In this document: positions 1-64,000 of the stretch, piece by piece
How the letters are laid out: every line of letters begins with the position of its first letter
Numbering within the stretch: position 1 is the first letter of the stretch
From: Anadara kagoshimensis
Taxonomy: Eukaryota > Mollusca > Bivalvia > Arcoida > Arcidae
Assembly: GCA_021292105.1 (NCBI GenBank)
Contig: CM037874.1
Coordinates: forward strand, 26,834,583 to 26,898,582
Length of the DNA stretch: 64,000 bases
Reading direction: 5' to 3'
Made by a program: the position numbers and the translations under genes
The notes under the pieces: generated by a model
Seen by the model: the letters and a program-made list of their open reading frames with translations, nothing else
Databases searched by the model: none
Told to the model about the DNA's origin: nothing

Positions 1-3000
1 AGATTCATTTGGTGTTGTCAAGAACAGGCGGGAATTTTTTGTCTTGGGACTTTGTTGTTATTGCTTTCTTGGATCACTTGGGACCACAACTTACGTAAGT
101 AGTACAGTATTAAATGTATCGTATTGAAAAAAATGGCCAAAGCATTACTGATGAGAAAGAGTATCCCAACCGGCTGTCTAGATCACGTGCTGTAAAATTA
201 ACACTGGCATAATAATTGTGTAATTTGAACAATATTTCAATTTATTCGATAGTTGGTATGATGCGAATATTCTCAATATTTGTTACTGCAACAGTGAGGT
301 ATATTAAATTTCAATATTTATACAACAAAATGTTGGCGACTCCGACGTCAGCTTTTTAAATATAATACTTTTTAAATTCTAAGAACACATATTTTGGGAA
401 ATTCTGACAAGTTATATTTTTTTAGTAAAGTTGGATATTTCATAATGCCGTATAATTACATTGTTTGTCTTTTTGACTATGCATTAAGATTTTGTGGTGT
501 CAGGTTCTATAGTGATGAATTCCTTATAAACAGGAGGTGCTTACCCTTCCGGAGCACCCGGCCTCACTTCCCTGGTGGAAGTTCGCGTGTCTAACCTAAC
601 TTGTCAGTTCCAAGGTTTTTACTTTGCTTCTGGATTGTGATTCGGAAATGGATTAGTATGTTTGTTTTTGATTATAAGTGATAATTATTACATGACTGTA
701 CACTGTATATGTAAAACTTGCAAACGAATTTTTTTCATTGAATATTTTAGGGCGGACAATATGTCATCAACTTATTAGATCGTCATGCAGCACCAATATC
801 ACTTCTATTCATTTGTTTTATTGAAGCCATTGCCGTCAATTGGTTCTATGGTAAGTGTATATATACTAGATATTTCCTATCCTAAAAACTCTTAGACAAC
901 AAACGTAACCCGGCACAACTCGATCCATGCTATGTCAGCTGACCCAATAAAATGTTGTGTTTAGTAGAGAGATGAAATCAAGATTCACTTATATCTAGAC
1001 AGTCAGTTCATGGATAATGGGGGATACCGTGGTTTTAATTCCAAGAAGGAAGCTGGACAAGATGCTTCGGGAGGGTAAGTACCTCCTGTTTAACTACCTA
1101 CGTATACACCCACCACGTATGTAATCAAAATTAAAAATGAAAAGAACATGGAACTATGAGACGTCAAATATATACAGTATAACTTTGGATACAAGGACAT
1201 CATATTTATCAACAATTTTGTATAACTGCCATGACAACTTTTTAATTTTATAATAAATAAAGTTTCCGTTTTTCTTACAGGCGTACAAAAGTTTTCAAAC
1301 GATATACGCAGTATGCTTGGTTTTGAACCTGGTATATTCTGGAAGGTGTGCTGGGTCGGGATTAGCCCAGTATGTCTGATAGTAAGTACAACTTTCTAGA
1401 CCACGTACTCAAAACATGTACATTTCATGTATCTATATAGAAGAAGTGTATCAAAATCAATTTCGTAAGTCTATCAAATTCATGGGGCTGAATGATTTAA
1501 GTTTGAATTGACTAAAAATGTAAATTTGAGTTAAGGAACACAATTTTCATCGATTTTTCATTGAGGATCTAAAATTATTCGACTTATACGAAAATTTAAT
1601 GTCTGTATCTGATTGATAACCAGACTTATTTTGGTTAAAGAAACAGTAACTCATTCTGGACTTCTTCTTCTGTTTTTAATGTTAGACTTAACCGGAAATG
1701 CTAATTATCCGTTTTAGAGATGACGGGAATCAACTCTTTTATTCATATGAAGAGTTTTAATACTTTCTGTCATCTAGAAAACTGAAACCATTGCATCTTA
1801 AGGTTCATAAAATATATCTCTGTATAATAACGCTTGTTTCTTGAATATAAATGATTGACCGTTAATAGTATTACACAATGTATTGTCAATCAACCTTTTG
1901 CAATGGAAGCACATACTTAATGGGGATTTCAAGGAATACATATACATGAATATGTCTGGTAATTTCCCTACTTGACCGGAATCATAAATTGATCACAATA
2001 TTGCAGACATCATATTGTAAATTGACATGCATAAAGTTGTAAGTTTTGAAAAAAGCTTATCGCAAGTTCAATTAGAGATTCATCTCACAAAATAGAAATA
2101 AACAAAAGGATCCGTTGGCGTTTGTTCTACGTACAACGCCGGCGTATGGATCATGGCGCGTTTCATGGCTTAGGTTCGTATCCCACTCAGAACGAATCCT
2201 AGTGTGATAAAGCCTGTCTGTTCGCTTGCCGAAGGTTGGTAGTCCGCACTACCGATTCATCCACAATCTCTGAAATGAATGTCTCGATTAAAGTAAAACT
2301 CGCTAACTTGGCCGGGGCGTAAAATACCATTGTTTGACCACTCACTCAACTAATTTAACAATTTACAAAATAACATTCACTGTTCTATCATGATATTCAC
2401 TATTTGGTATTGTGTTTCAGGCACTTTTCGTGTTGTCTATTTGGGCTTATGACGGAATGGCCCTCGAGGGATATACCTACCCAGGGTGGTCAATAGCTGT
2501 TGGTTGGTGTATAACATGTTCTTCATTAATCTGCATACCCATCTACATCGTTTACAAATTCATCACAACACCAGGAACATTTAAACAGGTAAGTCATATT
2601 TACAGTGTATCCAACACAAACATGTCGGCCGGCCCATGTCCAAATCACAACCCAACAATCAAAGTAAAAGCTTTCAAATTTTATAAACATGTGAACTTTC
2701 ATCGAGCAAGTTGGACCGGGTTCTCCGGGAGTGTATTTAATTTCAAAGTTTATAATATAATTGGTGGGTGTAGCTAGCTAAACAGGAGATGCTCACCATT
2801 TCGAAACACCGGGCCTCACTTCCCTGGTAGAAGTCCTCGTGTTTAACCTAACTTGTCAGTTTCAAAGTTTTTATATTGCTTCTGGATTGTGATTCGGGCA
2901 TGGATTTGTATGTTTGTTCGAGATTATATTTTAAAAACGTGTTCCCCGACTCCATCTTTTTTATTATTATTGCATTAAATGTGCCATATTTCAAAATCTA

Positions 3001-3602
3001 ATATATTAAGAGGCAAGTAACTCTTACACAAAGTCAACAAAGCAATCCAAATAAAACTACGAGAGCAAAAAGCAAATGGTAAGTAGCATTGGTTAGGTTT
3101 CACTTATTGTTCCCTTCTAGCACCACTCTATCACATGACTACAAACCAAACATTATATGGCGACTTAGCATTTTAGAATCTTGATTTGCAAACCATTTGA
3201 TTATTACTTTTATCATGCCATTCGAATAGCGTATCGAATAAGGCCATTACATAATCTTGAACATACATGTATATAGTTGTTGATTTAATATGATTTGTTG
3301 ACTTCAATATGGTAACTATGATAATCTTTTTTTTTTACCTTTTGCAGAAATTAATGCGCATGATCAAGCCATCGGAAATCCCTGATCACATGAGAAATGG
3401 CAGTATTTCAGGTGGATATGATAGTGGTGTTATCAATAGACATGACAGTATTGATATATCCAAACAAAAATATTTTAATGCTAATCCAAAAGTGACTAAA
3501 GTTACTTATTTCAACGAAAAAGATTCCTCACAAACAGAGGGAATAAAGCTACAAGACAGTAGTGACGCCAATTGTAACCAGAACTTCACTGAAATCATAT
3601 GA
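1..3602 (+). CDS. Serotonin-transporter-like SLC6 sodium:neurotransmitter symporter, 3' part (five exons)
   Basis: This is the C-terminal part of a Na+/Cl--coupled monoamine transporter of the plasma membrane. Exons: 1-94 (codons from base 2), 751-850, 1281-1381, 2421-2588 and 3348-3602, all with GT/AG junctions and matching phases; stop TGA at 3600-3602. The joined protein shows segments typical of the last transmembrane helices of SERT/DAT/NET: KNRREFFVLG, LIEAIAV-like FIEAIAVNWFYG, MLGFEPGIFWKVCWVGISP, and SSLICIPIYIVYKF followed by TPGTF. The phrases MLGF.PG.FW and IYIVYKFITTPGTF resemble SERT more than DAT or NET, but the ligand-binding helices lie outside the window, so the substrate is inferred. 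The cytoplasmic tail is about 80 residues, hydrophilic and rich in Ser/Asp/Asn. The 5' part of the gene lies upstream of the window. A second SLC6 gene begins at 62836 on the same strand. Confidence 0.93.
525..690 (+). repeat. R1 long-TIR element, one end
   Basis: This is one copy of the most frequent dispersed repeat of the window, called R1 here. Its recognisable core reads AACAGGAGGTGCTTACCC, then CTTCCCTGGTGGAAGTTC, then a tail with TTGTGATTCGGA and TATGTTTGTTTTTGA. It lies in an intron of the transporter gene. The 44890-45270 copy shows that this segment is a terminal inverted repeat. Confidence 0.75.
1021..1235 (-). repeat. R1 element, diverged copy
   Basis: This is a minus-strand R1 copy. 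It has the terminal part (AAGGAAGCTGG...GGGAGGGTAAG), the CACCTCCTGTTTAGCTA-like stretch, and the inner part (GAACATGGAACTATGAGACG, then ACAAGGACATCATATTTATC). It fills most of the intron between the second and third exons seen here. Confidence 0.65.
2130..2330 (+). repeat. Possible tRNA-derived SINE (weak)
   Basis: This intron segment is GC-richer than its surroundings and contains GGTTCGTATCC, similar to a pol III B box, preceded by a weak A-box-like stretch. No second copy was recognised in the window, so the SINE call is tentative. Confidence 0.3.
2765..2935 (+). repeat. R1 element, one end
   Basis: R1 copy with GTGTAGCTAGCTAAACAGGA, the TCCCTGGTAGAAGTCC core and the terminal TATGTTTGTTC. 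It lies in the last intron of the transporter gene. Confidence 0.75.
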
Positions 3603-3702
3603 TATCATGTCATACAATGATGTTTTAATTTTTATGAGCTGCAATATGTATCGGATTCCACATTAAAGATGGCGAGATATTTGACTTTGTAAGAAAATTA
3701 TA

Positions 3703-4049
3703 CCCAGTGCAGACCTATCGAAAGTTTAATACTGCACTGAGGCAACGCATAAGTACATCACTTCCTGTCCCCTCGTTTGATGTACGAAAGCATTTTGGCA
3801 GATGCTGTCTATTTCTTAGGAGCTCTTAGTCACTCCCTAGTCTAGGCCGATTTGTACAGAGCTTAATTAAAGTTAATCAGTGATTAAACCTTTTTGCAAA
3901 TCATATATCACTGTGCTATTTATGGTTTAATTAATGATTAACTCTAATCATGCTTTGTACAACTCGGCCAAGATCTCGGCCACTTGGAAGCCGAGTTCCA
4001 ACTCTTTTTCGTTAGCTCAGTGATAGACGTTCGACAGGTCTGCACTATA
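3703..4049. mobile_element. M1 MITE (CAGACCTGTCGAAAGTTTAA ends)
   Basis: The element is bounded by GCAGACCTATCGAAAGTTTA on the left and its inverse ending TCGACAGGTCTGCACTAT on the right. The same ends recur at 14124, 14940, 27517, 29482, 31243 and 63064, defining a short non-autonomous DNA transposon family called M1 here. This copy contains a second palindromic insertion at 3846-3972. Confidence 0.75.
3846..3972. repeat. Palindrome nested in the M1 MITE
   Basis: The left arm GGCCGATTTGTACAGAGCTT and the right arm, the inverse of GGCCGAGTTGTACAAAGCAT, are separated by AT-rich sequence that itself pairs (TTAATTAAAGTTAATCA / TGATTAACTCTAATCA). It looks like a short MITE inserted into the larger one. 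Confidence 0.65.
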
Positions 4050-4327
4050 CGTACGAACGGCCATGTTAAAATGAGGATTATTTACATTAAAACGAACGAT
4101 AGAACAATCGTGTATATAAAATGTATCTCAAAGCATTCGTTGTGGAGTCAATTGAAAACAAAAGGAAATACGATAATATTTTCCATGTTCATGTTGTAAA
4201 TTGTTTGACCTCCGGTTCGGATTAGTTAAATGTTTTATAGTTCATATGAGTGAATTTGTCCAGGATACTGTTAAATATGGTATATATTAACAACTCAAAA
4301 ATAAAATTAAAATTCAACGACATTTGC

Positions 4328-4329
<2 letters not shown>

Positions 4330-4367
<38 letters not shown>
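4330..4367. repeat. (TA)n microsatellite
   Basis: An uninterrupted TA run of about 19 units. Short open frames reading through it in both directions are artefacts. Confidence 0.95.
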
Positions 4368-4370
<3 letters not shown>

Positions 4371-5508
4371 CAGATACTATGGCTTTACATAGAGATAAAG
4401 AACATTTCAAAACATTTTGTAATTCATTTTGGTGATCATATAACCTACGTTCTTACAACCGATGGATTTAGATTGTTCAATAAAATTGATCATCTACAGT
4501 GACACGTAATTAAATAAATACAATGTAGATAAATATATAAATATTATAATAATCATTATTTCTTAAAATAATGATTATTATTTGATTGCACTACTTGTCA
4601 CTGAAGGCAATATGTTTTAGCATTTTTTTCTCATTAAAACAGTCTCATCAAGATTTTTATAGCTACATGCACATGTTGTATATTTTATATTCCGGAAGTT
4701 AATGGTGTTTTTATGCTGGGCGGGTGTAAGTTTTGTACTGCAAATCGGAAAATTTTCAGGGCCATTTTAATTTTTGCACATATATTTTAATTCATCTTTC
4801 GCATTATCAAATAGCATTAATAATATTAGATCTGAATATTCAAGATAATTTATTTACCTTTTTTTTATTCATCAGAATTTTACAAAGGCGACAATTTTCC
4901 CATTTACAGTAGTGTTAACACTCAGAGAGATCAAATGTAATTAAGAAAAGATATATTTCGTGTTTTGTTTGTAAAATATCATAATAGTAACAGGGTATTT
5001 GTATGATTTTTATTTCCCTTTGTCTCTGTCTTAATTGTTTGATTACGCAAAATATATCAGATCCGTCATGATTGTTTTTAGAATTTTTGAACATATTTTT
5101 ATAACATACCGGTACACTGACAGGTAATAAAGGTTTGTTTTCTTCATATTACAAAATACATAATCTGAAAAATTTTAATTTTAGGATGGAATTTAAGTTT
5201 TTATCTCACATGCTACCTCAAGGTATTTTTAAATCTTTTGTTTTTCATCATTTATTTTACAATGTTTTAATTGTCATGCTGTATTATTTCGTTTTCAGTT
5301 TTTCTAAACTGATCATGAAAACTCTTTACAAAATATAGTTGTTTAAACCCAAAGAGAAGCATTAAAGATACTATGTACAGAATAGCCATATACCATTTGT
5401 TTTTAATTTTATTTTTAAATGGACTTATACAATGATATTTAATGATAGCGTTTAATATAAAATGGTATATGACAGACTGATTCAAATGTACATATTTTAA
5501 GGCATTTC

Positions 5509-5509
<1 letters not shown>

Positions 5510-5539
<30 letters not shown>

Positions 5540-5540
5540 G
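5510..5540. repeat. (GA)n microsatellite
   Basis: An AGAGAGAG run with one interruption. Confidence 0.9.
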
Positions 5541-6490
5541 ATGTAAAATAAATCCAATTACACTGATCCTTATCGTTTCTGGACTTATACAAAATGTTAT
5601 CACAAGTTGTAATTGATATCTTTTTAATCAAAATAATTTAACAGGATTTTATGATTGTCTATCAATAAGATATTGTAAGATTTTTTGCATTAATATTACA
5701 AAAATTGGTTTAGAATTCTCAATTTTGTCGTCTATGAACCTACAATGTAATCATTTAAGGTGTCAAATATCACAGTATGTACCGTGTACGTACTGTACTC
5801 TGTTTTTAATGCAACAGTATCATTATGAAGGATGGGTCCAGTTTTACAAAAAATTCTTCACCAAGATTTTCGTTTTCTTAAGTTTTTTTTTTTTAATTTT
5901 AATAATTTTGTTAATCATTAAGAAATTTAGGAACTCTTTATAATTTTTCTTATACGTTCAGAAATTTAGGAATTCCCAATTTTCATTTTGAAGATTACTT
6001 CAAGCTTCTTTATTTATATTTTCAAACGTGTTCATTCTGTAGTTCCAAAAGAGTATTGTCAAAATTTGCTAAGTGTAAGAAATTTAAGTTAAGGAAAATA
6101 CTTCAAGCTTCTTTATTTATATATTTTAAAAAGTGTTTATTCCGTAGTTCCAGAGAAAGATATTTCCAAAATTTGCTAAGTTTAAGTATGAGGAAAAATC
6201 TTAGTTAAGAAATCACAGTTAAAGTTGGACCAGGTGATCACTTAAAAGGAATTATAAGATATAAAATTTGTGATATATTGTTTTCATGTTGCATGACGTT
6301 GTTTGTACATTTTGTTTTTAGACATAGATCATTATACTGTGGTCTTATATTGTTTTATCAATGGTGCTTCATTTGTTAAGAGATATGTTGTACAGAATGT
6401 TCTATATGATTTATTTTCATGAATCAATAAAAAACATTTTTAAAATTATTTTCATTGTTTTATTCATTGGCACAATACAGATGTATTTGT

Positions 6491-6669
6491 ACAGTAAAAC
6501 CTGTCTATAAAGGCCATTCAAAGGAACCTGTAAATGTTGCCTTTATGGACAGGTGGTCTTACAGGTTAAATTAAGCTGAATCAAAAGCGATTGGGATAAG
6601 TTTTTGCTGGTCTCTCAAAGCAGTTGGTTCTTATACAGAGATTATTTGTAAGGCAGGTTTGACTGCATG
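6491..6669. mobile_element. Short CAGTAAAACCTG-ended MITE (mariner/pogo-like)
   Basis: The left end is ACAGTAAAACCTGTCTATAA; the right end is roughly its inverse (GTAAGGCAGGTTTGACTG). The interior contains a further inverted pair (CTATAAAGGCC / GGACAGGTGG). CAGT-type ends resemble pogo/Tigger-type mariner relatives. A better preserved relative lies at 31892-32081. Confidence 0.55.
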
Positions 6670-6861
6670 TAGAAAAAAGAGAAAAGATTGAACTACAGTA
6701 ATTGAAATTGATGACAAAATGTATGACAGTAGTTGATTTTAGAACGAAAAACTCGAAATCTCAGCTGTAGAGAAGTATCTCAAAGACTGAAGTAATGGCA
6801 GGGACGTACACCCCCTTAAGATTATTTCACGTATACAGGGGCTTTTGGTACTAATGGTACT

Positions 6862-7012
6862 AGTTCTCAGATAGTAGAAGAAAGCAACTGACTTTCATCA
6901 ACCCAAATGAAAAAACTCCTCACACTTGGGTCTTTTACCGTTGGAGAGGCGTACCTATGAGACGAGAGCCAAGCTAAACCTTTAGACCACTCGGCCACCG
7001 AGGTTACTGGAT
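6862..7012 (-). repeat. tRNA-headed SINE-like fragment
   Basis: Read on the minus strand the head is GGTGGCCGAGTGGTCTAAAGG, as in a type II (Leu/Ser) tRNA A-box arm. CGTCTCATAGGTACGCCTCT follows, but no clear B box remains. I interpret it as a decayed SINE and not a working tRNA gene. Confidence 0.45.
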
Positions 7013-7204
7013 TCAACAAAGAAAATGAGGATTTTTTTCTGGCAACCCCCACAAATGAATAAAGTATCAACTTGAAAGTGTTGATAATAAATGCTGTAAG
7101 ATTTTACAAAGTTTCTTCTGACTGTGGGCATCAACTTAGTCCTTATCCTGAATTGTTTGAGGGAAAACGTTGACAGCAGTTTGTAAAATGCAAATCCGGT
7201 TTGG

Positions 7205-7550
7205 AGCCTAATAATATATTTGGCTGATTAAATGGGGCTTTACGTCCAACATGCCAAGTCAAGAATATATCACTTCTATAGAGGCGTCATAACCTTTATA
7301 TGAAACTAGAACTACATGTACTGTCTCTTGAGGGCAAAATACAACCCCCGCCTAACATTGACCTCGTGACCGTAACCTTTGACTTATGTACATAAATTTG
7401 GTATGCGACACATAGTATCATGTGGGTTTACATTTGTGTCAAGTTTGATAAAAATCCATCCATAGACATATGGAGCGGACATCTTATTAGGACTGACAAC
7501 CAGATCAGACGGACAGATCCCCATATACCCCCTAAACTTCGTCTGCGCTG
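7205..7550. repeat. SINE tail fragment plus an older dispersed repeat
   Basis: 7212-7300 matches the tail of the SINE at 40045-40384 (TTTACGTCC...AATATATCACTTCTATAGAG). 7320-7550 holds TGACCTCGTGACCGTAACCT, then CAAGTTTGATAAAAATCCAT and GACATATGGAGCGGAC, which recur at 28735-29000. No gene is seen from here to 9567. Confidence 0.55.
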
Positions 7551-8233
7551 GGTATTATGACAAATGATTACCATTGCCTGCAATTCGTCCAGGTCAATAT
7601 GCAGAAGGGTTCTTTAATGTACCACACATTGCATGACATTAGGCTGCAGCGCATCCGCTTTTCGGGTCTTCTCCGAAGGACCCAATATATACATGAAGTA
7701 GTAAAACATCTTGGTACACAGATCTGGAGCGATATTTTCGAGGTATTATTCTAGGTCAAAGTTTAAAGACAAGGTATCGGCATGCTCTTAATATTATCTA
7801 TTCATAATTGTGACCTAAATACACATACGCACGACTTCCTAATTTCACGATACCAGGCTGATCAGTAAATATTCAACATGCATGTATGTAAACCATAGAG
7901 AGTTTTAAGCAGGTAAATTTGATTTTTGTTTTTAAAGAACTTTTTTTGAAAAAAAAATATTTCGTCCTTAACTTGCATTAGAACCGTAACTTCAAGGACT
8001 TTTGGCCTAAACAGATTCATAGACAACGAATTTGTTTTTAATCTGTAATATTGCGTATATATATACACATGATACATGAGATAAGGTGACACTTAAATAT
8101 TACAAACTATAAAGCAACATTCCAAAATGATGTACCATAGTAGGGTAACCCAGACTTACCAAGAAAAAGAGAAATACATGAGAATATTCATACTGAATAA
8201 TACGTGATGGGAAATGGTGGGAATGGGACTTTA

Positions 8234-8355
8234 TTTATTTTCTACTTATATTATAGAGTTATTGAACTGATATTGTGAAATATTTTCTCGAGTCAACTCA
8301 GGACAATTTTTCACAATATCAGTTCAATAACCCTTTTATTATATAGAAAAATAAA
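8234..8355. repeat. Long imperfect palindrome (MITE-like)
   Basis: The arms 8234-8280 and 8309-8355 are near-perfect inverses (TATTGAACTGATATTGTGAAA against TTTCACAATATCAGTTCAATA), with a loop of about 28 bp. The RNA would form a hairpin of about 45 bp. Confidence 0.8.
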
Positions 8356-8807
8356 TTTCGTTTACTTCCCTCTATTATTTTATCTGAAAATACCATTTTG
8401 TTTTACAATCCATATTATTGCACTAGTTCTTGTACTAGTGCAATACGACAACAACACAGCGTTGACGTCTTCAACCATGTAACAACAATCGTATGACGTC
8501 ATAAACGACAGCGTCGTGTGACAAAGCGTGCAATATAAAAACTGATTAGGGAAACCTCGGACTGAAACAAAATTTGCGTGCAAATATCGATATTTATTAC
8601 ACGCTAACATCTCGGGATTTATCGTTTAATTTTTATGCGATGCATATATTGTTATATAATAATATCATTTATTTTCTTGAATATTGTAATTGTATTACAG
8701 ATATGGTGGTACTAAAAGCAATAACATTTTTGTTGATTAACACACATATATACGTTAGCTAGAAACGGCTACTCTCGATACCATAGATACTAGGTTGTTT
8801 TGTAGAA

Positions 8808-8811
8808 AATA

Positions 8812-8846
<35 letters not shown>

Positions 8847-9022
8847 ATGATGATCAATGATGTTGATGATGGTGGTGTTGGCGGTAGTGGCGATGATGAT
8901 GATGATGAGGAGGAGGAGGATGGGAGGACGAGGGGAGGGGGAGGAGGAGGAGGAGGACGATGGGGAGGGGGAAGTAGGAGGAGGAGGAGGGAAGTAGGAG
9001 TAGGAGAAGGAGGAGGAGGTTG
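8808..9022. repeat. (AAAT)n microsatellite and a purine-rich tract
   Basis: An AAAT array at about 8811-8848 is followed by GATGAT repeats and then a GGA/GAGGAGG-rich strand to 9022. Minus-strand frames rich in Pro/Ser here are low-complexity artefacts. Confidence 0.9.
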
Positions 9023-9106
9023 ATAAGGCAAAATCATCAATGTACACATATACATGTACCTCGTGCATGTAACTATCAATAGTTCGATGTTCACTTTTAT
9101 TTGCTA

Positions 9107-9300
9107 TACTAGACTATAGGCAAACATCATTGACCTGCCAGCTAGACCTTTCATTAGGAATATTCATATGCGACGACCCACCGGATTTGCAGTTAATACA
9201 TAAACCAGACATGTTAGCCATGATCTGTGTTAAGTTCCGAATGTATTAATACAATGGTTCATAATAAATGTTTAAATTAAAGGACGAACGGACTACGTAA
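9107..9300. repeat. Fragment of the M3 MITE family
   Basis: TAGGCAAACATCATTGACCT followed by CTAGACCTTTCATTAGG matches the ends of the elements at 9315-9552 and 18195-18442. I could not find the opposite end of this piece, so it is called a fragment. Confidence 0.5.
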
Positions 9301-9314
9301 ATGTACACCTATGA

Positions 9315-9552
9315 TATAGTCTAACAACACTGACGTGTCCGGTTGACCTTTCAGCAAGGCTATGCATATATGAGAATTTATGACCACCTAATAAACCGCT
9401 GGTGATAGTTAATTCATGACCAGCGTTTGTTTTAGTGTTACTCATTCTGTAAACGAAAATATACGCGTGATCTCTATATATAATATTTTGGTTTGTAATA
9501 ATTATTTAAGATAAAGTTCAAACGGGTAGGTCAATGCTGTTTGCGTACACCG
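9315..9552. mobile_element. M3 MITE directly upstream of the LU-lectin gene
   Basis: The left end is TAGTCTAACAACACTGACGT with GGTTGACCTTTC after it. The right end is the inverse (AAGTTCAAACGGGTAGGTCAATGCTGTTTGC, shown in parts). The right end stops about 16 bp before the predicted start codon at 9568, so any proximal promoter or 5'UTR must lie inside or beyond this element. Confidence 0.6.
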
Positions 9553-9567
9553 TTCCAATGATTTGCA

Positions 9568-9607
9568 ATGTGGATATTATGTATGCTGTTGTTGTTATTG
9601 TTCTCCG
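9568..9607 (+). CDS. Signal-peptide exon of the LU-lectin gene
   Basis: This 40-nt exon is too short for standard ORF finding. ATG at 9568 gives MWILCMLLLLLFS and ends in phase 1 before GTAATA. Its last base completes GGT (Gly) with the next exon, which begins in the matching phase. The hydrophobic core followed by small residues (SGLSGTG) fits a cleavable signal peptide. A later in-frame ATG (codon 6) would give a shorter core, so the upstream one was chosen. Confidence 0.75.
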
Positions 9608-11416
9608 GTAATACTTTTGCAGAGTAAATTGCCAGTCCAGTTTTATATAAGGGTGTGTGTAATATAAGATGACAGAGTAGAATTTACTTCGGCTATTTTA
9701 TTTTGCGCTCATCAGTTTTACCTTTTATAATTTAATTTGTCCTCTACCAAATTGCCGATTTTAAGCCAGTTTTTTTGGTTATTCTGCTGCTGCTGCTGCT
9801 GTTGTTGTTGTTGTTGTGGTTATATCCGCCATTCTAATATTCTATTGTTCATTCAGGTCTCTCTGGTACTGGTCCATTATGTGTAGAATGCGATAATGTT
9901 GTCCAACCAAGAGATTGTAACCGTGTCACTGTTTGTGGAGAACATGAGGTACACAATTGTTTATATTTTATAAATTAATAAACTTTTTTTAAAATTTTGT
10001 TTTGGTTACTAATAATGAGCTCGGTTAAGAATTCAAACAGAATGTGGTTGAAAAGGCATTGAGGTGTAATTTCATACGTTGAAAAATGTCCCATTTGTCA
10101 TTAAAACCGCCTTTCAGTATTCATATTCGCGTTGTCTTCAAACGACATACCGAGGATCAGCCTACTATATTGTTCAACTGTATGACATAAAATTATATTC
10201 ATATGTACAACAAGGAATGTTTTAATTCAAAATAATTTAACCAGTGTGTTGTTCTTAATATCGAGTGGAGTAAAATGGAGTTTGATGTCTCAGTCAATAT
10301 TTTTTCACTAATACCAAGGCTGAATCTAGCGCCAGCAAACCAGTGTTTATAGAAATTACAATTATGATTAAACTGTTTGACCATTTTTTAAATATGACAT
10401 ATGATTTATGTTCATTTGATCAGTCACACCACATGCATGTGCATGCATATGTTTTCAAAGATAATAGTTTATGTGCAAACGTTTTAATAACGCTGTTATG
10501 TACTACATTTTATTTATTAGTTTTTAAAATGTTTTATTCAAAAGAAGTACATTGCATAATTTTTAACTTTTGAATGGTATTAAAAATATATATATTAAAA
10601 TATATAAGTAGCACATGTAAAAAGCGATACATAGCTTTTCAGTTTTATCTACTTATCTATTTATCAAATTAAATTATTATTTATTTATTTTTAGAGTTGT
10701 TCTGTAGAGTTATTAATAACAACAAGTGGCATAAGATTTTACAAAGTGGGATGCAAAGCCAACGATGTAAGAAATTTTTTTTTCCTTTTCGGTAAAACAG
10801 AAGAAATTTGAATATACCTTAAAATATGTTTTGGACAAAAATACATCTTTGGCAGTAAATGTGGTCAAGTTTTTACGTTTATCTTACGGTAACGTTACGA
10901 TTACGTCACAACGTAAGGAACACCTGTGTGATAAAGTTACCGTAGCGACGTCAGATATTCGATTTTGAAGACAATATATATACATTTCTAGAATCACAAG
11001 AAAATGTTCTTTCAGGATATGATAAAAACTCAGAATCGATACTTTATTTCATAAGGGTCGTCTTGTCATAAAGCAGCTCATTTAATCTGAAACAGAGTTT
11101 AAAACAGTTAAGCATTACAAATGTAAATATTGACGATTTTATGCAGATATGCTACCACAAAACAAGAAGCAGTCATGAGACCGAGTTCTGCTTGGAATGC
11201 TGTAAAGACGAGAAGCTTTGTAACAGAAAGGGATGTGGAGCTTCAGGTAACGAAATATATAATGTGACATTGGGAACTATTTTATCAGTTGTCCACCCAG
11301 GTGGACGCTTTCTCGTTAGCGTGTTCAATTCTTTTTTAGTTTCCTTTTCTTGATTGTTTTGGCTGTTGGCAAATCCTAATGAATTTTTCAACCAAAGCCT
11401 GTTTTGATTTCAGCTG

Positions 11417-11472
<56 letters not shown>

Positions 11473-14400
11473 GTTTTGCTTCGGATTCTTAAAAGTACTC
11501 GGAACCGTTTAAATATTTCTTTGCCGACGTTTTGTGTATCTTCTGGAATCCAAATTTAAAAAAAAGCCTCCTTAGACTATTTAATGTCGTATTCTTTAAT
11601 CTAAAATAACTCTTGAAAAACATTTTCAATAAATTCTATAACTCGACCATATTTTTATGCCAATTACTAGCATCTTGCATTATCTTATAGATTTTAATGT
11701 TACCGCTGGAAAGATTTGTTATGGCTGTAATCAGCATTCACATCCCAACAAGTGTGATCAAATAGTTTTATGTGATCTTGATCAGGTACTTAGAATTAAT
11801 ATTACAACTTATTATACCTCACATATATTAAAACACTTTTCATTGGATGTTTTCCAATCACATGACATGTAATAAATGAGATATTTCCCACAGAATCACT
11901 GTCAGCGTGTGACAACCTCCTACTGCCATGTGATAACCTCTCACAGCCATGTGATAATACTATTATCACCCGTGATAACCCGGTACAAGGGAAATAACTC
12001 GCACAACTGGACCGTGTTGTCATTTTTGTAAACAATAACAATGGCGGCCAGTCGTTGTTTGTAGTTCGTTGGAAGCGGACTTTGAGTTAATTATGCATGA
12101 CAAAGATGCAGAATACACAAAAGGGGCACCAAAGCTTTAGTGAAAATACTAAAAATGCATTTGATGGAAACAGAAAGAGAGGTAAATCTAGATTCTGCGG
12201 AATATAAAGTATGTAGACGAGCGCCAGAAAAGGATGGTTGAAAGTGTAAACTGGCTACATTTAATTTAATTTAAAATTTATATATTGTTTGTGTCATTTT
12301 ACATGGTAAGCTTTGTTTCGGTATAATAAAATAATAATTGCCCTCTAGGTATGTGGACATCCAGAATTGTCACCCTTCAGAAAGGTTTTCACCCTCGGTC
12401 GATGCCCTCGGGTGACAACAGTTCTGTCGGGTGACAATTCTGGATGTCCACATACCTAGAGGGCAATTATTGTATAATATTACAATTCTATTTTATATTC
12501 ACGCAGTCAATATTTTTAATAAACATTGCAAAACTTAGAAAAATTGAAAGGGATAGCTCGAAGTAAATTTTTTATTTTCAATTTCATAGAAACATTTGGG
12601 TTTCCACATTTTTGTACGAGTTAACGATGAGGAATTTTATTCTAGTGACACAAAATTAAATCAGGTTTAATAAAAATTAAAAAAAAAAACATTACAAGAC
12701 TAAAAATGTTGTTTCATGTTAACATTTTTAGAATGACGTGAATGTAATACCCACCTTATCAAATGCACTTAACACATTTTAATTACTATCCTGCGAGCTA
12801 TTAGCTCGACCAAATGATATTAAGTGCAACAATTAAGTAAAAAAATTTAAAATTGCTACTTCGCACAAACATACTCTAAGCATTGTTATAAATATACGGA
12901 TGTGATACTAGAAAATTCCTTCTATAATGTATCAGTTTATATACCGATATACATGTACATTAAATAGTCTATATTTATAATATATTTTCAGGATTGTTTT
13001 ATTTCCCAGACATCTATTGGAACCGATACATTATATACCAGTGGATGTAGGTCCACGACGGCAAGTTTTTATACCGTTATTTAAATAAAAAAAACAATAA
13101 TCCATGTCCAAAATCCGATTCCAAAAAAGTCAACCACAAACATACCGAGCCATGTTCAAATCGCAGTCCAAGTATGAAACTGGCAAATTAAATCACATCC
13201 AACAGGGAAGTGAGGTCGGGTGCTCTGGAAAGATAAGCCATCCTATTTAACTAGATTTATCTGTCGTGTACGTATATTCAAAATTGAGAAAAAAGGAACA
13301 TGAAACCGTGGAGCGTCAAATAAATCCATGGTAATTTAGAATACAGACACATCATACTTATCAACTTAAACAAATGATTTGAAAAAATTAGTCGAATGGT
13401 TTAACTGTCTTTCCTTAAACTCGATATCTTATTTGCTTATAGCTTAATTATATTAACACTGATCCATCCAGAAGGAGCCGAGATAAAGATAGCTAGTGAC
13501 CGAAAAGCTGTCCGAGATATTATTAGCAGCTGTTGAGATATTGCTAACGAGGGACCTAGATGACTTGCTGATTCAGCACTTATTCGGTTGGCTTAATATT
13601 AAATTTTCAACATGGTCTACACTGTATTTCGAGACCAATAGTTCATATGTTCTAAGAACATAACTTGCTCGGAAAGAGCATCATAGTAAATTGCAGTCAT
13701 AAACAAACTGCTAGCTAAGCTGTTTATATTTATTTATTGATAAAGTTAATGAATCTGTAAGTCCTCGGTAATTAGGACTTGACGCTCAGACGAGAAATAG
13801 CCGTCTCTTAAAATTAAATATAAAGATAACGTCTTTATTGGATAATCATTTTTTATATAAATGATACCTTTTTATTTCCCCTATCTAGACTCTGCATATC
13901 GATATCACACATAAAAATCCTCATAAAATAAACGATTATCACGAGAAAGTCATAAAATCGCAATTTAATGCATTTTTCTAAATTGATATTATAACTGAAT
14001 TTCCTTTCAAGTGAATTTTTCAGTGATAAAAAATTTAAATTTAATTTTGTAATCAACATTTTAATTATATCACGTCATAAAAATTATCCAGTATTTTCTT
14101 TCATACAAATTTATACAAACAAAGTACAGACCTGTCAAAAGTTAAACACCATACGAAGAAAAAGTAGCTAAAGCAATAGCCACAGAATCACGTCTATATT
14201 TTACACTTGAATCTATTTTTTCTTACGTTGATAGTTTAGAAAAAAACTTAAAAAGTAAAATGAATCACAAAACAAGCGTATATTTTTACTTAAAATCTAA
14301 GTTTGAACTTAGCTTTTCGGAAAACAGTGCCTGGCCCCGGGATCACGGACAATACTTAACTTTTTTGGACTTAACTTAGTTACATGTAAATAAAAACTTA

Positions 14401-17400
14401 TATTTTGAAACTAAGTGTGTGCCTAGCTTTGTCATATACCATTTTTTGAATTTAATCATAAAATACATTTAAAAAATGGTATAGACAATATATACCATTT
14501 TTTGAATGTATTTTATGATTAAATTAAAAAAAAAATGGTATATGACAGCTTATATTATTAGTATTGTTTGTGACCCCGGGAACTGCTATCGAGTGGTCGT
14601 GATATGGGTAGTTAGTGGCCAATAAGCTGTCGAGAGATAGAAAGCAGCTGCCAATAAGCTGTCGAGAGGTAGAAAGCAGCTGCCAATAAGCTGTCGAGAG
14701 GTAGAAAGCAGCTGCCAATAAGCTGTCGAGAAATTATTTCGATTGATGTGGGTACAGGTGAACTGTCGATTGGGCACTAATTCGATAGGTAAGTGTCAAA
14801 CTTTAGACAGGTCTGTACTGTAACTTAGTAGACAAAATGATGAAAGTTGAAAATCTTAAAAATATTTTATCTGACGGATTTTTATAGGTCTTGTAAGATA
14901 TCCCCAGCTAAAGCATTAACCTATTTTTTTTACTCAATATTCAGTACAGCCCTGTCGAAAGTTTAACACTGAGCTAACACAAATAGAGTTGAAGTCAACT
15001 GCCGAGTGGCCGAGATATGGATAGCTACATGTAGTGACCGAAAAGATACAGAAAAATAACCACTGCCGAACTACGTTGTGCGTACAGATGTAGCTGACAA
15101 TCCAATTCTGATTTTATTTTAGCATGATGATAAACTTTAGACTGAGCTGTTCTTTGAAACACACATATTGGTAACTTACTGAGACAAATTAAGTTGTATT
15201 TTTACAATTAAGAGTTTAGGACATTTATGCCGTATAAATTATAATGTAAACATAAAAAATGTCAGAGAAGATGTTTAAGGGTGTCTTATTTATCTGAATC
15301 AAGTAACATAATAAAAACCAAAGCGAAATAGATCATTTTGTAAATGGCATTTTTCAGTGCTTTATTTATTATTCACAGTCAGAAATCTTATTCTACGAAA
15401 GTATCCCAATAATTCGATATTATAATGAGCTTTTTATATATCCAAAAGAAAGTATGATACACACGGTTTCTGTTTACATCTCAATATTTCAGAAAAAGAA
15501 AAACCGCAAGTGTGTATCAAAAACAAATATACTAATCCACATCGAAGCAAAGAAAAACTTTGAAAATGACAAGTTAGGTAAGAAACTTGGACTTCTACCA
15601 GGGAAGTAAGGCCGGGTGCTCAGGAAGGGTAATCACTTCCTGTTTAGCTAGCTACACCCGCCAAGTGTGTAATTCAAATTTGTGTGAAAAGAACAAGGAA
15701 CTATGGGACATCAAATATATCCTGGGGAATCCTGGACACAGAGACATCAAACTTATCATTAATACTGTGATGGTTGCCAGTATTTTATGATGATGTGTTT
15801 TATGTAATATTTTAGCATTGCCCATTGTCACACATACATCAAGGTTGTCCTAAGTGCTGTGACTCTATGCTGTGTAACGACAATTGTAACATAACATCAC
15901 AGAACACCGATTCTGGCAACACAGCTTCTACACAGACTTTTACAACAAAACAATTGAAAACAACGACCGAAACATCTACAAACACGGTTTCCATAGCAAC
16001 AACGAAAATACAACATCCTACTACACAAAGCACGCCAGGTTGGTATAACACAATCTAACCCAATCAAAATTAAGAGAAATGAAATTTGTGAAATTTATTT
16101 GAAATCGATGATTGGGGTGTCGACTTCATAACACATTTGGTTTTTGATGGCGTCACAAAAGTAAAAGATTGTGTGTTCAAACAAAAATTGCTATGTGCTA
16201 ATAAAACAAAATGATAACTTACGGATGAATATGATAAACCTTCTGTGTTAGATGGCGAGACTGCGCCATAAAATATGTTTGTGTCACCTCTGTTTCGTCG
16301 ATCTTGTGTAGATTGAGACTTTATCGATTTTTGTGAAACAACACAACCATGTAATCATAGCAACTGTTTTGTCTCAACGTTGTAAATTACTTTTTGTGAA
16401 AGAAAATCCAAAATCTTTCTTCCTTTTATGAAGTTATCAATTTTAAACGATTGTGGCAGTGATAACACTCTATTCATTATCAAATATAGGATAGTTGATA
16501 AGCATATTTGCTAATAGTTGATTGAACAGCTATTTAGATGTATACAATTTTTTGTTTAAACAATAAATCGTGCTCCTTTGACAAATTCTTAAAATTTTAC
16601 TGGTGAAGCCCGTTAGAGTTATTCCTCTTTGCAAATATTTTTCAGACCGTTTACCTTCCTGTCCAAGTGGACAATGGCATATTTTAAAAGGTTCTAAATA
16701 CTGCCTGTTTTCCAGTTTTGGAAAATTCACTTGGCCAGCTGCAAAGGTAAATACATGTACACAACTTAAAAATAAGAATACTCACAATTATAACAAATTA
16801 TATTAAATTTATGACCATATTTCACATCTCTCTCTCTCTCTCTCTTTCTGCTGTTTGTCCAAGTATCACAAACACGCACATTCTCTTCATTACGTGCATT
16901 CCATTTGAAATTTCACAAATAATTAACTTAACTTTACGTTGATAATACAATGCTTTATAATTTTTTTACCTGGATGAATGAAACTGTCAGGTGAACATTT
17001 TTTCTATTACACATTGTTAAAGGTCTTGGTTCTTAGATTCCTGCTAGTAGACATCTCCAACATGTCTGTATACACTGACTATGACCGTGAATGTGAACTA
17101 ATTGAGGGGTTATATCAAAACTTGGTCGTTTTTTAATAATAAAATACGATCAATTCCAAAAAACTCCGTTTTTCCTTATATTATCTTTATAATTCAAGAT
17201 CCTGGACAAACTTAAAGGCATATATTTCCCCTTAAAAAGGGAATTTAAAAAATAAAGTTAGACTGGTTTTACAAGTACGGTTTTCATTTACAAACGAGAG
17301 TCGATTACACCGGCCAGAAATTGCTGAAAATGTCAACAACAGGCGAAATTTTACGTCTCCGCAATCTCCAAAGTGTTCCAACAGTCGTATAGAATTCCCG

Positions 17401-20400
17401 AATTGCATATTCAACTTGCACTCAATATTATTTATAACTTCGTTAAACTTTTCACATTTATGTCTGATATTTTGAATTTTTCTATTTATGTGATGTATTT
17501 TGTAAAGGTTGGTTGGTTGAATGTTGCTTAACGTCGCATCAGAAATTTTTCAGCTGTTCGCGAATAGAACTATTTAATTAATCTCTATGGATTAATATAT
17601 GAACAATTTTATGTATGCATGTGAAGTGCGAGTGTGTTGTATGGTCTGCCTTGTACTAGTGCGCACTCAGGGCGACTTTACCGTGCTAGCTCACAGAGTC
17701 AGTATGCCGCAGACAAGCGTACCACTCCCCCAGTCCATTATACTGATACCAGGTGAATCAGTAAAGGCCAACGGTAAGGAAAATTCACTTTCCCACATGT
17801 GGTCCGAGCGGGACTCGAACTCACAGCGGTGAGAGACCCTGGATTTGAAGACTGACGTCTTATCCATTAGGCCACCGCGCCCTCTATTTTGTAAAGGGTT
17901 ACTAAAGAATACATACACTGTAAAACATCTTAGCTGCTAGAATCAATCCTTTGGCAGGAAATTAAAGTTCCGAATTAAGTTCTATGTTTGGTAAACGTCT
18001 AACAAAAGGCAAAATACCGCAATTATCAACAATAACAGTGTATGTATATAGTGAGCGTGTCTCTGTCCACTGTAATATAATGGTTGAGGTTCCACACCAG
18101 ACTTTTAAAAGGCACTAGAAGTTCCATCTTTTGCAGCAACAGCAACATTCGATTTTCCCAGTTTTCTCTCGTGACTAACAATAATAATAACACATACTGG
18201 AATGGTCAACAACATTGACATGCCCGATTGAACTTTAACTTATATATTATCATGGGTCAGTTCGTTTATGTGTAAACGTAGGAGTTCATATAGTGTACTA
18301 CATCACGGGTGATATTCAACTCTTAACTCTGTGTTTGTTTATTTTGAATCTTAACACTACCAATTTATTGGGTGGATTTTCCTATATGAATGTTCCTAAT
18401 AAAAAGTCAAGCGGACAGGTCAATGTTGTTTGCCTATATAGGTCATCCACGATCTGATGTAATCTATTTTAATATTAGGGTAATTGTAACATATAAAGCG
18501 CGTGCCGGCGTGATTATGCTCATACGTTAATACGCTATTTACACCTGTATGCGTTATTTAAGCCGTCCGTGTTTATAACCATTGTGCCATCAAATCGAAG
18601 ATGGACTAGAATATAATATATTTATGAACATGTAGATATATTCAATATATTATATTTACTAGTATAATGCAAAGTTAAATTTTGAAACATTTCGTCTTTA
18701 GTTCACATTCACGATCATAGTCAACGCATACAGGTAGGTTGGAGATGTCTAGTATCATCATACATGACTACAACCATTACGTCGAATAACAAACGTTAAT
18801 TTGTGGTGTTTATATGTATGTATAAAAATATTGTCATATATCACTTTTGGAGTGTATTTCACTTTTTGAATACATTTTATGATTACATTCAATAAGTGGT
18901 ATCCGATACTATGTAAAATTCGCACTTCGTCCGTCCATTCAGACACTTCTTGTCCGGATTAACTCCTAAAATCTATAAAGCACTATTTTACTAAATTTGG
19001 TGCAAATTATCAACAATGTTAGGAGATGCGTATTTTATTAACCATATTTTACTTGGTAGATTTCTGAGAGTTATCATGGCGGGTGTAGCTAGCTAAACAG
19101 GAGGTGCTTACCCTTCCGGGGCACCCGGTCTTACTTCCCTGGTGGAAGTTCACGTGTCTAACCTGACTTGTCAGTTCCGAAGTTTTTACTTTGCTTCATG
19201 AATGTGATTCGGACATGAATTAGTATGTTTGTTTTTTATTATCGTCTTTTGAATATAATTTCAAATCACAAAATGTACCTACTATAGTCCGATCACATTT
19301 TCAGTGATGAAAAAACATGTTTTGAATGGGTGGTGTGATTCAAACTTAGATATCTCACTTGATATAACTTCAATAGACTTGAAATTTCACATATGTTATA
19401 AGAACATGTTTTTTCATATTTTGAATATTTTTTTGCAAATCTTCTCAGCTTTTTCAATTTTTTGTTGTTAATTTATATGAATAAATTTTAATAAACTTTT
19501 TCGATAAAAGTTTGTCGAGAAATAATACCTGTTCGTTTGCAGCCTTGTTTTAAATATAAGTACTTAAAAATACTATTTTTCTATCTTCATGGTTAAATTT
19601 TCAATATTCACTGTAGTTTTTGAGTTTTTGGGAGTCAAAAATTAGCAATTAATTGAAAGGTAGCTGTTGTCCCTCTTTTATGTTGATATGGCATATTCGA
19701 CGGTTTCATTCATGTAAGCCATTCATTATTGGGTTCTATTGGCTAATATGTATTCACGCGATACGGGTTTATACAGGTGTTTCTATTCTTAACTAGTATA
19801 CGTCACGGACTAACCCATTGCACTTGTTTATGAATGGACAACAGGTAAAACAGCACAAACGTCAAAATATTGAATAATATTCATTTATTATACATGTTTA
19901 ATTTGGCCTTGAACGACACACTTTTTTAATTTCATGTTTTAAAACTACAAAACCTTCAAGCTCATCTAACAAAGTCGCGATTTTTGTCTCAAAAGATGAA
20001 GGTATTGGCGATAATGCATTTTACTACGTGATACGTATCGTCTGAATAAAAACGGGTTTTATTTAATTTTAGACTTAATATATGAAATTTAATCAAATTA
20101 TTTAAACACATGTTATAAAAATAACAGATCTACATATAGCATTAATGAAATATGAGGTAAGTAATCCACGATCTTTTTAAGGCCACATTGGTTTTCATCA
20201 CTGAATAAGTGATCGGACTATAACGGGAGATTCTAATTTCCTTATTATTTATTTTAGACTTTGTGTCAGAAGCACCTAATGCATCTACCTATAGTTGACA
20301 CAGATGAAAAAATGCATTTTATTGATTCAATAATTCGAAACGATAACCATGACAGTAAGTTTAATAATACAATCAAACAAAAACAAGTTAAAAATTATAG

Positions 20401-23122
20401 CCAAACACAAACATACAGACTCATGTTGAAATTACAATCCAAAATGCAATGAAAAAGCTTTGAAACTGGGGGCAAATTAAGTTGAACACGTGAACGTCCA
20501 TCAGGAAAGCGAGGCCGGGTGTTCCGGAAAGGTAATATCAGAAATAAAATCTTATTATTATGACAAGAGACAAGCATATGGAATGTAAAACGTATGCACT
20601 GTTCAAAAATAGTTTTTGTCAATCTCATTTTAAATCTTTGATTTGTACCCAGCTAATATGAAACTTTTCACCTCAAAGTTGTCAAAGCTACGTGAAATGA
20701 TCAATTTCTTGGTGACATTTTGTGGCACAAATTGCCATTGTATCCGGAATAGGCAATAATGCCGGTCACGTGAAGATACTTGAATGCACTTGTGTAGTCT
20801 TGACACTAACGCCACTAATATACGTCAGTTAAGACTGATAACATAACATTAGTATTTTACCTATCTTTAATAGAATTAGAAGTCCAATTAATTCTTACCT
20901 TATCAACAGTTTAGTCAGACAATAGGGCAATAATCACACATAAAGATACCAGTACATGTCCAAACCACGATTGTAAAAGCAAAGAATCAGCTTTGAAAAC
21001 CTGTAAATTAAGATAAAGACGTGTACTTCCACCGGGAAAGTGAGACCGTTTGCTTCGGAAGGTTGAACATATCCTGTCTAGCTATTTCTATTTGCCACGT
21101 GTTAAATCAAAATTGAGAATAAAAGAAACATCGAACTAAGACAAAAAATATTGCCAACCACCAACCGGTGCGACCATCTTGCAATTCACCAATGGGGTTC
21201 GCAACTTTACCACGTGATACAATCTAACGTTTGTGTGGAACACTTGTTTCCAATGGATATGGAATAGCATAAGATTACGTTTCCCCGCAAAAGTCACGTT
21301 ATTTCTGGAATTGTGACGTTAACGTTTTCCAAAACGTTCCGAACAAACGTCAAGGGGTACTGATAACGTAGTACAGCGGCGAACCCCATTGATCTTGTCC
21401 TTGTCACCTTCGCTTAAATAATTGTGTATTTCATTTAAAGTCTGGCTAGACGGTACTGACATAGCAGTCGAAGGCTACTGGGTTTGGAACACTACTGGAA
21501 CATTAATAGAACACACAATGTGGAACACAGATCAACCTGACAATTACTTTGGAACACATAGTGAAAACTGTATCGAATACGGACCTGATTATAACTACAA
21601 ATGGAACGATGCTCCTTGTGATCGGCAGTTAAATGTTCTGTGTGAATGGAGGTACATTCAGGTCTTATTATTACAGGAGTCAACTATAAGTTATTAATCT
21701 GACGTATGATTTATTACTTCTGCCACATGCTACTTGTGAATGCATTATTTTTATAAACAATCTAAAGTATGACACTCACTTCGAATATTTTTAAAATGCT
21801 TTTTAACCTATCATATGCTATAATATCTGTGTGCGCGTGTGTGTGTGTGCGTCTGTGTGTGTGTGACTCGCTTTCTTTACCCAATTGTTTTACCAGGCAA
21901 TGTAGAATCATATCTAACATAGATGCGGCTTGCATTTGAATCTGAATCTTGTATGAACAAAAATTGAATAAATGGGCATTTGTATATGCCACCAAAGCCT
22001 TTTTTCAACTATGGTAACAAATACAGACCTTCTTATATGTCCACTTTGATAATTTCAGAAAGTTTGCTCATTAAATAAAACCATTCAGTTTATTTATTTT
22101 TAGTGCTGTGAACCCTGTGCAATTGCATATACCAGGTAAATGTAATATGTTTTATAATATATTTCTATTAAAACAATTGAACTGTTTTGAAATTGCGTTT
22201 ATAGTCAATATGAATGTCAAATCTTTGCACGACAAAATGAATAATGAGCGATAGCTTGGTAATTAGACCAAAATTGCGAAACGGAAATTTCTTCATTGGG
22301 TTGAAAAAAATACCCAAAAGACCAAAGTTTAGCTAAGGAAATACTTTGCATTAGGGTGTATACATGTGCTCTAAACCCTTATCTTTTACATACAATAGGG
22401 CAACGTTAAGTCATCATTGTTTGGTAATAATGTCATTGTTAACGTATCGAGCATCCACAGCAATATCGGTCGATGTTAAATAATCGATTTTTACTATTTT
22501 ACCATGCCGTACACCAATCCCAAAAGGCCAGACATACAAACTGGTTATTCTTGTATATTACATGCTAAATCATTTGAATTTACATTGCGACTGCAAATTC
22601 AACGCCCAAAAACGGGGAAAAACACTGCTGTAAAATATGAAATTTTTAGTAGCCAATGAAACATAGAACACGAAGAAAAACAACTACTAGTATGTGCATG
22701 TTTTTAAATAACTAACAGTGTTTTAAAACCGCCTACTTTGAGCTTTATGATGTAAAAATGATGATCCCAGACCTGCCAATGGCATTGATAAAAATACCAG
22801 GCAAGTATCCGGTAGTGTGGTTCAAGTACTGGAAATTCTAATACTACAGTACATAGTGCTCTTTAAATAGACACGCATATAACATGCAAATATAAAATAA
22901 ATTACTGAACAACCTACCATGTTTTAGTTATACTTCATACTTTCATTGAAGCAATACTAATATATATTTTTCATTTTAATATTTTCTTTTTGAAACAATT
23001 TTATTATAATTTTTTTTTAAATTATTAATTAATTAATTCATTCATTCATTCATTCATTCATTCATTCATATATTATTATTATTAATTTTATTTATTTATT
23101 TATTATTAGCTCACCTGAGCCA

Positions 23123-23154
<32 letters not shown>

Positions 23155-23183
23155 GTCCGTTGTCTGTCGTCGTCGTCGTCGTT

Positions 23184-23219
<36 letters not shown>

Positions 23220-23267
23220 ACGAACCACTGGGCAGATTTCAACCAAATTAGGCACAAAGCACCACTA

Positions 23268-23304
<37 letters not shown>

Positions 23305-26300
23305 TACCCTCTTTAAAGGGGAGATAATTGAGAATTATTGAAACTTTGTTGGTATTTTTCAAAAATCTTCTTCTCAAAAACTATTCGGCCTGTAAAGCTT
23401 AAACTTTTGTGGAGGCATCCTTAGGAAGTGTAGATTCAAGTTTGTTCAAATCATGGTCCCCGGGGGTAGGGAGGGGCCACAAGAGGGGGATCAAGTTTTA
23501 CATAGGAGTATATAGAGAAAATCTTTAAAAATCTTCTTCTCAAAAACTGTTAGGCCTGAAAAGCTCAAATTAAAATGGAAGCATCCTGAGGTAGTGTAGA
23601 TTCAAGTTTGTTCAAATCATGGTCCCCGGGGTAGGGAGGGGTCACAAGAGGGGGATCAAGTTTTACATAGGAATATATAAAGAAAATTTTTTAAAATCTT
23701 TTTCTCAAAAACTATTAGGCCAGAAAAGCTCAAATTAAAATGGAAGCATCCTCAGGTAGTGTAGATTCAAGTTTGTTCAAATCATAGTCCCTGGGGGTAG
23801 GGTGGGGCCACAAGAGGGGGGTCAAGTTTTACACAGGAATATATAGAGAGAATCTTTAAAAATCTTCTCCTCAAAAACTATTAGGCCAGGAAAGCTCAAA
23901 TTAAAATGGAAGCATCCTCAGGTAGTGTAGATTCAAGTTTGTTCAAATCATGGTCCCCGGGGGTAGGGAGGGGCCACAAGAGGGGGATCAAGTTTTACAT
24001 AGGAGTATATAGAGAAAATCTTTAAAAATCTTCTTCTCAAAAACTATTAGGCCTGAAAAGCTCAAATTAAAATGGAAGCATCCTCAGGTAGTGTAGATTC
24101 AAGTTTGTTCAAATCATGGTCCCCGGGGGTAGGGAGGGGTCACAAGAGGGGGATCAAGTTTTACATAGGAATATATAAAGAAAATTTTTTTAAATCTTTT
24201 TCTCAAAAACTATTAGGCCAGAAAAGCTCAAATTAAAATGGAAGCATCCTCAGGTAGTGTAGATTCAAGTTTGTTCAAATCATAGTCCCTGGGGGTAGGG
24301 TGGGGCCACAAGAGGGGGGTCAAGTTTTACACAGGAATATATAGAGAAAATCTTTAAAAATCTTCTCCTCAAAAACTATTAGGCCAGGAAAGCTCAAATT
24401 AAAATGGAAGCATCCTCAGGTAGTGTAGATTCAAGTTTGTTCAAATCATGGTTAAATAATAGTGTATTTTCCATGCTGTATTCTTTTATATAAGTATTTT
24501 GATATAAAGTTAAATATATTGTTCATGAGAAATATATTAATTGTACTTGTATTTAAAAGCTAATTTTTAATGTAAATCCTGCTGTATTCTATAATTTCTA
24601 TTTGCCATTTCCCGATTACAGTATTCGGCCTATGCATTTTCTCTCTTTTGAGATTGGTAGATTGCATGATGAAAATTTTTTTTTAAATTATTTCATTGGT
24701 TGAAATGCTGTAAGAAAAAGGTAACGGAATAAGCCGAGGCTTGTCGAAACATCAACCTTTTACGGTACATAGAAATACTTACAAATGTTTAGTGAAAAGC
24801 ATCGGTAGGAAGTATAGATTTCAGTTTGTACAAAACCTCCCTCCCCTGCACTCACTTCAATACTGAACTCATTTCGGCTTCTACCTAGCAAGTTGCTCAG
24901 GTGAGCGATGTGGCCCCTGGGCCTCTTGTTATTATAGAAATATATATTACATTTTCTTAATACTGGTTGTCATGATGTCTTGTAGACTGTGATACTGGTT
25001 GGAAAACTGAAGGTTTTACAATGTTCTGCAGTGTAAATACACGAACCACTTGGTTTGAGGCAAAGGTACTATTGATGATAACAATAAAATTTACAAATTT
25101 AGATAAAAATACTAGAAATTGATCATAATTGAACGAAGAACATGCAACAACAAACACATCAATGTTCAAAGTAGTTTTAAGATGTTCGCCTCTCATAATA
25201 AATCTTCAAATGTTTGGACTGGTGCTGGAGAAATTGTGTTTAAATAATTATATGTGTAATATTTGAAGATTCCCAACAACTAATTTGCTGACTAATATAA
25301 AATCAAACTCTATTTATTTATTTATTTTGTTCTATTTTAGACACTGTGTCAGAAGCTTCACGCACATTTGCCGATTGCTGATTCAGCCGAAAAACAAACG
25401 TTAATAGGCAGAATGGCGGGTCAAAATGAAAGTAAATAATTTATATCTAATAAATAATGCATTTACGAGTGTTTTACATTTGTCTTGCACATAACTGTTT
25501 GATATCTGCAGAAATGCAAACAATAAAATGTCATTGACAAAGGAAAAAGTTGAAAATTGATAAACACAGGTACTCATTTACATGTTTTATGGCCAAACAA
25601 ACTGATGCTGTTATAATAAATATAAGTCACAATCTCGGAGAGATAATGAGCTGTGTTATATAATACTAGTATTTAAATTTGTAATGTTTTGTTTTGTAAA
25701 AGTCTTTTTGAGAATAAATGTAATTCTATGGTGATAATGTGACGTCATGGATTTTTGCTGTGCATATAACCGTGACGACGTCTTTTATTGGCTATTCCAG
25801 CAATAAGCTTCACACCTCGTACGCAATCTTGTTTGAATAATGTCAATAGATTAGCGTGCATTATTCAATTTTCATTTGCAAGGTAATGGACGATAAAAGA
25901 TTTTAAACGTCATTTCGAGGCAGTTAGATGATAAAATAATAATAATATGGTTTATTAAAGTGTCACATGCTATTATACTGTTGCTGTTATAGAGAAAATG
26001 TTATTAAATGTTTATTTAGCAGAACTCTATGCTTTGTGTATCTGACCAAACATACTTATCATATAAAAAGCATGTCATTTGAAAATAGCAAGCAGTTTAA
26101 TGTATATAACTGACTATTACGTATGCGTAATTCTGTCGATTTCAGTATGGTTGGATGGTACCGAAGAAGGCCACAAAGGTATTTGGAAGTGGAGCTCAAC
26201 TGGCCAAAACATAAGGTAAGCAAGCTATCCTTTATAAAACTATATTGATTGTGTCCACTACTCGATTGGTAACTCGTTGACATTTTGGTAGCCTAATCTC

Positions 26301-26926
26301 CAGTTTAAGATTTAACATGCTACATGTATTGATATATTCATGGTGTTCCCATTTGTATCAGACTAGAAGAGCACCAGCCAGACAATGGGAGTCACCGTCG
26401 AACCACATGGCATCCAATTACTTCTTTTGTGCGCATTGGATATTGAATTGCACAACATGGCTTTGTACCGTAAATCGGTTTTAATCCAGAAAACATTGGC
26501 GTAAACGTTTTCCAAAACTTTCAACACAATCGTTAAATGCCCCATTTTACATTTCTTTCAAACTGACCAAAGTACCCATCAGTATAAATATAAAATTAAT
26601 TGACTAAATAATTTGTCTCACAATCAACAATTAAACATGATACTTTTGGTCTCTAATTATAATGTATGTTGCCATTAATATATATATATCATTCGATGAT
26701 AATTTACAGTTATATTTTTCTTTCGTCAGACACTAGAATTTGAATTAATTGCAGGTACTCTAACTGGATGCCAACACAACCGGACGACTACCTGGGTCAT
26801 TTAGAGAACTGTATTGAGTATGGTAGAAATTATAATTGGCAATGGAATGACGCACCTTGTAATGACAATCAAAGAGTGACTAAAGTGTTATGTGAAAGAT
26901 ATGTTCCTAGCATGGTTTACGGATGA
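9568..26926 (+). CDS. Secreted two-LU-domain, two-C-type-lectin-domain protein (16 exons, about 524 aa)
   Basis: I assembled this gene by hand. Exons: 9568-9607, 9857-9948, 10695-10766, 11147-11246, 11691-11785, 12992-13060, 15816-16038, 16646-16746, 20258-20354, 21441-21651, 22104-22135, 22771-22800, 24986-25065, 25341-25431, 26146-26215, 26755-26926. Phases agree at every junction and the total, 1575 nt, is a multiple of three. Domain order: signal peptide (about residues 1-18, MWILCMLLLLLFS...), LU1 (about 22-101), LU2 (about 106-185), Thr/Ser-rich stalk (about 186-230), CTLD1 (about 232-367), short linker, CTLD2 (about 388-515), then a short tail. No transmembrane helix or GPI signal follows, so secretion is predicted. 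Two donors (13061 and 22801) are GC instead of GT. AATAAA follows the stop at 26931. The likely role is binding a sugar or partner outside the cell; the biological function is unknown to me. Confidence 0.82.
9857..11246 (+). CDS. LU (Ly6/uPAR, three-finger) domain 1, three exons
   Basis: Exons 9857-9948, 10695-10766 and 11147-11246 (phases 1-0, 0-0, 0-1). The cysteine pattern is that of a Ly6/uPAR domain: CVEC, RDC, VCGEHESC, a central GC, ICY, and the closing signature CCKDEKLCN. The final CC-x5-CN is diagnostic of the family. Because the three-exon set starts and ends in phase 1, it can be duplicated or skipped as a block. Confidence 0.85.
11421..11469. repeat. (CT)n microsatellite
   Basis: About 24 uninterrupted CT units in an intron of the LU-lectin gene. 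Confidence 0.95.
11691..15905 (+). CDS. LU domain 2, three exons
   Basis: Exons 11691-11785, 12992-13060 and the first part of 15816-16038, with the same phases (1-0, 0-0, 0-1) as LU1. The cysteine order repeats LU1: CYGC, KCDQIVLC, DCF, SGC, HC, then CCDSMLCND. Equal intron positions indicate an exon-set duplication. The middle exon ends at a GC donor (ACG|GCAAGT at 13061). No GT donor gives a frame-compatible alternative nearby. Confidence 0.8.
12331..12476. repeat. Near-perfect palindrome (MITE-like)
   Basis: The arms contain AATTGCCCTCTAGGTATGTG and GGACATCCAGAATTGTCACC, and their inverses, about 45 bp each. The loop contains a second small hairpin (CACCCTCGG...CCCTCGGGTG). It lies in the intron before the 12992 exon. 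Confidence 0.85.
13095..13380 (-). repeat. R1 element copy
   Basis: Reads AATCCATGTCCAAAATCC, AACAGGGAAGTGAGGTCGGG, AAGATAAGCCATCC, then the inner GAACATGAAACCGTGG and GACACATCATACTTATCAAC. It begins 35 bp after the GC donor at 13061. Confidence 0.7.
13470..13625. repeat. M1-related interior fragment
   Basis: GATAGCTAGTGACCGAAAAG followed by GGACCTAGATGACTTGC matches the interior of the M1 elements at 27517 and 14940, but no clean ends are seen. Confidence 0.45.
14124..14822. mobile_element. M1 MITE, long form with internal satellite and palindrome
   Basis: The ends are GTACAGACCTGTCAAAAGTT on the left and the inverse ending AGACAGGTCTGTACTGT on the right. Inside are a palindrome (14431-14546, arms around TACCATTTTTTGAAT) and a 32-bp tandem repeat (14619-14733, about 3.6 units of CCAATAAGCTGTCGAGAGGT plus 12 more bases). 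Confidence 0.75.
14940..15155. mobile_element. M1 MITE copy, diverged right end
   Basis: The left end is CAGTACAGCCCTGTCGAAAG with TTTAACACTGAGCTAAC, and the interior has GTGGCCGAGATATGGATAGC. The right end is weak (TAAACTTTAGACTGAGCTGT). Confidence 0.6.
15525..15785 (-). repeat. R1 element copy next to an exon
   Basis: Reads CTAATCCACATCGAAGCAAA, ACTTCTACCAGGGAAGTAAG, CACTTCCTGTTTAGCTAGCT, then ATGGGACATCAAATATATCC and GAGACATCAAACTTATC. It ends about 30 bp before the exon at 15816. Confidence 0.8.
15906..16038 (+). CDS. Thr/Ser-rich stalk between LU2 and CTLD1
   Basis: About 45 residues rich in Thr, Ser and Gln with few hydrophobics (TTKQLKTTTETSTN and similar), ending in TTQSTPG at a phase-1 donor. 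Such segments usually carry O-linked glycans and hold domains apart. It shares an exon with the end of LU2. Confidence 0.75.
16646..21651 (+). CDS. C-type lectin domain 1 (three exons)
   Basis: Exons 16646-16746, 20258-20354 and 21441-21651. The fold signature is complete: CPSGQW, YC, W..AK, LCQK, IWLDGT, the calcium-site motif QPD, ENCIEYG, KWNDAPC and LCEW. QPD with WND is associated in this family with Ca2+-dependent galactose-type binding; this is family knowledge and not proof. The N-terminal CPSGQW...YC pair gives a long-form CTLD. The region that CTLD2 splits by an intron is fused in one exon here. The first intron (16747-20257) holds a SINE, MITEs and an R1 copy. Confidence 0.88.
17620..17885 (-). 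mobile_element. tRNA-Arg-like SINE
   Basis: On the minus strand the head is GGGCGCGGTGGCCTAATGGA with an A box (TGGCCTAATGG), followed at tRNA spacing by a B box (GAGTTCGAGTCCC). An unrelated body of about 180 bp follows. The head resembles an Arg tRNA, and the body makes it a SINE and not a tRNA gene. It lies in the intron inside CTLD1. Confidence 0.65.
18195..18442. mobile_element. M3 MITE copy
   Basis: The left end GGTCAACAACATTGACATGC and the right end AGCGGACAGGTCAATGTTGT are inverted relatives. The interior matches 9370-9440 in order (GGTGATATTCAACTC..., GTGTTTGTTT). Confidence 0.6.
18835..18910. repeat. Short inverted repeat related to the palindrome at 14431
   Basis: TATCACTTTTGGAGTGTATT...GAATACATTTTATGATTACA and AATAAGTGGTATCCGATA resemble the 14431-14546 palindrome but are shorter and more diverged. 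Confidence 0.4.
19078..19245 (+). repeat. R1 element, one end
   Basis: GGCGGGTGTAGCTAGCTAAA, GGGGCACCCGGTCTTACTTC and the terminal GTATGTTTGTTTTTTATT are well preserved. Confidence 0.85.
19283..20222. mobile_element. Non-autonomous DNA transposon with 30-bp TIRs
   Basis: The left TIR TATAGTCCGATCACATTTTC then AGTGATGAAAA is the inverse of the right end (TTTTCATCACTGAATAAGTG then ATCGGACTATA). The 940-bp interior has no open frame of note. The outermost TA at each end could be a 2-bp target duplication, as for Tc1/mariner-type elements; family assignment is inference. Confidence 0.8.
20375..20540 (-). repeat. R1 element end
   Basis: CAAACATACAGACTCATGTT, ACTTCCATCAGGAAAGCGAG overlap and GTGTTCCGGAAAGGTAA. 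It starts about 20 bp after the exon ending at 20354. Confidence 0.7.
20930..21140 (-). repeat. R1 element copy
   Basis: CAGTACATGTCCAAACCACG, GTACTTCCACCGGGAAAGTG, CATATCCTGTCTAGCTATTT and GAAACATCGAACTAAGAC. Confidence 0.7.
22104..22135 (+). CDS. Linker micro-exon 1 (32 nt)
   Basis: This exon lies between TTTTTAG and GGTAAAT and encodes SAVNPVQLHIPG across its junctions, in phase with CTLD1 (phase 2 in, phase 1 out). It joins the two lectin domains. Confidence 0.65.
22771..22800 (+). CDS. Linker micro-exon 2 (30 nt, GC donor)
   Basis: It follows ATCCCAG and is followed by GCAAGT, a non-canonical GC donor. It encodes DLPMALIKIPG across its junctions. It is phase 1 in and phase 1 out, so it can be skipped without changing the frame. 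Its end (IKIPG) resembles the end of micro-exon 1 (LHIPG). Without transcripts it remains a prediction. Confidence 0.5.
23109..24930. repeat. GCTCACCTGAGC-ended repeat with a higher-order tandem array
   Basis: The outer ends are GCTCACCTGAGCCAAAGGCT and the inverse GCTCAGGTGAGCGATGTGGC, followed by CCCTGGGCCTCTTGTT. Between them are about six and a half units of about 166 bp containing AAAAACTATTAGGCC and GGTAGTGTAGATTCAAGTTT. Three unit types repeat as a block: starts of the CATGGTCCCC / CATAGTCCCT marker are at 23452, 23618, 23783 and again at 23949, 24115, 24281, so the block period is 497-498 bp. It lies in the intron between the linker and CTLD2. Confidence 0.88.
24986..26926 (+). CDS. 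C-type lectin domain 2 and C terminus (four exons)
   Basis: Exons 24986-25065, 25341-25431, 26146-26215 and 26755-26926. Motifs: CDTGW, MFC, TWFEAK, TLCQKLHAHLPIAD, IWLDGT, W.W, NWMPTQPDD, ENCIEYG, QWNDAPC and VLCERY. The TLCQK..HLPI and WLDGT blocks are nearly the same as in CTLD1, so the two domains arose by duplication. The intron after ...QNIR is absent from CTLD1. Translation stops 10 residues after the last cysteine-containing motif (VPSMVYG). Confidence 0.88.
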
Positions 26927-27194
26927 TATAAATAAATAAATATATCTAGACTTTTTTGTCGTATGAAGATGTACTAGTAGAGTGGGTGTGTTGGTGATAG
27001 TGAACTACGCCATATATTTCCATAGGAAATCAAATATTTATATTTTTCACTTACTTGTACCTATTTGTAACAGGAAATCTATGCGCATCCGTGATTTCTA
27101 CACAGAGTAAAACGTTATCGCTATGGGTACACAACATCTTGAAAAACCAGGTAAGAATCCCCTGTTAAGATGGCTACAACCGCAACGTGTGTTA

Positions 27195-27430
27195 TTAAAA
27201 AACAATTTTACATGTCCACACCAAAGTAAAGTAAAACTTTTGAAAAGACAAATTATGTTAAACACGTAAACTTCCATCATAAAATGAGACCGGGTGCTCC
27301 GGAAGGGTAAGCATCTACCCGTTTAGCAAGCTACACCTGCATTGTGTGTAATAAATATTAGAATGGTAGGAAAAATGAAAATTGGAATGTCAAATATATC
27401 CAGGATAATTTTGGATACAGACACAACAAG
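27195..27430 (-). repeat. R1 element copy
   Basis: ACATGTCCACACCAAAGTAA, ACTTCCATCATAAAATGAGA, GGTGCTCCGGAAGGGTAAGC and TTGGATACAGACACAAC. Confidence 0.75.
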
Positions 27431-27456
27431 GAAGTTGTCGTTTGTATGTCCTGGGT

Positions 27457-27459
<3 letters not shown>

Positions 27460-27512
<53 letters not shown>
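27460..27512. repeat. (AT)n microsatellite
   Basis: An uninterrupted AT run of about 26 units, immediately left of an M1 MITE. Confidence 0.95.
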
Positions 27513-27516
<4 letters not shown>

Positions 27517-27518
<2 letters not shown>

Positions 27519-27735
27519 CAGACCTGCCGAAAGTATAACAGACACTGAGCTAATGAAAAGGATTCTAAGGTCTGCTGTCGAGTGGCCGATCTATCGATAG
27601 CTAGTAGTCAAAAGGCAACATTGTATGATGTGTAAACAGCAACTGCTGACAATTTCCGAGATTACGAGGGACAGAGATGATTTGCCGATTTTGGCACTCA
27701 TTAGTTAGCTGAGTGTTAAGCTTGTGACTGTACAA
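27517..27735. mobile_element. M1 MITE copy
   Basis: The left end is ACAGACCTGCCGAAAGTATA. The interior has GTCGAGTGGCCGATCTATCG, and the right end TAGCTGAGTGTTAAGCTTGT is degenerate. Confidence 0.65.
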
Positions 27736-28269
27736 GTAACATATTTCGATAATGTAACCTAGTCTAATCTAGTTTCAAAACCAAAAAAAACAATTTTATA
27801 CTTTCATTACAACAGCATGATTTCAACACTAGAAAAATACACAATTTCACACACACGCTTACCTATAAAAACAATGAACATGTATCTTATTTATACCATC
27901 AAAATCCGGATCTTGTCATTTAAAGGAAAAAATTAAATCAGTTAACACAATAACCTACAAAACAATAAAAACGGTTGCTATATATACCATGAAAATGCGG
28001 ATCCTGTCTTTTGAAGAAAAAATTCTTGACGTGTATACCAACGTGGCCTAAATAATATTTATGGTTAAACATAATTTCATTCCTTGTTTGACAAAAACTG
28101 ACGGTAAGGACTTTGTCAGTAATTGGTTAATTTTATGTAAATGTCATAACCCATTAGTTCCTGCAACATTTATTACTTATGTAAGTCCTGGCTTTCTGAG
28201 GATATATAAAGCATTTTCTAATGACGCGTATCTTATAATGTAATAAAAGACACATCAAGGTAAGTACAA

Positions 28270-28329
28270 ATCTCTCTCTCTCTCTCTCTCTCATTTCATG
28301 GACCATTTTGTTCGACGTTTGATAAGTTT

Positions 28330-28372
<43 letters not shown>

Positions 28373-28480
28373 CAGGGCCATATTATGAGATGTTTGATAA
28401 GTTTAACTCTCTCTTTGCCATTCATGGACCATTTTGTTCGATATTTTATTTATTTAACTATCTCTCTCTCTTTCTCTCAT
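28270..28480. repeat. (CT)n microsatellites within short direct repeats
   Basis: Three CT runs (about 28270-28291, 28332-28367 and 28461-28477) each follow or precede a copy of CATTTCATGGACCATTTTGT or its variant, so a unit of roughly 70-90 bp was duplicated. Confidence 0.75.
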
Positions 28481-28734
28481 TTCAAGATAAAGTTCGACAT
28501 TTGATTAGTTTATTCAATGATTAATACAAATTGAAAAGCATCAATAGAATTAATGTGTGTTATTTAATAAATTTTCCTCAATTTATAGCAATGTGCTTCA
28601 GGTTTACAAAATTCTATTCACATTTGGCATTCTTAACATTAATTTTTTAATATTAAGAATTTGCATATCGTTTTTGACTAATCAACTGATTAAACTAATC
28701 AAATCTCGAATAACTGACACCCCAGAGGAATCTA

Positions 28735-29000
28735 ATACAAATAAAATCCATGGGCGGTCTTTACAGAGGCAAATATCCCTGTCACCCCCAACATTGTCGA
28801 GATGTTATTTGACCTTGTGATTGTTACCCTTGACTTATGCAACTTAATTCATTATGACACATCGACTCGTATAACTACAGTTATGCCAAATTTGATCAAA
28901 ATCTATCCATTGACATGCGATATATGGAGCGGACGTTACATGTACATGTATATACTTGGACGGACGAACACAGTGATTTCTATATACCCCGTAAACTGCA
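28735..29000. repeat. Old dispersed repeat (same as 7320-7550)
   Basis: TTTGACCTTGTGATTGTTAC, CCAAATTTGATCAAAATCTA and GATATATGGAGCGGAC parallel 7320-7550 in order. Confidence 0.6.
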
Positions 29001-29481
29001 TATGCAGCAATATTGAGCTGTAAAGACATAATGTATTACTTCAATATTATATTTTTATTGCTTCTCAGGTGTGTTGTGATGTGGGCTATTTATTGCACAT
29101 TAATTTGAAAGCAGAATTATCCTTAATATATCATGTCTAAAATTGTTTTAATGTCAGTTGTCTGTCTATGACTTGGTGATATTAATGTGACGTCATATTG
29201 TCCTGATTTGATGTTGTTAAGTTTTATGTCATTTTTAAGCACACATGTGTCACCAACAGCGCCAAAGGCATAATTTAAACGTCCTTGGAATAGAGAAAAA
29301 TGATATGCCCCAGTTAATGCATTTTTGACACTTTTAATTTTATTTTCTGTTTACATTGGCTGCAATTGCACTGTAACATGTAGCTAGTTCATCTTAAATA
29401 GAATTAACAATGACTGGGGTCACTCAAAATATCTTTACCATTTTCCTTTGGATTGATAAAGCTAGAAATATTTTTAATATA

Positions 29482-29692
29482 TAGGACAGGCCTGTCGAAA
29501 ATTTATCATTGCACTAACGAAAAGGAATCGAATCTTCGTTACGATACAGATAGTAATTGCCCCCGAAAAGCTGCCAAAAGAAATAACGTGGCTGCTGTTA
29601 ATCTATCGAGAGGTAGCTATCGAGGGGCCGAGCTGGGCTGTAGATTCGACACTAACGTTTTGACTTAAAATTTCGACAGGTCTGTACTGTAC
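29482..29692. mobile_element. M1 MITE abutting the first peptide gene
   Basis: The left end GGACAGGCCTGTCGAAAATT and the right end TTTCGACAGGTCTGTACTGT are inverses. The interior has GCTATCGAGGGGCCGAGC. The right end is about 22 bp before the start codon at 29715 and just upstream of its splice acceptor. Confidence 0.8.
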
Positions 29693-29714
29693 ATCTAATC
29701 TTTCTTACTTACAG

Positions 29715-30059
29715 ATGAAGAAAACTGCGTTGTTATTTATCTTGCTTGTAAGTTTAACAATTATAGCAGAAGCCCTTGAAGCCGAAGAAAAAAGAAACGA
29801 GCACCATTTGGTCAAAAGAGGATTGTTTAAAACATTGAAAAATAAAGCTAAAGGCGTAGTTGACAAAGTAAAGAAGGTAGTGAAAAAAGTGAAAGATAAA
29901 GTTGAAAAGGTGAAAAATGTAGTTGATAAAGTTAAAAAAGTAATAAAGAAAGTAAAAAATGTAAAAGATAAAATTAAAAAAGCAGCGGGAAAAGTGAAGA
30001 GTAAAGTCAAAAGTGGTGTTAAAAAAGCCAAGAAATTCTTGAAGAAAATTTTTGGATAG
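29715..30059 (+). CDS. Secreted lysine-rich amphipathic peptide precursor, copy A (114 aa)
   Basis: I do not recognise a named family. The layout is that of a processed host-defence-type peptide: signal peptide (about residues 1-23, TALLFILLVSLTIIA core), short acidic/His propeptide (EEKRNEHHLV), dibasic KR at 34-35, then a mature region of 79 residues starting GLF. The mature part is about 45% Lys with regularly spaced Val/Ile, giving a strongly cationic amphipathic helix. It contains two similar 21-residue halves starting VVDKVKKV, and has no cysteine. It ends in FLKKIFG; a terminal Gly can serve for amidation. ATG follows a splice acceptor (TTACAG), so a 5'UTR exon lies upstream. After the stop, GAT|GTAAGT at 30071 starts a 3'UTR intron. 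A membrane-active or nucleic-acid-binding role is inferred; an LEA-like helix is an alternative. Confidence 0.8.
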   Translation: MKKTALLFILLVSLTIIAEALEAEEKRNEHHLVKRGLFKTLKNKAKGVVDKVKKVVKKVKDKVEKVKNVVDKVKKVIKKVKNVKDKIKKAAGKVKSKVKSGVKKAKKFLKKIFG

Positions 30060-31242
30060 AAAAAGTGATGTAAGTATAACTTATATCAAAATTATATGCT
30101 ATCTAATTTTCTAAATCCCCACAAAACGCTTAATTTTTCAAAGTATTGCCTTATGTGGATTTTTGTCATATTTTTTTTATTTTAACATATTAAAATATTT
30201 GGATGTCTACAATATTGGTCAGGGCACTGCTGATGAGGAATATTTATTCCGAAATCGTACTCTAATACCGCTAAATTAAAACAAGTTTTATAAAACTACT
30301 TATTATTCATTCCCATTCGTGCTTATCGCCCGCCGTCGACGCCAACTCTTAATGGTTGTGTATTTGGAATTGTTTCAATATTCTCCACTGGCGTCTTCTC
30401 TTTACCCTACCTCTGATTAAATCTATGAAAGTGATTGGCTAAATCGAATCACATGACCAACCCAATATCATTCCGCACACGCAAAAAACTGGATTTGAGG
30501 CTAATACCGGGTCGGTTAGAGTTACGTACTTTGTCTCTAACGCAAACGTCAACTAAAATGGCGACCGTAAATAAATGATGCTGAAGATAGTGATTTTAAA
30601 CGCATAAAATATCATTACCAGCCATTGAAAACCAACGAAAATGCTGCTAGGCTTCGTTAGTTAATTAACTTTAGTATTCGTTTTATTTTTATTATTCCAG
30701 TCAGATTATTTTAACTTCTTTCATCGACATCGGCAAAACCTTTTAACGATTTTTTCAATAGCGCCGTGTCATCGGTAGGGTAAAAAAAGTTGACGCTTCA
30801 CCCGGTATTTTTTCTACTAACCCTGTGTCATTCCGTACCGGACACTTACCAACCATATGACTTATAATAACCATAAAAAGTATTAAAAATATTTTCCGCT
30901 GAATATAATATTTCTTATTAAACTTCTTTACAATTTAGATATTTGGATATTTCAATTTGATTACGCTCTGTATTTGCAAATCAACACACTTAATTACTAG
31001 ACAATATACATTTTACATGCATGTTCAAGTTATAGTTAATAAAAATAGAAATTACGGATAGGGAAAGAAGTTCTTGACTACAGCTAATATAGAAGAGAGA
31101 AAATCACAACTGAACTCATCCATTTAGCAAAGGCCTACACACCAAAAACACAAAATAAAAATAAATGACTTTACAAAACAAGAGAGAACAAACGCATACT
31201 TAAATTGCAAGACAAGGGAAGTCTACTCGCTCACTATGGAAA

Positions 31243-31830
31243 AGTGCAAACCTGTCGAAATTTTCAACACTAAGGTAACAGATAAGTGTGCAATTGATAT
31301 TTCATATCAACTTCCAGATAGACACTTCTAGGAAACTTTTAGAAAGCTGTTATCTATTTCTTGGGAGGTTTTCAACAATTCAGTTCCTCGGGCCCTTGTG
31401 AGCTTGTTTACCGCTACGTCGCTCGTTAGCTATAGCTTTTTTACCCACGGTTATGCGCCTCATTAGTCGCCCCCCCCCCCCCCCCCCCCCCCCCCGATTT
31501 CCTTGACCACCTGTTAGCGAATTTTTTATTTATATATTGTAAGTTCTTGAATGGCGCATCATTACCAATATATTTAATTATTTATGCTGTAAGTTGAGCT
31601 CCTTAGCCCCACTCAGCAACTCCTTTACAATGGAACTGATCGACCCCTTCTAAGCTGCGCTGTACTCCTCATTAGTTACTAGGCGAGTTTGGTTACTTAA
31701 GGACCAAATGATGAGCTCTCTGTCGACAGCTACAGCTGCCGATTGGCCGAGAAACGAATTTCTTTTCGGCAACTAACAATTCCTATCTCGACCACACGTT
31801 AGCTCAGTACTCGAATATGACATTGTACTC
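31243..31830. mobile_element. M1-related element, diverged
   Basis: The left end is GTGCAAACCTGTCGAAATTT with TCAACACTAAGG. The right side has GCCGATTGGCCGAGAAACGA and CACACGTTAGCTCAGTACTC, but the far end is decayed. It contains the C tract. Confidence 0.5.
31470..31495. repeat. Poly-C tract
   Basis: A run of about 26 C residues. The exact length may be unreliable because of sequencing error in homopolymers. Confidence 0.9.
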
Positions 31831-31891
31831 GCATATTATTACAGTGTTATTTACAACACTAGACCGTCTTTTCGCAATACAATTCCTATTA

Positions 31892-32081
31892 CAGTAAAAC
31901 TTCGATTCATCGCCACCATTTGTTCAGTCAAATTTTGGCATTATAAAGAGGTTTGGCGATAAATTGGGGGAGGCGGATAAAGAAAAACATAAACAAAATG
32001 GATTTTGGGACTTCAAAATAGTGTGGCGATAAGCGAGGTGGCAAAGTTATAGAGGGGCATTATAACGAGGTTTTACTGTAT
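31892..32081. mobile_element. CAGTAAAAC-ended MITE with TA target duplication
   Basis: The left end TACAGTAAAACTTCGATTCA and the right end CATTATAACGAGGTTTTACTGTA are inverted (right end shown partly). TA flanks CAGT...ACTG on both sides, typical of Tc1/mariner superfamily insertions; the ends look pogo-like. Confidence 0.75.
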
Positions 32082-32318
32082 TAGTACCCAAACCAAAACA
32101 GTGAAACCATTTTTTTCAAGGGGTTGAAAAAATATCCAAAGGACCAAAATATATTTAGCTTGTTGAGATAAGGAAACACTTTACGTGATATATTAGACCT
32201 TAGTTTTGAATAATTGAAAACCCCGTTAGACTTTTCTATTGCTACGATGCAACAATATTAGAGACAACACACAACTTCATTTGCTTTTCAAATATTAAAT
32301 GAATGTTTTTCTTTACAG

Positions 32319-32620
32319 ATTGGATGGCGTTAATTCTAAGCAAGTACATACCAGATACTTAAGTATTTGTTCATGACAAAGGGATGCTGGATATTGGAGA
32401 TTTGAAGTGTCTTTATCTACATTGTACAAGCAACTTGTTTGTGGAACAATAAACATTAATTTGTTTTAATGTGATGCAATTTTAAAACTCCAACTTTAGT
32501 TGAAAAATTCATGTTCTTTTTCGTTCTTGATTCGTCTTTATAAACATTATGTAAGTACGTTAACATATATTCGGTTTTGCCTGTAAACTGATCTTTGTAA
32601 ATAAATATTGTAACACTTGT
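32319..32620 (+). other. 3'UTR exon of peptide copy A
   Basis: It starts after TTCTTTACAG. Short blocks match the 3'UTR exons of the other copies (CCAGATACTTAAGTAT against CTAGACACTTAAGTAC; GCTGGATATTGGAG against TTGATATCTGGAG). Candidate polyadenylation signals AATAAA occur near 32450 and 32600. Confidence 0.6.
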
Positions 32621-32639
32621 TTAAGACTGTTTGATTCAT

Positions 32640-32795
32640 TTAATGGAAGCTTTATGTCCTAGTCAATAATGTTCCACTTATATCGAGACGTCATGAACTA
32701 TATTCGAAGTGGCGAAAGTTATTACCTTTGAAGTGCCCTCGGGGAATTTCTGGGACAGTATTTAACGTGTCATACCCGCCGTGACATATTATTAA
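32640..32795 (-). repeat. SINE tail fragment
   Basis: CCACTTATATCGAGACGTCA and TTTAACGTGTCATACCCGCC match the tail and body of the SINE at 40045-40384 in the same orientation. The tRNA head is missing. Confidence 0.65.
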
Positions 32796-33084
32796 TTTGT
32801 GGGTCTTATTAGATGAATATTATTTTTTTTCACAAAATTCGAATATAACATTTGGTATTACAACTAAAATTACGATTTTTGGACTTTTAAAACTTACAAA
32901 GGAATTTAAACTTTTCAACTTTATTATGTTAATAACAAGAAACTATAGGAGCAGAATTGCAGAATACAGTGTAAAAACGTCCATATTGAAAACATTAAAA
33001 TAGAGCAAGTTATTCGCATCATGTTAAAATTAGGTAAAATCCATCTTTTTCAGCACTGAAACAAGTAACTATCAATTTTACAAA

Positions 33085-33090
<6 letters not shown>

Positions 33091-33130
<40 letters not shown>
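33091..33130. repeat. (GT)n microsatellite
   Basis: About 20 GT units. Confidence 0.95.
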
Positions 33131-33131
<1 letters not shown>

Positions 33132-33599
33132 CTGTACTGATGATAATCACTTTGTTTTTCGTTATTGAATTTTTGGTATATTGTGAAACTACCTGCTATA
33201 TAAATTATGTTATTCAGAAATCATGACAATGTTGCTATTTCTATTTTCTTAATATACCGAGTTTTCCATTACTTATGATATACTTACAATATTTAATATA
33301 ATTATAATAACTGTGATTCATGGATTGTATATACGTCAATTTTTGCCAATAAAATAATAAAATAAAACAAATTTTCTTTTGTTTATAAATTTACAAGTGA
33401 ATGATTTAAGAAGGTGTAAATAACAAGCAGGTAATTTGGCTATCTGAATTATTTTTATCGATGTAAATTTTGGTGAAGTCAGTGACTCCGAATATATGCT
33501 TGCTTCGCTTGACATTCCAAGGCGAGATTCTCGGTCAGAATATGCCGTATGACGTTTGCAATTTTATTTGTTTATTTCATGAAAACAAATATAATAACT

Positions 33600-33735
33600 T
33601 ATGTCTTAGTCACAATATCAATGCATGATAAAAACTTGGAAACTTGGCAAGTTCTGTTAATCTCGTGAAATTCCGCCATGGAAGTGAGACCGGATGCCTT
33701 GGAATGGTAATCACCTCATGTTTACTTAATAACAC
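33600..33735 (-). repeat. R1 element end, diverged
   Basis: GGAAACTTGGCAAGTTCTGT, CGCCATGGAAGTGAGACCGG and ATGCCTTGGAATGGTAATCA. Confidence 0.65.
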
Positions 33736-34734
33736 ACCGCTAGCAATCAGCAATTTCGTTTTTTACAATTACAATTCATTTGAGATTAAGATGATAACAT
33801 TACAATTGGTTGGTTTATTTACTACTCTGAATTTAGTTTTTAATACAAATTTTCGCTTGGTTCCGCTATAAAAGCTATTTGTAATGGCCATGGTTTTTTC
33901 AGCTCAAAATTATATCATTTTACCTATCTTCTGACATTTAATTTATGAGTTTAAATCCACATCTTTTCTTTGGTGCATTGGATAATGAATGTTTAGTTTA
34001 GTTAATATGTATAAAGTGTCATCAAAAACAAATAAATCTTAAAAAAATATGTAATCAATTAAATAAAAACGTAAACATTATATAAGACAACTTTGGAACC
34101 CGATAGGTAACATGTAAAATATATTTTTATTCCGTTGTTTCAAATATTTAATTCAAAATAAAATCTCGTTATCTCAATTTTTTTTGTTTTCTCTCGTAAA
34201 AGTATCTCTTTTTCTCGTAATCGTTTCTCGAAATAGTATTTCAATAGGAATAATAATTCGACTATAAAAAACTATTTAAAAAAAAAAACCAAAATAATTC
34301 CAAAATAATGAGAAATTAAAATGTTGATTGAAAGCAATGATCTATATTTTTACAAGATAACGAAATACTATTTCGGAATAACGAAATTGCATTTCGTGGG
34401 GGAACTGAAAGTATATTTTCAGGTATTGAAATAAAGTATACATTTCGAGAGAGACCTATAATATTTCGAGATTAAATTTATTTACCATGCCACCTAGATT
34501 AATCCGTTGAAAAAATCATATATGAACATTTTTGCTTTGAATTTGGACTGAATGGAACTGGTTGCTAATTACTATAAGTGCTGCAACAACGTTAAATTCA
34601 CCATCTTCATTGAAGAGATTACGAATTAATTGTGTTTCCATTTAAATATGGAAAATGTCAGTCAACACTTATACATGAATATTCATCCTGAAACTTAAAA
34701 TTTCCCAGATAATATTTTTTACTACCTGCAATCA

Positions 34735-34975
34735 CAATATTGGGGATAAGTATGGTGTCTCTGTATTGAAAATATTTTATATATTGTTCCATGTTCCTTT
34801 CATTCCACTTTTTACGTATCGGGCGTAGCTAGCATTGCAGGAGGTGTATACCCTTCCGGAGTACCCGGCCACATTTCCAGGGTATCAATCTTATTATCCA
34901 ACGACAATATTTTTACTTTGCTTTGGAATTGTGATTTGGACATGGATTGGTATGTTTGTTTTTGATTAAAAATAT
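34735..34975 (+). repeat. R1 element, inner part plus end
   Basis: GGGATAAGTATGGTGTCTCT, TGTTCCATGTTCCTTTCATT, GGCGTAGCTAGCATTGCAGG and GACATGGATTGGTATGTTTG are in the expected order. Confidence 0.75.
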
Positions 34976-35299
34976 CAAAATATAATAGAATTGGGACATA
35001 ATATACCCATGGCTGTTTTTAATACATTACTTCATTAAATTAAGAAAATGAAGTTTGTGTGTTGCACTAAATTTTTCAGGTTTTTTCTTCTTTTTGGGAT
35101 TGCAATTTGAACACTGATCGGTGTTTTGATTAAAAACCAAACTACATATGGTGTTTAGAGCCGAAAATTCAATTACAAACAAGTTTTATTCCAGTAACTG
35201 AATTGATAAACATTTCTAAAAAGTCAGTAAATTTTAATATTTTAATGTGATTCAATCATGTGTATATTTTTGCTTATGGATAATACTAGAATGTCGAAT

Positions 35300-35590
35300 G
35301 TCGAAGCATGTTCAAATCATAATAAAGAATCAAAGAAAATATTTAAAAATTAGCAAATTGATTAAAACAGACGAACTCTACATCCGTCATGTCTAAAATT
35401 AAAATTGAGAATTAATGCAACGATGAATTATGCCACGTTAATTATATCTAGGGCAATTTAGATACAGAGATAAAAAAACCATACTTATCCATGTCCAAAT
35501 CAAATGAGACACATGAACTTCCACCAGGGAAGTGAGGTCTGGTGCTCCGAAAGGGTAAACACCTCCTGTTTAGCTAGCCACACTTATCAA
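35300..35590 (-). repeat. R1 element pieces
   Basis: ACTTCCACCAGGGAAGTGAG and ACACCTCCTGTTTAGCTAGC at 35517-35580. A further end-like piece (AGCATGTTCAAATCATAATA) lies near 35305. Confidence 0.65.
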
Positions 35591-36421
35591 CAGTTATGTG
35601 ATGACGACAATTTAATCTTTTTTTTTAATATTAATATGTAATATATATGACATACTTACCCTTCTAGAGCACCCGACCCCACTTCGCTGGTGAAAGTTCA
35701 CATTGTCCTAAAGTAGACGAACGATTGTCCCTAGGGAAAATTCATTTACGTAATCTAATCTCTCTTCAACATATGCTAATTTCTTTTTAATGGTTCCAAA
35801 GCAGTATTTTAATATGAATTTTCAAACTGCTTTTGAATGAAACTCTGACACAGATGAGTGAACAGATGTTTCAGATACTATATGCTCAAAAAAAGACTAA
35901 ACTACAAAAATAGCATTTGTTAAAGATAGACCAGAACACTTAAATTTTACTTTTCTTAGGATAACCTTACATCTTAAGGGCAACAATTTACCGTGTACTG
36001 CCTTAACCACTGTGATTTTATTCTTTTAGCCATTCTTTTAATTTTATAATGTCGAATACAAACAGTCGTAGCGAACTTGAATTTTTATGCAAAGAAATAA
36101 GTTTAAAAGTAAAACAATTGCGCAAATACGAAAAACATTATAAACAAAATTATGTAAGCATTGATGGTTAAGTGCTATCAATTTTATCAACAAGATCCGG
36201 GTTCTATATGTAAACTTACGAATAAGAAAAGATGTATTGTCCAAAAACGAGTTAATTCATGGTCTTATAAAAATGTATAATACATTATTTTGTTTTATTT
36301 AATAACAAAAACATGAACATGTAAAGTACAAAAAATGTGATGTGAACAACATATATAAAGTCTATTTCTTTTAACAGATTTTATGTTATATTGCATTGAC
36401 AGAGCGCAAGTAAGGTGGGTA

Positions 36422-36427
<6 letters not shown>

Positions 36428-36470
<43 letters not shown>
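36428..36470. repeat. (CT)n microsatellite
   Basis: About 21 CT units. Confidence 0.95.
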
Positions 36471-36473
<3 letters not shown>

Positions 36474-37589
36474 AGTATGTGTGTAACTACGAAATCGTTT
36501 AAAATACTTATTGATTCATATTCTAATATTTATCAATTGAAAGCTTATGTCAATTTAGGTGTGCTTTTAATTTTGCCTATATTTGAAAAATTTTCCTCTC
36601 AAAATAATTTTGCCTTACATATTTTGATATTTTATTTTTTCCAGAAAAATGATTTTATATCTCCATCATTTTTAATCTACCAAAAGACATTTATCCGATG
36701 AATTATTTTGTAGATTATTTTTTTTAATTTATCGATATCGCATTAAGTGCAGGATGAAATATTGGGAACTCGCGAGGGCCTCCATTTTCACGATCATTAT
36801 ATTTACGGTTCGTATCTAATTTTGTTTAAATTCAAGATAGAATTTGAAAAAAGATTGTTGTTTTTCGTCCAATATTTTTGAGGAGTGAGTCCAGGAGTCA
36901 TGCAGCTCTAAAATTAGTATTGGTAAAGCTAATGTTAACTACTGTTACTTTTCTATAAGACAAGGTTTAAGGGTATTTTAAAGGCAGTAACGTTTTTTTT
37001 TCAGTGAACTTATCCATACCAATTACGTTTGTATATAAATTGTATTTACTACTCAGAAGCATATTGATTGCATTTCTACATAATTTTTCATTTTTTCAGT
37101 ATTCCCTTCTGGTCCGAAACTATACATCACCTTGTTTGTAAAACATTGCTCTCACGCCAGAACAGTCCCTATAGTCCTCGAGTATTTAACAGATTAATTG
37201 GAAGGTTTAACAGCTAGTTACATTAAACGACACAGTCGTGAAATACATCATATTATCATATCTTAGAAAAACAGAATGCAGTGTTGGGAGTTTTTATTTA
37301 AAATTTTTATCCCTATTGCGCATATTTTTCCAAAAAATTATATTTTTCTGTCAACTGCCTATTGGTTCCCTATCATCCATGCGGTAACGAATGTATAATC
37401 TTTATTTTTAATGCATTGCACAGGTCTAATGTAATTCTGGTACTTTTTTTTTGTTTTTTTTAAATAAAAGATCTATTTCATTACATCTTTTCTTGTCAAT
37501 CTTTTCTTGTTTCTTGTAAACCACTCATATAAAGATTTAGATAGAGGTAAAACTTTGAATTAATATTTCGCTTGTTCGTTTTTTTTCAG

Positions 37590-37614
37590 AGCATAAAATA
37601 TCTGTGACAAATTG
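37590..37614 (+). other. Possible 5'UTR exon of peptide copy B
   Basis: TTTTTTTCAG precedes and GTAAGA follows a 24-25 nt segment (AGCATAAAATATCTGTGACA...). It is upstream of the copy-B coding exon and has no coding content. Splice-site strength is the only evidence. Confidence 0.3.
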
Positions 37615-37900
37615 GTAAGATATATAGAAGAAATTATTTTGTACATGTGTACCGCACTTTTGAATTAGTACTGTTTTCTGTTATTTTGCATGGATAAAAA
37701 TTAGACAATATACAGTTTTCTCTTTCATATTTACAGAATTATAAATAAAACACAAAGCAAAAAGTCGAAATGTTATGTCTTCGTTCTATGAACTAATATA
37801 TGATACATATATTTTAAAATAAGATATAGAATGCATCTAAAACACTTTGGATTGTGCCGTTAAATTATGCTATTAGGATTGTTGTTTTTTCTTATGAAAG

Positions 37901-38131
37901 ATGCGGTGTACTGCAATACTGCTCCTCTTGCTTATAAGTTTGACACTTTTCGCCGAAACCGTTGAAGCCAAAATAGAAAGAAATGAACAACATCATCTGT
38001 TCAAAAGAAGGGGTATAAGGGGCAAAGTTGTAAAAAGTAGTTGAGGCATTAAGGAAGTGGGTAAAGTGGTCAGGGATGGACTTGCTTGGATAGGGGCAGC
38101 AACAGTAGTTGAAGAAGCCACGAAAGAGTAA
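37901..38131 (+). pseudogene. Lysine-rich peptide precursor, copy B, interrupted by an in-frame stop
   Basis: ATG follows CTTATGAAAG. The precursor reads a signal peptide (MRCTAILLLLLISLTLFAE), a propeptide with ERNEQHHLF, then KRR and GIRGKVV. This closely parallels copy A (RNEHHLVKR) and copy D (MRCTAIF, LFKRRGIKG). An in-frame TGA at 38042-38044 cuts the mature part to about ten residues. The same frame stays open for a further 28 codons to TAA at 38129, and that stretch is still similar to copy D, as expected from a recent nonsense mutation. The donor GTAAGT at 38161 and a 3'UTR exon at 38870 are kept, so it may still be transcribed. A short functional product cannot be excluded. Confidence 0.8.
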
Positions 38132-38869
38132 ATAACATGAAACAATTGAAAACAAACAGAGTAAGTATCAAATTGTTGTTATTATGTAACTTCTGTGTAC
38201 TAAATTAAGGAATAGTTAAAGGCAGAACAATGGAAACTGCATTATATTACAGGTAGGGGTTAAGTTGTGTTTTAAACTAAAAGAAATTCCTAGATTCTTT
38301 AGCAGAACAATCCAAATTATCATTGTTAGTGAGAGATTTAAGTCTTAAATTAGGATAAATAGGCAAGTTCGGCTGTAGTTGAAACCAAAACTTTAAATAT
38401 ATATTCTTGAAAGATGTTGCGAGAAATACACTAATACGATCAATGAAATACATACTGATGTCATTGTAAAATAATTTTGAGGTTGTACACATGGTATAAG
38501 ACATGGATACACTCAAGAAATTTTAACACAGTTTATCTGTTATATATAGCCCTGTTTTTCTCAAACTGAGTTGCTGACAAAATATTGATATACATATACG
38601 AATCTATTTAGTAATTTAATATCAATTTCTATTTGTTTTAAAAAACCTCACATTAGTGATTTTCAAATATATGCAATTCTGAATCTTTTCCTGGAATACT
38701 ACTGTAACTCCAAAAGAGAAAAATTCGTAATTTCTGTATCCATCGTTCATGATCGCATTCTCTACTCGTCTTTGAATGAACACTTATAAACATATGCTGT
38801 ATACAATAGCAAAGTCAAATAGCCACTAATATTTTATAAATAGCTCAAATGTTTTATATTTTTTCGCAG

Positions 38870-39190
38870 AATGGACTACAGAATTTTTCAGCAAAATACT
38901 AGACACTTAAGTACATAAAGACCGGTGTTGATATCTGGAGCATGGCAGTGTTACAGGTCTGTAACATTTGCTGAGAGACTGCTAATTTGGACATTCTATA
39001 TTGTTCAGCCTTCCTTTACATGTATTTCTCTTTCACTATGAGTTTTTTTCGCCATGAATTCAGTCTTTTTATATACATGTAATCTTACAATTTAATTTAA
39101 AACCTATTAAACTGTGTTTATAATTTACCTACAGGGTATAACATTTTTTTTACTATTCTTGAAATAAAAGTATGAATGATTGCATTGTAC
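38870..39190 (+). other. 3'UTR exon of copy B
   Basis: The acceptor TTTTTCGCAG ends at 38869. The exon reads AATGGACTACAGAA..., and similar exons start at 40795 and 42450. AATAAA at 39163 lies before GTATGAATGATTG, which is also kept in copy D. Confidence 0.75.
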
Positions 39191-39379
39191 ATGTATTATA
39201 TTTTATTACGAATAAATATTTATATTAATGTTAATATTACAATCGACACAAAATTACTGCATGTCCATGTCAATTAATATTGTGTCTTTTCATACAGTAA
39301 TTGTTTAATTTTCTGCTAGAAAAAGTACAAAAGTGCTGAAATTTACCGAAAAAGTCAAATGTACAAAACGAAAAGAGAC

Positions 39380-39545
39380 GTCGGTTTTTAAGGTCTCTTC
39401 CGACGGACCCCTTGAATTTTATTTCTTAATTTCGGGTGCTTGAAAGAACAGACACTATCAATTTCAAGTCTAATTCAGACCTTGTTGGGATTCAACCTAT
39501 GACCTCCCACGTACAAAGTAAGCAAACTACCAACTTAACTACCGT
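39380..39545 (-). repeat. Truncated, diverged SINE
   Basis: Parallel to 40210-40380 in order (GTGCTTGAAAGAACAGACAC, TTTCAAGTCTAATTCAGACC, GACCTCCCACGTACAAAGTA), but much diverged and lacking both ends. Confidence 0.65.
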
Positions 39546-39789
39546 AGTGATTTTTCACCAATGGGAGCTCTATTGATGTAAATTATCTGATTTCCAAAAA
39601 CGGCTATAATAGAATTAATACAAATATTGTTTGAGAGTTGCACAATTATAAGCAAAACTATATAATAGTTATTTGCTGAAATATTATAATTATTTTTTCC
39701 AATGACCCCCTTTTCCATTTAAGCAATTAGAAGATCAATCTGAAGAAAAAAGGAAAGCAAAATATATGTCACAAAACATCCAAGTTCGA

Positions 39790-41065
39790 ATTCTGTTCAA
39801 CTCTTCACATATATGAGAAATTTTGTCGCAAACATGCCGCTAATATATGTTATTGCATATTTTAAGATCATAGGATGCATTTAAAACACCTTTGCATTTT
39901 GCCATGAAATGACACGTATTGCCTTTGTTTTTTCTTCACATAAAACATTTTCGTAGGTGACAGAGCTTCAACATTGAAATGATTTGACAGGCCGGGCTGT
40001 AGTCCAAGTACAACCTGATATAAGATTATTTGTAGTGTTTAAGTTGAGTGAGAAATGGTGTTTAACGTCCCAGTCAAGAATAATTCACTTATATCGAGAC
40101 GTCGCCAGCTATAGGCGAAGGTGCAGAAATTTTGCCTGTGCGTTGCGCTGATGGCATTATACAGCAGGGTTCTTTAACGTGCTAAGCCCACTGTGACACG
40201 GGGCCTCGTCTATTTTAAGTTCCCATCCGAAAGAACCGTGACTTTCATTTCGTAATGCCGAGTGCTTGGCAAAAGAACAGTCGCTACCCACTTTCAAGTC
40301 TTGGGTCAGACCCGGCCGGGGATCGAACCCACGTCCTCCCACATACGGAGCGAGCACTCTACCAACTGAGCTAGCGCAGTGGTGTGTAGTGTTTAAGTGA
40401 TAAATGCACTAATTATCCATGAAATACCCTTTTATATTGTAAAGCATTTCTGAGGTTGTTAACATAGTATAACACATTGTACGATTAAAGTTTTAAGAAG
40501 TTTGCCCTATTATATGGAGCCGTTCATTTCTCAATCCGAGGGCTGACAAAGTTTAATAGAGATTACACTCACTACAACAATTAAATGTATATCAATGTAT
40601 ATTTCTTTAGAAAAAAATCATATTCTGATTCTCAAAAGTATGCAATATGCTAGGTATCCACAAAAAGAAAAAAAATGTGTATCCATGGTCTATGTGTTGC
40701 TGAATGAAAACTTACATACATTATAATGCAGTATACAATAAGAAAATAGCAACTTATATTATTTACATAAATTTCACATTAATTATTTTTGCAGAATGGA
40801 TTACAATTAATTTTTTTTTTAAATCCCACATATTTTACTTACATAAAGGACAAAGTTGATATCGTGAACATGGCAGTATGACAGTTCTGTAATATTTGCA
40901 GAAGAACTAGTAATTTGGACCTATATATTGCAATACTATGCGTTTAACTTACTAAAGTACCACCAAATTTGTTATTTTTAAAAAGTATAAAACTCTGTTA
41001 ATAATTTACCTACAGGATAGAACATTTATTTTACTATTCTTGAAATAAAACTTTGAAGGATTGAA
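39790..41065 (+). pseudogene. Peptide duplicon C: coding exon deleted, 3'UTR exon kept
   Basis: The upstream flank (CCGCTAATATATGTTATTGC and the following ATAGGATGC) matches the flank of copy D at 41280-41330. The sequence at 39938-40035 (CATAAAACATTTTCGTAGGT, CAACCTGATATA) then matches D positions about 41980-42070. About 630 bp present in D, including the whole coding exon, are therefore missing here. Downstream (40399-40560) it again follows D. The 3'UTR exon starts at 40795 after TTTTTGCAG and has AATAAA at 41044. A SINE was inserted later at 40045-40384. Confidence 0.75.
40045..40384 (-). mobile_element. Complete tRNA-derived SINE with 14-bp target duplication
   Basis: On the minus strand the head has an A box (TAGCTCAGTTGGTAGAGTGC) and B box (GGGTTCGATCC) at tRNA spacing. 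Next come a body with GTAGCGACTGTTCTTTTGCC and GAAAGTCACGGTTCTTTCGG, and a tail with GACGTCTCGATATAAGTGAA. The direct repeat TGTAGTGTTTAAGT flanks it at 40031-40044 and 40385-40398. Copies or pieces of the same family lie at 56928, 39380, 32640 and 7212. Confidence 0.9.
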
Positions 41066-41385
41066 TTGTTTTATGTTTTATTACAAATACATATTATACA
41101 CGACGTTAATATTGCAATTGACAAAAAATTACTGCATGTTCATGTAGTTTTAACTTATATACAGTTACTGCCATATCATAATTGTGTAGTTTAATGAGTC
41201 AAAATTACCGAATTTACTAAACGAAAAAGTCCAAATTCTGTTCAACTGTCTCCATATGATAATTTTTGTCGAAAACTCGCCGCTAATATATGTTATTACA
41301 TTTATTTTAAGATTATAGGATGCAATGAAATGACGCTATTACGGTTTTTTTTTTTTGCAGAAAACTCTTTTATTGAAACAAAAAG

Positions 41386-41595
41386 ATGCGGTGTACTGCA
41401 ATATTTATCATCTTACTAGTAAGTTCGATATTTATCTCCGGAAAAGTCACAGCTAAAGATGGATACGAACACCCTTTGTTCAAAAGAAGAGGGATAAAGG
41501 GTAACTTTTTAAAAGACGTAGTTAAAAAAGCTACAGAAGTAGTTAAGAAGGTCAGCGATGAACTAAAGCTTTGGAAAATACCACTTAGAAGTTAA
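41386..41595 (+). CDS. Secreted cationic peptide precursor, copy D (69 aa)
   Basis: An intact paralogue of copies A and B. It has a signal peptide (residues 1-23, MRCTAIFIILLVSSIFIS core ending VTA), a short propeptide KDGYEHPLF, the processing site KRR at 33-35, then a 34-residue mature peptide starting GIKGNFLKDVVKKATEVV. It is predicted to be amphipathic and positively charged, but much less lysine-rich than copy A, with no cysteine. The splice acceptor TTTTTTTGCAG ends at 41360, 25 bp before ATG. The donor CCAA|GTAAGT at 41713 and the 3'UTR exon at 42450 complete the gene. Function is inferred from precursor layout; no named family is claimed. Confidence 0.78.
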   Translation: MRCTAIFIILLVSSIFISGKVTAKDGYEHPLFKRRGIKGNFLKDVVKKATEVVKKVSDELKLWKIPLRS

Positions 41596-41633
41596 CAAAT
41601 TTAAGAAACATTTGGAAAGAAAGCATGCATGTA

Positions 41634-41655
41634 TAATAATAATAATAATAATATA

Positions 41656-41692
<37 letters not shown>

Positions 41693-41693
41693 T
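41634..41693. repeat. (AAT)n/(ATT)n microsatellite
   Basis: AATAATAAT switches to ATTATTATT, forming an inverted arrangement inside the 3'UTR of copy D. Confidence 0.9.
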
Positions 41694-42449
41694 CTAAGTA
41701 TTAACTAGCCAAGTAAGTGGTTTTGGCCACAAAAGACTACATGTTTTGACATCTATGATCAAATAAATTGTAAATGTTAAATTAAATACTTGATTCCTGG
41801 CATAAATTGAGAAATCATTCCAACGAGATTTAAAACTGACCAAACTGGTCTAACTGCTACAGTGAAGTTTAGTTTCAGTAAACGGAAAAACTTACAGGAG
41901 GAAAAAAGCTTGATTTAATTCAGAAGACTATTTTTTTTTTTGTAAAGACTAAAAAAATAATTTTAGGGCCTCTTCAAATAAAACATTTTTACATTTTTTT
42001 AGGTGATTATAGTCAAATATTGGAATGATCGCTATAGTTCATGCATAACCTGATATATATTCCTTGTATGTTTAAGTAAAAATGCACCAATGATACATGA
42101 AATATTCTTTAATATTGTATAATATTTTGAGACTGTGCACATGATATTACACACAGTTTGATTAAAAATTCTTAAGACAGTTGCTATGCTATACATATGG
42201 CGCGTTCATTTCTCATTTGAGGTGCTGACAAAGTTTTATAGAGATTCTATTCACTACAACAATTCAATGTTTATCAGTGTATATTTAAAAAAATCATATT
42301 CCAATTTAAAAAAATATGAAATATGCAAAAAAGTAATATGTGTCTCTATGGTCCATGTTGCTGAATGTTAACATGCAGTATACAATAAATAAATTAAATA
42401 GCCGCTGATATTTTATATATACATTCCCCATAAAATCTTTTTTTCCCAG

Positions 42450-42800
42450 AAATGATTACAGAAATTAAAAAATACAAGATAGTTTACTGATACAGAGGTC
42501 GATGTTTATATCGTTAGCATGGCATAGTGACAGTTATATAACATTTGCAGACGGACTAGTAATTTCGGCCTATATATTGTTGTAATACGCATTTACTTAC
42601 TTTGTTATTTGTACAGTTTATAAATCCAATATTGTTCAGCCTTCTTTTCCCTCTCTTTTGCTATGGGTTTGTTTTTCTTTGCTATGCATTTCTTTTTAAT
42701 AAACGTGCAATCTGACAATTTTAATCATGTATTATAATTTACCTACAGGGTATACCATTTAATGTACAATTCTTGAATTAAAAGTATGAATGATTGAATT
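42450..42800 (+). other. 3'UTR exon of copy D
   Basis: It starts after TTTTTTTCCCAG. It matches the exons at 38870 and 40795, including GCATGGCATAGTGACAGTTA, GACGGACTAGTAATTTCGGC and CCTACAGGGTATA. The polyadenylation signal is AATTAAA instead of the AATAAA of copies B and C. Confidence 0.7.
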
Positions 42801-43129
42801 GTATTATGTTTTATTACACATAGTTTACACGAAGTTAAATATTACAATCAACAAGTTTACTATTTACTGCGTGTCCATGTCATTTAACTTGTATACGGCT
42901 ACTGTTATATCATAATTCTGTAATTTTATTACCGTTAAATGCAAAATTGCCGAACTTTCTAAACGAAAAAGTCAAAATTAATAAACTTTCTTCACTACCA
43001 AACTTTCCGAACGAAAACGTCAAATGCACGGAGTATTTACCAAAATTACCGAACTTTCTAAACGAAAAATTAAACAAAATCAGACGAATCTGGTGTACAA
43101 AGTCATCAAACTATCAAACAGGAACATAC

Positions 43130-43420
43130 ATATCCAAAATTAGAATCACAAAATCAAGGTAAAGGTATTGAAAACTTGCGAATAAATTTAAACAACTAAT
43201 ATTTATCAGAGAAATTGACAAATTAGGCTAAACACGTGAACTTCCACAAGGGAAAGTGAGACTGGGTGCTCTGGAAAGATAAGCACCTCCTATTTACCTA
43301 GCTACACCCGCCTTGTGTGCATTCAAAATTAAGTGAAAGGAACATGGAACTATCGTACGTCAAATATATCCAGGGCGATCCAGGCTACAGAGTTATCAAA
43401 CCGATCAACATTTCTGTGAA
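43130..43420 (-). repeat. R1 element copy
   Basis: ACTTCCACAAGGGAAAGTGA, AAGCACCTCCTATTTACCTA, GGAACATGGAACTATCGTAC and CAGAGTTATCAAACCGATC. Confidence 0.8.
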
Positions 43421-44889
43421 TCCGTATAAAAAGAATTATCTAGTCTATCTACAGTTTTGCGTAAAGCTTATTGCAACAGAATAGATTTTGTTACTAATAT
43501 GCTCTTATTTACATAAAATGTTTAAGGTAAATATCCTACAAAATTCTGTTAAGTGGAAAGCAGAGTTTGAGTGTTTGGGGAGTTTTAATTTCTAATGGGC
43601 TGTTCAAAACACAAGAGACATAACTCTACTGAAACAGGTGCTGTTTTAGTCCTATTATCAAAAGTTGATTACTATTCGAAAAACAGTAAAGCAAAAACAC
43701 TGGGATTAATAAATCATAATTCTTTTCAAATACACATTACAATTTCTGATCCATTTTGAGTTAAAAGGCCAGTTCATTTTGATTTGGTTCCATTTAATTT
43801 GAAATCTGTCACAATCTTATATTTGTAGTAGACAGAAAATTATAATTATGTTTTAACCTAAGATATTTTAATATTGAAATATATCCGAGATTAATTAATC
43901 GGGTTTAACTATTAACCATGCACTCATAACCGATGCGTAAAGTCTTTACGAAATAATTCATTAATTTTTAAATTCAATATATAAATACTGCATTCACAAT
44001 TGTCTTTAATCTTTCATTTGAAGTATATTTTCAAATTTTCATCTGATTCGTAGTTGTGTTTCATATAATATAATACATGTATATAATAATAACCCTTGAA
44101 GTTTTTGAAGATGTCTGTGTAAGATTTAGGCTCACAATACAGAGCCAAATGCCAATGAATTAAAATTGGTAGATAATTTTCGGTGAATAATAACACCTTT
44201 CCTGAAGACAATCACGAGGAAATATTATCTGTTGCAATTACTTTGAGGTTTGACCCTCTTTTGCATAGATTGACTAGACTGTAATGTAACCAAAACCAAA
44301 CTCGGAAAAATAGAGCTAGTCAAAGCACTTTAAAGGTCCACCTCAAACTTTTGGAGGTCTACATGTAAATGTTTATGAGAGAACAATTACGTTTGTTATA
44401 ATACATTTTTTGACAACATTGTTATCTACATTATAGATTATATTGTTTTTGTTCAGAAAGAAACATGAGTTCAATTTAATAACCCCATTACTTGACCCTT
44501 TAAAACTAGTGTTTACGTACTTATTGTTTTCTGAAGGGTGCAAGACATGCTTCTAGTTTATTATACAGAGATATTCATAAAAGCTTAAGACGTCACAAGT
44601 ATTGATTTAACCAAGTCGCTTTCTTTAGGATGCATTAGCTCTTGTTTACCGACGTTTTCATGTTTCCTGACTAAATGAATATCTCCAATAAAACAGAGGA
44701 TTATAATCTGTAAGATTAATATTATTACCTACGAATTTAGTCAAAACGAAATATTTAAAGAACCTTTCTACGTTATTACTTTTTATGACATAGTCGTCAA
44801 AAGTGTCAACATCAGTCTAACTTTACTTTTTCTGGTATAATCAGTACAAAAAAACATAATATAAACCACTTGCTATATCGACTGAATCA

Positions 44890-45268
44890 AAACAAATACA
44901 CCAATCCATGTCCTAACCACAATCCCTAAGTTATATATCTGGAACTGGCAAAATAGGTTAAATACACGAACTTCCACTAGGCAAGTCATACTTGCAAATA
45001 AATTGTTGACTCAGGGATACTAGTATTGCAAACTTAGGCTTATCAAGGACCTCAAAAAGTTTTATGGCCGTCATCAGTATTGTTGATAAGTTTGATGTCT
45101 CTGTATCCAGGGTTGCCTGGATATATTTGACGTCCCATAGCTCCATGCACCCGGTCTCACTTCCCTGGTGGAAGTTCACGTGTCTAACTCAATTTGTCAG
45201 TTCCAGAGATTTTACTTTGCTTCTGGATTGTGATTCGGACATGGATTGGTATGTTTGTTTTTGACAAC
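44890..45268. mobile_element. R1 element with both ends: long terminal inverted repeats
   Basis: The left end (44890-44995: AATACACCAATCCATGTCCT, CTGGAACTGGCAAAATAGGT, CTTCCACTAGGCAAGTCA) is the inverse of the right end (45155-45268: CTTCCCTGGTGGAAGTTCAC, GGACATGGATTGGTATGTTT). The TIRs are about 105 bp. The interior contains GATAAGTTTGATGTCTCTGT and TATATTTGACGTCCCATAGC, the inner part seen in other copies. This identifies R1 as a non-autonomous TIR element. Confidence 0.8.
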
Positions 45269-46043
45269 ATACTTATTAACAACTACATCGTGTTGCATGG
45301 CCTTAATAAAACTGTTTGAGGGCCTTGATAAGCCTAGGCTTGCAATATCCTTGTGTCAGCTATTAATTAGTAAGCAGCTTGCTTCGTTGTATAAAAATTT
45401 CGTAGTTAGAATAAGCTCTTCTATTGAATTTTAATTGTTAAACAAATACACTTTAATCAGGGGAAGTCTTTACATAGCTGCTTAGAAAAGACGAAAGTTG
45501 ACAAAAGAAAAATTAAAGTCATCACATTGGTCACAAAGCTTCAAATGAAGCCTTTCGTTGACGTCACAATTAAAGTTCAGCAGATCTTAAATTAAATCAC
45601 AAAGAATAAAAACGCTACTAACGGAACCGTGACTTTTTATTATAAAACTGAATATTAAAATAACAGATTACAAGTGGCAAATTAATGTAAAAGCTGACTT
45701 CAACTTTTGTAAAATTAAAAAAATCATATCCTTCACTGTTTGAAACTAAATGTATATTTACATCAATGAAATAAGAATGCGTATCATTATGGTATTTTTT
45801 TCCATATTGACGGATACTTCGCAAGTCTTTTAGTTTCAATTATCTTCATCTCAACTGTGCCAAAATATATATGTTTGACAATATGTAAAAATATTTCATA
45901 AAATTTAAAGTAACGCTTGAAAGCAGACATGAGACTTGGCACATTTTCTTTCACAATGTTCTGGTAACAGAGTGATAACCTTTTCAATACGTTAAAGGAT
46001 TCCAATGACAAAAACAGTAAAATGTACAGCATCATCGTCACTT

Positions 46044-47816
46044 TTAACTTTTGTCGTTCTTCTTATACGAAATTAGGAAAGCTTGACCATTCCCACATCC
46101 GACCAAGAGATTATCTTGTGTATCAAAAACAATTGTTTGGGGGACATTTTCGGTCATCAAATACTGAATAAATTGTCCACTCTGGCTAATTAAATGTACT
46201 TTACTATCAGCATCTGCTATGACAACATTGCCATCTCTATCACAGCCTATATCATTTGGATAGAAAGACCCGCTGTCGTTGTTTCCGCTGTACGTTGTTT
46301 CAACTTCACCACATGAGTTGACAAACTTGATATCAAGGGCCCCTATATCCATAACGCATATCTTTTTGTTGGACAATTCAATCGCTTTGAAGGGTTCCAT
46401 GAATATTGGCTTGTGGTCATGACTGAATTCAATGTTTTGCTTCACTCTTCCGTCGTCTGAGAGTCTAACAACAGAGTGCCTATCGTCGTCGATGGATCCT
46501 TTGGACCCCTCAGTGTTAAGAGCGAGCAGCAAGTCTCCATTGCTTTGGGAAACTGAAATACCGTAAGGTAAAAATGGTTTTGTGTCTAGGAAATCTTTTA
46601 ACTTACCATCATCTGTTAATTGGTAAACCTTTTGTACCTCTGGTTTTGTGGCCAGGATACGTCCATCCTTTAAAACAGCCATGTCTGCTATTAACGGTTT
46701 CAGTTGATATAAACTTTTTGCAATTCTCTTTGTGTTGTCGTACTTATACACTACATATATAGGTTCCTTCAACTGGGTCATTTTTATACTAAATAATATA
46801 TGACTGCCCCGAGGACAGATGGCGACAACTTGTCCGCCGTGATATGTCGCTATTTTCTTTATTTCAACTTCAAAAACGGGAGTATTTCCACATTCTTCAA
46901 AATCTGAACTGTATAGGGAATCATTTTCATGCCTTCCGAACAGAGTCTCTATGCGTTGTGTATCCAACTCCTCTTCATAGAAAAAGCTGTCTGTCTGCAA
47001 AGTCGGACATTGTTTATTCACAAACAACTCTATTCTCTGCAACAGCTCGCTGAGATGTTTTTCTGCACAAACGACATCAGTGAATGTCTGCTTGCCTGTT
47101 ACGTCAGAATGAGTACTGTTGCCGCTCTTTATCTCAGATGCAAACTTCTCAGCTGTTGCTAGGTACTGGTCTATTGTTTTCCTATTCAGTGTCCATGTTT
47201 TTTCAAATTCAGATAAGATAGATGCAGTTACTTTTCCGACGTTCTTCTTTAGCATCGTTTCCCTCTGCCTTACTTTTGTGGCTAGATTTTCCGTTTGCTC
47301 TTCGTATTCATCCTTCTGTTTGTGCAAATCCGTTACGAGTGAATCTATCTCGGATTTATATTCGTTATTTAAAGTCAGAAGGATGTCATTTATTTTCTTC
47401 TTTTTCTTTTCAAACGCGACACTGGCCTTTTCGCAGTCGTGACGGTTGTGTAAACTAGTGATACAGTCATGGCATATTGCTTCTTCACATTCCTTACAAT
47501 ACAATTTTAGCTCTTCTTTGGGGTGCTTTTTGCAAAATTCTGACACCAATTGTGTCCTCTGTCCATCGCTGTCGAGTCCTTTCTGATTTTGGCCTTTCTG
47601 ATCTACTAAAGGATGAACATTATGGTCTCTGGTTGTCTGAATTCTTGCATGGGCTGTTTTGCAATTTGAGCACAGGCTTACCTGACACTGTTCACATGTA
47701 AAACCCACTTTACCTGATGAATCACATAACCCGCATCGGTGTTTGGCAGTCTCTGGTTTCTCGCTAGCTGCTGGTGGAATTATATTTGCCTGTTTACAAA
47801 ATCGTCTCTCCGCCAT
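46044..47816 (-). CDS. B-box / coiled-coil / beta-propeller protein, TRIM-like without RING (590 aa)
   Basis: An intronless coding region. Domains: B-box 1 at about residues 28-68 (CGLC, CEQC, LCSNC, H65/H68), B-box 2 at about 95-128 (CKKHP, YCKECEEAICHDC, H123, HDC), a coiled coil at about 136-280 (KKKKKINDILLTL, then Glu/Lys/Gln-rich), and a C-terminal region from about 320 with repeated blade-like motifs (GCDRDGNVVIADADSKVHLI, ISVSQSNGDLLLAL) that resembles an NHL/YVTN-type propeller. There is no RING finger at the N terminus, so ubiquitin ligase activity is not predicted. Related proteins are often annotated TRIM45/56/71-like in bivalves and are greatly expanded there. A likely acceptor (TTGTTATAG, minus strand, about 47840) suggests a separate 5'UTR exon. 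A non-LTR retrotransposon lies about 440 bp upstream, pointing away. Confidence 0.92.
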   Translation of the reverse strand: MAERRFCKQANIIPPAASEKPETAKHRCGLCDSSGKVGFTCEQCQVSLCSNCKTAHARIQTTRDHNVHPLVDQKGQNQKGLDSDGQRTQLVSEFCKKHPKEELKLYCKECEEAICHDCITSLHNRHDCEKASVAFEKKKKKINDILLTLNNEYKSEIDSLVTDLHKQKDEYEEQTENLATKVRQRETMLKKNVGKVTASILSEFEKTWTLNRKTIDQYLATAEKFASEIKSGNSTHSDVTGKQTFTDVVCAEKHLSELLQRIELFVNKQCPTLQTDSFFYEEELDTQRIETLFGRHENDSLYSSDFEECGNTPVFEVEIKKIATYHGGQVVAICPRGSHILFSIKMTQLKEPIYVVYKYDNTKRIAKSLYQLKPLIADMAVLKDGRILATKPEVQKVYQLTDDGKLKDFLDTKPFLPYGISVSQSNGDLLLALNTEGSKGSIDDDRHSVVRLSDDGRVKQNIEFSHDHKPIFMEPFKAIELSNKKICVMDIGALDIKFVNSCGEVETTYSGNNDSGSFYPNDIGCDRDGNVVIADADSKVHLISQSGQFIQYLMTENVPQTIVFDTQDNLLVGCGNGQAFLISYKKNDKS

Positions 47817-47819
47817 ACC

Positions 47820-48250
47820 GCTGGTTGAAGAAAAGTAACTATAACAAAGACAAATATACTTGCTAAGTAATACAGTGTAGTTAAAATCAAAAGACGAACG
47901 TGTCTTTAATTCTCGTAATTATTACCTTGAACTTTGAACCGGTAACTTTCATCTATATATCAAAATGATCATTTTATTGTCATATACCTTTTTTTAATTT
48001 TATGATTCAATACAGTCCAAAAATTGTATGTGGCAATATTAATACCTACCTAATAGACCCTTTCACATTAGTCTATAAATTATCTCCCTTTATACAATTT
48101 AATTAACCTACAATTAAAAACGAGGCTAACACTGTGACAGACAAAAATCACACTAAAGTGCACTAGAGAACGACACAATTATTTCAAGCTCGGGTGTGTT
48201 TATTTATAATGGAGTGTAAATTACTGATACATACCTTATTAAAACTAATC
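47820..48250. other. Upstream region of the B-box gene
   Basis: AT-rich, with the putative 5'UTR acceptor near 47840 on the minus strand. No other feature is recognised before the retrotransposon. Confidence 0.4.
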
Positions 48251-51200
48251 CTTACCTGGTACCGGTGTCATTAAGGAATGTTTAAAACCAAGGATAAGCA
48301 AAGTTAAGATATTTCTCGCATATTTCTCTCCCTTTGGATACTTTGAAAGTAAACCTAATAGGTTTGGGTACAAACTAGTTGATATGTGTAAAAACAGTAA
48401 CATGTTTATTGTTAATGGTAGAGTGGGAAGGGATAGCGGTATAGGTAAAGTTACGTCTAAGAATGTAAGTTTAATTGACTATGTGATCTGTACACCTGTA
48501 TTGTTTGGTGTTATACAAGATTTTTGTGTACTAGAGTTTGACAATCTATTATCTGATATACACTGCCCTGTTGAATTTTTAATCAAGTCCCACACTGATA
48601 ATCATTTAAGTTTAACCGGTGAAATCTCCCAAACTGCTACACCTATTAAATGGTGTGCAGAAAAGGCTAACTCTTTTATTGAGGGTATATCAGATGTAGA
48701 CATTGTAAATATAATTAATGATTTTGTAGATTTTGATGTAAATAGAAATAAGAAAGATTTTGTTAATGACGAGGTTAGAAAAATTTGTCACATTTTTTCA
48801 AAATCTGCTGAAAAGTCTTTTGGTTTTCAAAAATGTAGGAAAAATAAGAAGGATTCAAAGCCCTGGTTTGGTAAAGAATGTAGGGAAAAGAGAAAATTAT
48901 TTCATAAAACAAAATCTACTTTTTCAAAAACAAAGACAGATATTGCAAAAAGAAACCTAAAGCTAGCTAGTAAAACATATAAAAAGGTTTTATGTAAACA
49001 CTATAAACTCTATCAGAGTAAACTAGAATTAAAATTACAAAATATCCGTACTACAAATCCAAAAGATTATTGGAAGGTTCTTAATAGAAATGTTTCAAGA
49101 AAAAAAGAAGATAACTTTGATTTGGACAGATTTTATGAATACTTTAAGGGTCTGAATACTTTTGACGAAAATGATAGTAGAAAAGAAGAAATAGATTATA
49201 ATTGTTTTGATAATAATGTTAATGCTGAAATAAATGGTCCCATCACTGAAACTGAAATAATTAACGCAGTTAAAAACCTAAAAAACAGTAAATCACCAGG
49301 GGTAGATAACGTCTTAAATGAATATCTGAAATCAACTTTAAATAAAATGTTACCAGTTTATATATTATTGTTTAACTTTATTTTTAACACGGGTCTTATA
49401 CCAGATGACTGGATTCTTGGTTCTATTAAACCTGTGTATAAAAATAAAGGTGACACCAAAGATCCAGACAATTATAGAGCTATAACTTTACTGAGCTGTT
49501 TCGGAAAACTTTTTACAGCTATCATTAATAATCGTTTAAAAAAATTTGCAGAAGTTGAAGAAATTCTGACGAAATCTCAAGCTGGATTTAGACAAAACTA
49601 CTCTACAATAGATAATATTTTTATATTGCATAGCATTGTTGAATGTTTATTTTCATCAAATAGAAAACTATATTGCGTTTTCATTGATTTTAGAAAAGCT
49701 TTTGATAAAGTTTGGAGAAACGGACTGTGGTATAAACTCAGAAAATATAACATAAATGGCAAATGTTTTAATGTCATAAAAAACATGTATGATAGTATTA
49801 AATCATGTGTTGTCAAAGGGATTTTGAAATCCAATTATTTTTTAAGTGAGATTGGTGTTAGACAAGGAGAAAACTTGTCACCTTTTCTTTTTTCTATTTA
49901 TGTTAATGATTTAGAAGAGTTTTTAAATCAAAACAATATAGATGGTCTAAACTGCTTAACGGAAATGGGTGTCAAAATGCTACATGAGTACGTGAAAATC
50001 CTTCTTCTTCTGTATGCGGACGATACTGTGATATTCTCGGATAACGAAACTGATATGCAAACAACATTGAATGCTTTTTACAATTATTGTGATATGTGGA
50101 AACTCGAAGTCAATATATCTAAAACAAAAGTTCTTATGTTTAGTAAAAGAAAAAATAATCATTTACCAGTGTTAAAGTTTGGTGGGGACATTTTGGATTG
50201 TGTAGACAGCTATTGTTACTTGGGTATATTTTTTAATAGAAATGGGAAATTTTTCACAGCTAGGAAAAACCTTTATGACCAAGCATGTAAAGCTCTATTC
50301 GGTGTGTATAGAAAGTTAGAAAATACTCAATTGTCAATCGAATGTCAACTGGATCTATTTGATAAATTGGTTTTACCAATATTAGTTTATGCTTGTGAAA
50401 TTTGGGGTTTTGAAAAATTAGAAGTGGTAGAAAAAATACATATACAATACTGTAAAAAAATCCTTAAACTTAAAACAAGTACACCAACGTATATGGTATA
50501 CGGTGAACTCGGGAGGTATCCATTACATGTACAAATATATAAAAGGATGGTTTCTTTTTGGTATAATATAGTATTTTCAGAAAATAAGTTCACAAATTTT
50601 TGTTATAGATTATTACTTTGTCGACATAATGAGGGGAAGAACATATCTTGGGTTGGAAAAATAAAAGCATTGTTGAATTCGGTTGGTTTTAGTAATATAT
50701 GGGAGTCTCAAGGGATTTTTGTCAATAAAAAATGGTTAATTAATTCTTTTGAACAAAAACTGAAAGACCAGTTCTGCCAAAGCTGGTATTCTCAAATTGA
50801 ACAGTCAAACAAAGCTATAATATACAGAATCTATAAGGATAAATTTGGTTTTGAAAATTATCTTAATTTTTTACCTGTTAATTTTAGATTAATCTTTGTA
50901 AGGTTCAGAACTACAAATCATTGTTTACCGATAGAAAAGGGAAGATGGGAAAAAATTGATAGAAATGAAAGAAAATGTAAACTTTGTGACAAATCTTGCA
51001 TTGGTGACGAATATCATTTTGTGTTGGAATGTGACAATTTTAACGGTCTTAGAAAAAATATATTAAAGAAAAATACTATACCAGACCAAATACTTTAAAA
51101 TTAGCATCTTTATTTAAAGTGGAAACAGGGAAGATATCATTAACTTATGCAAATTTATTAAGGAGGGTCTAAAATTCTACAGCTAATACAAGATGTAATA

Positions 51201-51545
51201 TTTTGGTTTATTTATATATATATAACTGTTTTGGATAATAAGAACTGCAGTTTGTACTTGTTGGTGGGGGCATTTCCCAATCACTCGTCGTATTGCTCTG
51301 CTTATTATCCAACCAAATACCATTATTTTATGTTAATTCTCTGGTAAAGTATTCTAACACACTTTATGTATATAGTTTATATGATAGTGTTGTGCTATAT
51401 TCTATTACTTTATGGTATAATGTTATGTAATATGTTATTCTATGCATTGTATCAATCGCCATATTATGTATAATTATGTATATAAACCTCAGGTACCACC
51501 TCCGGTGGTTTTGAGTGTAATAAAGAACTAGAACTAGAACTAGGA
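48250..51545 (+). mobile_element. 5'-truncated non-LTR retrotransposon (LINE)
   Basis: It contains the end of an endonuclease domain, a full reverse transcriptase, a C-terminal Cys/His motif, a 3'UTR of about 450 bp and a 3' end made of repeated GAACTAG units (51523-51545). The left border is not sharp; the reading frame is open back to at least 48303, without most of the endonuclease. No target duplication could be identified with confidence. Confidence 0.85.
48384..51098 (+). CDS. Reverse transcriptase ORF of the LINE (904 codons from the first ATG)
   Basis: This ORF reverse-transcribes element RNA at a nicked target. It begins inside the endonuclease: SLIDYVICTP (residues 29-38) is its usual last motif. 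Reverse transcriptase motifs follow in order: SPGVDNVLNEY, NYRAITLLSC, QAGFRQNYSTIDN, the catalytic FIDFRKAFDKVW (Asp at 435), GVRQGENLSPFLFSIYVNDL, and YADD at 544-547. The end has CKLCDKSC...H...C, a zinc-knuckle-like motif. The ORF is uninterrupted, so the insertion is recent. The first ATG is internal, and the true protein would have started upstream in the missing part. It is probably jockey/CR1-type; clade assignment is tentative. Confidence 0.9.
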   Translation: MCKNSNMFIVNGRVGRDSGIGKVTSKNVSLIDYVICTPVLFGVIQDFCVLEFDNLLSDIHCPVEFLIKSHTDNHLSLTGEISQTATPIKWCAEKANSFIEGISDVDIVNIINDFVDFDVNRNKKDFVNDEVRKICHIFSKSAEKSFGFQKCRKNKKDSKPWFGKECREKRKLFHKTKSTFSKTKTDIAKRNLKLASKTYKKVLCKHYKLYQSKLELKLQNIRTTNPKDYWKVLNRNVSRKKEDNFDLDRFYEYFKGLNTFDENDSRKEEIDYNCFDNNVNAEINGPITETEIINAVKNLKNSKSPGVDNVLNEYLKSTLNKMLPVYILLFNFIFNTGLIPDDWILGSIKPVYKNKGDTKDPDNYRAITLLSCFGKLFTAIINNRLKKFAEVEEILTKSQAGFRQNYSTIDNIFILHSIVECLFSSNRKLYCVFIDFRKAFDKVWRNGLWYKLRKYNINGKCFNVIKNMYDSIKSCVVKGILKSNYFLSEIGVRQGENLSPFLFSIYVNDLEEFLNQNNIDGLNCLTEMGVKMLHEYVKILLLLYADDTVIFSDNETDMQTTLNAFYNYCDMWKLEVNISKTKVLMFSKRKNNHLPVLKFGGDILDCVDSYCYLGIFFNRNGKFFTARKNLYDQACKALFGVYRKLENTQLSIECQLDLFDKLVLPILVYACEIWGFEKLEVVEKIHIQYCKKILKLKTSTPTYMVYGELGRYPLHVQIYKRMVSFWYNIVFSENKFTNFCYRLLLCRHNEGKNISWVGKIKALLNSVGFSNIWESQGIFVNKKWLINSFEQKLKDQFCQSWYSQIEQSNKAIIYRIYKDKFGFENYLNFLPVNFRLIFVRFRTTNHCLPIEKGRWEKIDRNERKCKLCDKSCIGDEYHFVLECDNFNGLRKNILKKNTIPDQIL

Positions 51546-54060
51546 TACTTTCAATATATGATTCCTAATCAGGTAATTATGGGTTTGCTCGTGAATTATA
51601 TTAGTGTATATTCCAGTGATAACAGGTGAATATTCTTGATAAAAACAATAGAATTTTATGTTACTCTCTGAGAATAAATGAAATTAACTACTTTAAATTA
51701 GATGATGAAACCCTTATTTATAAAATACACGGATCTCAATATGACATATAAGGATAAACAAATATCTAAATAAATAAATAAATAAACAAAAATGCCAACA
51801 GATTTTAATTTTATATAGAAAATTGACATTTCTTCTTGGAAAAAAGGTTATTTATTTGGATTTCATCATCAAAGTTATGGAAAATGATATTTGGGGTATC
51901 TTCAGGTTCTTTACCAATTTTATCTTCCGAGTATGAGACTGGTAAAAATAAACAAAATTAAGTATGAGAAATGCAGTTTGGTAAAAAAAAAAGTCTTCTA
52001 GTTTTGCTCTCATACCAAAAAAATAAGTACTAAGATAACAACTAAGATACTTAGTTTTCTCTTTAAGATAAATAGCCTATCTAAGTTCCCTGGACCAATA
52101 GTAGTGTAACAGAAAAGGGAAAAATGCAGCGTCCAAACCGAGACTCGAACCCGGAACCTTCCCACTACCCACTGAGGTACCCGGTCACCTATCGAGTCCG
52201 CCCCGCCACATTTATCCCTCCCTTCCTTTTTCGATTCAAATCTCTTGAATCGAAACCACTAGGTTCCATCCTGAGACCAACTTGTACCCTCAAAGCTACA
52301 CAGCCATCTATCGAGTCTGGTCTGCCTCAGTAGTATCACATAACGCCATGTAACCCTAGTAGTGTCAGGATGCCTGTTTTTTCGAATTAAATATACAAAC
52401 AAAAGGACATTTGGACCCACGAACAAGTACAAAAGAATATACTTGTGTAATTTAGCACTTCATTTTTTTATCCGATAACTACACGCAAATAATGAAGTTA
52501 TGAAGCAATAGCTCACGTTTGCTTGTAAGAGTTATTTCCCTTTTCCTGACAAAGTTGCAATTGTTTGACATTATCATTAATGTACACTATTGCTTTCAGT
52601 TTATTGTCAATGATTTATAATAAAATTGTTGAATGTTGTAACATTTTTCCATATCTCTGAATAGCAATTTCCAACAGCATATAAAGTGAAAAGGTGCTGG
52701 AAAGTTAAATTTTGCTATTTTAATGATAAACACCAATTATATCCTCTGATAGCCATATAATTTGATGTACATGTACTTAACTGTTATTGCATTTTGTTGA
52801 AATGACTATGCCCTGAATCTGATAGTGTTTCTTTGCGAAGGGGATAGTGTCCCTCGCAATTGCCCGGAAGCAACATTTTTTTCACAACAAAACTATGAGA
52901 GCAACATATCTTTCCAAGACAAAACTATGAGAGTATAGTCATCTAAAAAGAAAGTGAAAGCAATACATATGTACATCGATGATAAATGCACCGAAAAAAG
53001 ACCTTCTTGTAGTGTTATATATCAAAACTTCATGACAAATAAAAAAACGTGAATTTGATCAAATTTAACTTTTGTCAAATCATACATGTATATGAATGTA
53101 ATATTTAAAGAATTACCTTAATTGTTACTCTAAAAACATTGAACACTGTAGTTATAGTGACCTCCTTCCTCGTTACTTCCTTGTTAATTTGCGAGGGTTA
53201 TTTCCCTTTATGCATTATAACCCCCTTTATGCATTATAACCAATATGATGTCGTACATTATCTAACATTATAACAGATGGTTCATGATTAGCATTGTGGT
53301 AAATGCATTCATCACAATGAACGATAGTTTTGCTTAAGTGTTTACTTAAAATTTGAGAGTCGTCGTTGGTGAATATCCTGTAACAATATATTATATAGCA
53401 AGCATAAAATATAAAGGAAACATCCGAGTATTCAGAAAATTCTATTTCACCCTAGAAGTGGCGGAGGGCTCATTGCTCGGTCAATTACTTTTTTGATAGT
53501 TTAATTCTGTAAAGCAAATTGAAGTTTGATTTTTGCACAAAATAAATGGTGGCCGAACATATGAATAAAGTAAACCCATGTCTAAATGTGTAAACGCAAT
53601 TCATTTATAGTAATTGTCAATGGAATCAGTTTAAAATAAACGGAAAATACAATATATTTGTAATAAGTTTATATGAGACAGTGTGTTTTATTTACGAGTA
53701 CCTCAGAAAATGATATTCAAGTATTTCAAAATAAGGAATACTTTATAACAAACTCCCACAGCCGCCATATATATGCTTTAGTGAAGCCTATCATCAGTAT
53801 AGGACTCCATAGCCACTTTTAGATACATGTATGTCTATATGTCTCAATCATACTGTAATATTTTTCATAAGACTCTCTGTATTTCCATTAGAAATAGTAT
53901 TCGGATAACAAACAGTGGTATTAAGTATCCTCGTTGAGATCCTCCGTCAATGGTGTTTTATACCAAGATCCATCAATATCATTGTTGAACTGAAATTTGT
54001 ATCTAATACTGGTATCTGGAAATTTATTGGTACCATTCGTGCCCTCAAATTAGCTGGCAA
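51546..54060. other. Intergenic stretch after the LINE
   Basis: No gene is recognised. A SINE-like tRNA head lies at 52120-52215. Two copies of CCCTTTATGCATTATAACC are adjacent near 53200-53240. Confidence 0.5.
52120..52215 (-). repeat. tRNA-headed SINE fragment
   Basis: On the minus strand: GGTGACCGGGTACCTCAGTG, then GGTAGTGGGAAGGTTCCGGG and TTCGAGTCTCGG. The second part is a B box at roughly tRNA spacing from the CTCAGTGGGTAG A box. Confidence 0.55.
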
Positions 54061-54122
54061 TATTTAGTCGAGAAATCCGTCGGTATTATTATTTTTCTGA
54101 GACACATTCGTAACTTTTTTGT

Positions 54123-54715
54123 CAGGAAAGCTCTCAGAAAGTTTATTTTCCTGGAGTTCGTTGGGAACGCATTTGTCAGGAAAGCTGTCGGTTAGTTTAT
54201 TTTCTATGAGTTCACTGAGAACGCGTTTGTCCGGAAAGCTGTCAGTAAGTTAATTTTCCTGGAGTTCATTGAGAACGCATTTGTCCGGAAAGCAGTCGGT
54301 AAGTTAATTTTCCTGGAGTTCATTGAGAACGCTTTTGTGCGGAAAGCTGTCGGTAGGTTTGTTTTTCTGGAGTGCATTGGGAACGCATTTGTCCGGAAAG
54401 CTGTCGGTTAGTTTATTTTCCTGGAGTTCACTGAGAACGCGTTTGTCCGGAAAGCTGTCGGTTAGTTTATTTTCCTGGAGTTAACAATAAAAATGCGTTT
54501 GTCCGGAAAGCTGTCGGTTAGTTTATTTTCCTGGAGTTAACAATAAAAATGCGTTTGTCCGGAAAGCTGTCGGTTAGTTTATCTTCCTGGAGTTCATTGG
54601 GAACGCGTTTGTTCGGAAAGCAGTCGGTTAGTTTATTTTCCTGGAGTTCATTGGGAACGCGTTTGTCCGGAAAGCTGTCGGTTAGTTTATTTTCCCCGAG
54701 ATCCTATTGTGCAGT
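54123..54715. repeat. 54-bp minisatellite, about 11 units
   Basis: The unit contains CCGGAAAGCTGTCGGTTAGT, TTATTTTCCTGGAGTTCATT and GGGAACGCGTTTGT. Unit starts are spaced 54 bp. Diverged half-units extend on both sides (about 53960-55060: CGTCGGTATTATTATTTTTC, CCACCAGTTAGTCAG, CCGTCGGTAAG). Two adjacent units (about 54480-54560) share the variant GTTAACAATAAAAATGCG, marking a local duplication. All frames contain stops, so it is not coding. Confidence 0.9.
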
Positions 54716-55184
54716 TGTCCCGTAAACTGTCTGTATGATAATGGCTCTATAATCCGTTAGTAAATTTGTCTGGAAAGCCACCAGTTAGTCAGATTAAGAC
54801 AGTTTGTTTTTTGTTTTGCTTTGTTCTCTAAAAAGACGGTAGCTTTATTGCGTCTGGACCCTTTTGTAAAGTTGTCCTGAAAAAATTGTCAGTATGATTT
54901 CTGTTCTGGGATAGGTAACGTTGTTTTTCGAAAAATAATTGGTAAGCTAAATATCTGGAGACACGCCGGTAGCATTGTTGTCCAGAAATTCGTCGTTAAG
55001 CTTAAATTGACCTGAAATTTGTTTGTGACGCTGTTGTCTGGAAAACCGTCGGTAAGTATTTTGTCTTATAATATATTTGCTTTCTTCGGGCAAATTAAAG
55101 AAACCTTTTTGGGATATTTTTCAAATCCAAATAAAATAATCTTGAACACCATTCCGCCCACCTAAAACATATATAGGTGAACAT

Positions 55185-55445
55185 ATCGGTGGCTCAGTTG
55201 GAAAATGTCACCACGAGAGCTGAGGTCGTGGGTTCGAACCCTAGCCTGGTTATTTATAAGGATTTAAATTTTAGTTATTGCTTCCTCACAAGACGCTCAG
55301 TTTTAAGAGAGATGAGTATCGTGCGGTTCACCTGGTGGTAGTAAAATGTGACTGGGGGTGGTATGCTCGTCTGTGGCGTATGAGCCCGTTGAGCTAACAC
55401 CTTTAAGTCGCTCTGAGTACGCTTGTATAAAGCAAACCATAAATG
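55185..55445 (+). mobile_element. tRNA-headed SINE, second type
   Basis: GGTGGCTCAGTTGGAAAATG (A-box region) and GTCGTGGGTTCGAACCCTAG (B-box region) at tRNA spacing, then a body with GTGCGGTTCACCTGGTGGTA and an end near GCTTGTATAAAGCAAACC. Confidence 0.65.
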
Positions 55446-55599
55446 TCATGCTTCAACGATCCTGTTCTAAGATTAATAATCAAGGTTTAATGTACTTTAT
55501 CTATTCGCACATAGCTTGAACTTGTTTGTGCGAAGTTAAACGATATTACAGCGATACCAACAACATGGTATGCAGATAGGTTCAACTCAAAAACAAAAA

Positions 55600-55770
55600 T
55601 ACTAATCCATTTCCGAATAACAATTCAAAGGCAAAGTAGAAACTTTGAAACAAACAAGTTAGGGTAGACGTGTAAACTTCCACCAAGGAAGTGAGGCCGG
55701 GTGCTCCGGAAGGTACACACCTCCTGTTTAGCTAGCTACACCCGCCACGTACATGTATGTAATCACTTGG
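55600..55770 (-). repeat. R1 element end, well preserved
   Basis: ACTAATCCATTTCCGAATAA, ACTTCCACCAAGGAAGTGAG, GGTGCTCCGGAAGGTACACA and CTGTTTAGCTAGCTACACCC. Confidence 0.85.
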
Positions 55771-56927
55771 CAGTATCTAAAGACAGGGATATAAAGCTGA
55801 ATTCATGTTTTGTTTTCATTTCAATGTACATCTATAGAGGGACAACAAAATTTTAAAAATGGTTTGCATTAAAACAAAGTGTATAATGACCAGGTCATGG
55901 TAAATTCAGCATGGTGAGTAAGAGTGCTAGTACGTTCATACTGTTTATTTCTACATAACAATGTTCCATTATGAGAGAGCTCGGTATAAATACCTTTTAC
56001 AACGGTAGAAAAATTAAAGAGAGGATTTCTATTCTTCATGTATATGGTAATTTAGGGATTAAGTGATGGTATCCTATTTGTGTATTCAAAACAGTGTTAT
56101 TCTAATGGAATCAGAACGCTAGAAATGAAAGCTTCAATCACTCTTCAGGAAACCGCTATGACGCAAAAATCCCGATGTGCAATCATACATTTTATATGTA
56201 TGTAATCCCAGACTTAAGGAATAGGACATTGTAAACGCAAAAACAATACGTTTTATTAAAGATTTAAATATACCAGCAATCTATTTTATAGCATCCAGAA
56301 ATTGTATTATATGACATCAATTTTATCAACGATATTTCATGTATTGAGTATTGAATCCGTTAATACCTTGGCTTACAAATAGTTGTATTAGAAATGCATC
56401 GATTTTCTTTTCCTTTCTACAGATCAGTCATATTTATGGAATTTATTGTTAAATAAATATGGTACCATAACAGAACGGGAACCACACTAAAATAGAGTTG
56501 CTTACACAGAAATTATTATAGAAACCACATCTCGGTTGTGAAAATAATGAAATTAATATCAGTCTCCTTTGCACCACCTTTGCAATTGGATTTGAGTTCT
56601 GCTACATTACTTGTGAGATTTGCCATTATATCCAGAGCAAGTCAACTGGCACAAAAATTAGTTTTGGACCAACATTAAAGTTGTGATCTCTGTCATGGAC
56701 CCTTTCATATAACATTACAACGGGTTTCATATAACAGTTGTGGTTTCTGTCATTTTAACGAGAGTAAGGTCCTCTTGCAAACAATTATAAATTGGGCTAC
56801 ATCACGATTACGAGTTCTGTAATGATGACTTGTGCAAGTTCCTTTGTACAAATTACAACTGGAAACACATTTATTATATCCAGAGAAGGTCCCTTTGTAC
56901 TAAAATCATGACAACAGGGGCTAGCTC

Positions 56928-57190
56928 AGTTTGAAGATTGCTTGCTTTTTAAATGGAACGTCGTGAGTTCAAACCTCGACAGGGTCTGACCCAATACTTT
57001 AAATTGGGTAGTGACTGTTCTTTTGCCATGCACTCGGCATTACGTAATGAAAGTCACGGTTCTTTCGTACGCGTCGTACGATAAAGATCCCTGCTGTATA
57101 ATGTCATCATTACACAGGCAAAATTCCTATACCTAAAGCAGTTGACGTCTCGATATAAGTGAAATATATTCTCGATTTGGACGTTTAACA
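56928..57190 (+). mobile_element. SINE, same family as 40045-40384
   Basis: GGGGCTAGCTCAGTTTGAAG, GAGTTCAAACCTCGACAGGG, GGTAGTGACTGTTCTTTTGC, GAAAGTCACGGTTCTTTCGT and GACGTCTCGATATAAGTGAA are in the same order. It is more diverged than the 40045 copy. Confidence 0.8.
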
Positions 57191-58074
57191 CGATTACTCA
57201 ACTCATTTCAGAGCCAGAACCCTTGCGTAAAATTTAGTAATGGAACCACATCGTGATTATGAAAGATTTCTTTCACTGTATCCATAATAAATGCCCTTGC
57301 TTAAGGATCAGAATGGGAACCACTCCACAATTTTAGTTTCTGTGATTTAAGCGAGAGCGGATCCTTCTCCTTGCAAACAATTAGAATTGGAACTAAGCAA
57401 CGCTTGTGAGTTCCAGAACATGTTTCTTTACGCAAAAATTACGAGTAGAAACACGTCACAGTTGTGAGTTCTGCCAAATCATTAATGCGCATTGTCAAAT
57501 TATAAGTGAATTACTGACACTCTTTGGCGATGTGTAAATGAACCCTTTAAATACCTACCGTAAACTAGTTTGAGGGGGGGGGGGGTTATTTATGAATCAC
57601 TATGTATGTCTGTTTGTAAGTCTGTCTATGTCAGTCCGTCCGTGTAAAATCGTGTCCGGGCCATATCTCGTAGCTGCGCGCTTTGGGTGACTGTCATATA
57701 ACTTCATATGAATAATCTTAATGGTCAAAAGGTGTGTTATGATCTTGAACCAAGGTCATATCATAAAGGGCAAGGTCACAGGAAAACATTAAATGTTGGG
57801 AGATGGGGGTAGTTGGCTCTCAAGAAGTAGTTCTTGTTAAATTAAGACATTACACTTTATTTACCTATTTGTATACAACGATTGCATAAAACGCCCACAG
57901 TTTTAAATCAAATGACTTCCTGATGTAGACACACGATTTGTGAGACGTGGTTTATATTGTAAAGAAAAAAAAACACGTGGTTGTTACAACACAAAAACAT
58001 AACATCTTTTTCATGAAGAAGTTCCACAACCATTCAACACACAATCTGCATTATAATAAATCAAACACAAAGAT

Positions 58075-58505
58075 ACTTATCCATTTCCAAACCAAAAACC
58101 CAAAGCAAAGTAAAAACAAACATACCAAGCCATGTCCAAACCAAAATCCCAAAGCAAAGTAAAAACAAACACGAATCCATGCCCAAACCAAAATTCCAAA
58201 GCTAAGTAAAAACAAACATAACAAGCCATGTCCAAACCAAAATCCCAAAGTAAAGTAAAAACAAACACCAAGCCATGTCCAAACCAACATCCCAAAGCTA
58301 AGTAAAAACATACATAACAAGCCATGTCCAAACCAAAATCCCAAAGCTAAGTAAAAACAAACATAACAAGCCATGTCCAAACCAAAATCCCAAAGTAAAG
58401 TAAAAAAAAAAACCATAACTTTGAAGCTGGCAAATTAAGTGAATCATGTGAACTTCCGCCAGGGAATTGAGGCTGGTTGCTTTGGAAGATAAGCACCTAC
58501 TGTGT
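58075..58505 (-). repeat. R1 end expanded into a 48-bp minisatellite
   Basis: Seven or so units of about 48 bp (ACAAACATAACAAGCCATGT, CCAAACCAAAATCCCAAAGC, TAAGTAAA) fill 58080-58410. The unit is the terminal segment of R1, and the rest of an R1 end follows in order (GTGAACTTCCGCCAGGGAAT, GATAAGCACCTACTG). Long minus-strand frames rich in Phe/Leu/Trp here come from the repeat. Confidence 0.85.
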
Positions 58506-58524
58506 GTCATATTATTCATTAAGT

Positions 58525-59228
58525 CTTAAAGAGTACCTGTAACGAATTTTTTTTATTTATTTCATATTTGTGTTAAATACCATTTTAATATCACAATATC
58601 GAAAACCGCATCAAAATTGATGATCAAATAAGAAAGTTATAGCAGTTTGAAGGCCTTGAATTTGGCCTTTTCTGGGTAGCTGTAAGTGAAACGACCCATA
58701 TCGAGGCTGATCCGTGTGTGAGGTCATTTAAGTAACCTTTGTAGTAACTAACATGGTGGACAGTACTAATAATGCTGATGTAGCGACGTATAATATGATG
58801 AATGGACGACTCTACTCTTATGTGCACCTGTATATGTTATATGATTCGTAATTATTTTGGGAAGAAATAGAAAACCTTACAATTGATAAAATTGGCGTTC
58901 AGTTGTGTTTGTTCCATCAAGAAACAGACCGCGAGAATGCGATCAAACTGAGTTCTGAATGTTAGCCTAGACATAACCAAATAAATGAGAGGAGTGTTTT
59001 TATTAGATATACAATAATTAATTGTCACTTGTTAAGATTTTAAAATAAATTACATTTTAATATTAAATCATGCAGAACTTGCTACAGACAACACACCCTG
59101 CAAAATTTTCAACCAAACATCGGTGAATCGTGGCACCGACTTCAAATACAACACAGACAGTCGTTCATGCAATTAAAGATTTATTTTACGAAGTTAACTT
59201 ATTGACAAAAGTTCAGTATATAATGCTT

Positions 59229-59264
<36 letters not shown>

Positions 59265-59460
59265 ATGTGATGTTGACAAGTCTGAAAAGAGCCCAGATTT
59301 CCATACAGGCCAATTTTTTCCCGATCATGAACAAAACGAAAACTAGAAACTGGATAAAAGTAAATCCTGTAATCATTTAAAAATACTCGTCTGGTCGCCG
59401 GCGATCAAATAATATTAATCAAATATCAATATACGATCCCGAACCTGGTTATGATATACC

Positions 59461-59497
<37 letters not shown>

Positions 59498-60167
59498 ATT
59501 TATTTATTTATTAAAAAATTAGAATTTTTAAAAATTATTTATTTATTTATTTATTCATTAAACATTTACCGGTGGTAAAAATTTTTCTATTTTTTTTTTT
59601 CAAAAATAGATAATATTGTCAGTTATCAGTCTATTCATAATCCCGTAAATTTAGTTTTTATACATAATTATCTTTTCACAGTCAGTTACCTATGTGAAAT
59701 TATAAATCCAAAGCAACATCAAACGATACAGATAGTATAGGTGTCATAAAATTTCTCTATCCGAACACCTGTCAATCAATTTTGTTCATTGTAAGAACAC
59801 ATCCTATTGATTAAAGGTACGGGTCTCAATCTAAGGAATAAACAAACTTTTTTTATCAAGGTGGACTAATAATAATTTAGGTTTCATTCGGATGTAAATT
59901 CTACTTCTTCAAATGAATTTATCGTGAAATATAAAAAGATTTTTTAGCTAGTCCATTATATAAGTAATGTAGATAAATAGTATTCTGTGGGGACTGCTGA
60001 CTGCTGACGTCACTGCCGAGCTTTTTGATTTGGATTAACCAAACTCGCCGATATCTCCCTTATTTCTGCATGGTTTTTTTAAAATAAAATTTTCGCATTA
60101 AGTCATATCTCAGTATGGAGAATATCATATGTACAAATCAAAAATCGTTACAGGTACTCTTTATAAG
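58525..60167. mobile_element. Non-autonomous DNA transposon, about 1.64 kb
   Basis: The left end CTTAAAGAGTACCTGTAACG and the right end CGTTACAGGTACTCTTTATAAG (inverse, shown whole only in part) form TIRs of about 25 bp. No transposase frame is present. It contains (AAAT)n at 59229-59264 and TTTA repeats at 59461-59560. Confidence 0.75.
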
Positions 60168-60728
60168 TTGACTGAATTAAAAAATACCATGCTTCAATTT
60201 TAATTTTTCAGGAAGGACATCAAACAGCGTGGATACATGGATACATTATTTTTACTGTAAATATAAAGATTTTTTTAAATCTATTAACATACCATCCATA
60301 AATGTGTATTAATCGATTTGCATCGATGAATTAATTATTCCGATGAATTTATAGTCATTGAACAATTGCATCTACCTCTTTCGTGTTCCTAAAAATTATA
60401 AATTTCCATTTCCAGCAGAATTGACCCTGATATTTCCAAACCTGACAAAATGAAAGTGTTTCATAAAAATATGCCAAAGTTTTGTTGCATGTTTGCTAAC
60501 AATTTTAAACATTCAAGTTAAAAAGGTATCTTTTTTTCTTAATAAGTCTTCAATACGCATTTCCCTAATAACATCGACCCTGGTTTTTATCACATCACAG
60601 AGAGTTTTAAGCTATAGCTAGTTTTACTGATTCTGGATAAAAAGTTATTTTGTCTTTTTATCACAATAATAACAATTTTTTCAATGAAATAAGATGGTGT
60701 TGAACTTATATTAGGCTTATACATATGA

Positions 60729-60998
60729 TACTGTAAACGTATGTATTTTCGCGGTGTACTAATTTTTGCTTATTCTCTGGTCGTTTGTTTTTTGTTTTGC
60801 GCAAAAATTAATATAGAGCGAAAATTAAATCATGCGTATTGTGTTTAAAGCATATTTAAGCAAAAAAAAAAAAAAAAAAAAAAAAAAATAAAAAAATAAA
60901 AAAAAACTTTAACTTTAACCAAAATTTAACTACGCGGAAAAGTTTAAATTTAATTTACCTCGAAAATTAATACACGAAATTAAATACGTTTACATATT
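60729..60998. mobile_element. MITE with TACTGTAAACGTATGTATTT ends
   Basis: The left end is TACTGTAAACGTATGTATTT followed by TCGCGG. The right part CGAAATTAAATACGTTTACA is its inverse. It contains a poly-A tract (about 60861-60905). Confidence 0.65.
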
Positions 60999-61065
60999 AA
61001 TGTTCCTGAAAATGACTTGGTGATGTAACGTTCGTAAAAGTTAAGATGTCATTGTTCTCTTCTCT

Positions 61066-61665
61066 ACTAAATCAAACTCAAAATACCGATAGATACATGT
61101 CCGAATCACAAAACCAAAAGAAAAACTTTGAAAACTGACAAATTAAGTTTAACAATCAAACTTATTCTAGGGAAATGAGCACGATTAATGTCAAACAAAG
61201 GGAAGTAACTCTTGTTTCAGGCACAAAGTGATGTGTTGAAGAATCGTTGTCAAAATCTTTGCTTTGCACCTTTCAATTGCATTTAGAAAAATTATGTACA
61301 TCTGAAGAAATTTGCGTTATTGCTTTTTACTCTACCAAAGTAAACACAAAATACCAGTACATGTCTGAATCACAATACCAGAAGAAAAACTTTGAAAAGT
61401 AACAAATAAGTTGAAAACTTAAACTGATACTGGAGAAATGAGGACGATAGATGCTAAAAGGGAAGTAACGTTTGTTTCAGGCACATAGTGATATTGTCAT
61501 ATTATAAATTTTTGAATTTCCTGAATGAAATATTAAAAAAATTATAATATGACAACTTATAGTTTTTTGAATATTTCATTCAGAAAATTCAAAAATTTAT
61601 AATATGACAATATGGTTGTAGAATCGTTGTCAATGTTTTTTGCTTTGCGCCTTTCAATTGTACGA
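61066..61665. repeat. Two-copy direct repeat with an R1-like start
   Basis: Copy 1 (about 61066-61275) and copy 2 (about 61340-61665) share ATGTCCGAATCACAA-type R1 words, GGGAAGTAACTCTTGTTTCA, GCACA.AGTGAT, GAATCGTTGTCAA and TTTGC.CCTTTCAATTG. Copy 2 is longer by a MITE at 61493-61611. Confidence 0.75.
61493..61611. mobile_element. Palindromic MITE with a visible empty site
   Basis: The arms ATTGTCATATTATAAATTTT and their inverse are near-perfect over about 55 bp. The neighbouring repeat copy lacks it at the same point (GTGAT then GTGTTGAAGAATCG), so the insertion point and an AT duplication can be read directly. Confidence 0.8.
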
Positions 61666-62835
61666 ATAATTATACAACAAATTGCAGTAATGTCTCAGAA
61701 TGTTGCAGCAATACCAGTATTGCAAGATTTCGGTGTATTAGGATAATCTTGATTAGCTTTAAAATGAAGTTATTATATTATGCAACCAAAACTCTGTTAA
61801 AAAATAAATACATATAATTTATATTATAAAATATAAAATTTTATGTCGAAAATAAATATTTACAAATAATATTTTGAATTTCCACTAAACATTTGATTTA
61901 ACTTACGGAGCTTTGAACTATTGGTTCCAGGTGGCTTTATTAAAGATTTCTAGACATTACTTAGCATGAATAAAGCATCGACCCTTGTTATTGATCAAAA
62001 TACAGGATCGACGTTAAAAAACTAGGGTAGAATATATATCTCCGGTTTTTTTTAGAAAAAAGATCAGTATCTTTCGGACTTAAGTTTTGATTAGAATTTT
62101 GTCTCTAGCTGTCTCCATCTTGTCTTTGGTAATCAATATTTGAATAATTTCTACCACTTTGGTTTTTTTGTCGGTCGTACGATTTCAGCTTACTTCTTAG
62201 TTAAAGAGATGACTGTGAGCGAGACATATTATAAACCAGCTAATTATAAAATCGGTTGTAATAAACATACATCAGATTGTTACAAGTCTATTTTGTCCCG
62301 GGCTTGCTATTTTATCCCCTATTTGCAATATGCATCGATTTCGAGTTCTATTAGTATTGTAATGAGGCCATCAAAATGTATACAATACATAGAATTTGTC
62401 ATAGCTGATCACTGTCTCTTACCGAATGAAGACAGGGGGATAACGTCGGTCATATGGCAACAAACCAATTAATGAATTTATTTCGGCTTCCTACAAAATT
62501 ACTCATACATAAGAAATAACTTATTTATGGTCTAGCCGAGAACGTCACAAATAGCTGTGATTTTGGCTGGATAGGGGTAAATGCGTGGTATCTAAAAATC
62601 TTTTGTTTTATCACATTTTATTTCCGATTTTAGCTATAGTTGGAAATTCCCGTTGTAAAATTTAAGTGGAAAGATAAATTTGCACACTTATTACAAAATT
62701 ATGTTGTTTCAATTTAAAAACATCATTTAAATTCGGTTTAAATTATCTGCTGGAAAAAGGTTTGTTAAGTTGTGATTAAGAAATTAAACATTTCTTCTGA
62801 ACCTGTGGGCACTTGTTCCTGCATCAGTTTTCAAG
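61666..62835. other. Upstream region of the second transporter gene
   Basis: No clear gene. A 110-codon open frame (62140-62472) has no recognisable domain and no supporting splice context. The promoter or 5'UTR of the gene starting at 62836 should lie here or further upstream; no specific motif is convincing. Confidence 0.4.
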
Positions 62836-63043
62836 ATGACTCCCGGGCCAACGACGCCTACCACGCCTGTTTTGGATGGCAAAGATATGAATGTAAAGGC
62901 TATGATAGAAAAACCTAAAGAAGAAGAAGAGGAAAGAGAAACGTGGAGCAAAAAGATAGATTTTCTACTGTCTGTTGTTGGTTTTGCTGTAGATCTTGGA
63001 AACGTTTGGAGATTTCCGTACATTTGTTACAGAAATGGTGGAG
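62836..63043 (+). CDS. Serotonin-transporter-like SLC6 protein, first coding exon
   Basis: ATG at 62836 begins a cytoplasmic N terminus of about 40 residues (Pro/Thr-rich, then the acidic run [12 protein letters not shown]), followed by [20 protein letters not shown] and [11 protein letters not shown]. This is transmembrane helix 1 of SLC6 transporters. The Asp in [10 protein letters not shown] occupies the position that binds the amine group in monoamine transporters (Asp98 in human SERT), and [12 protein letters not shown] matches SERT better than DAT (LANVWRFPYLCY). The exon ends in phase 1 before GTAAGA at 63044, inside the Gly-Gly-Gly. The rest lies beyond the window. With the gene at 1-3602 it forms a head-to-tail SLC6 pair. 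Confidence 0.9.
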
Positions 63044-63063
63044 GTAAGATTTGAATTAAGATT

Positions 63064-63145
63064 TACAGTACAAACTGTCGAAAGTTTAACACTTAGCTTA
63101 CAAATACATCAGTTTGATGTTAAACTTTCGACGAGTCTGTACTGT
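63064..63145. mobile_element. Minimal M1 MITE (82 bp)
   Basis: ACAGTACAAACTGTCGAAAG with TTTAACACTT on the left and the inverse GTTAAACTTTCGACGAGTCT with GTACTGT on the right; almost nothing lies between. It starts 20 bp after the donor of the first exon. Confidence 0.8.
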
Positions 63146-64000
63146 ATGAAAAAAGTTGATTAATATAATATTATGTTGTTAATAATTGTAAAACACCAAT
63201 TGCTGAGATTTAAAAATATATAATAATAAAAAGGTAATTATAGTAAAATGTTTTAGATTATTTGTGAAACGTAAATTGAAATAGAACTTTTGTGATTATT
63301 TAGTTCTGAGATTTAAAATAAAAATAGTAATTAAAATCGAGCTAATTTGTGGAATACAAATTAAAATAGTATGTTTGTAGCTATTTCGTTTTTGTTTTGT
63401 ATGATTGCAACGAACTTGAATATTTAATAATATCCGTACAATACAAAATATATGAGGGAAATGAATATAATTTATTACAATAACAAAGCAAAAAAATTAA
63501 GATAAACAAATAAAACAAATATTGAAAGAACAAGTATGCGTGGTTTTAAACTTTAAAATTACGTACACGTACAGAATTAAATAGAAAAGAAATACCATAT
63601 TTATCCAAAAGAAAAAAGAAAATTACTACGTTTTTAGTAAAAAAAAAAAACCTCTTCAATTCAATCCGTATTCTCAAATTAGTGATTATATGCTCTAAAG
63701 CAGCAGCGTTAACGACATGCTTTTGTTCTGGGACCCTTTATTGTTTATATATGTAATTTTGTATCATGTATGTCATCAAAAGAAATATTGCTTAAACTAA
63801 CGACACACAAAACCACTTTTTGTGGAAAATATCACTAATAATTCCCCAATAAGGATACCAATTAGATAAATATTAAATTATTGCTCATCTTACATCGTTT
63901 CGACAATTAGGTCTTTATCAAGTATCTATTTCCATTAAAAAAAAACACATTTTTAAAAAAAAACCCGTTTACTTTAACCACGACAAAGTTCATTTGACTG
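63146..64000. other. Intron 1 of the second transporter gene
   Basis: AT-rich, with no exon or repeat that I can identify. Confidence 0.5.

Follow-up and report, generated by a model that had tools for sequence, protein, structure and literature searches.

The central question raised by this locus is whether a single gene can join two LU (Ly6/uPAR) domains to two C-type lectin domains (CTLDs), or whether the two halves belong to neighbouring genes. The stretch analysed here (hereafter the window) comprises 64,000 nucleotides from the bivalve Anadara kagoshimensis, and a first-pass annotation had described in it sixteen in-frame exons encoding a signal peptide, two LU domains, a Thr/Ser-rich stalk, two CTLDs and a stop. 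In our reconstruction, for which borders were chosen by eye, both the in-frame join through to the stop and this order of domains were recovered, but the number of exons is 15; together they span 9568-26926 on the forward strand and encode 514 amino acids, with the stop at 26926. Exon 1 (9568-9607) contains the start codon, a hydrophobic, signal-peptide-like segment (MWILCMLLLLLFS) and a phase 1 donor. The first, middle and last parts of LU1 are encoded by exons 2 (9857-9948), 3 (10695-10766) and 4 (11147-11246; CLECC...LCN..C), and those of LU2 by exons 5 (11691-11785), 6 (12992-13060) and 7 (15816-16038), the last of which also encodes the Thr/Ser-rich stalk and ends in a phase 1 donor. CTLD1 follows in exons 8 (16646-16746, first part), 9 (20258-20354, middle part) and 10 (21441-21651, last part with QPD, SENC and WND), and a short linker in exon 11 (22104-22135) leads to CTLD2, which is divided among exons 12 (24986-25065), 13 (25341-25431), 14 (26146-26215; WLDGTEEG...) and 15 (26755-26926; QPD, LENC and WND, then the stop). 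No transmembrane stretch was seen by eye and the C-terminus lies 10 residues past the last CTLD cysteine, in agreement with the secreted form proposed earlier. Repeated stretches lie near 15600, 19100 and 27300, outside the coding model.

We evaluated this model by varying its splice sites. Two splice combinations lay within 3 bases of the by-eye borders, one of which gave an open frame; this is a consistency check, narrower than an exhaustive search. Within 15 bases around the borders, 8 of the 14 introns offer more than one in-phase choice of AG or GT, so single exon borders may move by a few residues. The intron after exon 6 is most likely of the GC-AG type: the best-fitting donor is GC, which is also present in a second copy of the gene described below, and the alternative is a weaker in-phase GT 15 bases further on that would add 5 residues. 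Between 4000 and 9856, exon 1 is the sole candidate that combines an ATG, a hydrophobic segment and a suitable donor under the thresholds used here; it is nevertheless the weak point of the model, given that the start is broken in the second copy.

That second copy lies inverted on the same chromosome, at C18:28.30 Mb, and retains all 15 exons in order, including 31 of the 32 bases of exon 11 and all 172 bases of exon 15. Its exon 1 reads ATA instead of ATG, followed by an in-frame stop. As the flanking DNA is also duplicated, the second copy may be an allele, and since it shares the copied block it is not an independent locus. Between the window gene and this copy we counted 16.5 synonymous changes over 313.6 sites and 21.5 replacement changes over 1,171.4 sites (dN/dS ~0.34). 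The ratio falls to ~0.08 in CTLD2 and the linker; the LU half, with 2 synonymous and 7 replacement changes, gives no clear indication of constraint.

The LU and CTLD exons likely form one gene, as had been proposed. An alternative scenario, which we consider highly improbable, is that exon 7 completes a secreted LU-LU-mucin protein and that the two CTLDs belong to a lectin of their own, encoded by a neighbouring gene that begins downstream. Exons 7 and 8 join in phase 1, and the 607 bases between the stalk and CTLD1 contain no signal-peptide-like exon from which a downstream lectin could start; such an exon was present in 4 of 122 background windows of 600 bases. Three start-exon candidates, two of them a single ATG with two donors, were found in intron 8; all lie downstream of the first CTLD exon and are thus unable to start a whole CTLD1. 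The LU-then-CTLD order is moreover kept in the second copy and recurs on one strand at other loci. On the side of two genes, the AT-rich intron between exons 7 and 8 contains AATAAA words, at the level expected by chance, and read-through of the exon 7 donor meets a stop at 16058, so that a short LU-only product could arise by intron retention. An assembly join between the stalk and CTLD1 is also unlikely because the second copy repeats the order with an intron of different length (2,146 versus 607 bases).

Independent evidence comes from distant loci of the same genome. With LU matches accepted up to E=10, we identified 54 clusters of LU exons, some of which may be chance matches given this threshold; 52 of them lie off the chromosome that carries the window. 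A scored CTLD on the same strand was present within 40 kb downstream of 7 of these 52 clusters and upstream of none, compared with a mean of 0.23-0.24 after rotation, and a count of 7 was reached in 0 of 2,000 rotations. The first run had used 105 of 138 LU rows (33 repeats or near neighbours were dropped) and a guessed length of 55 Mb for some contigs; a rerun with all 138 rows and more true lengths returned 54 clusters and 7 of 52 again. Three pairs among the seven are likely duplicates (C11:35.1/35.98, C7:41.2/41.8 and C11:17.4/29.05). When duplicate loci were collapsed, the count was 4 of 49 using rows of both LU searches (rotation mean 0.21, reached in 3 of 2,000 rotations) and 4 of 46 using the first LU search alone (reached in 0 of 2,000). 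The remaining 45 of the 52 clusters have no scored CTLD within 40 kb, where 150 of 868 CTLD candidates were scored. A gene with LU domains ahead of a CTLD is therefore no isolated oddity in this genome, as the order recurs on one strand at distant loci.

Five of these relative loci were read in whole or part, and their ShK, TSP1 and Lectin_C modules were checked by Pfam; this reading covered single exons and modules rather than whole LU-to-CTLD reading frames. Some carry ShK or thrombospondin modules between LU and CTLD. Exon start phases agree with the window gene for the first LU exon (5 of 5), the last LU exon (6 of 6) and the last CTLD exon (3 of 3), but for the first CTLD exon in only 1 of 2. 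Signal exon candidates comprised three weak entries on C11, one on L044 and none on C1. On C12, both stretches read (9 kb and 8 kb) contain LU exons, and a pattern search found no CTLD there. As to a single origin of the LU-CTLD fusion, the CTLDs linked to LU domains imply four changes on the CTLD tree, only one of which is forced by well-supported branches, and the LU tree is poorly resolved. A genome search with Pfam UPAR_LY6 returned a single match (E 7.95) and proved useless for exons this short.

The Pfam search proposed in the first-pass annotation gave different outcomes for the two halves of the protein. Both CTLDs exceed the Lectin_C cut-off of 22.6 bits (56.0 and 56.9 bits), whereas LU1 (13.8 bits) and LU2 (20.3 bits) each fall below the Toxin_TOLIP cut-off of 21.2. 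The two CTLDs are sister domains, 54% identical (support 98/91). Calcium site 2 of CTLDs is formed by EPN or QPD, a glutamate and WND, and this motif is kept in both domains: QPD and WND, as first described, are read in each, together with SENC in CTLD1 and LENC in CTLD2, and in CTLD1 the motif is also recovered by alignment. A point against sugar binding of the galactose type is that the residue after QPD is Tyr in these domains, where galactose lectins have Trp. One may postulate that the single gene encodes a matrix or shell protein rather than an immune lectin, with CTLDs that bind protein instead of sugar, as the aggrecan CTLD does; the last CTLD1 exon aligns with the QPD...WND stretch of aggrecan, and TSP1 repeats, which are usual in matrix proteins, occur at one relative locus. 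We regard this as unlikely, given that the residues of the calcium-site-2 motif are kept in both CTLDs and that a review table (PMC12842671) lists Gal/GalNAc sugars as inhibitors or ligands of the clam lectin MCL3, which has QPD and WND. The same review calls the EPN/QPD rule simplified.

The LU pattern consists of ten cysteines with a CC pair and a final C-N, and both the CC pair and the C-N end are present in LU1 and LU2. Across seven aligned domains from the window gene and its relatives, for which some exon borders of relatives were guessed, the ten LU-type cysteines are invariant (7 of 7) and one extra pair is shared. A profile of these domains matched LYPD1 (E=5e-4), PSCA (0.029) and LYPD6 (0.088) in the PDB, LYPD1 being the only match below E=0.001; at E<=10, 13 of 14 matches were LU proteins and the other was TGF-beta receptor type 1. 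The LU half and stalk as a single query found no PDB match up to E=10. As many receptor-binding proteins adopt the LU fold, the product of the single gene might instead be secreted for defence or signalling, with the LU pair as its effector, directed at receptors or channels, and with CTLDs that do no more than target it. ShK modules after the LU domains in some relatives are consistent with this, as are the dibasic sites in the last loop of most relative LU domains read; the window's own LU1 and LU2 lack such sites, however, and have the C-N end typical of Ly6 proteins, and we consider an effector role decidedly unlikely.

Among the matches listed in the open literature searched, none described a protein with the order LU-LU-CTLD-CTLD, in line with the earlier claim of novelty, and we found no description there of LU exon clusters in a lectin setting. 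LYPD1, LYPD6, PSCA and uPAR share the ten-cysteine pattern and C-N end; to our knowledge, LU proteins of this kind are membrane-anchored or LU-only, and none has a CTLD. Members of the mannose receptor family have Cys-rich and FnII domains, eight or more CTLDs and a transmembrane tail; the window protein has two CTLDs, no FnII match in its 514 amino acids (Pfam) and no transmembrane tail by eye. The crayfish lectin PcLec3 is likewise a two-module lectin but, in the part of its description used here, combines Ig rather than LU with one CTLD (PMC4944128). Cflec-3, Cflec-4, AiCTL-9 and Cnlec-1 of bivalves are multi-domain C-type lectins, some of them secreted, according to the consulted part of PMC12842671, a review from which the words Ly6, uPAR and three-finger are absent. 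Bivalve CTLDcps similarly include lineage-specific CTLD architectures, some uncharacterised, but the partners named in the consulted part of PMC10140915 are WSC, sushi, scavenger receptor, apextrin, Ig and CUB, and the same three words are absent from its main text.

A close parallel is the snail VIgL family (CREPs, GREPs and FREPs of Biomphalaria), whose members are plasma lectins that carry the lectin domain behind other domains. VIgL proteins such as CREPs and FREPs have one or two Ig domains before the lectin, whereas the window protein has an LU pair in that position and no Ig match (Pfam, E up to 1); LU domains upstream of a CTLD on one strand were found at the window gene and at other loci of the genome. 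The best reading is that the window protein would work like the snail Ig-lectins without Ig. Because relatives with LU in front and varying tail modules occur elsewhere in this genome, the window gene looks like one member of a family of modular lectins, possibly with an immune role, that has yet to be named.

We give an about even chance to the reading in which this one gene belongs to an LU-headed family that swaps modules and encodes a secreted recognition protein rich in disulphides, with paired CTLDs acting on glycans and the LU domains on a fixed partner. The two QPD/WND CTLDs would bind Gal/GalNAc-type glycans with calcium, their pairing may strengthen this binding, and the stalk would keep them apart from the two LU domains. 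These, in turn, would bind a fixed partner, such as another LU chain or a receptor on blood cells or epithelium, and bound microbes or particles would therefore be passed to the animal's own cells. A broader interpretation, which we hold tentatively and think somewhat doubtful, is that the family parallels the snail Ig-lectins with LU at its head, module shuffling having attached exchangeable tails (CTLD, CTLD-CTLD, ShK-ShK-CTLD or ShK-TSP1 repeats-CTLD) to a constant LU pair, yielding a diversified soluble recognition set with one common docking end. Were the LU pair such a docking end and the tails variable, this would represent a second, Ig-free way in which animals without antibodies link diverse lectins to a single effector route, and the reading gives a testable function to the 54 LU exon clusters (E up to 10) of this genome.

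The LU and CTLD gene is a real and well-observed feature, and we are highly confident that 9568-26926 (+) holds a single gene. Exon borders were set by eye and then checked by script; one of the two splice combinations within 3 bases of these borders yields an open frame, with 15 exons and 514 residues. From N to C terminus, the protein comprises a hydrophobic start (MWILCMLLLLLFS), LU1, LU2, a Thr/Ser-rich stalk, CTLD1, a short linker, CTLD2 and the stop. The first-pass annotation had proposed sixteen exons in the order signal peptide, LU, LU, stalk, CTLD, CTLD and stop; this order is borne out by the open frame, but the exon count becomes 15. When the range was widened to 15 bases, 8 of 14 introns offered more than one in-phase AG/GT choice, and details of the model may therefore shift. 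GC is the most probable donor after exon 6, and the second copy of the gene shows the same. A 166-base tandem array of 6.6 copies (23361-24452) lies in the intron preceding CTLD2. Within the window, ARAGORN identified no tRNA and no Rfam match reached the gathering score.

Pfam recovered two Lectin_C domains far above cut-off in the protein and no other domain above cut-off; LU1 and LU2, each tested singly, fell below it. We then aligned seven LU domains (the two of the window gene and five from three relatives), in which 12 cysteines are invariant, comprising the ten LU-type positions plus an extra pair. A profile of these domains matched 14 sequences in the PDB (E up to 10), of which 13 are LU proteins (LYPD1, PSCA, LYPD6, LYPD6B, GPIHBP1, SLURP1 and CD59), LYPD1 being the only match with E below 0.001; the 14th is TGF-beta receptor type 1, which has a related fold. 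Against Pfam at E up to 1, UPAR_LY6 matched five of the seven domains and Toxin_TOLIP six. Dibasic sites (KR, RR, KKR) occur in the loop preceding the last LU cysteines in most relatives read (loci L043, L045-L050, L053 and L054), as would fit convertase cleavage of a loop that disulphides keep in place; they are absent from the first LU of L043 and from LU1 and LU2.

The QPD and WND motifs reported earlier are present in both CTLDs of the joined protein, together with the glutamate preceding the next cysteine. Five alignments were listed for the end of CTLD1: aggrecan has a similar QPD stretch and the other four are EPN lectins. In one review, the clam lectin MCL3 (QPD, WND) is tabled with Gal/GalNAc sugars, but the QPD/EPN motif rule is called simplified (PMC12842671).

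The window occupies C18:26834583-26898582 of an assembly of 1.115 Gb in 36 pieces. An inverted copy of the gene was found within C18:28296001-28313500 on the same chromosome, with 15 of 15 exons in the same order. Apart from exon 1, the frame of this copy is uninterrupted, with 19 replacements and no cysteine lost. In exon 1, ATG has become ATA and there is a stop after it, so that an inner ATG is the only one left; consequently, this copy is either defective or initiated internally, unless both copies use a different, unrecognised first exon. The 5 kb tested 3' of the gene (28501-33500) is mostly copied as well, at 91-95% identity, indicating that the second copy belongs to a longer copied segment, which may represent the other haplotype within the same assembly. 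The copy argues against an assembly error inside the window gene, yet it is no independent locus. Over the 495 codons downstream of the start segment, the copies differ by 16.5 synonymous and 21.5 replacement changes (dN/dS ~0.34), with synonymous versus replacement counts of 3 versus 1 in CTLD2 and linker, 8 versus 6 in CTLD1, 3.5 versus 7.5 in the stalk and 2 versus 7 in the LU half. Given that replacement sites are about four times as numerous as synonymous sites, constraint is visible in CTLD2 with the linker and in CTLD1, but not in the LU half. In the second copy, the exon encoding both the LU2 end and the stalk is tripled in tandem (L041/L042, C18:28304977-28305484), two of these exons apparently being cut short.

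Genome-wide, a search with the window LU half gave 74 exon matches, the window gene and second copy accounting for 14, and a search with the LU pair of a distant relative gave 64 (matches admitted up to E=10); pooled, these form 54 same-strand clusters, 52 of which lie off C18. First-look C-type lectin exon candidates number 868, with matches on pieces C1 to C19, which are 38 to 76 Mb long where a length is given. Using the 150 scored CTLD places among these candidates, we found a same-strand CTLD within 40 kb downstream at 7 of these 52 clusters (5 at 20 kb, 8 at 60 kb), an opposite-strand CTLD downstream at one and a CTLD upstream at none within the same distance; 45 lacked a scored CTLD over that span. 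When CTLD positions were rotated in 2,000 trials, the mean was 0.23-0.24 and the maximum 5, and 7 was never reached. Several of the seven seem to be duplicates of one another in pairs; after one member of every pair is removed, 4 of 49 clusters are CTLD-linked (rotation mean 0.21), a count that 3 of 2,000 trials reach. When only the rows of the LU-half search are used, the count is 4 of 46, reached in none of 2,000. Chromosome C12 carries many LU exon matches with no scored CTLD nearby (for example L053 and L054), and two stretches read there hold LU exons and a Thr-rich run, with a negative pattern search for CTLD.

Individual relatives vary in their modules. C1:51.503-51.515 Mb encodes LU, LU, two ShK and the first and last CTLD exons, and C11:35.109-35.134 encodes LU, LU and the first and last CTLD exons. 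One LU's last exon, a three-exon LU and a last CTLD exon were read at C11:29.043-29.052 and again, with damaged-looking LU exons, at C11:17.437-17.446. At C7:41.186-41.204, we read ShK, several TSP1 repeats and the last exon of a CTLD; search tables alone give the LU exons directly upstream. At C11:35.98 and C7:41.77 a last CTLD exon is the only exon read, and 9 kb at C11:26.74 contain an LU end and, after it, ShK-like sequence, with a negative CTLD pattern. Pfam identified Lectin_C in all four exons submitted, TSP1 in the sole stretch submitted and ShK above cut-off in one of two stretches. Start phases equal those of the window gene for the three LU exon kinds (5/5, 5/5 with one a second-best candidate, and 6/6), for the last CTLD exon in 3/3 and for the first in 1/2. 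A predicted family of modular proteins headed by LU domains is supported, at a few independent loci, by the order of modules, their strand and their splice phases.

A tree was built from 27 CTLD ends, of which 9 are LU-linked and the other 18 were picked from lists. In it CTLD1 and CTLD2 are mutual nearest kin (54% identity, support 98/91), so the lectin half was probably doubled inside the window gene. The LU-linked ends require four changes on this tree, only one of them forced by well-supported branches, and those of C11:35 and C7 cluster together (support 100/98). A single joining of LU to lectins and repeated joining are both compatible with the CTLD tree and with an eight-domain LU tree.

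LU domains bind proteins, and CTLDs with QPD and WND often bind sugars of the galactose type in a calcium-dependent manner. The sequence gives one plausible secreted product of the gene, and the order of its modules recurs. We infer a function in which the paired CTLDs would hold a glycan-coated target, the stalk would supply reach and the LU pair would dock onto a shared partner. This proposed mode of action most resembles that of snail Ig-lectins, reported as plasma proteins that bind larval parasite material (PMC5433772); the protein of the window falls outside that group because Pfam finds no Ig domain in it. No description of LU, Ly6, uPAR, three-finger or ShK combined with a C-type lectin was found among the matches listed from the open full-text literature, and Ly6, uPAR and three-finger are absent from the main text of two bivalve lectin papers (one being PMC12842671), which is weak evidence, for the open literature only, that the LU and C-type lectin combination is undescribed.

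Several other features accompany the gene. A single-exon 114-residue precursor lies 2.8 kb 3' of it (29715-30056, +), with a hydrophobic start, a part ending LVKR, and a Lys-rich, amphipathic-looking stretch (GLFKTLKNKAKGVVDKVKKV...) that ends in KKIFG; it matches no Pfam family above cut-off and looks like an antimicrobial peptide precursor. A repeat of ~190 bases (31887-32082) has at least 40 further places across chromosomes (40 of 9,228 candidates scored); of these, 39 share 91-98% identity and the remaining one 70%. An open frame of 624 residues (46047-47918, -) encodes B-box zinc fingers and is TRIM-like; next to it, a 949-residue frame (48249-51095, +) encodes a reverse transcriptase domain. 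Pieces of sodium:neurotransmitter symporter genes occur at both window ends (2394-2774 and 62788-63051, +), one matching the end of the Pfam profile and one its start.
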